The position numbers were made by a program, and so were the translations under genes. From assembly GCA_947502835.1 (NCBI GenBank), contig CANNBJ010000001.1:372001-436000 (forward strand): 64,000 nt of DNA. Reading direction: 5' to 3'. Origin of the DNA: Bdellovibrionales bacterium (GTDB taxonomy: Bacteria > Bdellovibrionota > UBA1018 > CAIMNF01). Every line of letters begins with the position of its first letter. The stretch's first letter is position 1. Positions 1 to 64,000 of this stretch are shown piece after piece. The notes beneath the pieces were generated by a model. That model saw only the letters and a list, made by a program, of their open reading frames with translations, was not told the origin of the DNA and ran no database searches.

Positions 1-297
1 CGGAAGGTGGTCCCCGATCTTCGGGATCCGGAAAGAACCGAGTCTGTGGATCTGCCGAGAATTTTTCCTTTTCAGGATCCCCATCGGATCCCGCTCGGGA
101 GGCTTTTCTACGGTTCCTCCCGAAGTCTGGGGCATCAGTCTCCGATTCAGAATCTCTTCATCGCAAGCGAAGAATCGCATCCGCGGGTTGGTTTGAGGGG
201 GGCCTTTCAGGCCGCGGTTCAGGTGTTTGAGAGTCTGAATAAGCGGGATCAGGTGAATCATTACCTGAGCGCTTCGCATGTAAACGAATTTCATTAA
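1..297 (+). CDS. C-terminal fragment of a possible FAD-dependent oxidoreductase
   Basis: The reading frame is open from the first base, so only the last 98 residues are seen and the true start lies outside the window. The stretch NLFIASEESHPRVGLRGAFQ resembles the C-terminal FAD-contact segment of the phytoene-desaturase / amine-oxidase type, where a hydrophobic strand ending in A-G-E/D is followed by a Gly-rich helix. That match is weak and based on one segment, so the family is inference. The gene ends 75 bp before the next start, and a GC-rich palindrome lies in that gap. Confidence 0.45.
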   Translation, partial: RKVVPDLRDPERTESVDLPRIFPFQDPHRIPLGRLFYGSSRSLGHQSPIQNLFIASEESHPRVGLRGAFQAAVQVFESLNKRDQVNHYLSASHVNEFH

Positions 298-322
298 ATT
301 TTTGTTGCGATGGTCCAGCACC

Positions 323-336
323 CCGTGTATACACGG
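323..336. repeat. 14-bp perfect palindrome in an intergenic gap
   Basis: CCGTGTATACACGG is a perfect palindrome, and short flanks (GGTC at 312-315, GACC at 338-341) can extend the pairing. It lies 37 bp upstream of the ATG of the following outer-membrane protein gene. It could be an operator or a short hairpin. No T-run follows, so it is not a typical intrinsic terminator. Confidence 0.35.
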
Positions 337-372
337 TGACCAAGGTTTTAGGGGTTTGAACCGGGGGTGTGC

Positions 373-1338
373 ATGAATCAGCAGAAATGGGTTGGTTTTT
401 TCATTGGTTCTTTAGTTGCCTTGATCCTGATCAGCTTTAAGGGGCAGGCTGCCGAATCGAATGGTTCGGATTGGGGTGACCTCGGATATGCTCAGGCCAT
501 CAATCCGGAAGTCGAATCGATCCCGTCTGTGGATGAGGAGCTCGCACAGAGAGAGTCATTGGAGCTCTCCCAGGCGGGGGTGGAAACCACTGAGTCGGGT
601 TCAGAGATTCAATCCGAACCGATTCCACTGAAGACGATCAAACGCGACTCCGAGTCGAGACGCGATTTTACCAAGATCAGTACTGTGAAGAACACCTATG
701 GGGTGCTGACCGAAGAACAGGCTCCCATCCGGTTTTTCGTATCTCCACAAGCCGGATTCGGTTCCGTACTGGGAACGGATGCGGCAAGCGTGCTCCCTCG
801 ATACGCTCTGGGCGGTTCGATCGGGTTTCTGATTTCCGAGAACATCCGCCTGGAAGGTTCGTTTGTGGTTCAAGAGCAGGAGTTTTCGAATCTCAGGCTG
901 AATGCCTTGGGGGGCGTACTTCCCTTCGGCTTTAGCCCCTCCTTGACCCTGCGACAGAATGTGTGGAGTGGTGGAGCAAAACTCTTCGTGTTGGGTCGGG
1001 AATCGCGGTTCAGGCCCTTTGTCGGGGGAGGCATGCATTGGTCGAGGGGGGCGCTGAACTATTCGCCCATGAATCTTCAGATCCTCTCAGGGCAGCCCCA
1101 GTTCGCAAGCGATTTCATCCTGAATCAATTCGGGGGATTTGGTGAAATCGGGGCGGAGATTGCAATCACCAGGGCCTTTGTGGCGCAGTTGAATTTCAAG
1201 CTGGCGGGCGTGATCACGAACACCTCAAATGATAAGAATTTAAACGCGGGGATCGATCCCGGGAAAAGCGATGTTGGAAACTCCGTGAGTCGCAGCGCGT
1301 CTTACTTACTCGGCGCAGGGGTGGGCATTTACTTCTAG
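373..1338 (+). CDS. Outer-membrane beta-barrel protein, unknown function
   Basis: This 321-residue protein has an N-terminal signal peptide (Lys then a hydrophobic core, cleavage near AxA at about residue 28). An acidic, low-complexity linker of roughly 100 residues follows. The C-terminal half alternates hydrophobic and polar residues, is rich in Gly and aromatic residues, and ends in GVGIYF with a terminal Phe, the usual signature of an outer-membrane barrel. A GTG two codons upstream (367) is an alternative start. The next gene begins 26 bp downstream on the same strand. The function is not recognised; an OmpA/OmpW-like eight-stranded barrel is plausible. Confidence 0.6.
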   Translation: MNQQKWVGFFIGSLVALILISFKGQAAESNGSDWGDLGYAQAINPEVESIPSVDEELAQRESLELSQAGVETTESGSEIQSEPIPLKTIKRDSESRRDFTKISTVKNTYGVLTEEQAPIRFFVSPQAGFGSVLGTDAASVLPRYALGGSIGFLISENIRLEGSFVVQEQEFSNLRLNALGGVLPFGFSPSLTLRQNVWSGGAKLFVLGRESRFRPFVGGGMHWSRGALNYSPMNLQILSGQPQFASDFILNQFGGFGEIGAEIAITRAFVAQLNFKLAGVITNTSNDKNLNAGIDPGKSDVGNSVSRSASYLLGAGVGIYF

Positions 1339-1364
1339 TCTTCTTTTTTCTAAGCTGAAGACCT

Positions 1365-3560
1365 ATGAAACATTTCGAGCTCTCGGTTCGATCGGTGGGT
1401 GGTCATTCTCTTGCTTTCCTTTTTTTTGACTTGAAAGGCGAGAAGGTCAACAAATTCAACCGGGAGGTCATGACAGAGTTCGAAACGCTGATTCCGGAAC
1501 TCAAGAAGAAGGCAGCTGATGTGGAAGCCCTGATTCTTTTTTCCAAGAAACAGGGAAACTTCATTGCAGGAGCGGATATCACGCTCTTCCAGGCGGCAAA
1601 GACAGCGGAGGAAGCGCAGGCTTTGTCTGAAGCAGGACAGCGTTTGCTCAATGATTGGGAGGACCTCCCGTTTCCGCGGGTGCTTGCGGTTCATGGAGCA
1701 TGTCTGGGTGGCGGATGTGAACTTGCCCTCGCAAGTTCCGCCATTCTCATGTCGACGGATTCCTCTTCGAGAATCGGCCTTCCCGAAACCCTTCTTGGTG
1801 TGATTCCCGGGATGGGCGGCTGTGTCCGGATGCCCTGGAAGGTGGGGGTTGCCCAGGCGCTTGAGCTGATTTTATCCGGAAAAACCCTCACTGGAGAAAA
1901 GGCCCTGAAGGCGGGACTTGCAGACGGGTTGCTTCCCAAAGAGAATTTTGAAGAATCTGCGATTCAGTGGGTCTTGAAGAATCTGGATCCACTGAAAAAG
2001 GGAGAGCGGATCGCGAAAACCCCGAAGCTGGGAGGCACAGGGGGGCTCATGGGCAGTCTTCTTGAGAACAATCCCTTGGGGTTGTCCCTCGTATTCAAGA
2101 AGGCCCGCGAGGGTGTCCTCTCGAAAACAAAAGGACAATATCCCGCACCGATCGAGGCCATTGAAGTGATGCAGGAAACGGGAACCGGGTACGGAGCGAA
2201 CTTTCGCGGGAGCGTGCGGGCGCAGGCCATGAAGCGTGAGGCCGAAGGTTTCGGCAGGATGGCGGCGACCGGGGTTTCCAAGAATTGCATTCGATTGTTC
2301 TTTTTGACGGAAGGAATCAAGAAGGCCACGGGTCTTCCCGAGGGCGTGAGTGTTGAGACAAGAAAGATTCAAACGGCGGCGGTTCTCGGCGCCGGGGTCA
2401 TGGGAGGCGGAATTGCCCATCTTCTGGCCGACAAAGGGGTTTCAGTTCGAATGAAGGATATTGGAATTCCCGGGCTTGAACTGGGAATCCAGTCCGCGAT
2501 CACACTTTTCAAAAAGGGGCTCAAGCGGAAGTCGATCACTCAGCGTCAGTTCCAGCAAAAACTTGCACGGATTTCACCCACTACGACCTACGACGGATTT
2601 CGGGGAGTGGAGGTGGTGATCGAAGCCATCATTGAAAAAATGGACGTCAAACAGGCTGTGCTGAAGGAGTTGGAGGGGCATGTGTCCGACTCTGCTGTGA
2701 TTGCAACCAATACCTCCTCTTTGAGTGTTTCCAAGATGCAAAGTGTGATGAAGCACCCCGAACGCTTTTGCGGTCTGCATTTTTTCAATCCGGTTCATAA
2801 AATGCCGCTCGTGGAAGTGATTCGAGGTGAAAAGTCCTCAGATCAAGCGGTTTCGCAGATGTTCCAGTTCAGCAAGCAAATCGGGAAGACCCCGATTGTG
2901 GTGCGTGATGCCCCGGGCTTCCTTGTGAATCGTCTCTTGATGCCCTACCTGACGGAGGCGGCCATCATGATTTCCCAAGGGGTGCGGATTGAGGACCTTG
3001 ATCCTGCTCTTCTTGAGTTCGGGATGCCGATGGGACCGATCGAACTCATTGACGAGGTTGGATTGGATGTTGCAGAGAAGGTTGGACACATTCTTCATGA
3101 CGGGTTCGGAGAGCGCATGTCTCCGCCCAAAACGTTCGAGAAACTTCTTGAGAAAAAGCGTCTCGGGAAAAAATCCGGAGCGGGTTTTTATCTGTACCCG
3201 GACAAGGACAAAAAAGAGCGCGCTTTTGATCCCGGTATTTACGATCTTCTTGGAATTGTTCCGAGCCAATCCCCGATGAAAAAAGAGGAAATGGTTGAGC
3301 GTTGCGTCTTCGGGATGGTCAATGAGGCCGCCCGTTGTCTTCAGGAAAAGATTGTTGCCACCCCGGAGGACGTGGATCTTGGCATGATCATGGGCACCGG
3401 GTTTCCTCCCTTCCGGGGCGGACTCCTGAGGTATGCGGATTCTGTCGGGCTTCCGAGGATTGTAGATCGACTGCGTGAGTTCGAGGGGCGTTATGGCATG
3501 CGTTTCAAACCTTCGGAAGCGTTGATCGAGTTTGCGGCAAAAGGTTCGTTTTTCTCATGA
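1365..3560 (+). CDS. fadJ: Fatty-acid oxidation complex alpha subunit (enoyl-CoA hydratase / 3-hydroxyacyl-CoA dehydrogenase)
   Basis: This 731-residue bifunctional beta-oxidation enzyme hydrates trans-2-enoyl-CoA and oxidises L-3-hydroxyacyl-CoA with NAD in the cytoplasm. Residues 1-190 are a crotonase domain with the oxyanion-hole segment IAGAD near 67-71 and the catalytic pair Glu119 (GGGCEL) and Glu141 (GLPET). A Rossmann domain begins near residue 340 with GAGVMGGG, followed by the HFFNPVHKMPLVEV dehydrogenase signature. Two C-terminal helical dehydrogenase domains complete the family's usual length. The thiolase partner (fadI/fadA) is not adjacent. The last four bases overlap the next gene as ATGA, making this the first gene of a run that ends with riboflavin synthesis. 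FadB and FadJ cannot be separated from sequence alone. Confidence 0.93.
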   Translation: MKHFELSVRSVGGHSLAFLFFDLKGEKVNKFNREVMTEFETLIPELKKKAADVEALILFSKKQGNFIAGADITLFQAAKTAEEAQALSEAGQRLLNDWEDLPFPRVLAVHGACLGGGCELALASSAILMSTDSSSRIGLPETLLGVIPGMGGCVRMPWKVGVAQALELILSGKTLTGEKALKAGLADGLLPKENFEESAIQWVLKNLDPLKKGERIAKTPKLGGTGGLMGSLLENNPLGLSLVFKKAREGVLSKTKGQYPAPIEAIEVMQETGTGYGANFRGSVRAQAMKREAEGFGRMAATGVSKNCIRLFFLTEGIKKATGLPEGVSVETRKIQTAAVLGAGVMGGGIAHLLADKGVSVRMKDIGIPGLELGIQSAITLFKKGLKRKSITQRQFQQKLARISPTTTYDGFRGVEVVIEAIIEKMDVKQAVLKELEGHVSDSAVIATNTSSLSVSKMQSVMKHPERFCGLHFFNPVHKMPLVEVIRGEKSSDQAVSQMFQFSKQIGKTPIVVRDAPGFLVNRLLMPYLTEAAIMISQGVRIEDLDPALLEFGMPMGPIELIDEVGLDVAEKVGHILHDGFGERMSPPKTFEKLLEKKRLGKKSGAGFYLYPDKDKKERAFDPGIYDLLGIVPSQSPMKKEEMVERCVFGMVNEAARCLQEKIVATPEDVDLGMIMGTGFPPFRGGLLRYADSVGLPRIVDRLREFEGRYGMRFKPSEALIEFAAKGSFFS

Positions 3561-4816
3561 ACTGGGTTTTGTTCGTCGCGCGACGTTACCTCAAGTCCAA
3601 GCGCAACACCGAATTCCTCAGTCTGAGCAGTCTCCTTTCCATGGGCGGGATTGGCCTCGGGGTTGCTGCCATCATTATCGTGCTTTCGGTGATGAGCGGA
3701 TTTGAACGCCAGTTGAAGGCCAAGCTCGTCTCGAGCGATCTTCATGTCCTCATCACCCCCGAGCACAGCTTTCCGGGCTTTGATTCCGGCTGGGTGCCTA
3801 AGTCCGGTGTTACGGCCCTGCCTGCGATCGCTTCCATTGCGACCAGTCCGGAGGTGGATCTTCTGAGCTACCAACTCAGCACGGAAGTGGTGATTCGAAA
3901 CGGGAACAAGGTATCCGGCATCTTGATCAAGGGGGTGGAAGCAGACAAGTTTTCCCGAATCAAAAAGACCGTGGTGGAAGAAGCGCTTCCTCAAATGCTT
4001 GTGGACAGGGAAGGTCCCAACGCCGTTCGGTATCCCGGGATTTTCATCGGCAAGGAACTCGCGTACGAGATGGGTCTCATTCCCGGTGACTTTGTCACGG
4101 TGATTTCGCCCTCGCAGATGGATGGTCCGTTCAACAACATCCCGCGGATCAAACGTTTTGTGGTCGAGGGGATCTATCATTTCGGTGTTCCCGAGCAGGA
4201 GTCCCATGTGGCGTATACCTCAATGGGGCATGTGGAGAGCTTTCTCCGGAAGAAGGGCATCATCAGTGAGATCGAGATCGCGTTGAACGATTCCTCTGCG
4301 TCGAGTTCATTCATCTCGAAGTTCCGTCGGGATCTCGTGGATTTGAAGGCGCGGGATTGGAACGATCTGAATGCGAATTTATTTGCATCCATGAGGCTTG
4401 AGCGTTTGGCGATGTTCCTGATCCTCCTCTTTACGGTCATCATCTCGAGTCTCAATATTGTCTCCACGCTGACCCTGTTGGTGCAGGAGAAGATCAAGGA
4501 AATCTCCATCCTGAAAACCATGGGGGCGACTCCGGCGAGCATTCGGGGAATTTTTGTCTGGAAGGGAATTCTCATCGGGGGGAGCGGAGTGTTGTTCGGC
4601 ACAGTCGGGGCTCTCGGGATTTGCCTTCTTTTGAAGCGCTATCAGTTTATTTCCTTGCCCGAAGTCTATTACGACCGTACCCTTCCGGTTCACTTTGATC
4701 CCGCCTACTATCTTGGAGTGCCCGTGGTTTCTTTTTTGATTGTCTGTCTGGCCTCGTATTTCCCCGCCCGCGGCGCAGCGCGCCTCACGCCTCTTGAAGG
4801 AATCAGGGAGTTCTGA
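3557..4816 (+). CDS. lolC: Lipoprotein-releasing ABC transporter permease (LolC/LolE family)
   Basis: This 419-residue inner-membrane protein has an N-terminal transmembrane helix (about 25-48), a large periplasmic MacB-like domain, and three C-terminal helices forming an FtsX domain. The segment EISILKTMGATPASI is the cytoplasmic coupling motif typical of LolC/E. In the family, two such subunits with the ATPase LolD extract lipoproteins from the inner membrane for delivery to LolA. No lolD lies next to it here. It overlaps the upstream gene by four bases, and its stop overlaps the ribE start (TGATG), so it is translationally coupled on both sides. Confidence 0.88.
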   Translation: MNWVLFVARRYLKSKRNTEFLSLSSLLSMGGIGLGVAAIIIVLSVMSGFERQLKAKLVSSDLHVLITPEHSFPGFDSGWVPKSGVTALPAIASIATSPEVDLLSYQLSTEVVIRNGNKVSGILIKGVEADKFSRIKKTVVEEALPQMLVDREGPNAVRYPGIFIGKELAYEMGLIPGDFVTVISPSQMDGPFNNIPRIKRFVVEGIYHFGVPEQESHVAYTSMGHVESFLRKKGIISEIEIALNDSSASSSFISKFRRDLVDLKARDWNDLNANLFASMRLERLAMFLILLFTVIISSLNIVSTLTLLVQEKIKEISILKTMGATPASIRGIFVWKGILIGGSGVLFGTVGALGICLLLKRYQFISLPEVYYDRTLPVHFDPAYYLGVPVVSFLIVCLASYFPARGAARLTPLEGIREF

Positions 4817-5433
4817 TGTTTACTGGAATCATCCAAAAGACCGCGCAGGTTCGTTCCTTGGATCAAAACCCGGGAGCATCGGTTCGTCTGGAGATCGACA
4901 ATCCCTACGCCTCTGAGACGCATTCTGATCCGATCCTGATTGGAGAGAGCATTGCAACCAATGGTGTATGCCTCACGGTTGTGGAGTCGGATGCAGACTT
5001 CTTGAGATTCGATCTGGCACCGGAAACGCTCTCGATCACCGCGCTCTCAAGACTCAAGGCGGGAGTGAGGGTGAATCTTGAGCGTGCCATGAAACTCTCC
5101 GATCGTTTTTCCGGGCATTGGGTGCAGGGGCATGTGGATGGTGTCGCACGGGTGGAGCGCACAGAAGAGATGAAGGGCGAGTGCCATCTTCTTGAGATTC
5201 GAATGCCGGATCCCGCGCTCCTCAAGTATTGCGTCCTGCGGGGTTCCTTTACTCTCGATGGCGTTTCCCTCACGATTCACGGAATTGAGGGTCAATGTCT
5301 TCAGTTTCAAATCATCCCCCATACCTGGAAGGAGACAGCACTTTCGGATTTATATCGTGGTGATTTAGTCAATTTTGAGGTAGATATATTGGCCAAATAT
5401 ATCGAAAGACTGAATCATGAACACAAGACTTGA
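4816..5433 (+). CDS. ribE: Riboflavin synthase alpha chain
   Basis: This 205-residue protein converts two 6,7-dimethyl-8-ribityllumazine molecules into riboflavin and a pyrimidinedione. It begins with the family hallmark MFTGII and contains two homologous lumazine-binding repeats (about 1-97 and 98-195). The repeats carry NGVCLTV and LDGVSLTI, each in the ligand-binding strand, and a GHWVQGHVDGV segment joins them. The length is normal for RibE. It overlaps lolC by one base and ribBA by 17 bp, so it sits inside a coupled operon. No FMN riboswitch precedes it, because the upstream sequence is coding. Confidence 0.95.
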   Translation: MFTGIIQKTAQVRSLDQNPGASVRLEIDNPYASETHSDPILIGESIATNGVCLTVVESDADFLRFDLAPETLSITALSRLKAGVRVNLERAMKLSDRFSGHWVQGHVDGVARVERTEEMKGECHLLEIRMPDPALLKYCVLRGSFTLDGVSLTIHGIEGQCLQFQIIPHTWKETALSDLYRGDLVNFEVDILAKYIERLNHEHKT

Positions 5434-6643
5434 GGCTGCGCTCTTGGCACTGAAACGGGGACAAATGGTGATCCTCGTGGACAGTGAGGATCGGGAGAAC
5501 GAAGGGGATTTGATTCTCGCGGCTGAATTCGCAACTCCTGAAAAAATCAATTTTATGATCCGCAACGCATGCGGACTGGTGTGTCTTTCCCTTGAGGCGG
5601 CCCAAGTGGATCGTCTGGGCCTCCCTCTCATGGTCCCTAACAATGAGAGCCCCAGAAAGACGGCATTTACGATTTCCATCGAAGCGGCAACCGGTGTCAG
5701 TACGGGGATTTCGGCAGCGGATCGGACCCGAACCATCCTTGTGGCATCGGATCCCTCCTCGAGCAGGACCGACATCGTTGCGCCAGGACATGTGTTCCCG
5801 CTTCGCGCCGCCCCCGGCGGTGTGCTCGAGCGCGCGGGTCACACGGAGGGTTCCATCGAGCTTTGCAAGCTGGCGGGTCTCAGGCCGGCTGCCGTGATTT
5901 GCGAGATCATCAACGAGGATGGATCGATGGCGCGTCGACCTGACCTCGAAGCGTTTTCGAAGAATCATTCCATCCCGATCCTCACCATCGAGGATCTGAT
6001 CGCCCATCAAGCGCAGCACTCGGATTGGCTGGAGGAGAGCGCCATTGCGCGGTTTCCCCATCGGTTTCGAGGTGAGGCCGGTCATGAATGGCGGATCCAG
6101 AGTTTCCGCAATCCCTTGAGTGGGGCGGAGCATGCACTGATTTGCACGGATTCGTTTCTCACCCGAAAAGATGCGACGCCCCTGGTTCGGATCCATTCGG
6201 AGTGTTTGACGGGAGATGCTCTTGGGTCCTTGCGTTGCGATTGCGGCAATCAATTGATGCAGTCGCTCAAACAAATTGGTGATTCCCCGGAAGGGGGCGC
6301 CGTGATTTATTTGAAGAACCAGGAAGGCCGCGGAATCGGGCTTTTCAACAAGATTGAAGCCTATGCACTCCAGGACTGCGGTCAGGACACGCTTCAGGCG
6401 AATCTCACGCTCGGGTTCAAACCCGATGAGCGGCACTATCAGGATGCGGCGAAAATTCTTCATAAAAAAGGAATCCGCAGCATCAAGCTCCTGACGAACA
6501 ATCCCCACAAGGTGACTGAACTTCAATCTTTCGGAATTTTGATTGAAGTCCGGGTTCGAATCGAGGGAGAAGTGCATGATGAAAATCGGGACTACCTGAT
6601 CACCAAGCGTGAGCGCTTTCACCACCAGCTCGGGAATTTGTGA
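5417..6643 (+). CDS. ribBA: Bifunctional 3,4-dihydroxy-2-butanone-4-phosphate synthase / GTP cyclohydrolase II
   Basis: This 408-residue enzyme supplies both branches of riboflavin synthesis. The N-terminal half (about 1-200) makes 3,4-dihydroxy-2-butanone-4-phosphate from ribulose 5-phosphate and carries the acidic metal-binding loop DSEDRENEGD plus RAGHTEGS. The C-terminal half (about 205-408) is GTP cyclohydrolase II: RIHSECLTGDALGSLRCDC contains the three zinc cysteines, LKNQEGRGIGL is the substrate loop, and DTLQANLTLGF follows. Both domains keep their key residues, so it is probably bifunctional. It begins inside ribE and ends 2 bp before the ribH ATG. Confidence 0.95.
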   Translation: MNTRLEAALLALKRGQMVILVDSEDRENEGDLILAAEFATPEKINFMIRNACGLVCLSLEAAQVDRLGLPLMVPNNESPRKTAFTISIEAATGVSTGISAADRTRTILVASDPSSSRTDIVAPGHVFPLRAAPGGVLERAGHTEGSIELCKLAGLRPAAVICEIINEDGSMARRPDLEAFSKNHSIPILTIEDLIAHQAQHSDWLEESAIARFPHRFRGEAGHEWRIQSFRNPLSGAEHALICTDSFLTRKDATPLVRIHSECLTGDALGSLRCDCGNQLMQSLKQIGDSPEGGAVIYLKNQEGRGIGLFNKIEAYALQDCGQDTLQANLTLGFKPDERHYQDAAKILHKKGIRSIKLLTNNPHKVTELQSFGILIEVRVRIEGEVHDENRDYLITKRERFHHQLGNL

Positions 6644-6645
6644 AG

Positions 6646-7083
6646 ATGAGTTCCGGAATCAGAATCGCATTGGTGGTGAGTGAGTTCAATGAAGCGGTGA
6701 CCGGAGGCCTCAAGGCCGGCGCCTTGGAAGTGCTCTCCGAGGAGAATATCACAAGCGTTGAGGAGTTTCGTGCTCCCGGAGCGTTTGAGATTCCCCTCAT
6801 TGCAAAAACATTGGCAAAAACCGGCAGATTTCACGGCGTGATCTGCCTTGGCTGTGTGATCAAAGGAGACACTGCACACTTCGAGTTCATCAGTCTCGGT
6901 GCAACTCTTGGAATCCAGTGGGCCGCACTTGAGACAGGTGTGCCGATCTCCTTTGGGATCCTTACCACCTATACGGATGAGCAGGCTCGTGTCCGTTCAA
7001 GCAGCGATGAGCACAACAAGGGGCGGGAAGCCGCTCTTGCCGTGCTCGCATCGCTCAAACTCCTGAAGAAAATTCAAGGCTGA
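6646..7083 (+). CDS. ribH: 6,7-dimethyl-8-ribityllumazine synthase
   Basis: This 145-residue enzyme condenses the RibBA product (a butanone phosphate) with the ribitylamino-pyrimidine to give the lumazine substrate of RibE. Visible family features are FNEAVTGGL near the N-terminus, APGAFEIPL, the catalytic-His segment KGDTAHFEFI, GILTTYT and the C-terminal NKGREAA. The ATG at 6646 follows the ribBA stop by two bases. A GTG at 6640 would add two residues and overlap ribBA. It closes the operon and is followed 8 bp later by the convergent hibernation-factor gene. Confidence 0.93.
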   Translation: MSSGIRIALVVSEFNEAVTGGLKAGALEVLSEENITSVEEFRAPGAFEIPLIAKTLAKTGRFHGVICLGCVIKGDTAHFEFISLGATLGIQWAALETGVPISFGILTTYTDEQARVRSSSDEHNKGREAALAVLASLKLLKKIQG

Positions 7084-7091
7084 AGGCCGGA

Positions 7092-7409
7092 TCAGGCCGC
7101 CTTGTCGCCCCGAACCAGGTGCTTCTTGTTTCTTGTCTGTTCCTTGTTTCGCTTCACCTGGCGCTCCAAGTGGTGCACGACCTCGTCAATCGCACTGTAA
7201 AGGTTGTCCGTGGTCGCTTCAGCGAAGAACTCGATGTGGTCTCCGGTCAGATGGCAGTGGGCAATGTGTGCATGTTTTTCAACAGTGAAGTTCCAATCGA
7301 GATTCAGCTTTCCGTGGAAGTATTTTTTCAGCTTTTCTGACTTTTTCCGGGTGACATCGTCGATTCCGTGTGTGGCTTCAAGATGTTTGTAGCTGATTTT
7401 GAGATTCAT
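7092..7409 (-). CDS. hpf: Ribosome hibernation-promoting factor, short form (HPF/RaiA)
   Basis: This 105-residue protein belongs to the family that binds the 30S subunit in stationary phase and either pairs or inactivates ribosomes. The N-terminal MNLKISYKHLEAT and the basic helix KLKKYFHGKLNLDW match the first strand-helix unit. AHCHLTGDHIEFFAEA and the DNLYSAIDEVVHHLERQV helix match the remainder. It lacks the long-form C-terminal dimerisation domain. It faces ribH, and the 277 bp upstream holds its promoter region and several hairpins. Confidence 0.9.
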   Translation of the reverse strand: MNLKISYKHLEATHGIDDVTRKKSEKLKKYFHGKLNLDWNFTVEKHAHIAHCHLTGDHIEFFAEATTDNLYSAIDEVVHHLERQVKRNKEQTRNKKHLVRGDKAA

Positions 7410-7686
7410 GTTGGCTTCTCCTTTTGAAATCGGGGATTCAATTCCCCTGATCCTTCCATTTTATCGCAAGAATCCCCCTGTGCGCGGCGAATTTTTAAAT
7501 CATTCCTGGATACCTGATGGCATGAATCCTGCCTCGGCAGGAAGCGCTTGAATCAAATGGGTTTTTGTTCCGTGTTTTTTTCGACACACGGAATTTGCCC
7601 GGAGCGCCAGAATTTTCCTTGATCGGGGGAGGATCATTCGGATGAATCCTGGAATTTCCGCTCCGGGCCTTTCCGGGGGGAAAACA
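7410..7686. other. Intergenic region with three inverted repeats
   Basis: This 277-bp gap separates the hibernation factor start from the matrixin gene end; both genes are on the minus strand. It contains three inverted repeats: TCCTGCC/GGCAGGA at 7527-7542 with a 2-nt loop, TTCCGTGT/ACACGGAA at 7568-7593, and GCCCGGAGCG/CGCTCCGGGC at 7597-7606 and 7659-7668 with a 52-nt loop. The latter two could end transcription of the matrixin gene or fold its 3' UTR, and the first may lie near the hpf promoter. No coding signal was seen. Confidence 0.4.
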
Positions 7687-8406
7687 TCACCGCATCATCT
7701 GAGTCCACTCGCGCTGGTTCGTTGATCGAGCGATTCCGCATTGGTTGCTGGTGAGATTCTTCGTGGAGTCCCCAATGTAGGGGTTCATGAGGTTTGTGGT
7801 ATTCCTGAAATGATAGAGCCCCATGTAGTGGCCCAATTCATGTCCGACGGTAAGTGAATTTTTGGCAAAGGAGTCCTCCACAAGAACTCCGAACGGTGCA
7901 ACCCCGGGCATTTGGGTGACTGCAATCGTGGAGGAGGTGAGTTTCCCCGTTGCAACAATCAACAGGGTTTGGTTGTCGCTGAAGGTGGCTCGTACCTGGC
8001 TTGCCTGTGATCTCCATTCTGGATTGTACTCAAGGCCGAGCGTGAGTGGATTGATGGATTGGTATTGCTCGAGTTGAAAGCCGATTTTACATGGTTTCCA
8101 AACCGCATTGATCTGTTCCACCAAGAGATCCGCCTCCAGTTTTTGGAGAACGGTCGGAGCCTCGGGGTTTTCATAGGAGACGATCTTGAGCGCAAGACAT
8201 TGGAATTCCGGGTCCGGGCTTTCGCAGCTGAGCGATTCCGGCAATGAGGGAGGCTGTGCCGGGGGCGCGGGATTCTGATTTTCCACAGGGGGAGCGGGAA
8301 GTGAGGGCGGATCTCCCGGCAGGGGGCTCCATTGGCAGGAGCTCAGGATGAACAGGCTCAGAATTGCTTGAAACAGGGGTTCAAAACGCGATTTTACAGG
8401 GGTCAT
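7687..8406 (-). CDS. Matrixin-like zinc metalloprotease lipoprotein
   Basis: This 239-residue predicted lipoprotein has a hydrophobic leader ending in lipobox LSSC (Cys24), followed by a Pro-rich spacer (about 28-58). The C-terminal domain has the metzincin zinc motif HELGHYMGLYH (His189, Glu190, His193, His199) and a Met-turn NLMNP around Met207. It is therefore probably an active extracytoplasmic peptidase of the matrixin/archaemetzincin type. The ATG at 8406 is preceded by AGGAAGAG with good spacing and gives a proper signal peptide, so it is preferred to the longer frame starting at 8478. The substrate is unknown. Confidence 0.8.
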   Translation of the reverse strand: MTPVKSRFEPLFQAILSLFILSSCQWSPLPGDPPSLPAPPVENQNPAPPAQPPSLPESLSCESPDPEFQCLALKIVSYENPEAPTVLQKLEADLLVEQINAVWKPCKIGFQLEQYQSINPLTLGLEYNPEWRSQASQVRATFSDNQTLLIVATGKLTSSTIAVTQMPGVAPFGVLVEDSFAKNSLTVGHELGHYMGLYHFRNTTNLMNPYIGDSTKNLTSNQCGIARSTNQREWTQMMR

Positions 8407-8688
8407 GATTCTCTTCCTTTGAGTTTTTCCCGGAAATCCGATTCCGGTTTTCTTGAAGGTAAGGGGAAAGCAATTCACGCGCGAAATATTTTTTATCGAA
8501 AGCGGATGTAAAAAATAACGCAGTTTCTCCCGCCGTGCCGGATCAGAATTCGGAATCCGAACAAGGTCGCAGCTTTAGATCTCTGACGAGTTTCGGCGGC
8601 GCAGGGGTGTCTGTTTTCCGAATCGGAAATGCCAAGCCAAATCAAAACTGCCCGGAAAGGGAGTGATGGAATGGAATCAGGGGGGAAG
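8407..8688. other. Intergenic region with a near-perfect palindrome
   Basis: This stretch lies between the start of the matrixin gene and the 3' end of tRNA-Val, both on the minus strand. TTTCCGA and TCGGAAA form a 7-1-7 inverted repeat at 8615-8629 that could be a protein-binding site or a weak hairpin. No ORF with coding character or recognisable RNA was seen. Confidence 0.3.
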
Positions 8689-8765
<77 letters not shown>

Positions 8766-8780
8766 ACAAAGAGAGCCCTG

Positions 8781-8809
8781 AAGCTAACGATCCCGCGTAA
8801 ATCGGTCAA
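8781..8809 (-). promoter_or_regulatory. Candidate sigma-70 promoter of tRNA-Val
   Basis: Minus-strand TTGACC (8804-8809) as -35 and TAGCTT (8781-8786) as -10 are separated by 17 bp and lie just upstream of the tRNA 5' end. The -35 is strong (5/6), while the -10 is weak (3/6). Confidence 0.35.
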
Positions 8810-8874
8810 GTGTAATTTTGTTTGATGACGTGCATCAATGGTGATAGTTAAGTCCCCCAGGTGAGGTGACGTGT

Positions 8875-9621
8875 ATGGTGAAATGGTGGACGGGGCTTTT
8901 GTTGATCGGCGCGACCTTTGCTGGGCTTCGGCCCTCTGATTCCCTCGCTCAAGTGAAAGAGGGTTCACTCCTGAATGGTGACACCATCACCATCAAGGCG
9001 CGGAAATTCAAGTCCTCCCGTCCGAGCGAGGAAACCCTTGAATTGTTGCATCGGCAATTTTCGGAGGAGATTTCCTGCAAGGCCCCCTCCTGGAACGAAC
9101 AGACTGCCGACCCCATGGGGATTGCGGATCTGGCGCTGAAGGCGTGGGAGATCATCCAAGATAACAAAGCGGTTCTGAACGTGAGTTCCATGAATGCCAA
9201 GGCCCTTCCGAATCTTGCGAAAGATCACTGGGAGGCCCTCACGGGATGGAAGCCCGAGCATGGGGTTGAGTATCGGCTTGAGATCAAGAATCTCTATGGA
9301 GTCACAGTGGTGGACCTCGTGTATGAAGTGCGATTGATCTACGGAGGGTCCGTGCGCGGGGTGGGAAAGTACATCGCGTCTGCACGTGTAATTCCAAAAT
9401 CCGTGAACGTGCTCTGGGGATTCGGTCTTGATGTCTCGGTACGGGAAGTGGCCGTGCAGAATCTGAGAACGGAGACCAATCCCTTCGCCTCGATCGTTCT
9501 GGAGGTTGTGCTGAATTACGGAAGCATCATGAAGAGGTCTTCCGAAACGATGACGTATCGCCTAAATGCGGATGGAGAGATCCAAGATCTCGCCACCGGC
9601 GCGGTCTACTTCCGGAAATAA
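8875..9621 (+). CDS. Secreted protein of unknown function
   Basis: The 248-residue product begins with a signal peptide (MVKWW, hydrophobic core, cleavage near LAQ at about residue 26 of the mature start). The remainder alternates beta-like strands and one or two helices with no cysteine-rich or catalytic signature that I recognise. The ATG at 8875 is preceded by AGGTGAGG at about 8 nt, which decides the start over the GTG at 8866. A short inverted repeat (TGATG/CATCA, 8823-8837) lies in the upstream region. It converges on the sigma-like fusion gene with a 10-bp gap. It is likely periplasmic or outer-membrane associated. Confidence 0.6.
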   Translation: MVKWWTGLLLIGATFAGLRPSDSLAQVKEGSLLNGDTITIKARKFKSSRPSEETLELLHRQFSEEISCKAPSWNEQTADPMGIADLALKAWEIIQDNKAVLNVSSMNAKALPNLAKDHWEALTGWKPEHGVEYRLEIKNLYGVTVVDLVYEVRLIYGGSVRGVGKYIASARVIPKSVNVLWGFGLDVSVREVAVQNLRTETNPFASIVLEVVLNYGSIMKRSSETMTYRLNADGEIQDLATGAVYFRK

Positions 9622-9631
9622 GGGAACGCGG

Positions 9632-10435
9632 TCAGAGCACTTTTTTCAGCAATGAGAATGTCGCACAGAGCAGGATGACCAAGGCATATTGGACCCCTGT
9701 TTGATTGAAAAACGCGTTCAGGCTTTGCTTGAAGGTGGTCTTCAGCGGCCGATACGAAGACTCCCCCTCTTTCCAGATTCGCGAAAGCTCCTCAGCTGCA
9801 AGTTCGGTATCTGCCGCAGCCTCCTTCACGGGGATCAGGGACTCGATGGAGAAAACCATCCTTCGGGTTGATTCGAGACTCTTTCTGCATGTTGAGCAGG
9901 CCATCAGGTGAGCCTGCAAAAACGCTCTCTCCCGTTTCTCACACTCATCATCGAGGAGTCGCTGGGTCCACGGCTGAGAAATATCGAAATCAGGACAAGA
10001 GGGGCCGAGGGAGGTGGGGCCTTTTGGATACTCCAGATCGGACGCCAAGGGCGACTCCTGGAAAATCAGCTTCATTCGGGTTGCCCAGGCCCAGGGAGCC
10101 ACCAAGCGCGTCTCGACTCCCATGACTCTCGCAACTCTGGAGTAGCTCCAGCGCTCAAGATGCAATGCGGTGAGAAGAAATCTTTCAATCGGGGAGAGTC
10201 GAAAAAACGGGTGCTGAAGTGCGAGCAGTTTTGGAGGACTTTTTTCCGCGCGCTCCACCAAAGCCCTGGCAGTCCTTTCCAAGGTTTCCTCGTCATTCAA
10301 ACGGAGGAGTCCGACACTCGCGAGGGTGTCCGAACTCATTAGCAAAGACTTTTCGTTTTCGCCCCAAAGAGAGCGACTGATGCGGGTGATACTCCTGATC
10401 GAATCGATGTCCAAATCCGTGGACTCCTTCTTCAA
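9632..10435 (-). CDS. Sigma region 4-like domain fused to anti-sigma zinc finger and membrane anchor
   Basis: This 267-residue protein combines features normally split between a sigma factor and its anti-sigma factor. Residues 79-123 resemble sigma-70 region 4, with LSPIERFLLTALHLERWSYS leading into a helix-turn-helix and an aromatic recognition segment. Residues 160-190 match the zf-HC2 anti-sigma zinc finger with His176-x3-Cys180-x2-Cys183. Residues 249-263 are a hydrophobic helix near the C-terminus, followed by KK. I see no convincing region 2, which sigma factors need to bind the -10 element. It could be a membrane-tethered regulator, or a degenerate sigma factor now acting as an anti-sigma. 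It is divergent from the cytochrome gene at 10486 across only 50 bp. Confidence 0.65.
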   Translation of the reverse strand: MKKESTDLDIDSIRSITRISRSLWGENEKSLLMSSDTLASVGLLRLNDEETLERTARALVERAEKSPPKLLALQHPFFRLSPIERFLLTALHLERWSYSRVARVMGVETRLVAPWAWATRMKLIFQESPLASDLEYPKGPTSLGPSCPDFDISQPWTQRLLDDECEKRERAFLQAHLMACSTCRKSLESTRRMVFSIESLIPVKEAAADTELAAEELSRIWKEGESSYRPLKTTFKQSLNAFFNQTGVQYALVILLCATFSLLKKVL

Positions 10436-10450
10436 GTATTAAAGCACATC

Positions 10451-10479
10451 TTGACAGCAAGTCATTAGATTGTTGTCAT
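10451..10479 (+). promoter_or_regulatory. Candidate promoter for the cytochrome gene
   Basis: A perfect TTGACA (10451-10456) and TGTCAT (10474-10479) are separated by 17 bp. A start site about 7 bp downstream would almost coincide with the ATG at 10486, giving a leaderless or near-leaderless transcript. The -10 matches only 4/6. Confidence 0.35.
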
Positions 10480-10485
10480 AGGGCC

Positions 10486-11166
10486 ATGCTCTTGTTCATT
10501 TTTTTTCTTCTGGCGGGTCCGGCAGCATGGGCAGCGGATCTTGAGGTTGGAATTTTGACGACCACAGGACCAAAGCCGCTCCGGCAGTGGAGCGTGCCCG
10601 AGTTGAAGAAAATTGCCCGGGGCGGTTCTGTTTCCGCTCAGGATCTGATTTTTGAAAAGTCCACAGAGACCCTCGACTTGAATGAAAAGGCCGATGTGGA
10701 TCTTATCACCCTGTATGGCAAGGGAGGGAGGATTTCCAGGGTTCCGCGCTTCATGGTCTGGCGTGGAGCTTTGCGGTTCCGGTTGGAGCGGGATGGCTCC
10801 CTTGCCTCGATGGCTTCGTTCGGGCCGACCATGGTTCCCATGGATTTTTTCCGGGTGCAGGGCCTTGAGAAGATCGAGCTTTCGCGGGCCTCGGTATTGT
10901 ATCCGGGAACCCGGCTCAGCATTAGAACCAACCCGGCCGCCAGCCGTGGAGAAAAGATGTTCACCCAGGCCTGCATGGCCTGCCATAGCCTCGGTGCCGC
11001 TCCCAAGATTGAGGCAACGCTTTTAAATGAAGACTATTTGAAGGACTTTGCCCGAAAGCACAGCCCCACCGCGGGCTTTGTCCTTGATCCCAGGGCCTTG
11101 CGGGGGTTGCTTGCCTATCGCGAGGCTTTGGCTTCCGAGAAAACTGGTGTAAAGTCCCCGAAATGA
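10486..11166 (+). CDS. Exported c-type cytochrome domain protein
   Basis: The 226-residue product has a short signal peptide (cleavage near AWA-AD at residue 17). A central domain (about 18-140) contains RQWSVPELKKIARGG, loosely reminiscent of molybdopterin-enzyme accessory folds, though I cannot assign it firmly. A C-terminal haem site C163-M-A-C166-H167 follows. A possible Met axial ligand would have to come from elsewhere in the domain. It is probably a periplasmic electron carrier or sensor. It ends 4 bp into gltX, so the two genes may be co-transcribed. Confidence 0.65.
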   Translation: MLLFIFFLLAGPAAWAADLEVGILTTTGPKPLRQWSVPELKKIARGGSVSAQDLIFEKSTETLDLNEKADVDLITLYGKGGRISRVPRFMVWRGALRFRLERDGSLASMASFGPTMVPMDFFRVQGLEKIELSRASVLYPGTRLSIRTNPAASRGEKMFTQACMACHSLGAAPKIEATLLNEDYLKDFARKHSPTAGFVLDPRALRGLLAYREALASEKTGVKSPK

Positions 11167-12620
11167 ACGCTCCTGTACGTGTCCGTTTTGCCCCGTCACC
11201 GACCGGCTTTTTGCACATTGGCGGTGTGAGAACCGCTCTTTTCAATTATTTGTTTGCCCGAAAGCACGATGGGAAATTCCTGCTTCGGATCGAGGACACG
11301 GATACCGACCGATCGGAACAGAGGTTCACCGATGACATCCTGAGTTCCCTGCAGTGGCTCGGAATGGGAGCCGATGAGCCGATTCTGTACCAATCGCAGA
11401 GGCTTCCTGTGTATCAGGCATTGGCGGACGATTTGATTTCAAAAGGTCTTGCCTATCGTTGCACTTGTACCGAGGCCGAGGTCGAGGCAGCGCGCGAGCA
11501 AATGATCAAAGATGGAAAAAAGCCGATGTACGCGAGAACCTGTCGCGACAAAAACCATCCCGCCGGGAAGGGGCCGTTTGCAATCCGGGCAAAGTTTCCT
11601 CTCCAGGGGCAGACGGGGTTTACAGACATGATCCGCGGGGAGATCTCGTTTCCAAACGAGGATCTCGATGATTTTGTCATGATCCGCTCCAACGGCGTAC
11701 CCACCTACAACTTCGTGGTTGTGGTGGACGATGTTGAGATGAAAATCTCCCATGTCATTCGGGGGGATGATCACATCAATAACACGCCAAAGCAGATTTT
11801 CCTGTATGAGGCCTTGGGAGCCCCAAAGCCATTATTCGCCCATTTGCCCATGATTCTTGGCCAGGACAAGAAAAAGCTCTCCAAAAGAAACGGGGAGACC
11901 TCCACAAACGCCTATCGGGACCAGGGATATCTCCCGGAGGCGCTCCTGAACTTCTTGGTTCGACTCGGATGGAGCCATGGCGATCAGGAGTTGTTCTCGT
12001 TTGAGGAAATGATTGCTCTTTTCAATCTCGAGAACGTGCAGGTGAGTGGAGCCATGTTCAACACGGAGAAGCTTTTGTGGATTGCGGGAGAGCACATGAA
12101 AAAAGCCGACCCCGCACGTCTGATCGGGATTTTGAAAACGGATTTCAAGGGCGCTTTCTCCGGAGTTTCACTCGAGGCGCTTGAATCAGGGTATGCACGC
12201 TCCTTGATTCCGCACCTGCAGCCCAAGGTGAAACTGGTATCGGAATTGGCCGCACAGCTTGATCCTCTTTTGGATCCGGGGCTGAGGGTCGTGGATTCCT
12301 CGGCATTGAAGTGGAACAAGGATGAGACCCAGAAGGCAAGGATCAAGGAAGCCATCGGAGCCTTGAAGTCGGCGTTCGATTCAAAAATCGCGCAGGCGGG
12401 ATCCGCTTCACTCTCCGAGTGCGGAGTGGACCACTCCGCGGTGGATGGCGCATTGCGATCCTTGTGTGAAACCCATGGATTGAAGCTTGGGGATCTCACC
12501 CAGCCAATGCGGTTGTTCGTGACCGGGCATCCGGCCGCATCGATCGGTTTGTTCGACCTTCTTCCCTTGATGCCCTGGAAGACCGCTTCGATTCGTCTTG
12601 AAGCGTGCCTGAAGGCCTGA
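11163..12620 (+). CDS. gltX: Glutamyl-tRNA synthetase
   Basis: This 485-residue class I synthetase charges tRNA-Glu. Visible are RFAPSPTGFLHIGGVRTALF with the HIGH-equivalent HIGG, the editing-free Rossmann core, NFVVVVDD, RGDDHINNTPKQ and the KMSKS-equivalent KKLSKR near residue 240. The C-terminal half is the alpha-helical anticodon-binding domain. The length is normal. Whether it is discriminating or also makes Glu-tRNA-Gln cannot be told from the motifs. It overlaps the cytochrome gene by four bases and converges on the TonB receptor gene. Confidence 0.95.
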   Translation: MNAPVRVRFAPSPTGFLHIGGVRTALFNYLFARKHDGKFLLRIEDTDTDRSEQRFTDDILSSLQWLGMGADEPILYQSQRLPVYQALADDLISKGLAYRCTCTEAEVEAAREQMIKDGKKPMYARTCRDKNHPAGKGPFAIRAKFPLQGQTGFTDMIRGEISFPNEDLDDFVMIRSNGVPTYNFVVVVDDVEMKISHVIRGDDHINNTPKQIFLYEALGAPKPLFAHLPMILGQDKKKLSKRNGETSTNAYRDQGYLPEALLNFLVRLGWSHGDQELFSFEEMIALFNLENVQVSGAMFNTEKLLWIAGEHMKKADPARLIGILKTDFKGAFSGVSLEALESGYARSLIPHLQPKVKLVSELAAQLDPLLDPGLRVVDSSALKWNKDETQKARIKEAIGALKSAFDSKIAQAGSASLSECGVDHSAVDGALRSLCETHGLKLGDLTQPMRLFVTGHPAASIGLFDLLPLMPWKTASIRLEACLKA

Positions 12621-12621
12621 A

Positions 12622-14382
12622 TCAAAACTTCATTTCGAGGGATGCGTAGGCCATTCGGCCGGGCAGCGGATAGCCGCGAATCATTTCAATCCGTGAGTCA
12701 AGAAGGTTATCCAAGCCAAGAGTTACAACCAGGTCTCGGCTTGCGTTCATGCTGATTTTCTGTCCGAGGAGCGCATACGCAGGGAGATTGCTGCCATCGA
12801 ATTCTGTGGATCGACCCATCCATTTCGCTTGGGTTTCAAGACTAACCCAATCTTTTGGCATGAGAATCGCCGATCCCCCCGCACTGAAGAAGGGAAGGCG
12901 GGGGTAGGGATTTCCGGATCTAGAGAGGATTGAGTAGCTTGCCAGAACGTCGGCACGAAGGAGGACTCGGGAACTGATGCTAGTGCTGACTGTTTCCGCC
13001 AGACTCAGGAAATGTGCGGTTCCTGCATTTTCCATGGTTCCCGAAGTTGTCGTAATTGGCTTATAAATGATTATCCCGTTCCGGACTTCCGCCCTGATTT
13101 GAGTCTTTGTTTTGAGTCTCGATCCTCGATCCTCAAATCCCGCGATCATTGCGTATACCCTTTCAGGCGAAAGACTTGGATTTCCAGTAAAAAAAGGAGT
13201 CACATAAAGCCGATCCTGAATGCTCGGGAGCTTTGGCAGTGCTTGGGCTTCAACATAAAGATTTTGTTCGGAGGAAAGTGAAGCCTCGCTTGAAATCCTC
13301 GCTCCCGGATGAAAACCAAGGCCGCTCAGGTACTCGGAGGTGGCGGTGGCGCGAATCTCAGTTCCCGACCCTGATTTAAATTTTTGGGTAAAACCAAAAT
13401 GTGCCGGCCATTCAGTATAGGTGCCTGCACTTGCACTTGTGAACTCGACATTTCTTGCTGAGATTGAGAACACAGAGTTCCCCCAGGATAGGGTGTTTTC
13501 CGTGCCGAAAGTGCGGGTCCGATCTGAACTCGGAAAGGGAGAGTCGACAATATCCAGTCGCTGAAAATCACCAAAAACCGTAGACTGAATTAAGATTGTC
13601 TCAGATCCATGAAAGTGGGCCATCAAAGAGGGAATCACTCGAGTTGTTTTCTTAACCGCGTTAGGTGTCGGGAGTGATGTGGAACCAGGGTCTTCCCCCT
13701 TCTGATCGGTTCCGATCACGTTCGCAGTCAGAGTCAGATCGCGGGATTTGAGAAAGCGATAACTCAAGGATCCGGCGGGACCTGTCTGGCGTCCGAAAGT
13801 GTTCCCAGCCAAGATTGAAATATCGGATTTTCGCGTTCCAATCGACACGGTTTGCAAATCCCGGTCCCAGCTCAGAGTGAGCCGGGAGGATTGCTCGGGC
13901 GCGAGCGTGGGGCGAAGAATGGACCAAGACCATGGGGTCAGATCGAGGTTTCCGGATGCGGATTGTTGAATGAAGGCGGCCGATGTGGTCGAAGGTGCGA
14001 TTCGGACCTCGCTCCAAAGAAACGCGGGAAACCCGGAAAGATCGGCCCCACCGCCAATTGCCTGATTGAGCGGCACTCCGAGAGTGGTGACCTGGGTGTC
14101 GTCAATGGACCTTCCTCCGAGGCTGACTCCGTTTGCTCCGGAGGGGTAGCCAAAGTTCTGAAGAGGAAAGAGGGTATTCCATTTCAAGTCGTCGAGCAGG
14201 GTGCTTCTCGAGTTTTCAATCGGAATCACCGTGACCGGAACCAGGGATTCCTCTCGAAGTGTTTCAAAACTTGTTCTTCCTGTGACATTGATCGCAGGAA
14301 GGGTGAACTCAGACTCTTCGGCACTTGCCGCAATCGGGATCAGACACAATCCCATGAGCAAAAGCGCACGCAGGCGGTTCAT
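12622..14382 (-). CDS. TonB-dependent outer-membrane receptor
   Basis: This 586-residue protein has a signal peptide (cleavage near ASAEE) followed by LPAINVTGR, which resembles a TonB box plus the start of the plug. The plug contains GANGVSLGGRSIDDTQVTTL, the usual plug strand pattern. The remaining ~430 residues alternate polar and hydrophobic residues as in a barrel, and the end SLEMKF carries the terminal Phe. The barrel and plug are short for the family, as in vitamin B12-type receptors. The start overlaps the stop of the dehydrogenase gene upstream as ATGA, and that operon lies 24 bp from the two pterin-like genes, so a heterocyclic cofactor precursor is a reasonable guess at cargo. Confidence 0.8.
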   Translation of the reverse strand: MNRLRALLLMGLCLIPIAASAEESEFTLPAINVTGRTSFETLREESLVPVTVIPIENSRSTLLDDLKWNTLFPLQNFGYPSGANGVSLGGRSIDDTQVTTLGVPLNQAIGGGADLSGFPAFLWSEVRIAPSTTSAAFIQQSASGNLDLTPWSWSILRPTLAPEQSSRLTLSWDRDLQTVSIGTRKSDISILAGNTFGRQTGPAGSLSYRFLKSRDLTLTANVIGTDQKGEDPGSTSLPTPNAVKKTTRVIPSLMAHFHGSETILIQSTVFGDFQRLDIVDSPFPSSDRTRTFGTENTLSWGNSVFSISARNVEFTSASAGTYTEWPAHFGFTQKFKSGSGTEIRATATSEYLSGLGFHPGARISSEASLSSEQNLYVEAQALPKLPSIQDRLYVTPFFTGNPSLSPERVYAMIAGFEDRGSRLKTKTQIRAEVRNGIIIYKPITTTSGTMENAGTAHFLSLAETVSTSISSRVLLRADVLASYSILSRSGNPYPRLPFFSAGGSAILMPKDWVSLETQAKWMGRSTEFDGSNLPAYALLGQKISMNASRDLVVTLGLDNLLDSRIEMIRGYPLPGRMAYASLEMKF

Positions 14383-15128
14383 ATATCCCCCTGCAGCGGG
14401 CGAATGGTGAGGATTTCAATCGTGGAGCGCTCGTCCGCGAACAGTGCATTCACCATGGGATTGGCAACGTCCCGTGCCTTCATCATTCGTGATTCCTGTT
14501 CGGGTGTCACCTCACCCCACATGGGGGTCAGTGCAGCACCGGCACGAACATCAAGAATCCGGATTCCATCCTGATACCCATAGCCGCGCATGACCTCGAG
14601 TAGACCTCTTTGCGCATACTTCGACATGCAGTAAATGGAACTGTGAGGGAACGGCCGTTCGGCGGCGACTGAGGTTACCACTTGAATCTGGCCGCGCATC
14701 CCGCGGGAAGGCGGTGCAGCCTTCATCGCGCGATAGGTTTCTTGAAGGAGAAGAAAAGTCGCGCGAACATTGGTGTTCATCGTATCATCGAGGTCCTTCG
14801 CACTGAGTTCGAGGAAGTTTCCGAATCGACCCACTCCCGCGCAATGGATCAGCGCATCAAGCTTCCCGAACCGCGCAAGGGCCCTTTGCACCGGTGCAAT
14901 CGGGTGTTCGGAAAGATCAACATCGACGATTTCCGTTTCAACACCCGCCTTTGTCGCGAGTGTTGCGAGTTCTTCCAGGTCCGGGCGGGTTCTCGAAACC
15001 AGACAAAGCCCCATTTTCTTCCCTGCGGTTGCGGGGTGGGCAAGAAGCGCTTCGACAAAGGCCCTTCCAATTCCTTTCCCGGCTCCGGTGACAATGATGA
15101 CATGATCCTTCATGGGGTGTGATTTCAT
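14379..15128 (-). CDS. Short-chain dehydrogenase, sepiapterin-reductase-like
   Basis: This 249-residue SDR has the nucleotide motif TGAGKGIG (residues 14-21), the NAG-equivalent HCAGVG, the active-site Ser (VVTSVAAE) and the catalytic YxxxK (IYCMSK). TGAGKGIGRAF and the longer loops resemble sepiapterin reductase / benzil reductase members, which use NADPH. The ATG at 15128 is preceded by AGAGGA with suitable spacing and is preferred to the longer open frame. The gene is translationally coupled to the TonB receptor and diverges from two 6-pyruvoyl-tetrahydropterin-synthase-like genes with only 24 bp between starts. Together these suggest pterin-related chemistry, which is inference. Confidence 0.75.
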   Translation of the reverse strand: MKSHPMKDHVIIVTGAGKGIGRAFVEALLAHPATAGKKMGLCLVSRTRPDLEELATLATKAGVETEIVDVDLSEHPIAPVQRALARFGKLDALIHCAGVGRFGNFLELSAKDLDDTMNTNVRATFLLLQETYRAMKAAPPSRGMRGQIQVVTSVAAERPFPHSSIYCMSKYAQRGLLEVMRGYGYQDGIRILDVRAGAALTPMWGEVTPEQESRMMKARDVANPMVNALFADERSTIEILTIRPLQGDI

Positions 15129-15152
15129 GGATTCCTCTGGTATGGTGGCATC

Positions 15153-15647
15153 ATGCCTGATCAGTACGAAGTTCGCATTCGAAAAGAGGCTTTGAAGTTT
15201 GCAGCAAGCCACATGACAGTGTTTCCGGACGGTACGAAGGAAGCCCTTCACGGACATCAATACCAGCCCACGCTTTCCCTTTTTTCGGGGGAAACCGGTT
15301 TCGAATCGATGATCGCCTTCTCCACCATCAAGGAGTCGATGAAAAAAATCGCGAAACTTTGGGATGAGAAGGTCCTGATCGCAACCGGGAATCCGTTTTT
15401 TGAAATTCTGAGAAACACCCGTGAGGAAATCGAGTTCACATTGTGCGGAAAACGGTATGTGCTTCCCTCCGATGAGGTGGTTTTGCTGAAGGTGGACAAC
15501 ATCACCTGTGAGCGTCTTGCCCGGGCATACTTCGAGTTTTTGGTGTCCGATCTCGAAGAGGTGTTGAAGAAGGGAAAGATCAGTTCGATGTGTGTTTTCA
15601 TTGAGGAGAGTCCGGGGCAAGGAGCGGCTTTCCGGAATGAACTCTGA
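15153..15647 (+). CDS. 6-pyruvoyl-tetrahydropterin synthase / QueD-like protein, paralogue 1
   Basis: This 164-residue protein has the fold signature of the PTPS/QueD family. The zinc ligands appear as His20 (ASH) and His33/His35 (HGH). The C-terminal strand FIEESPGQG (about 149-157) corresponds to the Glu segment that binds the pterin ring. The usual catalytic Cys four residues before HGH is replaced by Lys29, and the PTAEN segment is altered to TCERLA. It may use different chemistry, as do Cys-less PTPS-III enzymes, or work with its neighbour. It starts 24 bp from the divergent dehydrogenase start and overlaps paralogue 2. Confidence 0.72.
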   Translation: MPDQYEVRIRKEALKFAASHMTVFPDGTKEALHGHQYQPTLSLFSGETGFESMIAFSTIKESMKKIAKLWDEKVLIATGNPFFEILRNTREEIEFTLCGKRYVLPSDEVVLLKVDNITCERLARAYFEFLVSDLEEVLKKGKISSMCVFIEESPGQGAAFRNEL

Positions 15648-16014
15648 GGCACCGACTGTTTTCAGGCTAACCGCATACCATCGGTTCAAAGCATCCCACA
15701 CATTGGAGGGGTTTCGAATCCCGCACTTCCACCTCTGGAACGTTGCGGTCGAGTTTGAGCATGCCTATCCGCTTCCGGGGGATCGGGTGGTGGACCTCGT
15801 GATTGCGGAAGCCAAGCTCGGGGAGATCACAGGTCCCCTGCACGATACACTCCTTGATCATTCTCTTGGAGTGAGTCCGACCAGTGAGAATCTCTGTGTT
15901 TGGATTTGGGATCGTATGCAAAAGTCTCTGCCGGAAGCCCGTTTGTCGGCGGTTTCCGTAACCCTGTGCGACCTTGAAGGGCATCCCGGGGGCAGGGCGG
16001 AGCTCAGGCGATGA
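15637..16014 (+). CDS. 6-pyruvoyl-tetrahydropterin synthase / QueD-like protein, paralogue 2
   Basis: This 125-residue protein has family landmarks in the expected order: His21 (KASH), His30 and His32 (HFH in place of HGH), LLDHS at 72-76 and PTSENL at 81-86. The catalytic Cys position before the histidine pair is Phe, and the end strand has CDLE instead of the usual ET. Zinc could still bind. The ATG lies inside the end of paralogue 1 and is preceded by AAGGAG, so the two are coupled. A hetero-oligomer of the two paralogues is possible. Its last four bases overlap the ABC ATPase start (ATGA). Confidence 0.68.
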   Translation: MNSEAPTVFRLTAYHRFKASHTLEGFRIPHFHLWNVAVEFEHAYPLPGDRVVDLVIAEAKLGEITGPLHDTLLDHSLGVSPTSENLCVWIWDRMQKSLPEARLSAVSVTLCDLEGHPGGRAELRR

Positions 16015-16745
16015 TCCGTCTTGAAGGGGTTTCCAAGATCTATCCGGGCACCGGAACCGGACTCGGTAGCACGGATCTTGAGTTTCAACCGGGGGAGTGG
16101 GTTGCCCTTCTCGGACCCTCCGGGAGCGGGAAAAGTACCCTTCTGCGTTTGGTGGCGGGCCTCGAGAGCCCTTCCACAGGATCCTTGAATCAACCTCATC
16201 GACGCGACCGAATCGGATTTGTGTTCCAGGACGCAGCACTCCTCCCATGGCTTGATGTCCTTGAGAATGTGACTCTTCCGTTGATTCTGAAGGGACGGGA
16301 TCGAAAAAGCGCACAGGAGCTGGCAGAGCGGGAGTTGGATCGGCTCCGGATTCTTCCCCATGCCAAGAGCAAACCCCATGAGCTGTCGGGCGGAATCCGG
16401 ATGAGGGTGTCCATTGCCCGCACCTTGATCCAACAACCCGAGTTGATCCTTCTGGATGAACCCTTCGCCGCCTTGGATGAACCCATTCGAATTGAACTCG
16501 GGCTCGAGCTCAGGGAGCTCTTTTCCCATCTTCGTCCCACGATTCTCATGGTGACACACTCGATCACCGAGGGACTTTGGCTTTCGGACCGGGTGGTGGT
16601 TCTTCAAGGCCAACCAGGCACAGTGGCTCTTGATGAGCGGAGCACGCTCGGACCGGTTCGCACTCTTGCGGGAAGAGGGGACCCCGAGTTTTTGTCCATG
16701 GTGGAGCGGTGCTTTGTCCTGTTGAAAGGAAGAGGAAATCCATGA
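16011..16745 (+). CDS. ABC transporter ATP-binding protein (nitrate/taurine/NMT1-type importer)
   Basis: This 244-residue cytoplasmic ATPase has Walker A GPSGSGKST near residues 35-43, Q-loop FVFQDAALLPWLDVLENV, signature LSGGIRMRVSIAR, Walker B LILLDEPF and switch His in VTHSI. The DAALLPWL segment is typical of the SsuB/TauB/ThiZ group that powers small-organic-molecule importers. The normal signature is LSGGMRQR; here it is LSGGIRMR, a small departure. It is coupled upstream to paralogue 2 and downstream to the permease (ATGA at 16742). Confidence 0.9.
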   Translation: MIRLEGVSKIYPGTGTGLGSTDLEFQPGEWVALLGPSGSGKSTLLRLVAGLESPSTGSLNQPHRRDRIGFVFQDAALLPWLDVLENVTLPLILKGRDRKSAQELAERELDRLRILPHAKSKPHELSGGIRMRVSIARTLIQQPELILLDEPFAALDEPIRIELGLELRELFSHLRPTILMVTHSITEGLWLSDRVVVLQGQPGTVALDERSTLGPVRTLAGRGDPEFLSMVERCFVLLKGRGNP

Positions 16746-17497
16746 AGGCCGGAGCCATTCTGTTTCCCTTGATTCCCCTTGCTCTGATCACGATCCTGAG
16801 CGAGGGCTTGGTGACCAACGGGTTCATCCCGAAGTACTTGCTCCCCGCACCTTCACATGTGTTCTTGGTTCTCAGGGAGGATCCATCGAGCTTCATCCAG
16901 GCCTTTCTTGAAACCGCCAAAGCCTCGGGGCTCGGATTGTTGCTCTCGATCTCGGTCGGCCTTTTCCTCGCCTTGATTCTTTCTTTCTCGACCTTGATCC
17001 GGAAAATGCTCTATCCCTACGCAATCTTTTTTCAAACCGTGCCCATCATTGCCATTGCCCCTCTTCTCGTGATTTGGCTTGGCTATGGTCTTCCCACGGT
17101 GGTTGCCTCGTCATTCATCGTCTCCGTTTTTCCGGTGATTGCGAGCAGCGTGACGGGACTGATGTCCACCGAGCCGATCTTGCTTGATCTTTTCCGCTTG
17201 ATGGATGCTTCAAGGCTCCAAACGCTTTTCAAACTCCGCCTTCCCGCCGCACTTCCCCAGATCTTCTCAGGATTCAGGATTGCAGCGGGTCTTGCTGTCA
17301 TTGGTGCGATCGTGGGTGAGTTCATTGCGGGATCAGGACTGGGAGGGCTCGTGGATGCCTCGAGAAACCAACAAAGGGTGGATCGGGTATTTGCGGCAGT
17401 TCTCCTTGCGGCGATTTTGGGAATTTTATTTTTTGCAACTCTTGCACTTCTTACGAGGTGGTTTGGATACGGACGAAAGGATGGCTCGAATGTCTAG
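16742..17497 (+). CDS. ABC transporter permease (SsuC/ThiX type)
   Basis: This 251-residue inner-membrane protein has about six transmembrane helices. The EAA-like cytoplasmic loop is visible as FRLMDASRLQTLFKLRLPAALPQ, and the family motif VGEFIAGSGLGGLVDASRN follows. The ATG at 16742 overlaps the ATPase stop. It forms the membrane channel with the neighbouring ATPase and binding protein. The binding-protein gene starts inside its 3' end. Confidence 0.9.
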   Translation: MKAGAILFPLIPLALITILSEGLVTNGFIPKYLLPAPSHVFLVLREDPSSFIQAFLETAKASGLGLLLSISVGLFLALILSFSTLIRKMLYPYAIFFQTVPIIAIAPLLVIWLGYGLPTVVASSFIVSVFPVIASSVTGLMSTEPILLDLFRLMDASRLQTLFKLRLPAALPQIFSGFRIAAGLAVIGAIVGEFIAGSGLGGLVDASRNQQRVDRVFAAVLLAAILGILFFATLALLTRWFGYGRKDGSNV

Positions 17498-18422
17498 AGG
17501 ATTTTGGATTGCGTTGTTTTTGTGTTTTGGAACCGGTATTTCTTCGCCCCTGCAGGCGCAGGACCTTGCGCTGAATTGGAAGCCCGAGCCGGAGTTCGGT
17601 GGCTTTTATGAGGCGCTGCTCGGCAAAATTTACGAGAAAGCAGGACTCACGACAAAGATTCTCCCGGGCGGGGCAGGGCAGCCCGTTACGCAACTCGTCG
17701 CTGGAAAGAAAGTTGCATTTGGAATTGCCGCAGCTGATGAAGTGATTCTCGCTCGGTCCCAAGGAGCGAAAGTTGTGGCTCTGTTCGCGGTGTATCAAAA
17801 TGATCCCCAAGGGTTCATGGTCCATCCTGAAAAAAAGGTGGGGAGCCTGAAGGAGCTTTTTCAGAGCGAGGGCACCATTGCGCTTCAAAAAGGGCTTCCC
17901 TATACGCTTTGGATCGAAAAGACCTATGCGCCCGTGAAGGCGAAACTCGTCCCGTATACGGGTGGAATCTCATCGTTTCTTCAAGACAAAGGATTTTCCC
18001 AGCAGTGTTTTGTAACTGCAGAGCCGATCGCTGCAAGAAAAGCAAAGATCGAGCCTAGGACCTTTCTCATTTCCGAATCGGGGTTCAATCCGTACCTGAC
18101 GGTTGTTATTGCGCATGAAGACATGCTGAAGACCGAGGCCGGACAGGTTGAGAAGTTTCTTGCGGCAACCCGTGAAGGATGGACGAGGTACCTGAAAGAC
18201 AGCGTCAACACCAATGTGGAGATGCAGAAGCTCAATCCAAGCATGGATCTTGAAACCTTCCATGAATCAGCGCGAATCCAGAAGAGTTTCATTGAAACTG
18301 CGGAGACGAAAAAAAGCGGGCTTGGTGTCATGAGCAAGGCACGCTGGGAAACCCTTTACCGACAGTTGGTGGAGTTGAAGTTGGCGAGCCCTGGCATGGT
18401 CGTAACGCAGTTCTTTAGGTAA
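17490..18422 (+). CDS. NMT1/THI5-like ABC transporter substrate-binding protein
   Basis: This 310-residue periplasmic protein has a signal peptide (cleavage near LQAQD). The mature start LALNWKPEPEFGGFYEAL is the hallmark of the NMT1/THI5 fold, and GGAGQPVTQLVAGKK and FGIAAADEVILARSQG follow in the standard order. Known members bind thiamine-pyrimidine precursors, riboflavin (RibY) or related heterocycles. The ATG at 17490 has AAAGGA at about 8 nt and overlaps the permease end; an ATG at 17481 is the alternative. Its place beside two pterin-synthase-like genes suggests a pterin or pyrimidine ligand, but the ligand is not shown by sequence. Confidence 0.85.
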   Translation: MSRGFWIALFLCFGTGISSPLQAQDLALNWKPEPEFGGFYEALLGKIYEKAGLTTKILPGGAGQPVTQLVAGKKVAFGIAAADEVILARSQGAKVVALFAVYQNDPQGFMVHPEKKVGSLKELFQSEGTIALQKGLPYTLWIEKTYAPVKAKLVPYTGGISSFLQDKGFSQQCFVTAEPIAARKAKIEPRTFLISESGFNPYLTVVIAHEDMLKTEAGQVEKFLAATREGWTRYLKDSVNTNVEMQKLNPSMDLETFHESARIQKSFIETAETKKSGLGVMSKARWETLYRQLVELKLASPGMVVTQFFR

Positions 18423-18545
18423 AAAACTGCCGCGTCAAAAAAAAGTTGCTTTTTCGCTGATCCCTGAGACGATTGTTGCACTCAATGAAGAGTTCCAATT
18501 GAAATGAGTCGATTGGAGGAGATTTAGGATAATCTTGGGGGAAAA

Positions 18546-19514
18546 ATGACCAAAGTTAATGCATTCGCATTGGCGTTCTTGTTGGCAGGCTCCTCTCCGG
18601 CGTTTGCCCATGTCGGGGAAGTTTCATCATCAGACAAAACACATCAGGTTTCAGGGAAGGATTCAGAGCAGGAACAAAAGCTCTGCGATTTCGCTCCGAA
18701 GAATGACCTTCGCATCCCGGAAGGTCTCAAGAATGCCGGAGGAATCGAGAAGGAGGATTTTGAGCGGGCCATAGACAAGGTGGAAGCCTTGTACACCTCC
18801 ATTGTGGCGGACAAAGGCGCGGTTCTGAAAATGAATCGTTTGTGGAGTTCTGCCGAGGTGAATGCGAGCGCAACCCGAAAAGGCAAAACCTGGATTGTCA
18901 ATGCGTACGGTGGTCTCGCCCGCTTCAAGTGGATGACCTACGATGGCGAGGTGATGGTGCTTTGCCACGAAATGGGCCACCATCTCGGCGGTTTTCCAAC
19001 CTATCCGGGGGTTTTGGGAGGCTCTTGGGCATCCAATGAAGGTCAGTCGGATTACTTTGCCACGATGAAGTGTTTCCGGAGAATCATTGAAAACGACGAC
19101 AACGAGGCGATTCTTTCCAGCATGAACATCCCGGGAGATGTCTCCAAGGCATGTCAGATGTCCTATTCCTCGGCGAAGGATGTCGCCATTTGCATTCGCT
19201 CTTCCATGACAGGGAAGGTGTTGGCGCGGGTGCTCTATGAATTGGGTCGCTCAGGGTCACGAACCTCCGAGCCCGAGAATCCGCCTGAGTTTGAGACTCC
19301 TTCCGCCACCGAGGTGAGTGCAACCAATAATGCGCACCCCTTGTCCCAATGTCGGCTGGATACGTATTTTGCAGGCGCAGTGTGCAGTGTATCGCCACTG
19401 ATTGAATTCAGCCGTACCGATGCGAAAGCCGGTGCGTGCAATCAGGAGCTCGGCGATGCATTCGGATTTCGCCCACGATGCTGGTACAAGCCGGTGTCCG
19501 ATTTGGCTCTTTGA
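18546..19514 (+). CDS. Secreted zinc metalloprotease of HExxH type
   Basis: This 322-residue protein has a signal peptide (cleavage near AFAHV). A zinc motif HEMGHHLGG gives His141, Glu142 and His145. About 20 residues later NEGQSDYFA (Glu165, Asp169) supplies the likely third ligand, as in gluzincins. Several cysteines and a C-terminal Cys-containing tail follow. The order H-E-x-x-H ... E-x-x-x-D is the M48/gluzincin plan, but I cannot name the family. The RBS GGGGG lies shortly before the ATG. It is probably a periplasmic or secreted peptidase and is followed by a good terminator. Confidence 0.72.
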   Translation: MTKVNAFALAFLLAGSSPAFAHVGEVSSSDKTHQVSGKDSEQEQKLCDFAPKNDLRIPEGLKNAGGIEKEDFERAIDKVEALYTSIVADKGAVLKMNRLWSSAEVNASATRKGKTWIVNAYGGLARFKWMTYDGEVMVLCHEMGHHLGGFPTYPGVLGGSWASNEGQSDYFATMKCFRRIIENDDNEAILSSMNIPGDVSKACQMSYSSAKDVAICIRSSMTGKVLARVLYELGRSGSRTSEPENPPEFETPSATEVSATNNAHPLSQCRLDTYFAGAVCSVSPLIEFSRTDAKAGACNQELGDAFGFRPRCWYKPVSDLAL

Positions 19515-19532
19515 CTGAACCGAGTCCACTCC

Positions 19533-19570
19533 AAAAAAGGGCAGCCCGAAAACTCGGGTTGCCCTTTTTG
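19533..19570 (+). terminator. Intrinsic terminator after the metalloprotease gene
   Basis: AAAAAGGGCAGCCCGA and its partner form a 16-bp stem with one G-T pair and a 4-nt loop. The downstream arm ends in CTTTTTG. The structure lies between the metalloprotease stop and the PP2C gene. Confidence 0.85.
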
Positions 19571-19594
19571 TTTGCTCTGGCAAAATGAGGAAAG

Positions 19595-20779
19595 ATGAAG
19601 CAGCCGAAAACATTGCATCTGAGCATGCTCGGATCCGCCGGAAAGTCCGTGAACGAGGACTTTGCCCTTGTGAATCAAGAGCAAGGAATTCATGTCATTT
19701 GTGATGCCACAAGCAAGACCGGAAAGGGGAACTACGCTGCGGAGTTTGTTGCGCGGCAGATCCAGGAGCGTTTGGTCGATGCGAATCGGGAGCTCAGGGA
19801 TGATGAGGTCGCGTATCAGGGCCCAAAGCGTCTTCAAAAAATGCAGGAATGCATGCTCTCCGCATTCACCGAGGTGGGCGCGGATTTTCTCAAGATTGGA
19901 GCCCAGAATTCCAATTTTGCGGACGTGAGCGTTTCCTGCATTGCGGTTTGGCTGAACGACCGTTTTGCGATTCTTGCCCATCTGGGGAACTGCAGGGCGT
20001 ATTTGTATCGAGCAGGGAGGGTGTATACCCTTACCAAGGATCATGTCATGCAGGAGGGGGATTCTTTGATTCCCGGGGTCGTCTCAAAGGCGATCGGTCC
20101 GAATCCGGGAACCCCGGATCTCTTGAAGGTCGAGTTTGAGGCCAGCGACATCCTGCTTTTGGCAACGGATGGACTTTATTCAGGGCTGGACCGGAACGGG
20201 ATTTCTGTGCTCGTCGAGCAGATGTTGAAGGCAGGGGATTTGAAGCCCTTGGTTCACCAATGTGCCTATTCGAGCGGGGACCATGCAACGCTGGTCCAAA
20301 TTCAGTTTCCAGCCGAGTCAACGGGGTCTGTGCTCAGTGCCTCTGAGCGAATCCAGCTGGTTTCAAAAACCCCCCTTTGTCGATACATGAATTATTCCGA
20401 GCAAAGCCATGTCGCGGCACTTTGCCAGATCGAGGAATTTGATGCAGGAACCATCCTCGTCCAGGAGGGCACGGAGGGGGAATGCATGTATCTGATTGCG
20501 AAAGGAACTTTGGAGATCAACGTCAAAGGGCAATTCATTGTCTACAAGAAGGCGGGCGAGTTCCTGGGCGAAGTCAGCCTGATCCAGCAGGGCAAGCGCA
20601 GCGCAACGGCGATCGCACGGGATCGAGTGACCCTGCTGAGCCTTCAACGTTCTGACTTGAGAGAGGCCTTCAAGAAGGATGTGGAACTCGAGAAAAACTT
20701 TTACCGGGGCATGCTTGAAATGGTCCTGGACCGATTGGTGGAGCAGGGTCGGGAGATTGCCCGGATGAAGAGTGTTTAG
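19595..20779 (+). CDS. PP2C-type protein phosphatase fused to a cyclic-nucleotide-binding domain
   Basis: This 394-residue protein has two domains. Residues 1-235 form a PP2C/SpoIIE-like Ser/Thr phosphatase with SVNEDFAL (acidic metal ligand), VICDATSKTGKG in place of DGMGG, HLGNCRAYL and LLLATDGL. Residues 265-390 form a cNMP-binding domain with EGTEGECMYLIAKG and FLGEVSLIQQGKRSATAIA, which is the phosphate-binding cassette with R-S-A. This suggests phosphatase activity controlled by cAMP or c-di-GMP-like ligands; which nucleotide cannot be inferred. It is cytoplasmic, with no membrane segment. No cognate kinase is adjacent. Confidence 0.82.
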   Translation: MKQPKTLHLSMLGSAGKSVNEDFALVNQEQGIHVICDATSKTGKGNYAAEFVARQIQERLVDANRELRDDEVAYQGPKRLQKMQECMLSAFTEVGADFLKIGAQNSNFADVSVSCIAVWLNDRFAILAHLGNCRAYLYRAGRVYTLTKDHVMQEGDSLIPGVVSKAIGPNPGTPDLLKVEFEASDILLLATDGLYSGLDRNGISVLVEQMLKAGDLKPLVHQCAYSSGDHATLVQIQFPAESTGSVLSASERIQLVSKTPLCRYMNYSEQSHVAALCQIEEFDAGTILVQEGTEGECMYLIAKGTLEINVKGQFIVYKKAGEFLGEVSLIQQGKRSATAIARDRVTLLSLQRSDLREAFKKDVELEKNFYRGMLEMVLDRLVEQGREIARMKSV

Positions 20780-20781
20780 CA

Positions 20782-20809
20782 TTGACGCTCAAGGCAAGCT
20801 TGGGATAAG
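20782..20809 (+). promoter_or_regulatory. Promoter of tRNA-Leu
   Basis: TTGACG (20782-20787) and GATAAG (20804-20809) are separated by 16 bp, 28 bp upstream of the tRNA. A GC-rich stretch (GTCGGGACC) follows the -10, as in stringently controlled stable-RNA promoters. Confidence 0.5.
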
Positions 20810-20836
20810 GTCGGGACCTGCCCTCGAAATTGGAAT

Positions 20837-20921
20837 GCGGTCGTGGTGGAATTGGTAGACACGTACGTTTGAGGGGCGTATGCCGAGAGGCGTGCTGGTT
20901 CAAGTCCAGTCGACCGCACCA
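20837..20921 (+). tRNA. tRNA-Leu (anticodon GAG)
   Basis: This 85-nt tRNA has a 7-bp acceptor stem (GCGGTCG/CGACCGC) and a Leu-type D arm GGTGGAATTGGTAGACACG. The anticodon stem-loop TACGT-TTGAGGG-GCGTA places GAG at the anticodon. It has a long variable arm (GCCGAGAGGC) and T arm GGTTCAAGTCC, and CCA is encoded. The long variable arm and GAG anticodon identify a leucine isoacceptor. Confidence 0.95.
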
Positions 20922-20932
20922 TTCATAAAAAT

Positions 20933-21601
20933 CTATTCAAATTCAAGGCGAACCCCGAAAACATAGAGCTCCGGGATCAAGCTGAAAACCGTGTTCTGGA
21001 ACTCGGTATTGAATATTTCTGCGAAAAGATACGCCTTCGTCATGCCGAGGGATCGATACGCATCCCGGGCAGTCACCTGATCGATCCAAGACAGGTTCAG
21101 CATTGCTCCATAACTGAATCCCATAAGATTTCCACTTGGCATTTGGGCAAGGGAAGATCCATCCGGAATCCGATAATGATCAAAACTCACGGCAGCTGTG
21201 GGTACGAGAATCTGGTTTTTAAACACCTTCAGTTGATAACGGAGCATGCCCCCCACCAGGGGAAACGATGAAACTTGTACCAACCCCGACTGAAGATTCG
21301 TGAATGCACCGAGGTTCAAACCGACAGAAAAGAGTCCTGCTTTCTGAAACGGAACGATCCACTCGCCCCCGACCTGGAAGAGATTCCCGCTTGCACCGGC
21401 AGACGGGAAGTTTCGAATCGCAGTCCTGACCTGCATGCCCCACCCCGACTTGACGGATTGGTACCACGGCAAGCCGGGATCGTAATCGGGGTCATCCAGA
21501 ATCGATTGAGGAGGTCCCTCTTCCTCGGCGCGACAATGTCCGCTGAACGGTGCAGGAAGTGAAATTCCGAGAATCAGGAGAAAAAGGGGAAGAAACCTCA
21601 C
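20933..21601 (-). CDS. Exported protein, possible outer-membrane barrel
   Basis: This 222-residue product (from the GTG at 21601) has a strong signal peptide VRFLPLFLLILGISLP with cleavage near CRAEE. The mature part has strands alternating hydrophobic and polar residues (FSVGLNLGAF, YGAMLNLSWID), and the chain ends VFGVRLEFE, suggesting an outer-membrane barrel. An ATG at 21673 is an alternative start but would leave only 10 bp to the divergent SEC-C gene. The GTG gives an 82-bp divergent promoter region that contains an inverted repeat. The function is unknown. Confidence 0.6.
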   Translation of the reverse strand: MRFLPLFLLILGISLPAPFSGHCRAEEEGPPQSILDDPDYDPGLPWYQSVKSGWGMQVRTAIRNFPSAGASGNLFQVGGEWIVPFQKAGLFSVGLNLGAFTNLQSGLVQVSSFPLVGGMLRYQLKVFKNQILVPTAAVSFDHYRIPDGSSLAQMPSGNLMGFSYGAMLNLSWIDQVTARDAYRSLGMTKAYLFAEIFNTEFQNTVFSLIPELYVFGVRLEFE

Positions 21602-21610
21602 TCTTGAATT

Positions 21611-21636
21611 TTGACAATGTGGTTCAAGATTGTCAA
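21611..21636. promoter_or_regulatory. Inverted-repeat operator candidate
   Basis: TTGACAAT (21611-21618) and ATTGTCAA (21629-21636) form a perfect 8-bp inverted repeat with a 10-nt spacer, centred in the divergent region between the exported-protein gene and the SEC-C gene. The half-sites are one helical turn apart centre to centre, suitable for a dimeric regulator. The left half also resembles a -35 box. Confidence 0.4.
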
Positions 21637-21683
21637 TTGAACTGTTGCAAAGCCCCGTTTTCTTCGGCAGCATTGGCCTTCCA

Positions 21684-22196
21684 ATGACTACAGAGCAACA
21701 ATACAAAAACGTGGGGCGGAATGATGCCTGCCCATGTGGAAGTGGAAAGAAATTCAAACGCTGTCATGGCGAAAATCTGCCGTGGCAAGGGAACCCGTCT
21801 TCCCAGAATGGCGAGGATTCCGGAACCAGCAGTGATTCCCAGACTCCCCAGTTTGATCCCTCAAAAATGGATCTGACGTGGCTTGCGCAGTTCTCTTCTG
21901 CAATCCAGCGGTTGCCAAAAGGGCAATTGCAGCAGCTTCAGGCAATCATGCAAAAAGGAATGCAGGGGAAGGATGTGACAAGGGAGCTCGAAGATCTTCA
22001 ACGACGACTTCCCCCGTCCGTGCAGGAACTCCTGAAAAAATCCCCTGAGATTGAAAAGCAGCTGGAAGCAGCCTCCGAAGGCGACGGGGGGGGCGAGGCG
22101 CTCACGGACGAACAGAGATCCAAGCTTGCTGAAATCCAGAAAAACAACGAGAAGTCCGGTTTGTCCCGACTGTGGAACCGGTTTCGCAAGAAATAA
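21684..22196 (+). CDS. Stand-alone SEC-C zinc-motif protein
   Basis: This 170-residue protein begins with a SEC-C module, [19 protein letters not shown]. It has the Cys-x-Cys ... Cys-His zinc ligands found at the C-terminus of SecA, where they bind SecB and phospholipid. Here the module is at the N-terminus, followed by a polar linker, amphipathic helices, and a basic tail (RLWNRFRKK). There is no SecA motor domain. Possible roles are a chaperone adaptor or a ribosome/SecB-interacting protein, which is inference. The ATG at 21684 is chosen because it starts directly before the conserved module. Confidence 0.75.
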
Positions 22197-22220
22197 CCCA
22201 ACAAGTGCACCGGGCTACAC

Positions 22221-24635
22221 ATGACGTTTGATACTTTTTTGCATTCCCAAGATCCCTCCATTCCACTCCGTTCTGCGGCTGCAGTTCTTGAGCTCAAGTC
22301 CGAAGGAGCTACCGTTCCCTTCATTGCACGGTATCGGAAGGAAAAAACCGGCAACCTGGATGAAGTGAAAATCCAAAGAGTCATCGATTTGAAGGAAGAG
22401 TTTGATGAAGTCCTGAACCGGCAGGCATACATTGCGGGAGAGATCGAGAAACAAGGGAAGCTTACGGACGAACTCAAGAACCGTATTTTGACCTCATTTG
22501 ACAAGAACGTTCTCGAGGATCTCTACCTGCCCTACAAGCAGAAGCGGAAAAGCAAAGCCACTTTGGCGAAGGAGGCGGGTCTCGAACCGCTGGCTGACTG
22601 GATCTGGGGAGTCGGGCACGGGACTGTCAGTCCCGAGACCGGGCAGACGCTCGATCTTTGGGCCTTTACTTTCAAGAATGAGGAAAAGGGATTCAAGAAT
22701 TCGGACGATGCGATTGCAGGTGCGACGGACATCCTGATTGAGCGCCTGAGCGAGGACCTGGAGCTTCGTCAATTCGTCCGGAACCACTATTCAAAAAGAG
22801 TCTTCCTGAGAACCAGCAAGGCCGACAAGGCCAAGCCGAATTCCAAGTACCAAAACTATTTCGAGTATGAGGAAAAGGCGGCTTCCCTTCTTGAGCCCAG
22901 AGCCTCCCACCGGTACCTCGCGATTCGCAGGGGTTGGATCGAAGAGGAACTGAGCATCTCGTTTGGAGGGTCCAAATCCGATCCCGAATTCGAGAAGGAC
23001 CTGATGAGCCATTTCCAGGGAGTGGCAGCGGGCGATCGGGAAACCATGGTCCGCACCTCGCTTGAGAAGGCGGCGCGGATTGCATTGAAGGCACACGTTG
23101 TGCCAAGCATCGAAAATGAGTTCCACAAGCAGTTGAAAGACATTGCCGATCAAATGGCGATCCAGGTTTTCTCTGAAAACGTGCGGAAGATCCTGCTTGC
23201 TCCGCCCTACGGACCGAAACCGGTTCTCGGGGTGGATCCGGGGCTTCGCACGGGGTGCAAGCTTGCCGTGATTGACGGGTCTGGAAAGTTTCTTGCGGAG
23301 ACTGTGATCCGGTTGCAGGGGGAGTCTGAAAAGGCGCAGGCGAAATCTTTCCTTCTGGCTCTTGCAGAGAGCGGCCAGGTGTCTTCCATCGTGGTCGGAA
23401 ATGGAACCGCGGGGCGCGAGACGGATACTTTCATCCGGCAGACACTCAAGGAGAAACAGCTTTCCATGCCTGTTGTGATGGTGAGCGAGGCCGGGGCTTC
23501 GGTCTACAGTGCAAGCGCAGTGGCGCGGGAAGAGTTTCCTGACCTTGACGTCACGGTCCGGGGAGCGATCTCTATTGCCCGAAGGTTTCAGGATCCACTT
23601 GCCGAGTTGGTGAAGATCGATCCAAAGAGCATTGGTGTCGGCCAGTACCAGCATGACGTCTCCCAGACAGGCCTGAAGCGAGCGCTGGATCAGGTGGTTG
23701 ATTCTTGCGTGAATGCGGTCGGGGTCAATGTGAATACGGGTTCGGTCCACCTTCTTTCCCACGTATCGGGAATCGGCGAGGGGCTCGCGCGATCCATTGT
23801 GGAATACCGACAGACCCACGGAATTTTCAAATCGAGGGAGGATCTTCAAAAGGTTCCACGATTCAGCAAGAAAACCTTTGAACTCGCAGCCGGGTTCCTG
23901 AGAATCCCGGAAAGCGCAAACCCGCTCGACAACACAGGGGTTCATCCTGAAAAGTATGCCGACTTGGAAGCCATCGCTTCGGCGCAGGGAAAGTCGGTTT
24001 CGGATTTCATCGGTACAGGGGCAAAGCAGCTTTCAGGACTGAAGGATGCGGCCGCAAAGATTGGCGAGTTTTCCCTGAAAGATGTTGTGGCGGAGCTTGA
24101 AAAGCCGGGCCGCGATCCCCGTGATGTGTTTGTTCCGATTCAGTTTCGGGATGACCTGAGCGAGCTCAAGGATGTCCAGGCTGGAATGATTTGCCCCGGC
24201 GTGGTGACCAACGTCACAAATTTCGGGGCCTTTGTGGACATCGGCGTCCATCAGGACGGTCTTGTCCACATTTCGCAGCTCGGGAACAAGTTTGTCACCG
24301 ACCCGAGTCAAGTGGTGAGCCCCGGCGATAAAGTCACGGTGAAAGTGTTGGAGGTGATTCTGGAAAAGTCCCAGATGGCACTCACGATGCGATTTGATGA
24401 AAAGCCGAGGTCTGCACCTTCCAAGGCGACGCATGCTTCCGAGCCGAAAAAACTTGTGGTGAGGTACGAGGGCGAGGGGGCCGGCCAAAAGAGGCAGCCC
24501 GCGCCAGCATCCACCCGGACGTTTCAAGCTCCCAGGAGCGATGCTCCCCGGATTGCGCCCATGAAAAAGCAGGAAAAAGCATTCAATAATCCTTTTGCCG
24601 GACTTGCGTCCCTCAAGGACTCCTTGAAGAAATAG
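22221..24635 (+). CDS. tex: Tex family RNA-binding protein (S1 domain)
   Basis: This 804-residue cytoplasmic protein matches Tex/YhgF from end to end. Landmarks are the N-terminal helical domain with VPFIARYRKEKTG, the YqgF-like RNase H fold domain VLGVDPGLRTGCK, two HhH segments (SHVSGIGEGLARSIVEYR) and a C-terminal S1 domain (VTNVTNFGAFVDIGVHQDGL). A basic and Pro/Ala-rich tail extends after S1. Tex proteins bind nucleic acid and influence transcription; the precise role is unsettled. It begins 24 bp after the SEC-C gene and converges on the Fur-family gene. Confidence 0.93.
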   Translation: MTFDTFLHSQDPSIPLRSAAAVLELKSEGATVPFIARYRKEKTGNLDEVKIQRVIDLKEEFDEVLNRQAYIAGEIEKQGKLTDELKNRILTSFDKNVLEDLYLPYKQKRKSKATLAKEAGLEPLADWIWGVGHGTVSPETGQTLDLWAFTFKNEEKGFKNSDDAIAGATDILIERLSEDLELRQFVRNHYSKRVFLRTSKADKAKPNSKYQNYFEYEEKAASLLEPRASHRYLAIRRGWIEEELSISFGGSKSDPEFEKDLMSHFQGVAAGDRETMVRTSLEKAARIALKAHVVPSIENEFHKQLKDIADQMAIQVFSENVRKILLAPPYGPKPVLGVDPGLRTGCKLAVIDGSGKFLAETVIRLQGESEKAQAKSFLLALAESGQVSSIVVGNGTAGRETDTFIRQTLKEKQLSMPVVMVSEAGASVYSASAVAREEFPDLDVTVRGAISIARRFQDPLAELVKIDPKSIGVGQYQHDVSQTGLKRALDQVVDSCVNAVGVNVNTGSVHLLSHVSGIGEGLARSIVEYRQTHGIFKSREDLQKVPRFSKKTFELAAGFLRIPESANPLDNTGVHPEKYADLEAIASAQGKSVSDFIGTGAKQLSGLKDAAAKIGEFSLKDVVAELEKPGRDPRDVFVPIQFRDDLSELKDVQAGMICPGVVTNVTNFGAFVDIGVHQDGLVHISQLGNKFVTDPSQVVSPGDKVTVKVLEVILEKSQMALTMRFDEKPRSAPSKATHASEPKKLVVRYEGEGAGQKRQPAPASTRTFQAPRSDAPRIAPMKKQEKAFNNPFAGLASLKDSLKK

Positions 24636-24653
24636 ACGGGGGCACCCTGGGTT

Positions 24654-25142
24654 TCAGAGTTTCAGGCAGCGGGCATAAATCACGTGTCGGTGCCGGATTT
24701 GCTTGAATTGCATGTTTTCGAGCGCCTTGTTTTGAGCACGCTCAAGCCCTGAGTCATGGAACTCTATGATTTCATTGCAGTCGATGCAAACCACGTGATC
24801 GTGGTGCTCGTCTTCGAGCGAGGGTTCATACAGCGCAACCCCCCCTTTTCCTTGAAGTGTCTCGGTCAGGAGTCCTGCCTCACAGAGAGTGGCCACTGTT
24901 CGATAGACGGTGGCGGGGCTGATCTCAGGATGGCGTGCGCCCACTTCCTTCACAAGGGATTGAATGTCGAAATGGCTTTTTCGAGTCAGGGCGACCTCTG
25001 CGATCCATTCCCTCGGGCGCGTGGCCCTGAGGCGCTTTCTCTTCAGGAAATCATTGAGCCTGGGACGCCAAAGATCCCCGGAGCGATCCGATTGTGTGGG
25101 GCCATGGGCGCGTTTTCGACCGCAAGGAAGGGATTTCGACAT
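24654..25142 (-). CDS. Fur-family metal-dependent regulator
   Basis: This 162-residue protein carries a Fur-type winged helix (FDIQSLVKEV, ISPATVYRTVATL) and metal-site segments HHDHVVCIDCNEIIEF. The N-terminus has an extra basic region of about 35 residues (HGPTQSDRSGDLWRPRLN) before the DNA-binding domain. Only the first CxxC pair is visible; the second is reduced to a single Cys in YARCLKL, so a structural zinc site may be incomplete. Fur, Zur and PerR cannot be told apart with confidence. No SD is obvious before the ATG at 25142. Confidence 0.82.
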   Translation of the reverse strand: MSKSLPCGRKRAHGPTQSDRSGDLWRPRLNDFLKRKRLRATRPREWIAEVALTRKSHFDIQSLVKEVGARHPEISPATVYRTVATLCEAGLLTETLQGKGGVALYEPSLEDEHHDHVVCIDCNEIIEFHDSGLERAQNKALENMQFKQIRHRHVIYARCLKL

Positions 25143-25355
25143 GAGGATAGCTTCTGTTTTTTTCCTGGTTTCGTCAATCCGGCTTTGTGGAAAAATTCAA
25201 AAAAACGCCTTAAAAAAAGGGGTTTTTCGAGTCAGGATGATTTGAATTATTTAAAAAATCGCTTTTTCCTCGGGGGAAAACACATTTTTTTGCAAAAACC
25301 TGTTGTCAAAAAACCAAAAAAACATCATCGTGATTTCACTGGAGGAATTACAACT

Positions 25356-25766
25356 ATGAAAAAAGCAAAGAAGACAACAAAGACCACTGGCAAAACAACG
25401 ACCAAGAAAACCATGACCAAGAAGAACGGAAAGTTCTCCATGATCAACGAACTTCACAATGCGATGCTCATGATCGCAACCGCTGGAAAGAACGGCGCCG
25501 TGAAGATCAAGCGTTCTGAGTTGAAGAATGTCGTTGAAGGCGCATTCATGATGGGTGCAAAGAAAGCTGCTTCCGGAGAGCGCGTTCGCTTTCCAGTGAT
25601 CGGCGTTCTCGGCCGTCGTGACGTGAAGGCTCGCAAGGCTGGCAAAGGCGTGAACCCGTTCACCGGCGAAGAGATCACCATCAAGGCTCGTCCAGAGTCC
25701 AAGAAGCCTCGTTGGTCGTTCCCTAAGACGATCAAGGAAACCTTCGCAGACAAGAAAAACTGGTAA
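25356..25766 (+). CDS. HU-family DNA-binding protein with Lys/Thr-rich N-terminal tail
   Basis: This 136-residue protein has a tail of about 27 residues composed almost only of Lys and Thr, followed by an HU/IHF-type core. The core shows the dimer helices (NGKFSMINELHNAMLMIA), FPVIGVLGRRDVKARKAGKG, and NPFTGEEITIKA as the DNA-contact beta arm. GGAGGA lies 9 nt before the ATG. An open frame extends far upstream but lies over the Fur gene and a 200-bp A-rich leader, so it is not used. The codon choice (many GTT, CGT, AAG) suggests high expression. It ends in a strong terminator. Confidence 0.85.
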   Translation: MKKAKKTTKTTGKTTTKKTMTKKNGKFSMINELHNAMLMIATAGKNGAVKIKRSELKNVVEGAFMMGAKKAASGERVRFPVIGVLGRRDVKARKAGKGVNPFTGEEITIKARPESKKPRWSFPKTIKETFADKKNW

Positions 25767-25787
25767 AAAAATCAAGCATTTAGAAGG

Positions 25788-25820
25788 AAATGGCGATGGG
25801 AAACCATCGCCATTTTTTTT
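25788..25820 (+). terminator. Intrinsic terminator of the HU-like gene
   Basis: AAATGGCGATGG and CCATCGCCATTT form a 12-bp perfect stem with a GAAA tetraloop (25800-25803). A run of U follows directly at 25813-25820. It is the cleanest terminator in the window. Confidence 0.93.
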
Positions 25821-25877
25821 GTCCTGAATTCAACTTTTCCCAGAAAAGTCCGAGAAGAGAAATGGAGGCCCATTTTT

Positions 25878-26537
25878 TTGAGTAACCGCGCCCTTCTCTT
25901 CAGTTTGATCTTCCTCGCACTTTTCTTTGGTGGGGTTTCCTACCTGATTGCCCGACCTTTGCCGAATGTTTCGCAGGCTGAATCAAGTACAGCGATTCCG
26001 ATGGGAGATTCTCCATCCTACCGTGCCCCTGCGTCTGTGGATCACGCGGCCTTGGTGTCTGAGATCAATACTGTGATCGGCGAACATCCTAAAATGCTCG
26101 GCAAGCAATTCTCGGGAACCGGCCCGATCGGATTGAATCTTGGAAACCCGGAGGAGATCGCATATTTCTTGTCCGAGCAGGGAAAGGCGGATTTTTTTTC
26201 CCGATTTCGAGATACCCAAAACTTCGAGCCCTTCATTGAGGATCTGGACCAGGCCTGGAAGCAGGTCGGAGATGAGGATCTGGCCAAACGCGAAGCACTT
26301 CTTGAGATTTCTTCCGGCCTTTTGAATTTCTCAAAGAATGAAAAACTGAAGGGCCACATTTTGAATGAATATGATCGGTTTCATAAGGTACCGGATCGTG
26401 CGGAGGCGCGAGACTATGCAGCACGGGCTCTCCAGGGGTATTTGGACCATGAAGAAGACCCCGCGAAACGCAACGAGGAGCTCTCCAAAAGGGGCATTCC
26501 CGTATTGACCGTGAGTCCTAATAGAACGAGTAACTGA
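25878..26537 (+). CDS. Membrane-anchored or exported protein of unknown function
   Basis: This 219-residue product starts at TTG, with GGAGG about 9 nt upstream. It has one N-terminal hydrophobic helix (ALLFSLIFLALFFGGVSYLIA) that may be a signal anchor, and a helical, charged remainder that includes KFSGTGPIGL, but no motif I recognise. The last 20 bp overlap the end of the convergent TPR/barrel gene. It might be a lipid- or envelope-related protein. Confidence 0.6.
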   Translation: MSNRALLFSLIFLALFFGGVSYLIARPLPNVSQAESSTAIPMGDSPSYRAPASVDHAALVSEINTVIGEHPKMLGKQFSGTGPIGLNLGNPEEIAYFLSEQGKADFFSRFRDTQNFEPFIEDLDQAWKQVGDEDLAKREALLEISSGLLNFSKNEKLKGHILNEYDRFHKVPDRAEARDYAARALQGYLDHEEDPAKRNEELSKRGIPVLTVSPNRTSN

Positions 26538-28116
26538 GTCCTGTGGAAACAGTCCATCTTCGATACTCGAAAGTGGATGGCACGTTCGAGTCATTGTAGG
26601 AGACCGAAGCGTCGGCGATCACATTCCACTTGGGATTGAGTTGATAACTCATATCTGCTTGGATCGAGTAATTCCGGTCGACTCGGACAAAGCTGTTCCT
26701 TCGATTGTAGAAGGTCTGGGAATACCCCATCCCAATCTGATTCCGAAGCCGGTCACTCCATTGGAACCCGTTTGAGAGGACGGCGGAGCCGCCCAAAGAG
26801 GCAAACTCGGCGCGTCCACCATTGCCCTCGGCATCAATCTCCGTGAAGGTAAGGATCAGAGCCGGGTTGAAAAGGCGCCCGTATCCGCTGCCCGAGAGGA
26901 TCTCGCGAATGGAAAAAATTCCACCCGAGCGGCGCTCATCGCTGTTTTCAGGCAGGAGGCTCGAATCCGTATTGTAATGCTGCGGGCCTGCGGAGATTTC
27001 AAGATTTGAATTCAAATGCGTTCCGAAGCGGGTTCGGAAATACGCTCCGAGGGTTCCGGTGGAGGAAAAAATCCGATAGGTCGATGCATCCGTTTCAAGG
27101 TTCACCCGATTCTGGAAGGTCAGGGAGGCGTCGATTTTGAATCCAAACCCGCTTTTCTCCAAGGGTTTGCGGTTCAGGTACAAAGAGACGTATTGGCTCA
27201 GGAACTCGCCTTCGCGAGTTTCCCGATTGTGGTTGTAGTTGTAGAGAAGACGATACTGGGGGACCCATTGAAAGGATCGTATCGGGGAGGACATATAGCC
27301 AAAACCCGCTTGCAGGATGTTTTTGACTGATCCTTTGCTGAGGGCCTGTGTGCCGTCGAGGGCATTCGGCAATGCCTGGACATTCGAATCATAGGAGGTG
27401 GAAAGGGAAATGCTTGCGAATTTCTTCGACTGATCCAGGGGATCGAGGACCTTGGAGGAAGCATTTCTGATGGCAACAGAGGTTTCGTCCTCAAGACCCT
27501 CGGCAAGAGTCCTGGCTTCCGAGAATGAGGCCAATGCCCCCGGCGAATCTCCAAGTTTGATTGAGGTTTGCGCAAGGTAAAACTTTGATGCAGCCTTCAG
27601 TTCCCTCTGGGATGTCCGGGTTGCACTCTCAAAGTTGACTAGGGCTCGCGCGAAATCGCCATTTTGGTAGGCCATGAGGCCCAGGAAGAAATTCGCGGTT
27701 TCCGCATTGAATCCGTTTTCAATCGAGATTTGGAATGCCGTGCGGGCTTTTTCGAACGCTTTTGAGCGGAAATGGAGAACTCCGGTTTCAAAATAGTATG
27801 GGGCGAGATCCTTCAGGGGTGTTCCCCCGGCACTCTTGACCCGGATCAGATCTTCATAGGTTTTGAGGCTTTCCTTGTCATTCTTCGCAGACTTCAGGGC
27901 GAGTGCCTTGAGTTCCAGGAACTCAACCAGATTCGGGGCTTCCGCGAGCAGGGAATCAAGAATTCTGAGGGTTTCTTCGTATTTTTTGGTGTTGTAGGCC
28001 AGGACAGCCTCGGCATAGCGGGGCTCGTGGGCCTTGATCATTTCAGCTCCCGTCCCGGTCTCGCTGAGCAGAAGCAGGAAAAGACACAAACGCAGTTTTC
28101 GGGAAATGGGTCTCAT
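26518..28116 (-). CDS. TPR-repeat outer-membrane beta-barrel protein
   Basis: This 532-residue protein has a signal peptide (cleavage near GTGAE). An N-terminal alpha-solenoid (about 30-240) has TPR repeats such as AEAVLAYNTKKYEETLRILD and YNNDF-type turns. A large C-terminal barrel has alternating strands (ISLSTSYDSN, YRLLYNYNHNRETREG) and a terminal aromatic, LSYSFY. The ATG at 28116 gives the signal peptide directly. It is divergent from a FecR-domain gene with 62 bp between starts, so they may share a regulatory region. The function is unknown; the arrangement resembles other surface proteins with periplasmic TPRs. Confidence 0.72.
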   Translation of the reverse strand: MRPISRKLRLCLFLLLLSETGTGAEMIKAHEPRYAEAVLAYNTKKYEETLRILDSLLAEAPNLVEFLELKALALKSAKNDKESLKTYEDLIRVKSAGGTPLKDLAPYYFETGVLHFRSKAFEKARTAFQISIENGFNAETANFFLGLMAYQNGDFARALVNFESATRTSQRELKAASKFYLAQTSIKLGDSPGALASFSEARTLAEGLEDETSVAIRNASSKVLDPLDQSKKFASISLSTSYDSNVQALPNALDGTQALSKGSVKNILQAGFGYMSSPIRSFQWVPQYRLLYNYNHNRETREGEFLSQYVSLYLNRKPLEKSGFGFKIDASLTFQNRVNLETDASTYRIFSSTGTLGAYFRTRFGTHLNSNLEISAGPQHYNTDSSLLPENSDERRSGGIFSIREILSGSGYGRLFNPALILTFTEIDAEGNGGRAEFASLGGSAVLSNGFQWSDRLRNQIGMGYSQTFYNRRNSFVRVDRNYSIQADMSYQLNPKWNVIADASVSYNDSNVPSTFEYRRWTVSTGLSYSFY

Positions 28117-28178
28117 TTGACACTCTTGTTCAATGGATAACCTGCCGAATAGAATAAGGATAGACAAGGGTGTGCCAA

Positions 28179-29210
28179 ATGGGAAGAACATTTCTGAAGC
28201 ATTTCATTGAATTTGCCGTATTTGGCATGGTTTTTTGCGGCCCGGTCCTTGGCGCCGAAGAGGTCGGCAAAGTCGTGAGCATTGCCGGCAAAGTCATGGC
28301 GCGAATCGAGTTGAAGGATGTCAAGGGAGCCGGCGCGAAGGTCCGGTTTTTGAAACCTGCAGATTCCGTGTTTCACGGGGATGTGATCAACACCGACAGC
28401 AACGGGAGCGTCAAGATTCTATTCAAGGACCAATCCATCATGGACATCGGCCAGAGCTCCCTGTTCAAAGTGGATCGTTTCGAGCACACGGGATCCGTGG
28501 AGGATCGCAAGGTCGAAATGAGTCTTGGCTACGGAAAAATCAGGGCCGCCATCAATCAGAAGGTGGGAACCCTCGGGAAGTTCAAAATCAAGACAAGAGC
28601 GGCCACGATGGGTGTCCGGGGTACCGAGTTCTACGTGATGAGCGAAATGGAATCGACCGCAGGGCAAGATCCGGAAGGAGTGAAGGAACCCACTCCCCGG
28701 ACCCGGATTGTCGTGACCGAGGGAAAGGTTGAGGTTCAAGAGGCGAAGGTGCCCGGATCCTTGATGCCCGCACCCAAGCCTGTTGAGTTGACTCCCGGTG
28801 AGAAGTTCACTGCGGTCCTGGACCAGTTGGAACCGGGAGAGACAAACAGGGCCCCCGCCAGTGTTTCGCCCGTGGAGAAAGTCGCTCCCGAGGAAATGAA
28901 GACGATCGTTCAGGACGTGAAGCTGAAGGATGCGACTTTTGCCCAGGCAATCAGCATTGAATCCCCTGAATCTTCAGCCCCCGCCGGACCGGGAAGCAGC
29001 GGCGCTCCCGGATCCTTCGCAGGCGCTGAAACCATGGCTGTGATCAAGGAAACGCTCCTCGCAACTCCCGAGATCCGCGCTCCTGCTCCGCCCCCGGGAG
29101 GTTTTGGTGTTCCGGGAGGGCCTGCATTTCAGCCGGCGTTCAACGGCAATTTTCTTCCGGGCTTCATCACCGCACCCTTGGTTCGATTGAACGTGATCAT
29201 CAAGCCTTGA
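28179..29210 (+). CDS. Exported FecR-domain protein
   Basis: This 343-residue product has a signal peptide (cleavage near LGAEE) and a FecR domain at about 25-190. The domain shows GDVINTDSNGSVKILFKDQS, MDIGQSSLFKVDRFE and RAATMGVRGTEFYV. A Pro/Gly/Ala-rich tail (about 190-343) ends in RLNVIIKP. Unlike iron-signalling FecR it has no cytoplasmic anti-sigma part, so it is probably a periplasmic or surface protein of the FecR-only type. The ATG at 28179 is preceded by AAGGG. It pairs divergently with the TPR/barrel gene. Confidence 0.8.
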   Translation: MGRTFLKHFIEFAVFGMVFCGPVLGAEEVGKVVSIAGKVMARIELKDVKGAGAKVRFLKPADSVFHGDVINTDSNGSVKILFKDQSIMDIGQSSLFKVDRFEHTGSVEDRKVEMSLGYGKIRAAINQKVGTLGKFKIKTRAATMGVRGTEFYVMSEMESTAGQDPEGVKEPTPRTRIVVTEGKVEVQEAKVPGSLMPAPKPVELTPGEKFTAVLDQLEPGETNRAPASVSPVEKVAPEEMKTIVQDVKLKDATFAQAISIESPESSAPAGPGSSGAPGSFAGAETMAVIKETLLATPEIRAPAPPPGGFGVPGGPAFQPAFNGNFLPGFITAPLVRLNVIIKP

Positions 29211-29262
29211 ATTGTCCGTGTCGGAGTTGATTTCGAGTCGCATCGACTGTACACAAGTGTCG

Positions 29263-30120
29263 ATGAAAAGTCCTTCCGCAGAGTTCAAGAGCTTGTTCTA
29301 TGTCATCCTCGGGGTGATGAGTGCCACGGTCGGTTTGCGTTCATTTCTCATTCCGAACGGGTTCTTTGATGGCGGAGTCATGGGACTCTCCCTATTGCTC
29401 AATCAAAAGACCGGATGGAACCTTTCCGTTCTGATTGCACTTCTCAACCTGCCCTTCGTCCTTTTGAGTGCGCGCCAGATTTCACTCAGATTCGCCATCC
29501 GGAGTGTGCTTGCGATCTTCCTCCTTTCTCTGTCTGTTCACTTCCTCCGATTTGATGCAGTCACAGCCGACCGTTTGTTGGTTTCGGTCTTTGGCGGGGT
29601 GTTTCTCGGCCTCGGGATCGGACTTACGATCCGTGGAAGTGCCGTGATTGACGGTACCGAGATTCTCGCCATCACGGTGAGTCGCCAAAGCTCATTTACA
29701 GTAGGGGATTTCATCGCACTCTTCAACTTCGGGGTGTTCAGTCTTGTCGCACTTGCCGTGGACTTGCAAACGGCGATGTATTCCCTGCTGACTTACTTTG
29801 CTGCATCGCGAACCGTTGATTTTGTGATCAATGGAATCGAGGAGTACATGGGCGTCACGATCATTTCAAATCACCATGAGAGGATTCAACATCGGATCGC
29901 ACACGAATTGGGACGCGGGGTGACCATTTATAAAACCGAGGGGGGGTATGGAAAAACAGGATCACGCGAGGAGCGGAAAGCGGTGTTCTGCGTTCTCACG
30001 AGACTTGAGGTGCCGCGCCTTCTTCTTGAGGTTGAAAAAGAGGATCCGAAAGCCTTTGTGTTTCAACATGCGATCCGGGATACGCGTGGTGGCATGATCA
30101 AGAAGCGAAGCGTGCACTGA
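29263..30120 (+). CDS. YitT-family membrane protein
   Basis: This 285-residue protein has about five N-terminal transmembrane helices (LFYVILGVMSATVGLRSFLI, LSVLIALLNLPFVLLSA and others), with the family motif NGFFDGGVMGLSLLL. A C-terminal soluble DUF2179 domain shows RGVTIYKTEGGYGKTGSREE, which binds nucleotides in related proteins. YitT proteins are suspected transporters, but no substrate is established. The start could be ATG 29263 or an upstream TTG at 29212; neither has a clear SD. Confidence 0.85.
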   Translation: MKSPSAEFKSLFYVILGVMSATVGLRSFLIPNGFFDGGVMGLSLLLNQKTGWNLSVLIALLNLPFVLLSARQISLRFAIRSVLAIFLLSLSVHFLRFDAVTADRLLVSVFGGVFLGLGIGLTIRGSAVIDGTEILAITVSRQSSFTVGDFIALFNFGVFSLVALAVDLQTAMYSLLTYFAASRTVDFVINGIEEYMGVTIISNHHERIQHRIAHELGRGVTIYKTEGGYGKTGSREERKAVFCVLTRLEVPRLLLEVEKEDPKAFVFQHAIRDTRGGMIKKRSVH

Positions 30121-30260
30121 TCCGGTATCCCATGAGAGCGCGCCCGGAGTGAGGATCGTGGCGCTCACAGATTCATGAAATAACATTCACAGCCATTTCT
30201 TTTCCTTCGTTACTCTCTCGTTCTCTGGAAAGACAAACAGGAGAAAGAGGGAGAGGGAGT

Positions 30261-31556
30261 ATGAAGGGATTGGCGTTGTTCGCAGGATTGGCGTTTATGA
30301 TGACGGGGTTCTCTCAGGCAAGAATCACCAAAATCGCAATTCAAAAGGGTCCGTATCAAGTCGGGGAGGGGAAGTGCTCACCCCCCTTGTCGGTGGTTCC
30401 GGTGAATGCGAAGGGTGCGGTTCAAATTCCGACGCGGCAGATCCGTGTGGATACGACGGGATCGGATTCAAGTCTCCGGTTCTTTACCGACTCCGGGTGC
30501 TCAAATCAGACGGAGAGTTTTCTCCTGAGCCCGAGTGTTCCGTTTCAAAGGATTTACTTCAAAGGATTTACGCCGGGCTTAAGAAAGGTTCAGGTCAGCA
30601 CGAATCGGTATGAGGATGACTCTCAAGTCCAAACCATTCTGGCTTCAAGCGGTCCAACTCCAACACCAACCCCTAAACCTTCACCGACGCCCATTCCTCC
30701 GGGAGTGTCGACGCAGGTGATTGGTGTCACTCTTGACGATGTATCCGATTCCATTCGGCCGGGTGAAATCGCAGCGATCAAGGCCTTGGGTGTGCCGATC
30801 CGGGCCCGAGTTGTGTTTGATGGGGGGATGAGCGCTTCCTACTACTTGAAACCGGTTCAGGAGCTCAAGGCTGTTGCTTCCATCATGGGTCAACTTGCGG
30901 ACTCAACGGACATGAGGAACTACAGTCCGGCATCCTATCAATCGAGAGCCCAGGGATATCTTCAAGCTATGAAGGGAATTGTAGATGTTTGGGAGATCGG
31001 AAACGAGGTGAACGGGAACTGGCTTGGGAGCGGTACCTTTGAAAAGCTGAAGGCTGCCTACTCCGTCGTGAAAGCAAATCAGGCAAAAGCTGCCCTTACC
31101 TTCTTTTACATGGGCGAACCCTCGGATGCGAAGAATTGCATTGATGCTCCCGGAAACGACCAGTTCAGCTGGATTCAATCGAAGTTTCAGCTGGGACTTC
31201 CGTCATCTCAGCGGGATCCCGAGGCGGAATCCATGAGGCTCGGGCTCGATGAGGTGTTGGTGAGTTGGTATCCGGACGGATGTTTCAATCTGAAACCCGA
31301 CTGGACCTCGATTTTCAACAAACTTGCAGCAATCTTTCCGAACTCGAAGGTGGGGTTTGGTGAGATCGGTACCGAGAATCCCCAATACGGTTCGGCGTAC
31401 GAAAAGGCCCTGATCCAGGAGTTTTATCCCCTGCGATCGAGGATCCCTCTTCCGGCAAGCTATACCGGGGGATATTACTGGTGGTATTTCGCACAGGAAA
31501 TGGTGCCTTACCAAACCAGTCCTCTTTTCCCAGTGTTGTTTCAAGCAATTCGTTGA
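30261..31556 (+). CDS. Secreted protein with beta domain, Pro-rich linker and GH-A-like catalytic domain
   Basis: This 431-residue protein has a signal peptide (about 1-20), a small Cys-containing beta domain (about 21-130), a Thr/Pro linker (PTPTPTPKPSPTPIPP, about 132-147) and a C-terminal TIM-barrel-like domain (about 150-431). The domain has WEIGNEVNG with Glu249 as likely acid/base and VGFGEIGTE with Glu368 as likely nucleophile, the clan GH-A arrangement. YWWYF near residue 406-410 may line the cleft. It is probably an exported glycosidase. The substrate and exact GH family cannot be named from sequence alone. Confidence 0.7.
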   Translation: MKGLALFAGLAFMMTGFSQARITKIAIQKGPYQVGEGKCSPPLSVVPVNAKGAVQIPTRQIRVDTTGSDSSLRFFTDSGCSNQTESFLLSPSVPFQRIYFKGFTPGLRKVQVSTNRYEDDSQVQTILASSGPTPTPTPKPSPTPIPPGVSTQVIGVTLDDVSDSIRPGEIAAIKALGVPIRARVVFDGGMSASYYLKPVQELKAVASIMGQLADSTDMRNYSPASYQSRAQGYLQAMKGIVDVWEIGNEVNGNWLGSGTFEKLKAAYSVVKANQAKAALTFFYMGEPSDAKNCIDAPGNDQFSWIQSKFQLGLPSSQRDPEAESMRLGLDEVLVSWYPDGCFNLKPDWTSIFNKLAAIFPNSKVGFGEIGTENPQYGSAYEKALIQEFYPLRSRIPLPASYTGGYYWWYFAQEMVPYQTSPLFPVLFQAIR

Positions 31557-31585
31557 TTTTTTAAATAGGAATCATTGACGACTTT

Positions 31586-31635
31586 CGCATCCTCCGTTAC
31601 ACCCTTGGCTCAGAATGGGAGGTACGGAGGATGCG
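31586..31635 (+). promoter_or_regulatory. Hairpin sequestering the start codon of the next gene
   Basis: CGCATCCTCCGT (31586-31597) is a perfect complement of ACGGAGGATGCG (31624-31635). The right arm contains the ATG at 31631, and the SD GGGAGG (31617-31622) lies in the loop. The inner end can extend by two pairs across a one-base bulge. As RNA this would block initiation; as DNA it could be an operator. The 5' arm is transcribed only if transcription starts before 31586. Confidence 0.55.
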
Positions 31636-32014
31636 TACTTTGATGACATTGGGTTTGGTGTGCTTTGGGATTTCACCTGCGTTCGCGGATGACCTCTGCA
31701 GGCGGGATGAAAAGAAAGTCTTGTTTGCGATTGATCAGATTTGCGGAGATACGTGGTGCGAGGGTGATTCCAACTTCCAGTTTCGCAAAATCCGCTGCAA
31801 TTTCAAACTTGGTTCCTGTGCTTTGGAGTTCAGGACCGCCCCCTGGAAGAACAGTGATGACGAGGAGTACGATTGGAGCAAGCCAAAGACCTGTGTCCTC
31901 CGGAATGTGGAATCCTTGGATTCCTTGATCGATACGAATCGGCAAGTTCCCGTGCTCCTGGACGGCCCTTATGAGCAAATCACTACCTGCATTGACCACC
32001 TGAATTCCCGGTAG
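31631..32014 (+). CDS. Small Cys-rich secreted protein
   Basis: This 127-residue protein has a signal peptide (cleavage near AFADD). The mature part has eight cysteines (LCRRDEK, ICGDTWCEG, IRCNFKLGSCALEF, TCVLRN, TTCIDH), suggesting a disulfide-rich periplasmic or secreted protein. I do not recognise the family. The start is fixed by SD GGGAGG at 8 nt before the ATG, and the ATG lies within a strong hairpin. It ends 9 bp before a convergent phospholipase-like gene. Confidence 0.6.
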   Translation: MRTLMTLGLVCFGISPAFADDLCRRDEKKVLFAIDQICGDTWCEGDSNFQFRKIRCNFKLGSCALEFRTAPWKNSDDEEYDWSKPKTCVLRNVESLDSLIDTNRQVPVLLDGPYEQITTCIDHLNSR

Positions 32015-32023
32015 TCCGGGGGA

Positions 32024-32539
32024 TCACATTGAGGGGCAGGCAGGAGTTTCCTTGATCTGGGCTTCAAGCTTTGCGGTGAACCGCAGGATGGATTCCGGAT
32101 CAAGTTGCTCCGGAGGGTTCGAGTTCAATTCAGACCGAATGGATTCCAAATCAATTCGGGTCAATGCCTGATCATCGGGGCGGCCGTCGAGCCAGCCATT
32201 TCCCCAGCGCTCCTCTTTGATCTTGAATGGGGAATAAGATCCGATTCTTACTCCCAGATACATCAAAAATGCAATCTCTCGCGCCCCGGTTTGCTCCACA
32301 CAAGAGCGGAGTCGCTTGTCGGCAGAGATTCGATGGTGTTTGCACCCTCCGGCCCAGAAATCAAGGTCATGTTCAATGCAGCAGTGTCTCCATTGATTCG
32401 GATTCGTTTTGGTGCCTGGAGGAAAACCGGTGCAGAGATTCGAATGGAACGGTTTCAGTGAGCTGGCCAGGGCACTGGAAAAGATGAGCAGGGCGGGGAG
32501 AATGGCCCTATTGCATTTGGAAAATGTCATCTCCTCCAT
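32024..32539 (-). CDS. Phospholipase-A2-like exported protein
   Basis: This 171-residue protein has a hydrophobic leader (ILPALLIFSSALAS). A core motif CCIEHD, with His57-Asp58 following a Cys pair, resembles the catalytic CCxxHD of secreted phospholipase A2. LCTGFPPG and the following FWAGGCKH are also family-like, and another Cys (SCVEQ) can pair. GVRIGS and RWGNGW occur later. This supports lipid hydrolysis in the periplasm or outside, but a catalytic Ca-binding loop is not obvious. ATG 32530 is an alternative start; an SD-like GGAGGAG lies directly before it. Confidence 0.65.
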   Translation of the reverse strand: MEEMTFSKCNRAILPALLIFSSALASSLKPFHSNLCTGFPPGTKTNPNQWRHCCIEHDLDFWAGGCKHHRISADKRLRSCVEQTGAREIAFLMYLGVRIGSYSPFKIKEERWGNGWLDGRPDDQALTRIDLESIRSELNSNPPEQLDPESILRFTAKLEAQIKETPACPSM

Positions 32540-32551
32540 TAGAACACTCTT

Positions 32552-33226
32552 GTGGGCCCATTTGAAGAACATTTACGCGACGCAATTTCCCTGAACCAGA
32601 GGCGGATGCCCCTGTATTCGAGGCTTTCAGGTGGGCGCTCCGAGACCATCTCCAAACTGCTCCTTCTTTCCGAGCGGCTCGCGCTTCCTTTTTGCAGCAT
32701 TCCCGATCGATGGTCCAAGCGATTTGTTTTGGCGGGCGTTCCGATTGTGCAGGAAGAGTTCCTCTCCATGGACAAGGTTCCTGAATTCAGTGAGCGATTC
32801 CCGTTTGATCCGGCACCGCTCTCGCAATTCTTGCCCCGGAGTGGAAACAGGATCGCCACGGAGATCTTGAAGGCCTATCGGAATTCAGGGTTCGAAGCGG
32901 CATCCGGACGGGCGAGCAGGGAGCTTGAGTCCCTTGGCAAGGATCTCACTTTTCATCCCATGCTGAGGCATGTGCTGGAGTCCGTGATTCGGGTTGCCAA
33001 CCTTGCCCCGCTCCACGAAAAACGAAGACTTGAATTGTCCATATCAGAGTCAACGATGGGATTGTCAAAGTGGCTTTTTTTCTCCCACTTCAGTGCCTTC
33101 CCTTTCGCAACCTGGATTGATACAAAGGCAGCTCCGCTTCATGCGGAAGGCCTGCCGATCATCTTCCAGGATGTCCCGGGAATTCCGCCGATTTCCAGTT
33201 TCTACCAGGGGCTCAACACTCGCTGA
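32552..33226 (+). CDS. Cytoplasmic protein of unknown function
   Basis: The 224-residue product has no signal peptide and no motif that I can assign. It contains LSGGRSETISKLLLLSERL near the N-terminus and many aromatic and basic residues. The GTG at 32552 has no clear SD, whereas ATG 32606 follows AGAGGCGG and would shorten the protein by 18 residues. It is divergent from the phospholipase-like gene and convergent with the lipid kinase gene, whose end it overlaps by 14 bp. Confidence 0.5.
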   Translation: MGPFEEHLRDAISLNQRRMPLYSRLSGGRSETISKLLLLSERLALPFCSIPDRWSKRFVLAGVPIVQEEFLSMDKVPEFSERFPFDPAPLSQFLPRSGNRIATEILKAYRNSGFEAASGRASRELESLGKDLTFHPMLRHVLESVIRVANLAPLHEKRRLELSISESTMGLSKWLFFSHFSAFPFATWIDTKAAPLHAEGLPIIFQDVPGIPPISSFYQGLNTR

Positions 33227-34124
33227 ACACTTTGAGGCGTTTTGGATGGATTTGGAAGTCGAGGGTTGGCATTGAAGTGAGAATCTCGCCATCTCCGAAT
33301 GCCTGAAGTGCATCGCCGTTCAAGGATTCGATGCGTAAGCGTTTTGTTTTGAACGAGTGGAAGGAGGGGTCGATCTTTCCAAGCTTCATCTTTGCGAGGG
33401 ATTTCAGCGTTCCCGATCCGCATGGATTCCGCTGATACATGACGGTGAACGTTTCCTGATCCGGGGACTGGCCCGGAGCAACTCGAAGGTTTCCCGCCAA
33501 TGTGGATTGATTGCAGACCATCAGGATGGATGTGTGGACGACCTCATTGACTTCATCCGAAATGAGCCTTACCAAATGCCCCTTCCCCCAATTCCGGAAG
33601 ATGGTCCGTGTTGCAAGAAGTGAGTAGATTTCACAATTGAAGCGTTTCGGGAGTGTTTGGATCCAGCGGTAGCGGCTCCGCATCCGGTTGAACTCATCAC
33701 AGACCCTCGAGCCAATTCCAATTCCGGATATGGTGGAAAATGGGATTCCATTCACCTGAAGGACTCGAACCTCCCGAACCGAGTCAGAGAAGAAGAGACG
33801 TTCCATCTGGGAGGGGCTCCCCGTGATTCCATTTTCGGTGGCAAGGTCATTGGCGGTTCCCGAGGGGTAGGGGTAGAGGGGGATGTCATTCTCAAGGAGG
33901 CCCCTGAGTGCATAATTCAATGTGCCATCTCCACCGAATACGACCGCCGCACGAAATTCTTGTGGAGAGAGATTCCGGCATGCCTCGGAGAGATCAAGAG
34001 CGGATTTCGGCAAGGTAGATTGTATGCGAAGCCCTCGCAATTCATTCCTCGCAACCTCTGCAAGATGTTTTGATTCTCCCTGCCCCGAACGCTCATTGAT
34101 CAAGAATGCAATTTCCTGCTCCAT
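33213..34124 (-). CDS. Diacylglycerol/sphingosine kinase-family lipid kinase
   Basis: This 303-residue soluble kinase is of the DagK/YegS type. The ATP-binding motif VVFGGDGTLNYALRGLL (GGDGT at residues 64-68) and the following PSGTANDLA are both diagnostic. SGIGIGSRV and the C-terminal ALQAFGDGE contain the conserved acidic site. It phosphorylates a lipid such as diacylglycerol at the membrane, using ATP. It faces the unknown gene at its 3' end, and its start lies 56 bp from the permease gene. It may be part of the lipid-related neighbourhood. Confidence 0.85.
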   Translation of the reverse strand: MEQEIAFLINERSGQGESKHLAEVARNELRGLRIQSTLPKSALDLSEACRNLSPQEFRAAVVFGGDGTLNYALRGLLENDIPLYPYPSGTANDLATENGITGSPSQMERLFFSDSVREVRVLQVNGIPFSTISGIGIGSRVCDEFNRMRSRYRWIQTLPKRFNCEIYSLLATRTIFRNWGKGHLVRLISDEVNEVVHTSILMVCNQSTLAGNLRVAPGQSPDQETFTVMYQRNPCGSGTLKSLAKMKLGKIDPSFHSFKTKRLRIESLNGDALQAFGDGEILTSMPTLDFQIHPKRLKVFSEC

Positions 34125-34180
34125 GCACCGTGGAAGCTAGTCAATGATTTCAATTTTGTAAACAATTAAAATTTAAATAT

Positions 34181-36766
34181 TCAGGAATCAAGACTTTCCC
34201 GAATCGGCATTCGTGCGGCATGCAAGCCGGGCAGGATCCCCGCGAGGATTCCGACCAGAAGACCAAAAAGATAGGTTTTTCCCACAGACTGCGCGGGGAG
34301 TGAAAATCCCAACACCCACCCCATCAGGCTGGAGATCGTTCCCATGACCCAGAAATAGCAAACAAAGACCGCGATTGCGATGGATGCTACTCCGCCCAGC
34401 ATTCCCTGAAGGATCGACTCGCCAAGGATCATCCGCAAGAGGCCTTTTTGATCCATGCCGATGGCCCTGAGAACACCGAATTCACGCCTCCGATCGAGCA
34501 CGCTCACAAAAACGGTATTGAACAGCCCAAACAGCCCCACCAAAAGAGCCGACCATTCGATGGCCCGGGTGTGCATGAAGCTTTCGTCGACGATCGCTTC
34601 AGCATCCCGATTGAGCTCGGAGTTCATGGTTGCCATCAGTCCCTTGGCTTTTCCGAGGTCGTGATCAAGGCGAGACCGAAGGTCCAGTGGGGAACCCCCC
34701 GGTTTTGCCATCAGGAAAAACCCGCTGACAAGGTCATCAAGATAGAGCTCGCGGTAGGTGTTCCGATTCAGGTAAATCACACCCTCAGGGTTGGTGAACT
34801 CTGCCACCACGCCAAGAATTCGGAACGATCGCAGACCGGTCGGCGTTTCCAAAGACAGCGTGTCTCCTGTCCTTTTTCGAAAATGAAGGACGAAATTCTC
34901 GGAGACCAGCGCTACCGGTGTTTTCGATGTGAAAAATGCGGCACGGACCTCGTCAGGAGCACCGCCTTCCTTTACCTCGATCAGTGAGTTTCGAAGCCTG
35001 GGGTGGGGCGGATCAAAGGCCTTGATGGCAAGAGTGCGTCCCTCGTATTTTTGCTTGATGTATCTGAGTCCTGTTGCGCCGATGCCCTCGCGGACATCGA
35101 CCCCCTCGATCCGGTTCAAATCTTCTCGCAGGCTCTCTTTCAATGGTTGAATCTGAAAACTGAGAAGCTTCCCGGAGGATGAAACCACAAGGTCTGCCGC
35201 AAGAGTGTTTCGAAACCAGGAAAGAACACTCTGTTTGATGCTTCCGTTCAGAATCGAGAGAACCATCACCAGCATCAGTCCGGTCATCAGAGTCATCAAA
35301 TTCGAGGTGGTTCTACTGGAGTTCCGAAGAAGATTTTCGCAGGAAAGCCGGAGTGTGGCAGAGGGAATCACCCTTCGGATTCCATGAAGAAGCCCCCTCA
35401 CAAAGAGCGGGCTCGCCAAGACCGATCCGAAGATGAGGCAAAAAGGGTTTAGATGGCGAATCCATGGAAGCGAATGACTCAGGCCCATTTTTGCGTCCAC
35501 GACGATGAAGCCAAGGAGAAGGACGCCTGCGAGGGGGCTGATCCATCCAGGGGCCGCTGGCCCCGGGATCTGTCCTCGCACAGCCTCCAGGGGTGAAACC
35601 TGAAGTCCCTTTTGCCCCGCGAGCCCCGTTGCAAGAAGAGTCGTCAGTGTTCCAAGGCCGAGCGCCTTTGCCGCCAACTCCGGAGTGAAAACAAGCTCGT
35701 CGACAAAGACGGGAATCAGGTATTGATGGGAGAGGGCCTGGCTGATGAATTTGACCATCCAGATTGCGATGAAACGCCCGAGGATGATTCCGAGAATCGA
35801 GCCCGCAAGTCCGATGATGAATCCCTCTTCGAGAAGGTGTCGCATCAGCATGCCCCGGTCGGCTCCAATGGTTCGAAGGACTCCGAGTTCCCGCCGTCGC
35901 TCTGCAAGCGCGATTGTCATCGAGTTCAGGACTAAAAACAGGCCCACGATCAACGCGAGAGTGCCCACAAAAGAGAGTAGCCCCTGGTATCCTTCCACCA
36001 ATCGGCGCATGTTCCCCGCCTGTGTTGCGGGACTCTCCACGCTCAAGCCCTTGGGAAGCGTGAGGGAAAGCGCGGACTCGATTTCCGCCTGTGTGGTTTC
36101 CGGGCGTGGCAGAATGTCAACCCGGTCAAGCTTTCCCGTCTTTCCGAATTGCAGGCGGGCGGCGTCGATATCCATGATCGCAAGATTTCCACCGTAGGCC
36201 TTTGCCGGGCCTTCAGCAGTCAGAAGGCCTCGAACCACAAAACTCCTCGGTCCGGCAGTGGTTGCAATCTTGAGGGTGTCTCCGTTTTTCAAGTGATGCA
36301 GATCCGCATACTTCCGCGTAAGGATGATGCTGTCGGGTTGATTCAGGAAGCTCAGAGGGTCTTCAATCACTCCGGTCTCTTGCACCCGATAGGCACGAAT
36401 CGAGCTCTCTCTCAGGAGATCCACACCGAGAATCATCAGGGTTTCACTTTTGTTTCCCGAATCATGGGTGGTGTAAGCCTGTGATTCGATCACGGGAACC
36501 GCACTTGCCACTCCTGGCGTTTTCTCGATCTCTTCCAGGACTGTTTCCGGAAACCCCGCAGGGCCCCCCAGGACACTTACTGTGGCACGTCCGCTGATCG
36601 ACTCAATGCCGGATTGGAAACTGAGTAAAGTGGATTCGTTTACCAAGTCGATCGAGGAATACAGGGCCACTCCAAAAGCGATCCCAAGGAGACTCAGCCC
36701 ATTCCTGGATTTTCCCGTTTTCAGGCGTTTGATCGTAAGAATCGAGAGAAGGCCCATTTTTCGCAT
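34181..36766 (-). CDS. ABC transporter permease with two FtsX domains
   Basis: This 861-residue inner-membrane protein has two FtsX-type permease units, each preceded by a large periplasmic domain. Helices lie near 20-40, 265-290, 310-345 and 375-400 in the first half, and near 420-470 and 720-860 in the second. The coupling motifs ERRRELGVLRTIGADRGMLM and DRRREFGVLRAIGMDQKGLL mark the two cytoplasmic loops. Such large YbbP-type permeases usually work with an ATPase to export lipids or hydrophobic compounds, but no ATPase gene is adjacent. It is divergent from the six-gene operon beginning at 36813. Confidence 0.88.
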   Translation of the reverse strand: MRKMGLLSILTIKRLKTGKSRNGLSLLGIAFGVALYSSIDLVNESTLLSFQSGIESISGRATVSVLGGPAGFPETVLEEIEKTPGVASAVPVIESQAYTTHDSGNKSETLMILGVDLLRESSIRAYRVQETGVIEDPLSFLNQPDSIILTRKYADLHHLKNGDTLKIATTAGPRSFVVRGLLTAEGPAKAYGGNLAIMDIDAARLQFGKTGKLDRVDILPRPETTQAEIESALSLTLPKGLSVESPATQAGNMRRLVEGYQGLLSFVGTLALIVGLFLVLNSMTIALAERRRELGVLRTIGADRGMLMRHLLEEGFIIGLAGSILGIILGRFIAIWMVKFISQALSHQYLIPVFVDELVFTPELAAKALGLGTLTTLLATGLAGQKGLQVSPLEAVRGQIPGPAAPGWISPLAGVLLLGFIVVDAKMGLSHSLPWIRHLNPFCLIFGSVLASPLFVRGLLHGIRRVIPSATLRLSCENLLRNSSRTTSNLMTLMTGLMLVMVLSILNGSIKQSVLSWFRNTLAADLVVSSSGKLLSFQIQPLKESLREDLNRIEGVDVREGIGATGLRYIKQKYEGRTLAIKAFDPPHPRLRNSLIEVKEGGAPDEVRAAFFTSKTPVALVSENFVLHFRKRTGDTLSLETPTGLRSFRILGVVAEFTNPEGVIYLNRNTYRELYLDDLVSGFFLMAKPGGSPLDLRSRLDHDLGKAKGLMATMNSELNRDAEAIVDESFMHTRAIEWSALLVGLFGLFNTVFVSVLDRRREFGVLRAIGMDQKGLLRMILGESILQGMLGGVASIAIAVFVCYFWVMGTISSLMGWVLGFSLPAQSVGKTYLFGLLVGILAGILPGLHAARMPIRESLDS

Positions 36767-36812
36767 ATTTTCAGTTTTAATGGTTTAGGTCAATGAACTA
36801 TGATGCGCGTGC

Positions 36813-37913
36813 GTGGGATTTGGTTATTTTGATGAGCTCAACTACACACTGGCAAACGAGGATCCGGCCCTTGAGACGGAGGTGTTGTGTCCCTCGCAAG
36901 GGCGGATCGTCGCGGTGGGCGGAAGCGGGGCAAGGATTCTTCCGCTGCTCTCGAAGGCGCCCGGGGAAATCCATATTGTGGATATTTCGAAGGCGCAACT
37001 CGCCCTGTGCGAGCTCCGGATCGAAACCCTGAGAAAACTCACACACGAAGAATTCCTCCGGTTTTGGTATCCTTTGGGCGCAGAGGGCGATCCGGCTCTG
37101 CAAAGGGTCTGGAGAAAAGAGTGTTTCTTGCGAATGAGCCTCGATCCTGTTTCCGCCTCGATCCTGGAGCGGCGGTTTCAAGACCACGACTGGGATGCAA
37201 TCACCCTCACAGGGAAGTGGGAGAAAACCTTCCGGTTTTTTTCCAGGCTTGCCCGTATTTTTCTGGGCGCCGGGGTATTGAGGACGCTTTTTTCCTTCAA
37301 GACCCTTGAAGAGCAGAGAGCTTTTCTTGCCACCGGCTTTCCGCGTACTCGGTTCCGAGCCCTCGTTCGTTTGGCCGGGAGTGCGAAAACCTTCAATGCC
37401 CTTCTGTATCGGGGGAGCTTTCCAAAGAATAATTCGGGAATCCCGTACGTGCGGTATTATGAGAATGCATTCTTCAGATTGTTCTCAAACGGGTTGGCCC
37501 GGGAGAACTTCTTTCTCCAGCTCAGCCTTCTTGGAGGAATCAGGAATCACGAGGCTCTTCCTCTTGAGGCCGATCCGGGGGTGTTCATGGCTGCAAAGGC
37601 TGCCGTCGATCAATCCCGCGTCTTTTTCCATCATGGCGACCTGATCTCGGTACTTGAGGGATTGCGCGAAGTGGACTTTATTTCTTTTTCCAATGTGCCC
37701 GCCTATTTTAGCGGCGACCTCGAGCGCACGTTTCTTGCCCGGATCCGACAATCCTTGAAATCCGGTGCAAAGCTTGTGATCCGGCACTATCTGCATTATC
37801 CGGAGGGATTGGACCGAAGCGGCTACACAAAAGTCACAGGAAAGTACGCGCAAGCCTTGGATCGTGAAAAGGTGCAGATGTACGATCCGGAGATCCTGGA
37901 GTTCGGATTGTGA
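36813..37913 (+). CDS. DUF3419 / BtaA-like S-adenosylmethionine aminocarboxypropyl transferase
   Basis: This 366-residue protein has the DUF3419 N-terminal pattern FDELNYTLANEDP. A SAM-binding segment VAVGGSGARILPLL and IHIVDISKAQLALCELR follow, with later FISFSNVPAYFSGD and the Rossmann end strand. BtaA enzymes move the 3-amino-3-carboxypropyl group of SAM to diacylglycerol to begin betaine-lipid synthesis. This member probably transfers the same group, but to what is not known. It begins at GTG after an in-frame stop at 36801; SD is weak, and TATGAT (36799-36804) is a possible -10. It starts the operon and overlaps the P450 by GTGA. No BtaB-type methyltransferase is present. Confidence 0.78.
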   Translation: MGFGYFDELNYTLANEDPALETEVLCPSQGRIVAVGGSGARILPLLSKAPGEIHIVDISKAQLALCELRIETLRKLTHEEFLRFWYPLGAEGDPALQRVWRKECFLRMSLDPVSASILERRFQDHDWDAITLTGKWEKTFRFFSRLARIFLGAGVLRTLFSFKTLEEQRAFLATGFPRTRFRALVRLAGSAKTFNALLYRGSFPKNNSGIPYVRYYENAFFRLFSNGLARENFFLQLSLLGGIRNHEALPLEADPGVFMAAKAAVDQSRVFFHHGDLISVLEGLREVDFISFSNVPAYFSGDLERTFLARIRQSLKSGAKLVIRHYLHYPEGLDRSGYTKVTGKYAQALDREKVQMYDPEILEFGL

Positions 37914-39265
37914 GACACACTCCTCATGACACACCCGGAATGCCGTTGCTTGGCAATCTTCTTCAATACCGGAAGAACAAGATCGGATTCCTGAGCGCTC
38001 TTCGGGATGACGGACACCAGCTGACCCGGTTCCGGCTTGGCAAACACTCGATCACGCTCCTGAAGAAACCCGAGGATCTGGTCCATGTGGAACATCGAAA
38101 TGCAAAAAACTATCAGAAAGCAACCATGCTTCGCGATCTGGTGGGTGATGGAATCCTGATGAGTGAGGGGGAGAAATGGCGTAAGCAAAGGCGCCTGATC
38201 CAGCCACGATTTCATCCCTCGTCCGTCACAGCCCTTGAGAGCCTGATGAATCAAAGAATTACCGGTTTCCTGCACAGAATGGAGTCGGAAGTGGCGGGAT
38301 CTGAAGGACGCCTTGAGATCGGGCTTCATTTGAAAAAGCTCTCCTTTGAAATCATTCTTCAGGCGCTTTTCGGAGAGGTGGATCAAGGCGATTTCGATGA
38401 GCTCCGGAAGCCCATGGAGTTTGTGAATTCGTTTCTGACCGCGCGTTTCAACGAGCTTGTCCCGCTCCCGCTTTGGGTGCCCCTTCCCAGGTATCTCCGG
38501 TTTCAAAGGGCCAGGGAGGCCATCGATCAAGTGATTCACAGGTACATTGACAGGAAGAGGAAAGCGATTCTGGATCAAAACCCCGGTACAGACCTCTTGA
38601 CCCAGATGATCCTGTCGCGCGATCCGGATAGCGGAGTTGCGATGGACGATCTTCAAATCCGGGATGAAACCGTTTCCATTCTTCTTGCCGGCTTTGAGAC
38701 GACCGGTAATCTTTTGTCATGGATTCTTGTGAATCTCTCCCGAGAGCCCGCTGCGCTCATGCGAGTCAGGGAGGAGATCGATTCAAGCATCGGGAGGCGG
38801 ATTCCGGATGCAAACGACGTACTCGGACTCGCGTATTTCGCGAAAGTGGTGGATGAGACCCTGAGACTCCAGCCTTCGGTCTGGGCATGGACCAAGAGAG
38901 CCGTGGGCGATGATGTTCTTGGCAATGTGAAGATTTCAAAAGGGCAGATTCTGTTTTTGTCGCCCTATCTTGTTCATCGTGATCCGGGAATCTGGGATGA
39001 GCCATCCCGATTCAATCCGGATCGATGGACGGAAGAGACGAAAGAGAAGACAAAAGGAGCATATTTTCCTTTTGGAATGGGGCCGCGTACCTGCGTGGGC
39101 AAGCACTTCGCAGTCCTTGAGGCCAAACTCATCCTGGTGAGGTTTCTTCAGCACTTCGAGTTTCGGATCGGAGAGGAGCAGCTTCCGGAACCGGACTTCC
39201 AGATTACGCTTGGGTTCAAGCGCCCATTGCGGGCTGCGGTTCGGGCAAGAAGGAGTGCTTCGTGA
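37910..39265 (+). CDS. Cytochrome P450
   Basis: This 451-residue soluble haem monooxygenase has the proton-relay motif AGFETTG (260-266), the ExxR pair ETLR (316-319), the PxRF-like FNPDRW (about 368-373) and the haem-ligand loop FGMGPRTCVGKHF with Cys395. No N-terminal membrane anchor is seen. The overall pattern resembles fatty-acid or terpenoid-oxidising CYP families. Electron-transfer partners are not nearby. The GTG start overlaps the previous stop, and the end overlaps the next start as GTGA. It likely oxidises an acyl or prenyl chain of the operon's product. Confidence 0.92.
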   Translation: MRHTPHDTPGMPLLGNLLQYRKNKIGFLSALRDDGHQLTRFRLGKHSITLLKKPEDLVHVEHRNAKNYQKATMLRDLVGDGILMSEGEKWRKQRRLIQPRFHPSSVTALESLMNQRITGFLHRMESEVAGSEGRLEIGLHLKKLSFEIILQALFGEVDQGDFDELRKPMEFVNSFLTARFNELVPLPLWVPLPRYLRFQRAREAIDQVIHRYIDRKRKAILDQNPGTDLLTQMILSRDPDSGVAMDDLQIRDETVSILLAGFETTGNLLSWILVNLSREPAALMRVREEIDSSIGRRIPDANDVLGLAYFAKVVDETLRLQPSVWAWTKRAVGDDVLGNVKISKGQILFLSPYLVHRDPGIWDEPSRFNPDRWTEETKEKTKGAYFPFGMGPRTCVGKHFAVLEAKLILVRFLQHFEFRIGEEQLPEPDFQITLGFKRPLRAAVRARRSAS

Positions 39266-40659
39266 ATTCGATGAATCTCCTTCTTGAGTGCAAGGTGCCT
39301 GCAGGGCAAATGGCCTTCCACCCCTTGGGTGGCACTGCAACAAGTTTCGGCGAGCTGATGGACTGCGCGAAACGAGCCCAAAAGACTTTACTGGATCTCG
39401 GATTCAAGCAGGGGGATGCCGTATTGCTAGCCGACTCTCTCAGCGCCGAGTTCTATGCAGTGGTCATGGCGGCGCTCGGACTCGGGGGCAAGGTGATTCT
39501 TGTGGAACCATTCTTGCCCGTGAGTGAGATCCAGAACATCATTGCTTTGGTTTCCCCCCGGGTCTTCGTCTCCTCTCTCATGGGGCGACTCTGGGGTGGT
39601 CGAGTGAAGGCCATTCGGCAAATTCCCCATTGGCGCTCCTCACGGGGTCTTTGCCGGGAATCCGGGGCGGAAAAAGAACTTGTCGTGGTCCCGGTGGCTC
39701 CGGACGATGCCGCAATCCTTACCTTCACAAGCGGGACCTCAAGCGGGAGATCGAAAGGGGTGGTCCGGAGTCATCGCGGGCTGATTGCACAGAACCACGC
39801 GATCCGGAATGCCGGAGACCTCCATCGGTTCAATGGACCTGATCTTGCGATTTTCGCAAATCTGACCCTTGCAAATCTCGGGATGGGGAGAGGAACGGTA
39901 TTCATTCCACCCGGATGGAAAACAGATCACCTTCGAGAGGTCCGCGATTTGCCCCAAGGGATTGCCCCTGAGACTCTTTCCTGTGGCCCTGCGTTCCTTG
40001 ACCGCTTCATCACAGGCGGGTTCGCCACCCGCTCTTTGAAATCGGTGCATGTCGGAGGGGCGCTCACCGAGTGCGCTCTTTTTGAACGGGCCTTTCGAGC
40101 ACTACCTGATGCCAGATTCCTGCACGTCTATGGGAGCAGCGAGGTCGAGCCGGTTTCCTTTGTCGACGCGAGGGAATCCGTGAGGAAGTCAAAGGACAGG
40201 GGATTTGCGCATGCATTGCTTGCAGGCAAGGTTGTGAATGGCCTTCGGGGGCGTCTGGATGAGAAGACCCTCTGGGTGAGTGGAGAGCATGTGTGTGGTG
40301 AGTATTTGGGGAATCCTGAAGAGAATCTCAAATCGAAAATGAGGGATGAGCAGGGGGTTCTCTGGCATGCCATGGGGGATCGGATGGTGGAAACCGTGGA
40401 AGGACTTTGGTACCAGGGGCGCTCATTCCAACAAACATCGGACTTCGGGCTTGAGCAAAGCATTTACGGGGTTCTGGGCCACACCAATGCATTCCTGTTT
40501 CGTGAGCCGGGGGGAGACCTCGTTCTCTCGGGGGAGAATCTGAGAACGAGAATTTCCGAGATCCGCGCAGGATTTCCTGCCGTGGATCGGATTCAAGAAA
40601 AAAAGATCATACGGGATCGCCGACACAGGGCCCGGATCGATCGGGAGGCGAGTCGATGA
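39262..40659 (+). CDS. AMP-binding (acyl-adenylate/CoA ligase-like) enzyme
   Basis: This 465-residue ANL-superfamily protein has the P-loop LTFTSGTSSGRSKGVV, YGSSEVEPVS in place of YGxTE, GDRMVETVEGLWYQGR as the hinge region, and a short C-terminal subdomain. That subdomain contains RRHRARIDR, where the usual A10 catalytic Lys appears as Arg458. The YGSSE and RRH-rich end are like OleC-type fatty-acid enzymes. If Arg cannot replace Lys, the enzyme might form CoA esters or beta-lactones only weakly, or use a different step. Its start and stop overlap those of adjacent genes. Confidence 0.75.
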   Translation: MNSMNLLLECKVPAGQMAFHPLGGTATSFGELMDCAKRAQKTLLDLGFKQGDAVLLADSLSAEFYAVVMAALGLGGKVILVEPFLPVSEIQNIIALVSPRVFVSSLMGRLWGGRVKAIRQIPHWRSSRGLCRESGAEKELVVVPVAPDDAAILTFTSGTSSGRSKGVVRSHRGLIAQNHAIRNAGDLHRFNGPDLAIFANLTLANLGMGRGTVFIPPGWKTDHLREVRDLPQGIAPETLSCGPAFLDRFITGGFATRSLKSVHVGGALTECALFERAFRALPDARFLHVYGSSEVEPVSFVDARESVRKSKDRGFAHALLAGKVVNGLRGRLDEKTLWVSGEHVCGEYLGNPEENLKSKMRDEQGVLWHAMGDRMVETVEGLWYQGRSFQQTSDFGLEQSIYGVLGHTNAFLFREPGGDLVLSGENLRTRISEIRAGFPAVDRIQEKKIIRDRRHRARIDREASR

Positions 40660-41510
40660 AATCGAGATGGTCCATTTATCTTACAGAGCGTTTTCCGATC
40701 ATCCCCAATGCATTGATTGCAGCGGGGATCACCCTGAGCGCAACGCGCATCGCCGGAAATCCAAACCCGGGTCTGATCCCGCTTGTGATTTCATTCCTGG
40801 GCGGGATGGTATTCCTCGCGCAGATCCGATTCATGGATGAGTACAAGGATTTTGAAAAGGACAAAGTTGCACACCCCGAGCGCCCGCTCCCGCGGGGGCT
40901 CTTCACGCCGGCCGAGTTCGCACGCTTCATCAAGTTGTTCAATCTGGCCATGATCGGGGTTTCGGTGGTGGCGGCTCTTGCAGTGAGCATGTCCTCGGGG
41001 TTTTTCTTTTTGCTTGGTGCTTTGTACCTGCATCTGATGTTCAAGGAATTTTACCTTCGGGATTGGCTGAACGCTCGCCCCTTGCTTTATGCCTTCAGTC
41101 ATCAATGGATCATCATTCCCATGATTGCGTTTGTTTTGGAGTGCTTTACGCCGGGTGCGGTGAAGCATCCTGATTTTCTTCCCTTTGCCGGACTCATGCT
41201 GTTTTCATTTTTTGGATTTGAAGTGGGACGGAAGCTCGACCCTGGAGCGCACCCGGTGTTGAACACGTATCTGCATCGGTATGGGCGTGAGAAGACTGCG
41301 TTTCTCCTTCTGATCCTTCTTGGTCTTGCTCTCAAGTCCGGGGAGGCTCTGGGAGTGTTTGTGGTTCTTGGGCCTCTTTATCTCATCATCCTTGTTTTGC
41401 TTTCCATTCTTTGGTGGGCGCCTCACCGATTCAAATGGATTGAGGGCTTTGTCACCCTGTTTCTCCTGCTTGCCATCTGGGGAATGCCGATCGTTCGGGG
41501 GCTGCAATGA
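40656..41510 (+). CDS. UbiA-superfamily prenyltransferase
   Basis: This 284-residue integral membrane protein has about eight helices. The first Asp-rich motif is RFMDEYKDFEKD, with nearby HPERPLPRG, and a second, FGFEVGRKLDPG, lies near residue 190 as in the E-x-x-RK subgroup. These bind Mg and prenyl diphosphate. Family members attach prenyl groups to aromatic rings or build ether lipids. The acceptor is unknown. It overlaps the ligase end by ATGA and the next gene by ATGA. Confidence 0.85.
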   Translation: MKSRWSIYLTERFPIIPNALIAAGITLSATRIAGNPNPGLIPLVISFLGGMVFLAQIRFMDEYKDFEKDKVAHPERPLPRGLFTPAEFARFIKLFNLAMIGVSVVAALAVSMSSGFFFLLGALYLHLMFKEFYLRDWLNARPLLYAFSHQWIIIPMIAFVLECFTPGAVKHPDFLPFAGLMLFSFFGFEVGRKLDPGAHPVLNTYLHRYGREKTAFLLLILLGLALKSGEALGVFVVLGPLYLIILVLLSILWWAPHRFKWIEGFVTLFLLLAIWGMPIVRGLQ

Positions 41511-44236
41511 GGTTTCTGGACGCACACAGTGATGATCACGATTTCAGGAATTTCGGGGGCGGCAAAGCACGCAACCTTGCAGTTCTGAGCCGCGCCGGAG
41601 TTCCTGTGCCCGGATGGTTCTGCCTCCCCTGGACCTTCCTTGAGAGTTATCTTGAGACCACGGGATTGATGAAAGAGTCTTCCACGCCTCAGGGATTCCC
41701 GGAAATCGAGAAACGGATGGTTGAGGCTTTTGTCTCCATGCCGCTGCCGGCCGCACTTTTGGATTCCATTCGGGAGGAGATCCGTGCCCGGGGCTGGGAC
41801 GGGCAATCCCTCGCAGTCCGTTCAAGCGGGCTCGATGAGGATTCTTCTGAGCATTCGTTCGCCGGTCAATTCTCGAGTTTTTTGCATGTGCAGGGAAAGG
41901 ACGATGTCTCGCTTGCGATTCGCAAGTGTTGGGCGTCCGCGTGGTCGGAACGGGTTCTCCGCTACCGTGTGGAGCGGGGCCTTCCCGCCGGGGGCCAACG
42001 AATGGGTGTGATTGTGCAGCAGATGGTCGGGGCTCGCTCTGCGGGGGTTCTCTTCACCCGGAACCCCACCAATCCCCTGGATCGTGACAGGATCTGGGTC
42101 GATTCCGTGTTCGGCCTTGGGGAGGGTCTGGTGAACGGGGATCTCGTTGCGGATCATTTCGAGGTCGATCGGAACTCCCTTCAGGTCACGAAAAGCGAGA
42201 TCGTGCAAAAGGAGTATCTTTACAGCAAGGATGAGAGAGGCGGAATCCGGAAGGTTCGCATGGACCCCGAGGACGCGAAGATTTCAAGCATCAATCCCGG
42301 GGAGTTGACAGAACTTTGCCGCTCCGCCCTCGTGCTTGAGTCCATTTCAGGCGTTCCGCAGGACATCGAATGGGCAATCGGCGAGGAGGGAGTCCGCTTT
42401 CTGCAAATGCGGCCGGTTACCTCCTTACCTCCGGAGGCGTTTCACGATCCGGCAATCAAGGGGGATGAACCCACACTTTGGGACAATTCCAACATCATTG
42501 AGAGCTATAGCGGCGTCACTTCACCCTTCACCTTCTCCTACGCCAGTCATGCCTATCAGCAGGTGTATCGGCAGTTTGCCGAAATGATGCAGGTGCCGGA
42601 AGCCATCCTGAAAGAGCAGGAGCCGAGATTCCGGAACATGCTCGGTCTGATTCGGGGAAGGATCTACTACAATTTGATCAATTGGTATCAGCTTCTTCTT
42701 TGCATGCCCGGATCCTCAAGCAATCCCTCCTTCATGGAGACCATGATGGGAGTCAAAAAATCCCTCTCTTTGGAGCATCAGAGCATCTTTGATTTCGCAA
42801 AGAAACCGCCTACCTACGGCGCACTCTTCAAAATACGCCTCACTCTGGTCTCGGTGTACCGGTTTCTTCGAAGTGATGCCATCATCGCGGACTTCAAGTT
42901 TCACTTCAACCGTGTGTACGAGGAGGCGAGGAGGCAGGATTTCAGGGCTTGGCCGATCTCACGACAGATCACAGTCTATCTTGAGCTCCAAAGGGAGCTG
43001 CTCCCCCGATGGAAGGCGCCCATTGTAAATGATTTCTTGTGCATGGTTTTCTTCGGGGTACTTAAGAAACTCACTTCCAAATGGATGCAAGGAGAGCCGG
43101 AACCCGAGTCCCTCCAAAACGATCTTTTGTGCGGTCAGGGAGATCTTGAGAGCACTGAACCCACAAAATGCCTGATGAGGATCGCAGGCGAAATCGACCG
43201 GGGTGACACCTCTTTCAGGGCAAAGTTCATCGGGGAGCCGCCGGGAAAGATCTGGGAGGAGCTCCTCGCGGGAGCCAATCCCGAACTCATCACGAAGCTC
43301 AGGGCATTTCTCGATCGCTATGGATTTCGATGCGTCAATGAATTGAAATTCGAAGAGCGGGATCTGAATGATGACCCTGCCTTTGTGATCGGGACCATCG
43401 CGAGCTACATCCGGATGCAGTCGTATTCGATTGAGAAGATGGCAGCGCGCGAGCGACAGATCCGCGAAACCGCGGAGGAGCGGGTCGAAAAACGGCTCTC
43501 CGGGGTGAAAAAAGCATTCTATTTTTGGATTCTCAAACACGCGCGAAAGGCGGTCCGAAATCGCGAGGACCTCCGCTTTGACCGCACCAAGAGTTATGGA
43601 CTGGTACGTCACCTGATGAGGGCTGTCGGTGGGAACATGGTGAAGCTCGGAGTTCTGGAATCCGAGTTCGATATCTTTTACCTGACAGTGGATGAAATCA
43701 TCGCTTTCTCCGAGGGGCGCTTGCCCACCCATTCCCCGAAGGGGATTGTGGACTTGAGGAAGCCTGTCTACGAGGAATACCGGAAGACCCCGGCCCCTCC
43801 CGATCGTTTTGTGACGTTTGGTGCTGTGGGAGCCTCTCTTGCCTATCCCTCCGTCCTTGCCGCTTCGGATCTCCTGGTGAACGAGGCTTCTCCCGGGGAC
43901 GATCCATCTTTGCTTAAGGGCACTCCCTGCTGCCCCGGGGTGATCGAGGGTACGGTAAGGGTCGCCCATGAGTTCAAGGATACGGAAGGCCTTGAGGGAG
44001 AGATCCTGGTCACCTCCAGGACCGATCCGGGCTGGGTGCCCGTCTATCCATCGTGCTCAGGCCTTCTGATCGAGAGGGGGAGTCTTCTCTCGCATTCGGC
44101 TGTGGTTGCCCGTGAACTCGGGCTTCCGACGATTGTCGGCATTTCAGGTGGCCTGATGCAACGACTTAAGTCCGGTCAAAGGGTTCGCATGGATGCCGGG
44201 AAAGGGGAAGTGAGGATTCTCGATGCACATCCGTGA
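41507..44236 (+). CDS. Phosphotransferase of the rifampicin-phosphotransferase / PEP-synthase family
   Basis: This 909-residue enzyme has the three-part plan of RPH. An N-terminal ATP-grasp domain (about 1-310) shows GKARNLAVLSRAGVPVPGW, LAVRSSGLDEDSSEHSFAGQ and DIEWAIGEEGVRFLQMRPVT. A long central domain (about 330-760) is poorly conserved and probably binds substrate. A C-terminal swivelling His domain shows CPGVIEGTVRV and LLSHSAVVARELGLPTIVG with His863. In RPH, the enzyme splits ATP and moves a phosphate to the substrate through phospho-His. It may phosphorylate the operon's product, either as a biosynthetic step or as self-protection. Confidence 0.85.
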   Translation: MRFLDAHSDDHDFRNFGGGKARNLAVLSRAGVPVPGWFCLPWTFLESYLETTGLMKESSTPQGFPEIEKRMVEAFVSMPLPAALLDSIREEIRARGWDGQSLAVRSSGLDEDSSEHSFAGQFSSFLHVQGKDDVSLAIRKCWASAWSERVLRYRVERGLPAGGQRMGVIVQQMVGARSAGVLFTRNPTNPLDRDRIWVDSVFGLGEGLVNGDLVADHFEVDRNSLQVTKSEIVQKEYLYSKDERGGIRKVRMDPEDAKISSINPGELTELCRSALVLESISGVPQDIEWAIGEEGVRFLQMRPVTSLPPEAFHDPAIKGDEPTLWDNSNIIESYSGVTSPFTFSYASHAYQQVYRQFAEMMQVPEAILKEQEPRFRNMLGLIRGRIYYNLINWYQLLLCMPGSSSNPSFMETMMGVKKSLSLEHQSIFDFAKKPPTYGALFKIRLTLVSVYRFLRSDAIIADFKFHFNRVYEEARRQDFRAWPISRQITVYLELQRELLPRWKAPIVNDFLCMVFFGVLKKLTSKWMQGEPEPESLQNDLLCGQGDLESTEPTKCLMRIAGEIDRGDTSFRAKFIGEPPGKIWEELLAGANPELITKLRAFLDRYGFRCVNELKFEERDLNDDPAFVIGTIASYIRMQSYSIEKMAARERQIRETAEERVEKRLSGVKKAFYFWILKHARKAVRNREDLRFDRTKSYGLVRHLMRAVGGNMVKLGVLESEFDIFYLTVDEIIAFSEGRLPTHSPKGIVDLRKPVYEEYRKTPAPPDRFVTFGAVGASLAYPSVLAASDLLVNEASPGDDPSLLKGTPCCPGVIEGTVRVAHEFKDTEGLEGEILVTSRTDPGWVPVYPSCSGLLIERGSLLSHSAVVARELGLPTIVGISGGLMQRLKSGQRVRMDAGKGEVRILDAHP

Positions 44237-45215
44237 ACTCGACCATCAGGAATCTGTGGAGGTTTTCCCTCACAACGAAGGAGAGCGGGAGTTGATTGCG
44301 TACCCCTTCGACTTTGATCGGGCCCACTTCATCGCACTCGAGGATGGGCGAAGGATCGGCAGGATTTCGGCAAACACATCGAAACGTGATCCCGGGCGTG
44401 GTTATTTTGGTTTTTTTCATGTTGAGGAAACGGGTCTTTCCGAGTCGGAGGACGCCTGTGCGAGGGCGCTTCTTTCCTATGCGGAATCCTGGCTCAGAGG
44501 AAAAGGGGCAAGCCATATCGTTGGTCCTGTCAATTATTCAACCCTCTTTGACTACCGCATTCGGCTTGATCCGGAGGAGGGTGATTCAGGCAAGGAACCG
44601 TTTTTTTGGGAGCCTTCGGGATCTCCGAGGTCACGCGTCTGGTTCGAAAGAGAGGGCTACCAAGTCTTCGAGGAATACCATTCATGTGCCTACCGCAATG
44701 TGGAGCGAGTGCTTCCCGTCTCTGAAAAACGTTATGAGGAGGCCATACGCTCAGGATTTTCCACGCGCCCCATCCGGTTCACCGGCGGAAATTCTCCCGA
44801 TCTCGAGATTCTCTTTCGAATCAATTCGAGGGCATTTCAGGATTCCTTTCTTGCGGAGCCATTTGATCTTGATGCCTACAGGACCTTGAATGTTCCAAAA
44901 TACACGAAGCTGCTTTCTGATTTCAGCTTCTTCATCCTGAATCCGGAGGGCCGGGAGGTGGGGTATTTCTTCCTTTTTCCGGATCGCGAATCCCTGGTTT
45001 GGAAGACGCTCGCCCTTTTCCCTGAATACCAGAAGGCGGGCTTGGCCGGATTTGGCATTCATCATGCGCTCAAGCTCGCTTTGGATCGGGGGATCTCAAG
45101 TGTGGTCTCCGCACTGATCCGGCGCGGGGCTCCGAGCGAGGCACTCCTCTCCAGGGCTGCGCCGCTCAAGGCGTGGGAGCGGCGATACGGGGTATTTAGA
45201 AAGACTCTCGGTTGA
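44223..45215 (+). CDS. GNAT-fold acyltransferase-like protein
   Basis: This 330-residue protein appears to have two GNAT-like halves. The first has RRIGRISANTSKRDPGRGYFGFFHVEE and ASHIVGPVNYS; the second has SRAFQDSFLAEPFD and LALFPEYQKAGLAGFGIHHAL, which matches the CoA pyrophosphate-binding loop region. It probably transfers an acyl group to an amine or hydroxyl, in the cytoplasm. It overlaps the phosphotransferase gene by 14 bp and is the last gene of the operon. It converges with, and overlaps by 20 bp, an SGNH hydrolase gene. Confidence 0.72.
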   Translation: MHIRELDHQESVEVFPHNEGERELIAYPFDFDRAHFIALEDGRRIGRISANTSKRDPGRGYFGFFHVEETGLSESEDACARALLSYAESWLRGKGASHIVGPVNYSTLFDYRIRLDPEEGDSGKEPFFWEPSGSPRSRVWFEREGYQVFEEYHSCAYRNVERVLPVSEKRYEEAIRSGFSTRPIRFTGGNSPDLEILFRINSRAFQDSFLAEPFDLDAYRTLNVPKYTKLLSDFSFFILNPEGREVGYFFLFPDRESLVWKTLALFPEYQKAGLAGFGIHHALKLALDRGISSVVSALIRRGAPSEALLSRAAPLKAWERRYGVFRKTLG

Positions 45216-45867
45216 GAATGTGCCGCACTTCCGAAACCGTCGCATCCACCCATGCGCGCACATCGGATTCCCGTGAATAGTGGATTCCGTCTCCCTCGTG
45301 TTCGGGATAGTGAGTGTATGCCCTGCCATCCAAGACCGTGCACCGATCGCCCACTGCCTCCATGACCCACGAAAAGAGTTTTGGTCGAGTCGGCGTGTTC
45401 ACTCTCGCATCCGGAGCGCTCACCCACAGGCAAGCAACACTCGAGTCCTTGATCAACCTGACAATCTTCCTCATGTCTTCAACGGCCGTGGCATGATCGT
45501 AGCCGTTTGTGTAATTGCCTGAGAGCTCCACCACGAGGAGGTCGGGCGCCAGAGTTCGCAACATCCCGGGAAGTTTGGGAGTGTTTCCGATTTTTCCACT
45601 GAGGATGCTCCCGCCTTCTGTATGGAAATAAAATCCGCATTTTGTTTTTGATCCGGTGAACCAACTCGACGCCACCGTTCCGCAGCTGGCGTAAAGGGAA
45701 GTCCGTTCCGAGACCTTCTTCAGCTCATCTGCAAGGAGTCGTCCATAGGGTCCCACGGCATGGGAGTCGCCGATCACAAGAATCCGCGGATCATTCCGTT
45801 CAGATGCGGGACTTGCCGTCACAGCAACCAGGTTCCAAACAAGGGCCAAACAAAGAAGCGCTTTCAT
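45196..45867 (-). CDS. Secreted SGNH/GDSL-family hydrolase
   Basis: This 223-residue protein has a signal peptide (cleavage near TASPA). The catalytic pattern is present: GDSH with Ser35 (block I), SGNYTN (about 116-121, block III), and DGIHYS with Asp193-x-x-His196 (block V). It is an esterase, lipase or acyl/acetyl hydrolase of the periplasm or outside. The ATG at 45867 gives a standard signal peptide, so the longer frame is not used. It converges on the GNAT gene and diverges from panD. Confidence 0.8.
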
Positions 45868-45922
45868 AGACAGGCGAACCTTAGCCTTGAAGATGCCTCG
45901 TTTCAAGGGTAGAACTGCCGAC

Positions 45923-46288
45923 ATGACATTCACTTTCCTGAAGGCGAAACTCCACCGAGCAACCGTTACGGAAGCTAACTTGGATTATGAGGGCTCGGTT
46001 ACCATTGATCGGAACCTGTTGGATGAGGCGGGAATCATGATCAATGAGCGAGTTGAGGTATACGACGTCACAAACGGCAACCGTTTCTCCACCTATGCCA
46101 TCGAGGGTCCTCGAGGATCAGGAGTCATCTGCATCAACGGAGCAGCAGCTCACCTGTGCAAGCCAGGGAATCTTGTCATCATTTGCGCCTATGTGGGTCT
46201 GAACGAGTCCGAGGTGCGGACACATCAGCCGAAGGTGGTTTTGCTGGATCAGTTCAATCGGATAAAGCAGGGGCCATCTTCTTCCTAA
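45923..46288 (+). CDS. panD: Aspartate 1-decarboxylase
   Basis: This 121-residue pro-enzyme makes beta-alanine for pantothenate synthesis. The N-terminal [20 protein letters not shown] contains the self-cleavage site Gly24-Ser25, where Ser25 becomes the pyruvoyl group. Lys9, Arg54-equivalent in [11 protein letters not shown] and the [12 protein letters not shown] segment are in place. The ATG at 45923 is 36 nt after the ORF opening and gives the expected N-terminus. No panB or panC is adjacent. Confidence 0.95.
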
Positions 46289-46334
46289 TTTATTAAACTA
46301 AAAATATTGATAAACGAAATCCGTTGGGTTAGGG

Positions 46335-46356
46335 TTCGAGCCGGAGATGGCTCGAA
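46335..46356 (+). promoter_or_regulatory. Hairpin around the start of the next gene, SD in the loop
   Basis: TTCGAGCC (46335-46342) and GGCTCGAA (46349-46356) form a perfect 8-bp stem with loop GGAGAT. The loop holds the SD GGAG and the first bases of one candidate ATG (46347). The second ATG (46356) follows the stem. Confidence 0.4.
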
Positions 46357-47390
46357 TGGAAAAAACCCTGCGGTTGTTTCAAGTCCTGGTGCTCTTTGGT
46401 TTTTGCCCGTTTGCAAATGCGGGTGAATCACTGGATCTCGATCGTTTTTGCGGTGGTCATGAGAATGCGGGGGTGGAAGCGCCTGCGATGAAACTTCTTT
46501 CGCTCCCCGAGGATGACCTGCTCTTTGTGGACCAGGGATTCTGCCCGGTTCTACGTGAGTCACGCACCACCGACCCCGCAGCCGAGGGATGGAAGATCCG
46601 GTTTTATGCGAGTCACTCCTTCACCCGGTATTTCAATTCGGACATCAGTTTCCAGTCATCCCGCTACAGTGTCGAGATCCGTGACTACGAATGGGCCGAG
46701 CGGGGCTCCAGGGAATTTTTCACCGCAAGGGAATGGGCAAAGCCCGGCAGCAACCCCCTGCAGATGCTTGATGAACCGACCAATACCTTCACGATCAGCA
46801 TCGAGAAAAACGGCCACGAATTCTACCTCTCGGCCTTTCACCCCAAGTTTCTGCAAGCACAAAACCAGCACAAGCACATGACCGGATTCATTGACGGAGT
46901 GGCTGTAGACCAGGTGCAAGCAGTGAGTGAGCCCTTTCATGGGTATAATTTCAGGCCCGGAGAGAGCAAGCTTGCCCGAAATGAATTCACCTATGGCCAG
47001 ATGATCTATGAGGTGGGCTATGGTCACCGCTTCACCCTGATTCGTTCCAGGATCGGAAATGTGAGTTACATTCCCCAGGTCGGGGTGGGGCTCATGATGG
47101 GACGAAACCTCTCGGTGATGGTGAAAGCCGGAGAATGGTGGGAGTTCGATGAGTCAAAAACAGGCCTCGGGCCGAACGGCTTTGGTGCGAGCGCAGTGAA
47201 CCGGATTGAACTCAACTCCAGAAATGAGAGAGTCGGGGTTTTTTACGAAAACCGGGTCGGAACCTACAAGATGGAGAGCAAGTTCTTCGACGGAACGCAA
47301 AAGTTCAACCTTGGGTTCGTGGGAAACAGCGTAGGGGTGAAGTTCTTGCTCCACCACAAGAAGCGAAGCGCCGCTCAGCGTGTGGATTGA
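46347..47390 (+). CDS. Exported protein, possible outer-membrane barrel
   Basis: This 347-residue protein has a signal peptide (cleavage near ANAGE). The remainder shows alternating strands (RFYASHSFTRYFNSDISFQ, YGHRFTLIRSRIG) and few cysteines, consistent with an outer-membrane barrel, but it does not end with a classic terminal Phe. It could begin at the second ATG, 46356. I do not recognise the family. It converges on the TauE gene, overlapping it by 16 bp. Confidence 0.6.
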   Translation: MARMEKTLRLFQVLVLFGFCPFANAGESLDLDRFCGGHENAGVEAPAMKLLSLPEDDLLFVDQGFCPVLRESRTTDPAAEGWKIRFYASHSFTRYFNSDISFQSSRYSVEIRDYEWAERGSREFFTAREWAKPGSNPLQMLDEPTNTFTISIEKNGHEFYLSAFHPKFLQAQNQHKHMTGFIDGVAVDQVQAVSEPFHGYNFRPGESKLARNEFTYGQMIYEVGYGHRFTLIRSRIGNVSYIPQVGVGLMMGRNLSVMVKAGEWWEFDESKTGLGPNGFGASAVNRIELNSRNERVGVFYENRVGTYKMESKFFDGTQKFNLGFVGNSVGVKFLLHHKKRSAAQRVD

Positions 47391-47749
47391 ATGAAAAGCC
47401 GAAATGCGGCGATGATCAGCAGGCAGGCAAACAGCCGCTGCAGCCAGCGCAGGTCGAGTTCCACAGCGATTCTTGAGCCAAAGTAGGCACCAAAAAACAT
47501 TCCAACCGCAATCCAACCCCCAAAGCGCAGATGCTCCGGGCCGATTTTCCCCGCACTGAAATACTGCCAAACACCCAGGATTCCGACGGGCAATAGCATT
47601 GCGGACAGGGAGGTCCCATTGGCCGCGTGGGGGGAAAACTGAAAGAGAAAGATCAAGGAGGGCACGAGAACGATTCCTCCACCGATTCCAAACAAGCCTG
47701 AAAGCACCCCCGCGAGCAACCCGATCCCGATCATTCCAAGCCAGAGCAT
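47375..47749 (-). CDS. Half-size TauE/SafE-family membrane protein
   Basis: This 124-residue inner-membrane protein has about four helices. The N-terminal GLLAGVLSGLFGIGGGIVLVP is the TauE/SafE signature. Most family members have two such halves (about 250 residues), so this may act as a dimer. Known members export sulfite, sulfoacetate or related anions. The ATG at 47749 is preceded by GGAAGG with good spacing and is preferred to the TTG at 47770. No frameshift extends the frame. Confidence 0.8.
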   Translation of the reverse strand: MLWLGMIGIGLLAGVLSGLFGIGGGIVLVPSLIFLFQFSPHAANGTSLSAMLLPVGILGVWQYFSAGKIGPEHLRFGGWIAVGMFFGAYFGSRIAVELDLRWLQRLFACLLIIAAFRLFIQSTR

Positions 47750-47825
47750 CCCCGAACCTTCCTTCCCCAATACTTCTGAAAACTAGCCGGTTTTCTTGGT
47801 TTTTTCAAATTCGAATTTGATTTAT

Positions 47826-47853
47826 TCACGATAACTTTTCTTATCGTGAATGC
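47826..47853. repeat. dif: dif-like Xer recombination site
   Basis: The 28-bp sequence has an 11-bp left arm ATTCACGATAA, a 6-bp centre CTTTTC and an 11-bp right arm TTATCGTGAAT. The arms are perfect reverse complements. The inner bases ATAA/TTAT and the 11-6-11 spacing match classic dif sites (E. coli dif has inner ATAA and TTAT at the same positions). It lies 42 bp beyond the recombinase stop codon, in a non-coding gap. Complete symmetry suggests binding by one recombinase rather than XerC plus XerD. A hairpin terminator is less likely because no U-run follows either arm. Confidence 0.65.
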
Positions 47854-47895
47854 AGAATTGAACCCTGTTCGACTTGAGAGAAAAAGAGAATGGGT

Positions 47896-49023
47896 TCAGT
47901 TTTGTTTGGGAAACTTGCGTTCCGTCTGTCCGTAATCGATCGAGTGGACCGCGGATTTTTCAAGGCTGCTTTTTCGTTTGTCGTACCTGGTGATCATGGT
48001 GGTGGTCGACCAACCGGCAAACTCCTGGATCGCACGATCAGGCACGTTGTGATCCCGCGCATTGGAGATTGCGGTGGCCCTGCAGGAGTGGGGGGAAACA
48101 CGGTGGGTGATTCCCGCGAGGTTTGAATATTTTCGAACAATATAGAACACAAGGGACGGGTCGATTGGTTTCTCCACCCGCAAGGTCCGGTTGTTGCGGA
48201 TGGGAGTGAACAAGGGCGCATCCCCGTTCAAGGACTTCCGGTTCACATAAAGGTAGTGCTCGATCGCGTTCCACACCGGGTCCCGAATGACCACGATTCG
48301 TTCGGCGTTGCCCTTTCCCCGGAGTCTGAAAAACCGGTACCCGCGTTCGGTTTGGATTTGATTCATCCTGAGGTCGCAAAGTTCCGAGCGCCTGAGTCCG
48401 CAATAAAAAAGAATCATCAGGATTACGTAGTGAAGGCTGCCCGTACGGGTATGCAGATCCGGACCTTTCAGGACCTTGAGAACCTCCTCATCCGTGAACC
48501 CTTGGGTCTTTGATTCCCGTCTCGGGTTGAGAAAGCGAACATTCTCGGCGGGGTTTTTTTCAATGTGTCCATCTTCCACAAGCCAGCGGAAAAAACTCCG
48601 AAGGGATGCCAAATGGCGGTCAATCGTGGTGTGCTCAAGCCCCTCGGAAAGAAGAGCATCCTTGTAGCCGATCACCAGACCGCGATCCAGAGTAAGCAGG
48701 CCCGATCTTTCCCTGCGCTCAAGCCAGTATTTGAGAAACCGCTTCAAGTCTTTCGAATAGGCCCTGCGGGTGTTCTCGGAGCGCTGATCGAGAAGAAATG
48801 CTTCGATGCTTTTCTTCAGGGCTCCCGTAGGGCGAACCAAGTCGAGGACGGGCGCAGGGACCAAGGTTTCTTTTCGTGTCTGGGTTCGCGCGAGCGTGAG
48901 AGTTGGGCGCGGGGCTTTCCGGACCGCAGGCGTGGTTTTTGAGGTTGGCCTTTGTCTTGGTTTTGGTCTTGGGGTACTGCGCCTGCCAAGCCTTCTAAGA
49001 AGAAGACTTCCGAGACTTGCCAT
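47896..49023 (-). CDS. Tyrosine recombinase (Xer-type integrase family)
   Basis: This 375-residue recombinase has a core-binding N-terminal domain (about 65-160, SENTRRAYSKDLKRFLKYW) and a catalytic domain with the full pentad. Arg211 is in CGLRRSEL, Lys237 in RGKGNAER, His312 and Arg315 in PHSCRAT, Trp338 replaces the usual second His, and the nucleophile is Tyr347 in TRYDKR. The first 60 residues form a basic, Pro-rich extension not seen in XerC or XerD. It lies beside a dif-like site and may be the chromosome-dimer resolvase or an integrase. The ATG at 49023 lies inside btpA, so the two genes overlap. Confidence 0.88.
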   Translation of the reverse strand: MASLGSLLLRRLGRRSTPRPKPRQRPTSKTTPAVRKAPRPTLTLARTQTRKETLVPAPVLDLVRPTGALKKSIEAFLLDQRSENTRRAYSKDLKRFLKYWLERRERSGLLTLDRGLVIGYKDALLSEGLEHTTIDRHLASLRSFFRWLVEDGHIEKNPAENVRFLNPRRESKTQGFTDEEVLKVLKGPDLHTRTGSLHYVILMILFYCGLRRSELCDLRMNQIQTERGYRFFRLRGKGNAERIVVIRDPVWNAIEHYLYVNRKSLNGDAPLFTPIRNNRTLRVEKPIDPSLVFYIVRKYSNLAGITHRVSPHSCRATAISNARDHNVPDRAIQEFAGWSTTTMITRYDKRKSSLEKSAVHSIDYGQTERKFPKQN

Positions 49024-49840
49024 TTCCTGCCTTTTTCCATTTCCGGTAACTGTCGATGAAAGATCGAATCCGCTTCGCATCCAGGGGCGCGCCCGCTTTG
49101 CCACCACGGCGAAGGGTTGATCCTACGATCATGCGAATGGTGCGCTCTGGAAGGGTTTTCATGGTTTCCGGATCAATGCCGCTTCCCACGTACAAAGGAA
49201 CCCCGCATTTGGCGGCCGCGCGAGTTGCCTCAAGCAAATCCTCCCGGGCCGGAGCTCTTCCTGTTGTGCTCCCTGTAATGATCACTGCATCGGCCCCGCC
49301 TCGACCCGAGGTTTCCTCGATGCCGAGCATAAGGCTGTCAGAGGACAGGGACTTTGCGTGCTTCACATGCACATCCGCAAGGATTGCCACATGTCTTGCA
49401 TTCAATCGATCGCGTTCTCGAAGAAGCTCATAGGCTTTGCCCTCGATGATCCCCTGGTCGGTCGCCATTACCCCGGAAAGAACGTTCACCCGGATGAAAT
49501 CGGCACCCGTTACTGCTGCGATGGCGAGTGCGGAACGTGCATCGTTCCTGAGGACGTTGATTCCGAGAGGTAAGGATACAGCCTCGCGTACGGCTGCTGC
49601 GATCACTGAAAACGCAACTACGGTTTCCGTGGGCACCTGGGTCGGAAAAAACGGCGCATCTCCGAAGTTTTCAAGAATGATCCCGTCAAAACCGGCTTTC
49701 TTCAATGCGAGCGCTTCCCGTACCGCGATCAATCCGGCTTTTTGGAGTGAGATCGCAGGCTCCGTTCCTCCTGTGCCGGGAGCTCCGGGCAAGGGAGGGA
49801 GATGGATGACGCCGATGCAGCGAGGAAGGTTCAGGCTCAT
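48995..49840 (-). CDS. btpA: BtpA/SgcQ-family TIM-barrel protein
   Basis: This 281-residue protein begins IGVIHLPPLPGAPG and has the family segments FDGIILENFGDAPFF, GINVLRNDARSAL and ADAVIITGSTTGR, with PLYVGSGI toward the end. BtpA in cyanobacteria stabilises photosystem I, and other members are uncharacterised aldolase-like enzymes. The C-terminal basic tail (KKAGNGKSRKSSS) overlaps the recombinase start. The start overlaps the cyclophilin stop by four bases. In this organism the role is unknown. Confidence 0.85.
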   Translation of the reverse strand: MSLNLPRCIGVIHLPPLPGAPGTGGTEPAISLQKAGLIAVREALALKKAGFDGIILENFGDAPFFPTQVPTETVVAFSVIAAAVREAVSLPLGINVLRNDARSALAIAAVTGADFIRVNVLSGVMATDQGIIEGKAYELLRERDRLNARHVAILADVHVKHAKSLSSDSLMLGIEETSGRGGADAVIITGSTTGRAPAREDLLEATRAAAKCGVPLYVGSGIDPETMKTLPERTIRMIVGSTLRRGGKAGAPLDAKRIRSFIDSYRKWKKAGNGKSRKSSS

Positions 49841-50346
49841 TCGATGGTGATGCTTTCGATCTTCACTTCCGTTTTCGGACGATCCATCCGGTCGCGATCC
49901 CCTTTTGAGATCTCCAAAACAACATCCATTCCCGACACGACCTCACCAAAGATGGTGTGATTCCCGGCGAGCCAAGGTGTTGGCTTGACCGTGATGAAGA
50001 ACTGGGAGCCATTGGTGTTCGGCCCGGCATTGGCCATGGCGAGGATTCCCGGTCGATCAAACTTGTCTGTTGGCTTGGTTTCGCACGCAAAACGATAGCC
50101 TGGCCCGCCAGTTCCGGTTCCAAGCGGGTCGCCTCCCTGGATCATGAAGTCTGGAATCACTCGATGGAAGATGGTTCCGTTGTACAACGATTTTCCTGTC
50201 ACCTTCTCGCGCGTCTTCGGATCAAGCCATTCGCGGGTTCCGGTGGCGAGTCCGATGAAGTTTTCCACTGTCTTCGGAGCGGTTTCCGGAAAAAGCTTGA
50301 TTCCAATGGTACCGAGAGAGGTTTGAACGATTGCAGTTTTGCTCAT
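49837..50346 (-). CDS. ppiB: Peptidyl-prolyl cis-trans isomerase, cyclophilin type
   Basis: This 169-residue cytoplasmic cyclophilin has the core TIFHRVIPDFMIQGGDP with the catalytic Arg in FHRV. GTGGPGYRFACE, LAMANAGPNTNGSQFFIT and NHTIFGEVVSGMDVV follow. No signal peptide is present. It catalyses proline isomerisation during folding. Its TGA overlaps the btpA ATG, forming a small operon ppiB-btpA-recombinase on the minus strand. Confidence 0.93.
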   Translation of the reverse strand: MSKTAIVQTSLGTIGIKLFPETAPKTVENFIGLATGTREWLDPKTREKVTGKSLYNGTIFHRVIPDFMIQGGDPLGTGTGGPGYRFACETKPTDKFDRPGILAMANAGPNTNGSQFFITVKPTPWLAGNHTIFGEVVSGMDVVLEISKGDRDRMDRPKTEVKIESITIE

Positions 50347-50415
50347 GTTTGCTGAATTTCCTTCGGCGCCAATCTAAAACAAGTGGCAGTGGGGGACAAA
50401 CAAAAAGCGAAGGGC

Positions 50416-51765
50416 TCAGAACGAATCAATTTTGCCGGTTTTCAAAAGGACGGAGGCCATGGCGCGAGTCATCTCTTGCGAATACCGGGGGAAAACAACC
50501 CTGTTGAGAAGATCCAGGATTTCCGAGGGACTGGAAGCCGTATCTCGAATGATGAGATATTGGTTGATCATGCTGAGGACCTCAGCCATGGGATGAAGCT
50601 GGGATCCCCCGATCCGATTGGGGAATCCTTTTCGATCCTTGGTCTCATGGTGCTGTCGGATGACTTGAAGCGTTGTTTGCCCAAGGGTGGTGGAAGAGGC
50701 GAGGAGATCGGCGCTATGGAGGGGGTGGCGATGGTAGAAGTTTTTTGCCTCGGGAGGAATCGCATCCGGCAAGAGCTCGGAGATGTTCCCGAATGGGGAG
50801 TGGATCAAGGAGATGTCCTGAAGCATGCAGGCAAGGCACAGGATTTCGACGATTGCAGTCTTTTCGAAGCGGAAATGTCCACAGAGGAGGAGTGACAGGG
50901 TCAAGGATTGCAAAGCTCGATCCGTCTCAGCGGCCTCGTGGAGGAATTCGATCATCCTGGGAGCGTTTCCGGAACGGTCAAGGCGGTTCAGGTACCGAAA
51001 GAGGGAGTAAAGAAACCCGTGTGCGCGCCTGATCAAAGGATCAGTCGGCATCTCTTTGCGAATGGTTCCGAGCACCTGTCGAGCTTCTGCGAAAAGCTCA
51101 CTCTTCAGCCATGGTTCCGAGATTCCACCAAGGTCATAGCGAGCAAGTTTTGCATTCCGGATTTCTTCCCGGGCTTCGCGATGCTGAAGATCGCTCATGT
51201 AAAGCCAATGACTGAATTTTTCAGCCTGTTCAAGATACCTTCGATCAACCGGGCTCCCCTTGGATGAAAAAAGGTTCATGCTTCCATCTTGGTGATGGAT
51301 GAACACATCCGCAGGGTAGGTGCTTGAGCTTCGAAAATCCAGAGTGGGAATTGCAATGAATCCCGATCGGACCCCGCTTGGAATCGGGCGAACTTCGGAA
51401 TCAGTGGCTTCCTCGGGAGTCGATGCGCGCAGGGCGCCCACCAGCGTGCTAAAAGTCGTATCTTGCGGAAACACACCCTTGATGCGGATTGACTTCAGGA
51501 AGGACGCATCCGGTTGGTCGAGAAGAAACACAGGAGTCACGGGTCGGTTCGTGAGACAGAATTCAAGGAACTCGAAAAGGCTTGAGCGCCCGTCATTCAC
51601 GGGCAGATAGATTCCATCGAGCGGAATCAGGGCATTCCCGATGACTTCACGAGCCTCAAGCAAGGACGAGCACAGAAGAGGACGAAAAGAGGCACTCTCT
51701 TTTGACTGAACTTTGATCTTTTCGCGCCATTTCCAGTCCGGATGAACCAGAAGAACCGACCCCAT
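50416..51765 (-). CDS. Degenerate receiver plus HD-GYP-like protein
   Basis: The 449-residue product has an N-terminal receiver-like segment (about 1-125) with LVHPDW and LDGIYLPVNDG but without a clear phosphoacceptor Asp site. Its C-terminal half resembles HD-GYP phosphodiesterases: FYHRHPLHSADLL, IRQHHETKDRKGFPNRIGG and AEVLSMINQYL. The HD pair itself appears as LQDISLI rather than HDIG, and the GYP motif as GFP. It is therefore probably a c-di-GMP binding or signalling protein without catalysis. It is typical of a cytoplasmic regulator. Confidence 0.6.
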   Translation of the reverse strand: MGSVLLVHPDWKWREKIKVQSKESASFRPLLCSSLLEAREVIGNALIPLDGIYLPVNDGRSSLFEFLEFCLTNRPVTPVFLLDQPDASFLKSIRIKGVFPQDTTFSTLVGALRASTPEEATDSEVRPIPSGVRSGFIAIPTLDFRSSSTYPADVFIHHQDGSMNLFSSKGSPVDRRYLEQAEKFSHWLYMSDLQHREAREEIRNAKLARYDLGGISEPWLKSELFAEARQVLGTIRKEMPTDPLIRRAHGFLYSLFRYLNRLDRSGNAPRMIEFLHEAAETDRALQSLTLSLLLCGHFRFEKTAIVEILCLACMLQDISLIHSPFGNISELLPDAIPPEAKNFYHRHPLHSADLLASSTTLGQTTLQVIRQHHETKDRKGFPNRIGGSQLHPMAEVLSMINQYLIIRDTASSPSEILDLLNRVVFPRYSQEMTRAMASVLLKTGKIDSF

Positions 51766-51839
51766 AGACCTTATTTTAACGAAAGAAAAGGCCTTCCAAA
51801 AGATGTGTCATCCCTGACCCACGGCTTTAGGGGGTTGAC

Positions 51840-52886
51840 CTATTTCATTTGCCTCAACTCGGTGATGATGGTTTGAACCTGTGTTGAATCAACTTCATCG
51901 ACCCAGATCTCCACTCTTCGGTTCAGCAGGTGGGCTTCTTCCGTGGAGTCCTGATCGATAGGGTGCTTTGCCCCGAACCCCGTGGCAGTGATTCTTTTTT
52001 CCGGTATTCCAAGAGAGATGAGTTCCGTTGAGACCGATTGCGCACGTCGCTCCGAGAGAACCTGGTTTTGATGATTCACGTCCCTTGAGTCGGTATGTCC
52101 TTCCACCCGGATCACAGACCAATGGTCTTTGTTTTTCATGAGGACAGGGGCGAGTGAGGCGAGAGCTTCTTTCGCCTTGGCATTGATTCGGTCACTCCCC
52201 AGTGGAAAGGAAAGAAGCGCTTCGCCCAGATAAATGCGGATCGAACGATCGCGAACCTCGGCGAACTCTGGAACTCCACTCGTGCGAGCGGGCTCCTTTG
52301 GAGCAGGGCGAACCGGGGTGAATCCGATCTGGAAATCAAGGAGAGCGGCAATTCCGCTCCGTCTCTCAAGGTTGAGCGTACTCAGAACGGATGCGCCAAC
52401 ACGGAAGCGAAAGTCCTCACCCCACTGATACAAGGCCCTGACTCCAGCGCGGATCTGAAGTGCAAGTTCGTCCACAGAACCGTCCTCGTCATACGAAACG
52501 TCACCTCCTGTGAGGGCTTGCGCCAAGGGACCGATTTGAAATCCATGAAGACCCAATGAGTCCATTTTCCACCGTGGAGAAATCTCTCCGACAAAGGACC
52601 GGGTGATGACCTTCACCTGAGTGGCAGGAAATTCGGGTTGCGCAGTGAGCTGGCTGTACTGATAGCCTGCCCCGAGATCAAGGAGCCATCGGTCAAACTC
52701 CTGGGATGCAATCAGGCGAAGATTCCCCTCGACTCCGGATTTCGAGGTTTCAAGGGGGCGCGAAGTGGAGACAAAAAGAAATCCGGAAGAGGCCCCGAAG
52801 AACAGGGAGGGCGAGGTAGGAGGCGCGCATTCGGATTCTGTCGATGAAAAAAGGACACACAAAGCAAAAAACAGGACTCTTTTCAC
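51840..52886 (-). CDS. OmpA-family outer-membrane protein
   Basis: This 348-residue protein has a signal peptide (cleavage near ESECA). A barrel of about 200 residues (FLFVSTSRPLETSK, LDLGAGYQYSQLT) leads to a C-terminal peptidoglycan-binding OmpA domain (about 225-335). The domain shows FPLGSDRINAKAKEALASLA, IRVEGHTDSRDVNHQNQVLS, ERRAQSV and ATGFGAKHPIDQDS with LNRRVEIWV. It anchors the outer membrane to peptidoglycan. Its start overlaps the stop of the upstream lipoprotein gene as ATGA. Confidence 0.88.
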   Translation of the reverse strand: MKRVLFFALCVLFSSTESECAPPTSPSLFFGASSGFLFVSTSRPLETSKSGVEGNLRLIASQEFDRWLLDLGAGYQYSQLTAQPEFPATQVKVITRSFVGEISPRWKMDSLGLHGFQIGPLAQALTGGDVSYDEDGSVDELALQIRAGVRALYQWGEDFRFRVGASVLSTLNLERRSGIAALLDFQIGFTPVRPAPKEPARTSGVPEFAEVRDRSIRIYLGEALLSFPLGSDRINAKAKEALASLAPVLMKNKDHWSVIRVEGHTDSRDVNHQNQVLSERRAQSVSTELISLGIPEKRITATGFGAKHPIDQDSTEEAHLLNRRVEIWVDEVDSTQVQTIITELRQMK

Positions 52887-53674
52887 GACTCAAAATCCTC
52901 GGTCCTGATGGATCCGGCCACATTCAACTCGAGATCGTCGAGGCGGACGCTTGAGGACTCGAAATAGAACCGGTCACCGAAAATGAGCTGGAAGGGTGCG
53001 AGTTTTTGATCACGTTTCATTCCAAGGTCAAATACATCGCCCGAAACAAAGCACGCGGAAGGGGAGTTCTTCAGCAAGGATTTCAGGGAGCGCAAGGGAG
53101 CGGTGGTTCTCACGAACCGGAACGCGGAGTCGGCCGCATTGATCTGAAATGTAGTCCATTCTTCCTTCTGTTTCGGGACAAAGGGATCGGTCGTAACCAC
53201 CCGGTAGTCCGGATTCAGGGAGTCGCAGTTCAGATCGATCAAAAGCTTCAAGCTTACATGGTTCTCGCAGTCCACGGGGCCAACGGGCTCATACACTTTG
53301 AATTGCAGGCTCTGGAACGCATCGATCTTCAATCCTGCGGAATCGAGTCCAAACCCAACCTGTGCCTGGCTTCCAAGACCCAATCCGTAATACGCTCCCG
53401 GGGAGTTCGGTCCCTCAAATGTGCGCAAGAGCGCATAGTGGTTCTCGTTGGGTTCGTTTCCGATTCCGATTTTTGCGCGGTTTACGGTGACGGCAAAAGA
53501 GGTTCTTCCAAGCGTTTCACCAAAAGGGCTCCCGGGATCGGTTCCCGGATCCACGACGATGGGGTTTATGGTGGGAGACACGCGAAGGGCGTTTCTCGAA
53601 ACATCCTGACCGCAGGCCGCGAAAAACAATAATCCCATGAAAAGGACAGAAGTCTTTTGTTCCATGAAATTCAT
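52883..53674 (-). CDS. Lipoprotein of unknown function
   Basis: This 263-residue product has a leader ending in lipobox FAAC (Cys21), so it is probably anchored in an envelope membrane. The remainder is mostly beta-like with a few Cys (DCENH, NCDSL, ACFVSG). No family is recognised. An ATG nine bases later (53665) is an alternative. It is translationally coupled to the OmpA gene downstream. A function in envelope structure is inference only. Confidence 0.6.
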   Translation of the reverse strand: MNFMEQKTSVLFMGLLFFAACGQDVSRNALRVSPTINPIVVDPGTDPGSPFGETLGRTSFAVTVNRAKIGIGNEPNENHYALLRTFEGPNSPGAYYGLGLGSQAQVGFGLDSAGLKIDAFQSLQFKVYEPVGPVDCENHVSLKLLIDLNCDSLNPDYRVVTTDPFVPKQKEEWTTFQINAADSAFRFVRTTAPLRSLKSLLKNSPSACFVSGDVFDLGMKRDQKLAPFQLIFGDRFYFESSSVRLDDLELNVAGSIRTEDFES

Positions 53675-53789
53675 TTAGCCCGAAGTTTTTGCGGGCTGCA
53701 AGAACTAGTGTGGGGCCGTTGAGTTCCGCTAAAATTGACAAAATTAATTGGGAATTGTAGAAGCCTGGAAGGCCAGGATTTTGAACCAC

Positions 53790-54974
53790 ATGAGTTTGTT
53801 TGTTCAGCTTCGAAAAACCTTCATTTCTCCAAATGTACGAGTCTCCTCCAGGATTCTTCGCGTTCTTATTTTGTTTCCTTTGGCAGGCTCCCTTGCCTCT
53901 GGATCGGAGGAATCGTGCAAATCTCTTCTTCTGGCGCAGACTCCGATTTCCTATGCTGCGCTCGATGCTCTTCGGGCGGCTCAGGCAAGCTTCGAGATCG
54001 AAGCGGTTGGCAAAGTCATTGACGGCCGCCCCCGTGCCATCATCCTGGCCGGCGAATCGCACGTAAAGCAGGAAAAGGCATCGCGTGCGGGAGTGAAGCT
54101 CACCGGACAGTTTCCGTTTCGGGGCCTGGAAGGTGCGGATCTATCGAAGAATGGAATCGCGGGAGTGCTCATGGCCCCGGTGCTGGCGTCCCTCGATTTC
54201 ATCGCTAAGAAAATCCTGCGACTGAAGGGGAGCTCGATTGATGATGCCTGGGTGCAACCGGGCTTGGAGATTGCAAAAAACGAAGTGGCAATTGCGGTGG
54301 CCTCCCGTCTGAAGGCAGAGAAGGGCATGGCCTCGCTGCGACTTACTGAGGCGGAAGAACAAGAGTTGCTTGCAGCCCTTCAAGAAATTGATTTGGAGAC
54401 CGGGGATCAGACCAGACTGATTCGTGTCAAAGGGGAGGATGTGCTCCCCTTGATCAAACTCCACCTTGCCGATCCCGCTCCCCCCGCGGAGAGAAGGCTT
54501 CCGTTGAATCTGGCTTTGGAAGAGGGGCATCAGCCCGGCCTTCGTGAAAACCTGGCGATGGTCGGATTCCCACTCAATTTGGGGTGGATCGCATCGGACC
54601 TCGCGCTTTCCTATACCTCATCGCACGGGCATCCGGAGATGACGGGCGCAAGTCATGCGGTGAGTGCGATGACGACGTTGGTTTCGCTGTACACACTCTC
54701 GAAGTATGCCTTCCAAAAGAAGCACTCGGAAAAGCGTTGGTTTCACTTTGTTTTCCCTCTTCATCATGGGCTTCTCGAGGGCAGGAATGAAACCATGGTC
54801 GCAAATATCGAGAGGGGGTTTCTTGAGAACCCGGACTATGATCAGATGTTGGTATTTGTTGGACAAGCGCACGGTAAGGGGATGAAAAACCTGTTGCTTG
54901 AGCACTATGGATACCGCGAAGCGATCATTCCGAAGCTTCCCTCAGTTGAATCCGTTGAATCCAGGAATGAGTAA
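53790..54974 (+). CDS. TraB/Tiki/EreA-like exported hydrolase-fold protein
   Basis: This 394-residue product has a signal peptide (ILRVLILFPLAGSLASG). It contains IILAGESHVKQEKASRAG near the N-terminus, where GExH is a conserved metal or acid site. RNETMVANIERGF and MLVFVGQAHGKGMKNLL follow near the C-terminus, in the usual order for the TraB/PrgY/Tiki/erythromycin-esterase superfamily. Two hydrophobic segments (LGWIASDLALSYTS, VSAMTTLVSLYTL) lie in the middle. It may be a periplasmic or membrane-associated metalloprotease-like hydrolase. A TTG at 53748 is an alternative start. It is followed 53 bp later by the PilT-like gene. Confidence 0.5.
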   Translation: MSLFVQLRKTFISPNVRVSSRILRVLILFPLAGSLASGSEESCKSLLLAQTPISYAALDALRAAQASFEIEAVGKVIDGRPRAIILAGESHVKQEKASRAGVKLTGQFPFRGLEGADLSKNGIAGVLMAPVLASLDFIAKKILRLKGSSIDDAWVQPGLEIAKNEVAIAVASRLKAEKGMASLRLTEAEEQELLAALQEIDLETGDQTRLIRVKGEDVLPLIKLHLADPAPPAERRLPLNLALEEGHQPGLRENLAMVGFPLNLGWIASDLALSYTSSHGHPEMTGASHAVSAMTTLVSLYTLSKYAFQKKHSEKRWFHFVFPLHHGLLEGRNETMVANIERGFLENPDYDQMLVFVGQAHGKGMKNLLLEHYGYREAIIPKLPSVESVESRNE

Positions 54975-55027
54975 ATTCGATTCACGGTGCCCTCTTTTCC
55001 CATCGCAGCCCGGGTGTTAAACTCATA

Positions 55028-56224
55028 ATGATGATCGAGACACTCGTTCGTATCGGAAAGGAAAAAGGCGCAAGCGACTTGCATCTTGATGCGGGATCCT
55101 CCCCGGTATTTCGGGTGAGGGGAGAATTGTTGCGAATCGGGGAGCCCGTGACCGGTGCACAGCTCGAGGCCGAGGCGCAGGCGCTGCTCGGACGAGGCTG
55201 GGATCGATTCATGGAGCAGAAATCCGTTGATCTTTCAAAAACGATTTCAGGTGTCCGTTGCCGATTCAATGTGTTTCAAACAGTGCGAGGGGTATCGTTC
55301 GCGATCCGGCTTCTTTCCTCATTTCGTGGATCCATTCGCGACTGCAACCTGCATCCGGATCTGAAAAGACTCATTCAGGCTGAGACCGGACTCGTGATTG
55401 TTTCCGGGCCCACGGGCTCGGGGAAAAGTACCACTCTTGCGGCATTGATCGAGGAGCTCAATGGAAGTGACCGCTTGAATATCATTACCATTGAAAAGCC
55501 GATTGAGTACTACTACCCGAGCCGTCAGTCGTTCATACGGCAGCGTGAGATTCCGCGGCACAGTCCCAGTTTTGAGCAAGCCATCATGGACAGCATGAGG
55601 GAGGATCCGGATGTCCTTGTGATCGGAGAGATGCGGGAACCAGAGGTGATGCGCCTCACGTTGAATGCGGCCGAAACGGGACACCTGGTGCTCGCTACCA
55701 TGCACTCATCCACTTGCGCCGAAGCGATCAGCCGGCTGTGCATGTCGTTTCCGGCAGAGATTCAGCCTTCCATTCGTTCGCAAATCGCGGATTGCCTGGT
55801 TGCAGTGGTGTGCCAGCGCCTTCATTATTTGCCTCATCTTCAGATCCGTGTGCCGGTATTGGAGATCCTGACAGCAAGTTCCGCAGTAAAGGGGAGCATA
55901 CGGGCCGGTAACTTCTCCCAGCTCATCTCCTGTTTGCAGACGGGTGCCGAGGACGGAATGTTTTCGTTTGAGCGATATAGAACCTGGATGGATCAAAAAA
56001 AAGACTGGGTCAAGCCCTCGCAAGCCACCCCTCACTCCCTGGAACCCACGTCATCCCCGGAACTTGAAACAATTCCTGAAAAACGGATTCCACCGGTAAA
56101 GCGTGGCAACACAGGGTTGATCGAGCGTGCTTCGATCCCGGCATCGAGTCGAATCGAGATCAACCCGCACGAAGATGATTTGGAGGCTCTTGCCCGTCAG
56201 ATTGCGGGCGATAGCGAGGAGTAG
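55028..56224 (+). CDS. PilT/PilU-like type IV pilus ATPase, altered Asp box
   Basis: This 398-residue cytoplasmic ATPase matches PilT with GASDLHLDAGSSPVFRVRGEL, Walker A GPTGSGKST (127-135), Walker B GEMRE (200-204) and His box GHLVLATMHSSTCAEA. The Asp-box, usually IEDPIE, reads IEKPIE with Lys157. The C-terminal motif AIRNLIRE of PilT is not found, and the tail after residue 310 is unusual and Pro-rich. It may be a specialised or inactive retraction ATPase. No pilus genes are adjacent. Confidence 0.78.
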   Translation: MMIETLVRIGKEKGASDLHLDAGSSPVFRVRGELLRIGEPVTGAQLEAEAQALLGRGWDRFMEQKSVDLSKTISGVRCRFNVFQTVRGVSFAIRLLSSFRGSIRDCNLHPDLKRLIQAETGLVIVSGPTGSGKSTTLAALIEELNGSDRLNIITIEKPIEYYYPSRQSFIRQREIPRHSPSFEQAIMDSMREDPDVLVIGEMREPEVMRLTLNAAETGHLVLATMHSSTCAEAISRLCMSFPAEIQPSIRSQIADCLVAVVCQRLHYLPHLQIRVPVLEILTASSAVKGSIRAGNFSQLISCLQTGAEDGMFSFERYRTWMDQKKDWVKPSQATPHSLEPTSSPELETIPEKRIPPVKRGNTGLIERASIPASSRIEINPHEDDLEALARQIAGDSEE

Positions 56225-56229
56225 GGCAG

Positions 56230-57750
56230 CTAGGACCGAGCCCCTCTTCGGTTGCGGTCCCTCGAGCCGTGTTTCTGATAGACCATCTTCGCTTCGGCCC
56301 GCACATTTGATTTTTGGTGCCATTGGAAGATTCTTTCCTTTGCCTCGTGATAGGAGGCTTCCGGATCGACGATTGGATTCGGGTAGTTCTCCCCGGGAAT
56401 GAACCCCAGGGATCCGCCAAGCAGCGGCGGAATGTGATGGGGTTCGGCAAGATCATTGTTCGGCAACGAAGCGAGCTCCGGACAGTATTTCCGGATGAAT
56501 TCTCCGGAGGGATCTTTTTCAAGAGCCTGCTTCTTTGGTGAGTAGATACGAATGGAATTGATGCCCGTCACCCCTGATTGCATTTGAACCTGGCTGAGAT
56601 GGATTCCCGGCTCGAAATCGACAAACTGACGGGCAAGAAACTGGGCTGGCTTGCGCCAATGGAGCCAGAGTTGGTAGGAGGCAAAACTCATGAGCGTCGC
56701 CCTCAATCGAAAATTGATCCATCCGGTTTGGTGAAGGGCTCGCATTCCGGCGTCAATGATCGGAAATCCAGTTCGACCTTCGCACCAGGCTTCAAAAAAC
56801 TCCTGGTTGAATTCATTTTCCCTCATTCCGTCAAACGAGCGATTCATATTCTCGAATTCGATCTCGGGCTCGGATTCAAGTTTTTGAATAAAGTGGCAGT
56901 GCCATGCAAGCCTGCTCTCGAAATGCTCGAGGCTTGAACGCCAGGATTTGTGAATGGGATGGTCTCCGAGTTGCTCCTTTTTTGTCGCGACCTTTTCAAG
57001 GATTTCAGAGATGGAAAGCGCACCCCACGTCAGATACGGACTCACTCTCCCGCATCCATTTACCGAGCGGCTTGGAGAGGAGAGGGATTCAAGATAATGC
57101 TTTCCTCGTTCTTCAAGAAATGTCGCAAGGACTTTTTCTCCGGTCTTTCGACCTCCCCTTTGCGCGTACCTTTTGCTAGAGGGAGGAAGGCTCAGATCCG
57201 TAAGGGTAGGGAGGATCGGCGGAGCAGGATGGATCTCGGAGGGCCAGGATTGATTTGGCGCCCGAAACAGTGGTCGGTACAGGATTTTCGAACGCCCTTC
57301 GGCCCAGCGGTCGCGATTCTTGAGCCCTCGGATCACACCGAACTGCCGGTATTCGAACCAAGGGATATTTTGAGTGCGGACCCACTTTTTGACGCGGATA
57401 TCGCGTTGATAGGTCCAAAAGAGCCCTGTCTCCTCGTGGCTGTGGAGTTGCGAGATTCCGTAGGTTTCATGAACTTTTTGCAGCGCCTCGACTGCTTCAC
57501 CTGTGACGATAAGAAGGGGCACTCCGCACGCACGCAGATCTTCTTGCAACTCAAGTACGCACTCAGAAAAGAAAACGTAATGTGAGGAATCAAACTCTGG
57601 CGATCGGAACCATTCGGGCTCAAGAATGATGAGTCCTAGCACTTTCCCGTGGCGTGCTGCATGGGTAAGAGCGGCGTGGTCATGGATGCGGAGATCCTTT
57701 TTAAACCAAACGAATTCGTAGCTCATGGTACCTTCCGCACGAGCTTCCAT
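56230..57750 (-). CDS. Cryptochrome/photolyase-family flavoprotein
   Basis: This 506-residue protein has an N-terminal antenna domain (YEFVWFKKDLRIHDHAAL) and a C-terminal FAD-binding domain. The latter shows RVSPYLTWGALSIS, WHCHFIQKLE and GRTGFPIIDAGMRALHQTG, with the WINFRLR segment. Photolyases repair pyrimidine dimers with blue light; cryptochromes signal. The ATG at 57750 has a strong SD (GGGGGGAG at 6 nt), and a second, 57726, follows GGAAGG and directly precedes the conserved domain. Both starts are plausible. The length is close to bacterial classes such as the FeS-free PhrB-like or cryptochrome groups. Confidence 0.88.
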   Translation of the reverse strand: MEARAEGTMSYEFVWFKKDLRIHDHAALTHAARHGKVLGLIILEPEWFRSPEFDSSHYVFFSECVLELQEDLRACGVPLLIVTGEAVEALQKVHETYGISQLHSHEETGLFWTYQRDIRVKKWVRTQNIPWFEYRQFGVIRGLKNRDRWAEGRSKILYRPLFRAPNQSWPSEIHPAPPILPTLTDLSLPPSSKRYAQRGGRKTGEKVLATFLEERGKHYLESLSSPSRSVNGCGRVSPYLTWGALSISEILEKVATKKEQLGDHPIHKSWRSSLEHFESRLAWHCHFIQKLESEPEIEFENMNRSFDGMRENEFNQEFFEAWCEGRTGFPIIDAGMRALHQTGWINFRLRATLMSFASYQLWLHWRKPAQFLARQFVDFEPGIHLSQVQMQSGVTGINSIRIYSPKKQALEKDPSGEFIRKYCPELASLPNNDLAEPHHIPPLLGGSLGFIPGENYPNPIVDPEASYHEAKERIFQWHQKSNVRAEAKMVYQKHGSRDRNRRGARS

Positions 57751-57859
57751 TTTCACTCCCCCCAAATCAAGACGATTCACGGGCAATCTTGCTTCGAAAT
57801 GGATCCGTGTTTTTTAAATTATATTGATTTAAAAAAAAGGGATTTTTTTTGAATACCCC

Positions 57860-59641
57860 GTGACCTGGATTCCTGTTTCGGATATGTGTCTTATCATGAT
57901 TGGGTGGATCGTTTGGGCAAGTTTGGGACTTGCCCTGTTCAAGGGAGAGGTGCGCGCCCAAGGGTGCCATTGTCCTCCCGGGTTTTCTGTTGGTGTTGGT
58001 GGAAATGTTTGCACTCGCAAGAGTTCAACCGCTCCCACCGGCGTTGTGAGTTCCAGACCAGTTGAGGTGGGCGAGGGGAACATAGATCATCTCGCGTATC
58101 CATTTCATCTGATCAAGACTTCATCGAACGCCAATTGGCCCTTCGTTGCACAAAATGGGAATTTCCCCGTTCAGGATGCCACTGGGTTGACCCTTTCGAA
58201 CCTTTCCGTTCCGCGGACCCAACCCTGGCTTGATCTTGTAAAGCCTGCCAACCGGGTGATGATCAAAGGCGGCACTCAAGGTGCCTGGTACAGCAAAGCC
58301 TTTTGTCTTTCGATTCCGGAGTCACGCAACTACGTTTTTTTTGTTGGCGGCGACAACAATTGGAAAGTCTTGATTGACGGGGAAGACTTCGCCCAATGTA
58401 CCTCAAATTATTGCTTCAGGCATGGCTTGTTTCTTGAGCAGCAGATCGGGAGCGGGCAACATTTTTTTGAGATTCGGTATCGGAACTTCAGCGGTCCCGG
58501 GGCACTTTGGGTCGAGATTTTCCAGAATTCGGGCGCGGAAATTCAAACCCGTCCGTACTCTGATTTAAACCGGATTTTCTCCACTCGCTCTTTGGTGGGC
58601 TCCTCTTGGGATTACATGAGTGATTCGGGAGGAGCTTGTCCTGACGGCTACACCTTTGATTCCTGTTCGACACGGACTTGTGTGAAGTACGAGAATATTG
58701 CTTGTGATGCGAACCTGACGGTTCGGGATTCGATTTGCGGGGCAGAAAACCAGGTGACGTTCTACAACACCACAGGGGAGGATGTGGATGCTGTGTGGTC
58801 GCTCTACCGTTTGAATGCCTCAGGGGGGAGGATTCAGCCCCCGATCGCATCCACTGCAACTTTTTACCCGAGGAATGCGGAATGGGCAGGATCGCTCCTT
58901 GCCTTGTTTGGCAATCCCGGACTTCAGGACCAAATTCTCTCCAATTCGGGGTCGGTGCGCTTTGAGCTTTCGGCCTCGGTTCAAGCGCGCTCCGGCGGTG
59001 GACGCTGGGACTATCAAAGCGTGTTCACCATCAAGCCGATTCCGGCCCGAATTGCGATTCTCAACAATCCCCCGCATCCTGATCCTGCGCCCATTTTGCC
59101 CGATTCTTCCGGAGACTTTGCGGTCTTCAAGGATCACCCGGTTCAGTTTCAGGCGGCACCTTTAGCTCAGGGCGTAATCCTTCCTTCAGGCTTTCGTTGG
59201 ACTCTTCCGCAGGGAAGCCCCACAGATCCAATTGGAAATCCGGTGACCTCGACTTGGTTTGATGTCACGCCTCTGGGCGGTGTTCCCATTGAAGCCATTG
59301 CTCTTACCCCGAATGGCTGCGAGATCAGGGCCAAAACGCGACTCATCGTGGATGATCCCAGGGGCCCGTTGGTGCCGACCGCGTTCTCTCCAAATCGAGA
59401 CGGATTGAATGACGTCTTTCGACCCCTGGGAAAGAACATCGATTGGCAGGTCTTCAGCATCTACAACCGGATGGGGCAGCGGCTTTACCATCACGAAGGG
59501 GGCGGCCAGCCAAAAGGTTGGAATGGCGATTTGCCGACAAAAGATGTCCAAAATTTTGTGGTCGTTGGCAAATGGCGGTACCAAGGCGATCCTTCCGGAC
59601 GTTGGCGTGAGTACAAAGGCAATCTCATCCTCGTTCACTGA
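57860..59641 (+). CDS. Secreted protein with CHU_C (type IX secretion-type) C-terminal domain
   Basis: This 593-residue protein has an N-terminal hydrophobic leader and a Cys-rich start (GCHCPPGFS). A PA14/fibronectin-like beta domain (about 135-215, VMIKGGTQGAWYSKAFCL) and several Ig-like segments follow. The C-terminal 89 residues (505-593) match the CHU_C / gliding-motility-associated C-terminal domain: VPTAFSPNRDGLNDVF, FSIYNRMGQRLYH, GWNGDLPTKDVQNFV and YKGNLILVH. That domain is the type B sorting signal for type IX secretion in Bacteroidota. The start could be GTG 57860 or ATG 57884. Confidence 0.78.
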   Translation: MTWIPVSDMCLIMIGWIVWASLGLALFKGEVRAQGCHCPPGFSVGVGGNVCTRKSSTAPTGVVSSRPVEVGEGNIDHLAYPFHLIKTSSNANWPFVAQNGNFPVQDATGLTLSNLSVPRTQPWLDLVKPANRVMIKGGTQGAWYSKAFCLSIPESRNYVFFVGGDNNWKVLIDGEDFAQCTSNYCFRHGLFLEQQIGSGQHFFEIRYRNFSGPGALWVEIFQNSGAEIQTRPYSDLNRIFSTRSLVGSSWDYMSDSGGACPDGYTFDSCSTRTCVKYENIACDANLTVRDSICGAENQVTFYNTTGEDVDAVWSLYRLNASGGRIQPPIASTATFYPRNAEWAGSLLALFGNPGLQDQILSNSGSVRFELSASVQARSGGGRWDYQSVFTIKPIPARIAILNNPPHPDPAPILPDSSGDFAVFKDHPVQFQAAPLAQGVILPSGFRWTLPQGSPTDPIGNPVTSTWFDVTPLGGVPIEAIALTPNGCEIRAKTRLIVDDPRGPLVPTAFSPNRDGLNDVFRPLGKNIDWQVFSIYNRMGQRLYHHEGGGQPKGWNGDLPTKDVQNFVVVGKWRYQGDPSGRWREYKGNLILVH

Positions 59642-59675
59642 GCTGAAGCGCCTTTACTCAAGAGAAGCATTCATG

Positions 59676-59700
59676 AACTCCGGTCCATTTGAACGGAGTT
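59676..59700. terminator. Weak bidirectional hairpin between convergent genes
   Basis: AACTCCG (59676-59682) and CGGAGTT (59694-59700) form a 7-bp stem with an 11-nt loop between the convergent CHU_C and peptidase genes. No clear U-run follows, so terminator function is uncertain. Confidence 0.3.
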
Positions 59701-59733
59701 TCGCTCCTCCCAAGCAATTCGGCGTTCATGGAT

Positions 59734-61458
59734 TCAAATGCCGGCACTGAGTTGATTTGCTCCCTGGATCTGGTCGAGGGGAGTGGATTCACAGGACAGA
59801 AGAGCGCGATAAGTTTCGACCACCTGATGGCTATCCGTCTGGATCGCAGCGCCGAGAATGCCAAGTTCATTTCTCATTCTCAGAAGACTTCGAACCAATC
59901 GAAACCTGAGATTTGATTTGGCATAACGTGCAGCTATATCAGAGTACGTTGCGTAGAGAGCATTCACTTCACTCGAGTGATCCGAGAGTTCCTTTGAAAG
60001 CTCCTTCGAGTGGGTTTCAAGATAATCCCATGTCTTAAACCTTCTCAGCTTTTTGTACAAACCAACAAAGCGCCCCGCTTCCTGATCCTTCGTTGCGATC
60101 AAAGGGGCCAAATCAACAAGCTCGTCTTTTGTAACCGAATGAATGGGCCCGAGGCCCAGCTCTTCAATGAGCGGATCAGAGACCTTGCTCGAAAGCTCTG
60201 GGTTCTTGAATAATCCTTCCTCGATGGAATCGATCTTATCTGAAGCCGCTTCCATTTCCGTTTCCGCTTGCACCCGTTCACGTTCAATTTGGTGTCGCTC
60301 CTTTTTAAGAGCATCAATGTCTTTCACCAAAAGCACATCGGCATCCGGAAGGCCCGATCCCTTTGCCGCCTTCACCCACTGGCGGATCTCCTCCACCATC
60401 CCATGGTAAAGTGCAGTATCTTTTCCGGTGGGGTGCATCTTGAAGTAATCCTCGCCCTTTTCGAGATTTGCGAAAAACGCGATTCTGCGATGAAGCTTCC
60501 TTTCCCCGAGCCGGGGATTAAAGTTTTTATTGGATTTGGTCTGATTCAAACTCTCCATGAGCTCAAGCAGATAGTAATCGCTCGTCGCATTCGGAATGTC
60601 TCCTACGAAATCCTGCATCTTTGCCCGAAGATGGGCCTCTCTCAGGTTCCCGGCCTCGCCAAATCCCGTCTTCTCGTGGCTGATGAAGTCCTTGCCTAAA
60701 ATCTGGCTGGTAAAAAAGCGTTCATACCCGGCATAGCCCGGTCCATCGACCTTGTCCGTGCAACCGCTTGCTGTAAGGTCCGGGGTGGACGCCGCAAAAC
60801 CGCAGAGGTTGGGATTTGCGCTGACCACTCCTTCCGGGGTTCGCTTCACACTCATTCGATGAAATCCACCGGAAAAACATTGAGTCATCCCGTAAACGAT
60901 TCTTTTCGAAGGGAGGGAGGAGAGGTCCGTTTCAAAGCGCTCTCTTGAGTAGCAAATCTCAGATTCTTTTCTCCTTTTTAGGGTAACCGGATCCCGGCCC
61001 CAAAGCGTGATGCAGTTGTTATTGAACCCGGGATCCTTTTCCTCGCGATTCGGATTGCCGTGATCGCTGATCAGAACAAACAAAGGCTCATCCGCCTTGG
61101 CCTGGTGATTCAGGATGTTTTGAATCTGGGTCCGATTCGCCTGATGATTGCCCTCGATCGATCCCACGATGAACTCCTGAATGGTGTAGTCTTCACCGCC
61201 GTATTTCATCGTGCTTTGTCGAACCACATCGGCAAGGAGGGGATTCGAGTTGACTTGATTCCCGACGCCGAAGGCGACTGATACCGAATCCCATCCGAAG
61301 CGTTCCCTAAGGCCGTCCGTGAGGCTCTTCGTTTGAAGATATTGGGAGTAGTGGTTTCCTTGGGGAGAACCTCCCCCGGAAAAAACCACAATCCCCGCAT
61401 TTGCGAACTGAATCGAGCTAAAAAAACTCACCGAAACGAGCAGAAGCTTTTTCATCAT
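59734..61458 (-). CDS. Secreted clan-CD cysteine peptidase-like protein (legumain/caspase fold)
   Basis: This 574-residue protein has a signal peptide (cleavage near ANAGI). The segment FVLISDHGNPN (His133) and GMTQCFSGGFH (Cys194) fit the clan-CD catalytic dyad, with a hydrophobic strand before each and H-G then C-x-G order. A large helical C-terminal half (about 330-560) includes a coiled-coil stretch (EVQAETEMEAASDKIDSIEE). This suggests an exported C13/caspase-like peptidase. The specificity is unknown. It is divergent from an OmpA-like gene with about 150 bp of AT-rich sequence between. Confidence 0.65.
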   Translation of the reverse strand: MMKKLLLVSVSFFSSIQFANAGIVVFSGGGSPQGNHYSQYLQTKSLTDGLRERFGWDSVSVAFGVGNQVNSNPLLADVVRQSTMKYGGEDYTIQEFIVGSIEGNHQANRTQIQNILNHQAKADEPLFVLISDHGNPNREEKDPGFNNNCITLWGRDPVTLKRRKESEICYSRERFETDLSSLPSKRIVYGMTQCFSGGFHRMSVKRTPEGVVSANPNLCGFAASTPDLTASGCTDKVDGPGYAGYERFFTSQILGKDFISHEKTGFGEAGNLREAHLRAKMQDFVGDIPNATSDYYLLELMESLNQTKSNKNFNPRLGERKLHRRIAFFANLEKGEDYFKMHPTGKDTALYHGMVEEIRQWVKAAKGSGLPDADVLLVKDIDALKKERHQIERERVQAETEMEAASDKIDSIEEGLFKNPELSSKVSDPLIEELGLGPIHSVTKDELVDLAPLIATKDQEAGRFVGLYKKLRRFKTWDYLETHSKELSKELSDHSSEVNALYATYSDIAARYAKSNLRFRLVRSLLRMRNELGILGAAIQTDSHQVVETYRALLSCESTPLDQIQGANQLSAGI

Positions 61459-61501
61459 GCAGGGGAGGGTAGAGTCTTTTGGGCGATAAATAAAGTCAGG
61501 C

Positions 61502-61535
61502 TTTAATGATAAGATTAAAAACTCTTCTCATTAAA
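61502..61535. promoter_or_regulatory. 12-bp inverted repeat in divergent AT-rich region
   Basis: TTTAATGATAAG (61502-61513) and CTTCTCATTAAA (61524-61535) are complementary at 11 of 12 positions and separated by 10 bp. They lie between divergent secreted-protein genes and may be an operator. As RNA they would also form a hairpin. Confidence 0.4.
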
Positions 61536-61610
61536 AATCGGATTTAATAAATTAAATAAGTGTAATTTATCTTGGCGTTCAATGAAATTCAATGTATCCC
61601 AAACAGGAAT

Positions 61611-62435
61611 ATGAAAAAAATCAGAACCTCCATCATCCCGATTCTTTTTACACTGACCCCACTCTGGGCCCATGGCGATCCCTCCCTTTCCCGTGAGCCC
61701 GACATCCCGCTTACGTCCGATCATCATTATTCGCAACAGAGCCTCATCCGCCTTGCCACCTCTGATTCGGCATTCTCCTGGTGGGTAAAAAATGGCCTTC
61801 GGGTTGAACTTCACGAGGACTATTTGGTTTATGACCCTTGGCCGAATGCTCATCCGGTCCGGCGCACGGTGGTTCTTCATCCGGGCGATGGATCAAATCC
61901 TCCCGTTGCACGAATTTTTCTCACCGGACAGTTTGGCACAAACGGGGCGCTCTACAGCTCCCTTCAAATCACTCAAAGAGTGGATCTCTATTCGACAGTA
62001 AATACGATGACTCCTGCCCCGATTGACCCTGCTGAACCAGAGTTGGCGAAATTAGACCCCGCAAACCACCCAACCCCCGAGATTCTTTTTACCTTCGAAC
62101 TCGCGGTAGATACCCCTTTGAATGAAAGGGAGGCCATCGAAGCGATTCAGCCCGTTATTCTCTACCTCAAGAACCATCCGTTGGTGGCGATCGAACTCAA
62201 AGGACACGTGGGATTCGAGGACCCAAGAGAGCCGGAAGGGGAAGGTCCTGCCATTTGGAACCGCAACCATAGTGATCCAAAATTTAGACACCTGGGCGAG
62301 CTTATGCTTGCGAGGACTGAATACGTGAAAAGGGTCATGGTTGCAGCAGGGATCGACTCGAGTCGCATTTCGTCTGCCAAAGGCAGTTCGAAGAACACTC
62401 CAAAGAACCGAAAGATTACCGTTCGCTATTTTTAA
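61611..62435 (+). CDS. OmpA-like exported protein, atypical
   Basis: This 274-residue product has a signal peptide (IIPILFTLTPLWA). Its C-terminal region resembles an OmpA domain: EAIEAIQPVILYLKNHPLVA, IELKGHVGFEDPRE (in place of EGHTD), LGELMLARTEYVKRVMVAAGI and SSAKGSSKN, with NRKITVRYF. The HTD motif is altered to HVG, so peptidoglycan binding may be changed or lost. The ATG at 61611 is preceded by CAGGA. The central region is unassigned. It ends before a hairpin shared with the next convergent gene. Confidence 0.6.
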   Translation: MKKIRTSIIPILFTLTPLWAHGDPSLSREPDIPLTSDHHYSQQSLIRLATSDSAFSWWVKNGLRVELHEDYLVYDPWPNAHPVRRTVVLHPGDGSNPPVARIFLTGQFGTNGALYSSLQITQRVDLYSTVNTMTPAPIDPAEPELAKLDPANHPTPEILFTFELAVDTPLNEREAIEAIQPVILYLKNHPLVAIELKGHVGFEDPREPEGEGPAIWNRNHSDPKFRHLGELMLARTEYVKRVMVAAGIDSSRISSAKGSSKNTPKNRKITVRYF

Positions 62436-62447
62436 CCCAAAATGAAA

Positions 62448-62476
62448 AGCGCACCTCCCATCAAGGGAAGTGCGCT
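62448..62476 (-). terminator. Terminator of the minus-strand secreted-protein gene
   Basis: AGCGCACCTCCC and GGGAAGTGCGCT form a 12-bp stem with one mismatch and loop ATCAA. In the minus direction the sequence after the stem is U-rich (TTTCATTTTGGG), so it fits the gene at 62506-63174 better than the plus-strand gene. Confidence 0.65.
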
Positions 62477-62505
62477 CTCAACCCGGACTCGAGCGGGTCA
62501 GGCAA

Positions 62506-63174
62506 TCAGTGGAACTGGAATTGTCCTTGGGTTTGAGATTCATTCACGGACTGGAACGCCTTCACGATCCGGCTGAACCGGCCTTGGGAAAAAGTGAGGG
62601 GAGTGGAATCGGATTCATTCATCATGTGCTGAAGCGCTTCATATGCGAATTTCTCCGCGCGCTTTGCCCGTTCCCAGCGAATTCCGTAAATCACGGCTCG
62701 GGCCGGCAATGAGGTCACGTCTGCAACGACGGGAGAAATGGCGACCGCGAATCCTGCGTAGGTGAGGTATTCCCCCGCTGCGATTCCGGCATAACGGAAC
62801 AACACATAACCCACGGGAGCCGCCGCCATTGCCATGTCGCCAATTCCACCGACGCGTCCGAATCGGGTATCACCATCATAAGCAAGTTCTGAAACCGGAA
62901 GTACCTGAAAGCGGTTCAACTGCTCATCGAGCTGAAACAAGGAGTCCGCAGTGGCGACTTCTTCCATGCTGATTTTAGTGAGCGTCGTTGAGGACTCTGC
63001 TCCATCAGTCTGGGATGAAAGCGTAATGGTGTAGCGGGTGCAATTTTGAGTCGAGTCGCGGGTTTCACACTGTGCAGTGAGTTTCTGGCTCCCGTCCGCA
63101 TTGGTGACCACTCCTGCGTGGGCGACTCCCGACATCATGACTGCACTCATTACAGAACGAATTAAAATACGCAT
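62506..63174 (-). CDS. Exported or membrane protein of unknown function
   Basis: This 222-residue protein has a signal peptide (LIRSVMSAVMMSGVAHAG). Beta-like and Cys-containing (QCETRDSTQNCTRY) segments follow, then a central hydrophobic stretch (GDMAMAAAPVGYVLFRY, YLTYAGFAVAISPVVADV) that may span a membrane. No family is recognised. The ATG at 63174 is preceded by AAGGAG at 6 nt, which settles the start. It is divergent from the gene at 63404 across a 229-bp AT-rich region. Confidence 0.6.
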   Translation of the reverse strand: MRILIRSVMSAVMMSGVAHAGVVTNADGSQKLTAQCETRDSTQNCTRYTITLSSQTDGAESSTTLTKISMEEVATADSLFQLDEQLNRFQVLPVSELAYDGDTRFGRVGGIGDMAMAAAPVGYVLFRYAGIAAGEYLTYAGFAVAISPVVADVTSLPARAVIYGIRWERAKRAEKFAYEALQHMMNESDSTPLTFSQGRFSRIVKAFQSVNESQTQGQFQFH

Positions 63175-63403
63175 GTTGATTCTCCTTTGTTTCTTGGCTC
63201 TCGTGCCGAGGGTTCGTAGACACTTAACCGGAATCATTTTCAGTGTGCAAGGAGATATATTTATTTTTTAAACTATCGATATTTAAAGTGATGCGAACTT
63301 CTTGGTCGGCAAATTCTTGTAATTTTGAGGTATTTAATCCTAACTGTCTTTTTTTTAAACAAAAAAGATTTACAAATTAAGGAACCAAATGTAGGTTCCG
63401 CTC
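63175..63403. other. Divergent AT-rich region
   Basis: This region contains promoters for the genes on both sides. It has several poly-T and poly-A tracts and a 6-bp inverted repeat GGAACC/GGTTCC (63381-63386, 63394-63399) just before the ATG at 63404. No coding gene was found in it. Confidence 0.4.
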
Positions 63404-64000
63404 ATGAAGATTACACTAATTTTGTTGTGCTCCTGGATTCTGAATTCGCCGGCCTTCGCCCAAAACCCCGAGTCAACCCCGATTCATTTGGACGTGACCT
63501 CCTTTGCCCTTCAGGGGGTGGAGCACGTTTCTTTGAATGGCTCTCGCTACACCAGGGTAAATTACCGCTACCGTTCCGAAGCGCTCAGCGGTTTTAGTCC
63601 CGAGCCCATTTTCCTTGCGGCCCATGCCATCGCCATTCCCGCAGCGCTGTACGGAACCTTTCATTGGAAAACCAGGCCTGGCACAACCCGGCCCTCCTGG
63701 ATGACCGCGGACGACAAAATGAAACATTTGTTTGCCGGCTTCTTTGTCGGTGATGTGACGAATCTGAGCCTGCAATTATTGATTCCGGAGGATGTGCCTC
63801 ACCGGAGACTCATCGCAACCCTTTCCGGGTTCGGCGTAGCCACGCTGGTCGGAATCGTGAAGGAACTTCGGGATGCGCGCGGCTTTGGAACGCCCGACCC
63901 GAAGGACGCTCTCGCAACCGCAATCGGAGGCGGGCTTGGGACGATTTCGATGTCGTTTGATGTGAAGAAAGTATTCCGCGCGAGAGGCGATCGGGAGCGG
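63404..64000 (+). CDS. Exported protein, YfiM/DUF2279-like, truncated by the window end
   Basis: The frame is open for 199 codons to the last base, so the stop lies outside. It begins with a signal peptide (ITLILLCSWILNSPAFAQ). A region with DDKMKHLFAGFFVGDVTN, an intervening hydrophobic stretch (LIATLSGFGVATLVGIVKEL) and KELRDARGFGTPDPKDALATAI resembles the D-K-x-x-H ... KE-x-x-D-x-x-G-x-G pattern of YfiM/DUF2279 proteins, possibly membrane-embedded. The match is a pattern match only. The ATG is preceded by AAGGA within an inverted repeat. Confidence 0.6.
   Translation, partial: MKITLILLCSWILNSPAFAQNPESTPIHLDVTSFALQGVEHVSLNGSRYTRVNYRYRSEALSGFSPEPIFLAAHAIAIPAALYGTFHWKTRPGTTRPSWMTADDKMKHLFAGFFVGDVTNLSLQLLIPEDVPHRRLIATLSGFGVATLVGIVKELRDARGFGTPDPKDALATAIGGGLGTISMSFDVKKVFRARGDRER

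Follow-up and report, generated by a model that had tools for sequence, protein, structure and literature searches.

A conserved Bdellovibrionota operon with exchangeable cassettes and a possible role in aminocarboxypropyl lipid synthesis

Which compound would be made by a locus that combines a BtaA-like (DUF3419) enzyme, a cytochrome P450, an AMP-ligase-like protein, a UbiA-superfamily transferase, a dikinase and a GNAT protein? The six genes lie in the window, which is the whole analysed stretch of 64,000 nucleotides from a Bdellovibrionales bacterium. According to the ORF calls for positions 36813-45215, they overlap successively by 4, 4, 4, 4, and 14 bases (Table 1). They constitute one operon, a status based on the gene overlaps and on conserved linkage; matches to consensus promoters and terminators in a scan of the operon were not above those in shuffled sequence. 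The original prediction of six overlapping genes of named families is confirmed by the ORFs and by Pfam matches, the scores of the operon domains exceeding the curated cut-offs with some exceptions. Two of its labels were refined, in that the GNAT protein is a tandem GNAT and the middle domain of the "RPH-like" protein cannot be aligned to rifampin phosphotransferase (RPH). The GC content of the operon resembles that of the window, and synteny with a related locus (L024) continues on both flanks, by which a recent genomic island is ruled out.

Table 1. Genes of the operon and the two genes upstream of it
Feature	Length (aa)	Coordinates	Strand	Domain match
YegS/DAG-kinase-type lipid kinase	303	33213..34124	-	PF00781, E=2e-16
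Double LolC/E-like (FtsX/MacB) permease, divergent	861	34181..36766	-	PF02687 + PF12704
BtaA-like (DUF3419) SAM 3-amino-3-carboxypropyl transferase homologue	366	36813..37913	+	PF11899, E=4.5e-34
Cytochrome P450	451	37910..39265	+	PF00067, E=1.6e-82
AMP-ligase-like protein, short form	465	39262..40659	+	PF00501, E=2.4e-28
UbiA-superfamily membrane transferase	284	40656..41510	+	PF01040, E=4.7e-13
Rph/PEP-synthase-like dikinase (PPS)	909	41507..44236	+	PPDK_N, 6e-64; PEP-utilizers, 5.5e-19
Tandem-GNAT N-acyltransferase	330	44223..45215	+	PF00583 (Acetyltransf_1), E=1.8e-7

The survey of related loci covered one phylum, the Bdellovibrionota, plus plasmids. Homologues of BtaA and PPS are found together in 109 of 369 Bdellovibrionota genomes, BtaA only in 10, PPS only in 2, and neither in 248 (Fisher p=7e-79, uncorrected for relatedness). 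Several of the 10 BtaA-only genomes are fragmented assemblies. Linkage in neighbouring genomes, on which the original prediction had staked itself, was observed: of the 79 BtaA-PPS pairs residing on one contig, 78 are separated by at most 12.4 kb. Full loci (n=47) include UbiA in 45 cases, the AMP ligase in 44, and an acyl-ACP-reductase-like protein in 37. Since the gene set remains linked across a phylum, it is not a product of chance, and it is strongly supported that the genes form one co-evolving pathway. A five-enzyme core of BtaA, PPS, UbiA, AMP ligase, and GNAT recurs in an alphaproteobacterium, namely, on a Roseinatronobacter plasmid with the gene order UbiA-PPS-DUF3419-unknown-GNAT-AMP ligase. 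For the unknown protein of 439 amino acids, motifs suggested a phytol/dolichol kinase, a reading for which Pfam and NCBIfam gave no support.

Beyond what could be seen from the window, comparison of the loci shows two alternative cassettes, of which the operon represents one. The type I cassette consists of a formyltransferase, an alpha/beta-hydrolase, which accompanies the formyltransferase at all formyl loci, and a long AMP ligase; the type II cassette consists of a GNAT protein and a short AMP ligase, with or without a P450. The window operon is of type II, with P450. Among 52 loci, 21 contain the formyltransferase and 24 the GNAT gene, and none contains both (p=7.7e-9). The optional P450, which has CYP102 and CYP97 types among its PDB relatives, is restricted to the GNAT-type cassette and never occurs with the formyltransferase. 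In the UbiA tree the cassette types need 1 change, and in the PPS tree type I and type II form separate clades, a few long-branch rows excepted. The BtaA tree, which mostly follows taxonomy, needs 9 changes for cassette types and 6 for family labels; it includes four independent type switches on well-supported branches, each exchanging formyl for GNAT, a number too small for p<0.05 in a sign test. As the BtaA tree mostly tracks taxonomy and the PPS and UbiA clades are cassette-specific, the whole cassette was exchanged beneath BtaA. This points to the cassettes as alternative means of N-capping an amine, most simply that of a BtaA-added aminocarboxypropyl group.

The predicted donor of this group is the BtaA homologue, which passes the DUF3419 cut-off with 118.7 bits versus 28.2. 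Its AF2 model (pLDDT 90) gave weak Foldseek matches, mainly to SAM methyltransferase folds, with 6ulo as the best (E=1e-3) and no confident PDB neighbour; among solved structures no sequence match was found for either the BtaA homologue or the GNAT protein. Compared with rhizobial DUF3419 proteins, the homologues (alignment of 17 members) show only about 20-24% identity, and for that reason diacylglycerol is possibly not the acceptor. A more similar DUF3419 protein (37%) occurs in Deefgea, where the neighbours are non-lipid genes. In the BtaA/BtaB pathway for betaine lipids (DGTS) of rhizobia, a DUF3419 enzyme is likewise predicted to transfer aminocarboxypropyl from SAM. Membership in this enzyme family is what speaks for the locus yielding only DGTS or its precursor DGHS. 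However, an N-acyl or N-formyl transferase, UbiA, the dikinase, and the AMP ligase stand here in place of the BtaB methyltransferase, no methyltransferase being encoded by the operon, by the two genes upstream of it, or by the genes that recur at related loci. By comparison, a SAM methyltransferase lies beside DUF3419 in Rhizobium and beside a DUF3419 match in Sinorhizobium. With five further co-evolving enzymes left unexplained, the DGTS/DGHS explanation is highly improbable.

The dikinase is composed of an ATP-grasp domain, a unique middle domain, and a phosphohistidine swivel domain at the protein end. His863 of its SLLSHSA motif aligns to the RPH His domain and is conserved in 52 of 52 relatives; the middle domain is highly conserved inside the new family. 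In Pfam only PPDK_N and PEP-utilizers were matched, and not the C-terminal PEP/pyruvate-binding domain of PEP synthase. The ATP-grasp and phosphohistidine domains with the catalytic His are shared with Rph and with the prodigiosin ligases PigC/RedH, but the scores fall far below the family cut-offs (295.6 bits versus 999 for rifampin phosphotransferase; 306.8 versus 1300 and 362 versus 1350 for the curated PigC/RedH models), and the middle (substrate) domain cannot be aligned to that of Rph. In most relatives the gene next to BtaA encodes a protein with the domain of cyanobacterial acyl-ACP reductase and PigE, which differs from these by an N-terminal extension of about 340 amino acids lacking a Pfam match. 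No match to it was found in the window genome, whose lineage appears to have lost the reductase.

From these relationships the main rival to a lipid product arises, namely, a small molecule that is secreted or stays with the cell (pigment, antibiotic, signal, or metallophore). PPS would link two halves in the manner of PigC, the reductase would provide a fatty aldehyde, the role presumed for PigE, and BtaA would alkylate a non-lipid acceptor. The nearest named families of PPS and reductase are indeed prodigiosin and rifampin enzymes of small-molecule chemistry, and more distant PPS-UbiA pairs lie in PKS-like clusters that also include AfsA, ICMT, and P450; a Streptomyces plasmid has PPS with the same three partners. 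A Rhizobium plasmid carries DUF3419 beside KAS III, an MBL fold, and an AMP-ligase-like gene, and one type II locus contains an MFS exporter gene. On the other hand, presence in about 30% of the phylum together with a mostly taxonomic BtaA tree fits a membrane component better than a typical secondary metabolite, and lipids and lipoproteins are what YegS and LolCE/LolA-like export parts usually serve. The small-molecule explanation is plausible, though on balance doubtful.

In UbiA, the first Asp-rich motif is present as DExKDxxxD, with D61, E62, K64, D65, and D69 invariant in the alignment; the second is absent, and ExxRK stands in its place in nearly all relatives. The genome has two UbiA genes, the operon copy diverging from the copy at C1:25916. 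The single PDB match of the UbiA profile is the archaeal digeranylgeranylglyceryl phosphate (DGGGP) synthase (weak, E=3e-4). This match, together with the acyl-ACP reductase and the FAR/epimerase-like genes that relatives carry, would fit an ether-lipid pathway functionally akin to the Elb operon of Myxococcus xanthus, in which NAD-epimerase and FAR/ACS-type functions and the multidomain protein ElbD are found (PMC9131029). The reductase would yield a fatty aldehyde or alcohol, the dikinase and YegS would phosphorylate, and UbiA would form the ether bond as DGGGP synthase does. Both would be lipid operons of predatory bacteria, but an ElbD-like multidomain protein is absent from the recurrent genes, and DUF3419, UbiA, and a dikinase are unmentioned for Elb (PMC9131029). 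Identity with the Elb/OPES operon is rejected by the mismatched gene content. As an aldehyde-forming enzyme of this kind was not found in the window genome and the UbiA match is weak, such an ether-lipid pathway is improbable.

The AMP-ligase-like protein is nearest to the NCBIfam models PRK09274/OleC, far under the cut-off. Its C-terminal motif is RHRAR (Arg) in the short form versus RHHSK (Lys) in the long form, and one residue is inserted in the nucleotide loop TSGTSSGRSKG; with the usual Lys absent and an aberrant loop, activity is doubtful. The likeness to the Ole system (OleB, OleC, OleD) extends, in type I relatives, to a fused or adjacent alpha/beta-hydrolase and a weakly OleD-like epimerase, both of which the window lacks. 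OleA thiolase was found neither in the operon nor among the recurrent locus genes, and identity with the OleC beta-lactone synthetase is rejected (48.8 versus a cut-off of 900; type I relative, 224.5 versus 900). Membership tests placed the operon outside the canonical systems for betaine lipids, olefins, prodigiosin, and rifampin phosphotransfer, and Lipocone operons, compared for overlap, are unrelated. The original expectation that no known pathway has all six genes agrees with the open-access literature, in which no description of such a locus was found, which is not proof of absence.

There is about an even chance that the operon is one version of a conserved Bdellovibrionota locus that makes an aminocarboxypropyl ("homoserine-type") lipid or an amphiphile resembling one. 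The best reading, held with equally balanced confidence, is a homoserine-type lipid that is N-acylated and exported through Lol-like parts, its chemistry and identity deduced from the genes; we infer all reactions, the sequence in which they occur, and that the acceptor is a lipid. The BtaA homologue would transfer 3-amino-3-carboxypropyl from SAM to a lipid hydroxyl. In type II the tandem GNAT is predicted to cap the free amine, a step that a folate-dependent formyltransferase would take over in type I. Two GNAT-like halves are recognizable in the AF2 secondary structure (pLDDT 88), and the best Foldseek matches are tandem GNATs. The Rph-like dikinase (ATP to AMP and Pi via phosphohistidine), UbiA, and the AMP-ligase-like protein would activate and join another chain or head group, the P450 would hydroxylate the chain in some lineages, and YegS would phosphorylate a lipid alcohol. 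Acyl-ACP-reductase/PigE-like and NAD-epimerase genes, present in most relatives, suggest a fatty-acyl input. Eventually, the LolC/E-like permease, a predicted export or membrane-transfer component, would pass the product with a LolA-like carrier toward the outer membrane. Of the pathway originally proposed, the single linked pathway stands; prenylation and phosphorylation stay conjectural, the second UbiA motif being altered and the DGGGP synthase match weak.

The BtaA-PPS linkage, the recurrence of UbiA, AMP ligase, reductase, and YegS, the mutually exclusive cassettes, the Roseinatronobacter operon, and LolCE/ABC/LolA-like genes at many loci all favour the proposed lipid-type locus. Against it stand the low identity to rhizobial DUF3419 proteins, the Deefgea neighbourhood, the small-molecule affinities of PPS and reductase, the loss of the latter in the window lineage, the doubtful AMP ligase, and the small number of type switches. 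If a lipid is made, roughly one in three of the Bdellovibrionota genomes sampled would encode an amphiphile for which no description was found here, and which could serve as a lipid marker for the phylum. A likely role would be provided for a dikinase subfamily annotated "phosphoenolpyruvate synthase" and for an odd UbiA subfamily. The two-cassette pattern translates into testable chemistry, with N-formyl in type I, N-acyl in type II, and a common methionine-derived C4 unit. It is a more speculative and rather unlikely extension that an N-formylated or N-acylated aminocarboxypropyl lipid forms a new outer-membrane or cell-surface class made by much of the Bdellovibrionota, in which the exchangeable last-enzyme cassette sets the head-group chemistry like a lipid serotype switch.

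The upstream lipid kinase and permease had been suspected of belonging to the operon; this is supported by YegS in 35 and the LolC/E-like permease in 20 of the 47 full loci (slices of at most 20 kb). The permease is retained in most genus members, and the gap of 46 bp between it and the BtaA start is identical, as is its position, in two relatives (L023 and L024). A contig scan for related loci yielded one relative, a Bdellovibrionales MAG.

The operon comprises six ORFs with successive overlaps of 4, 4, 4, 4 and 14 bases, and these match, in order, the Pfam families DUF3419, P450, AMP-binding, UbiA, PPDK_N plus PEP-utilizers, and Acetyltransf_1; the six overlapping genes of the original prediction are thereby borne out. 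A double FtsX/MacB permease gene (at 46 bp) and a YegS-type kinase gene lie upstream in divergent orientation. The GC content of the operon resembles that of its surroundings. In a scan against NCBIfam, none of the operon proteins reached a curated cut-off, the best score of the dikinase being 862 bits against a cut-off of 883 (PRK06241.2-2, "phosphoenolpyruvate synthase").

Features and their coordinates in the window and in related loci
Source	Positions	Strand	Feature	Remark
Window	36813-45215	+	Six-gene operon	
Window	36813-37913	+	DUF3419 homologue (BtaA)	
Window	41507-44236	+	Rph-like dikinase (PPS)	
Window	32024-32572	-	Small protein	No Pfam match; conserved close to the YegS kinase in six members of the genus
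L144 (relative)	2533-3699		MFS exporter gene, type II locus	Between P450 and UbiA, the usual AMP ligase place
L040 (relative)	12941-15073		Acyl-ACP-reductase-like protein	

The genome carrying the operon (2.73 Mb) is 98% complete. A BtaA homologue is present in 8 of the 12 genomes of the genus, and that of one Bdellovibrionales MAG is 70% identical to the protein of the window. Of 369 genomes of the phylum Bdellovibrionota, 109 have strong homologues of both BtaA and PPS, 10 only of BtaA, 2 only of PPS and 248 of neither (Fisher p=7e-79, which ignores relatedness and is hence overstated). More telling is the close linkage, which held in neighbouring genomes: 78 of the 79 pairs on a common contig are at most 12.4 kb apart, the sole exception being one genome with the two modules separated by 1.16 Mb. 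The accompanying genes were counted in 47 loci containing both; with genes in relatives called as the longest ORF and slices of at most 20 kb, so that the counts are lower bounds, UbiA is found in 45 and the AMP ligase in 44 of them, while 37 have an acyl-ACP-reductase-like protein; YegS and an NAD-epimerase are found in 35 each, a LolC/E-like permease in 20 and a LolA-like protein in 19. Gene order, permease and kinase included, is conserved across the genus wherever contigs are long enough, in agreement with the earlier suggestion that both belong to the system. In three genus members (L027, L028, L030) a ceramidase-family gene (PF05875), absent from the window, lies between permease and kinase. 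The CCxxHD motif in one relative's copy of the small protein recalls phospholipase A2. One assembly (L039, G043) has its BtaA homologue as two separate ORFs, owing to a frameshift or assembly error.

Two alternative cassettes occur at the loci, either formyltransferase, alpha/beta-hydrolase and a long AMP ligase (type I) or GNAT and a short AMP ligase, with or without P450 (type II, as in the window). A strong PPS is present in 52 loci, of which 21 contain the formyltransferase, 24 the GNAT and none both (p=7.7e-9, uncorrected for relatedness). The hydrolase, often fused to the AMP ligase, is found in all 21 formyltransferase loci, and P450 is restricted to loci lacking that enzyme. The long AMP ligase carries a C-terminal motif of the RHHSK type, the short form nearly always RHRAR or RHRSR. 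In trees of a quick kind, PPS forms one clade for each type, a few long-branch rows excepted, and UbiA requires only one change of type; BtaA requires at least nine changes of type versus only six of family (for eleven loci truncated at the end of a contig or slice, the type used in the BtaA and UbiA trees was assigned from the PPS clade or the genes present). Sister BtaA proteins of a single genus can belong to loci of different type, L144 having the type II cassette and L147 that of type I. Well-supported BtaA branches hold four independent switches, in each of which formyltransferase is exchanged for GNAT, too few for significance (sign test p=0.125). Our reading is that BtaA and its neighbours would make a common scaffold and that the finishing cassette is exchanged whole. 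That two unrelated amine-acylating enzymes exclude each other, in loci that are otherwise equivalent, suggests that a single amine is capped in alternative ways; such an amine would be supplied by the aminocarboxypropyl group of BtaA.

The dikinase aligns to rifampin phosphotransferase (RPH) over profile residues 14-311 and 557-908; the intervening 245 residues do not align and are very conserved within the dikinase family. Its phosphohistidine is kept in 52 of 52 relatives. The products of RPH are phospho-rifampin, AMP and Pi (PMC4844700). UbiA retains the first Asp-rich motif, has ExxRK instead of the second, and matches only archaeal DGGGP synthase in the PDB (E=3e-4). The GNAT protein consists of two GNAT-like halves in tandem (pLDDT 88), with structural matches to 3tt2, 2wpw and MshD. 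In the window, the AMP ligase has a nucleotide loop lengthened by one residue, and its activity may be weak or altered. The reductase of relatives matches PigE and cyanobacterial acyl-ACP reductase; its gene was not found in the genome of the window, so it would be either dispensable for the pathway or replaced. These proteins carry an N-terminal extension of ~340 residues, conserved phylum-wide and without a Pfam match.

An aminocarboxypropyl lipid with a capped amine, exported by Lol-like parts, is the most likely product, at about even chances. The main rival, a small molecule, is a lesser though serious possibility because the dikinase and the reductase are closest to prodigiosin enzymes, more distant PPS-UbiA pairs lie within PKS-like clusters, and PPS occurs with AfsA, ICMT, P450 and KAS III on a Streptomyces plasmid. 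The distant pairs (L156, L157 and L158, from G136, G145 and G172) lack BtaA and adjoin ACP-KR, KS-AfsA hotdog, two ICMT-like methyltransferases, NAD-epimerase and P450; the plasmid set, from Streptomyces durmitorensis (L168), reads AfsA-ICMT-nitroreductase-PPS-P450-KAS III. Canonical DGTS is very improbable. In Rhizobium leguminosarum DUF3419 is followed by a SAM methyltransferase, and in Sinorhizobium the methyltransferase comes directly after the DUF3419 match, which we take to be the canonical BtaA/BtaB arrangement.

The enzyme families are all known; their combination and the cassette switch are new to us, and the product is presumably new. Searches of an open-access full-text collection found no account of the gene set, which is consistent with the earlier claim that no described pathway has all six genes but, within that scope, is not proof of it.

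Outside the phylum, a plasmid operon of Roseinatronobacter sp. S2 (Alphaproteobacteria) encodes UbiA, a PEP/pyruvate-binding protein, DUF3419, a 439-aa protein of unknown function, a hypothetical 281-aa protein and an AMP-binding protein. Its dikinase matches the PPS profile (3e-185) and the 281-aa protein the GNAT profile built here (5e-31), so that BtaA, PPS, UbiA, AMP ligase and GNAT are together again in a second phylum. A Rhizobium plasmid (CP041205.1, L170) clusters DUF3419 with KAS III, an NAD(P)-dependent oxidoreductase, an MBL-fold hydrolase and a "CoF synthetase", which is another undescribed DUF3419 context. On a Deefgea piscis plasmid (L165), a DUF3419 protein with 37% identity to that of the window adjoins an iron-containing redox enzyme family protein, SAM decarboxylase and an ABM-type monooxygenase, with SbnA/SbnB near.
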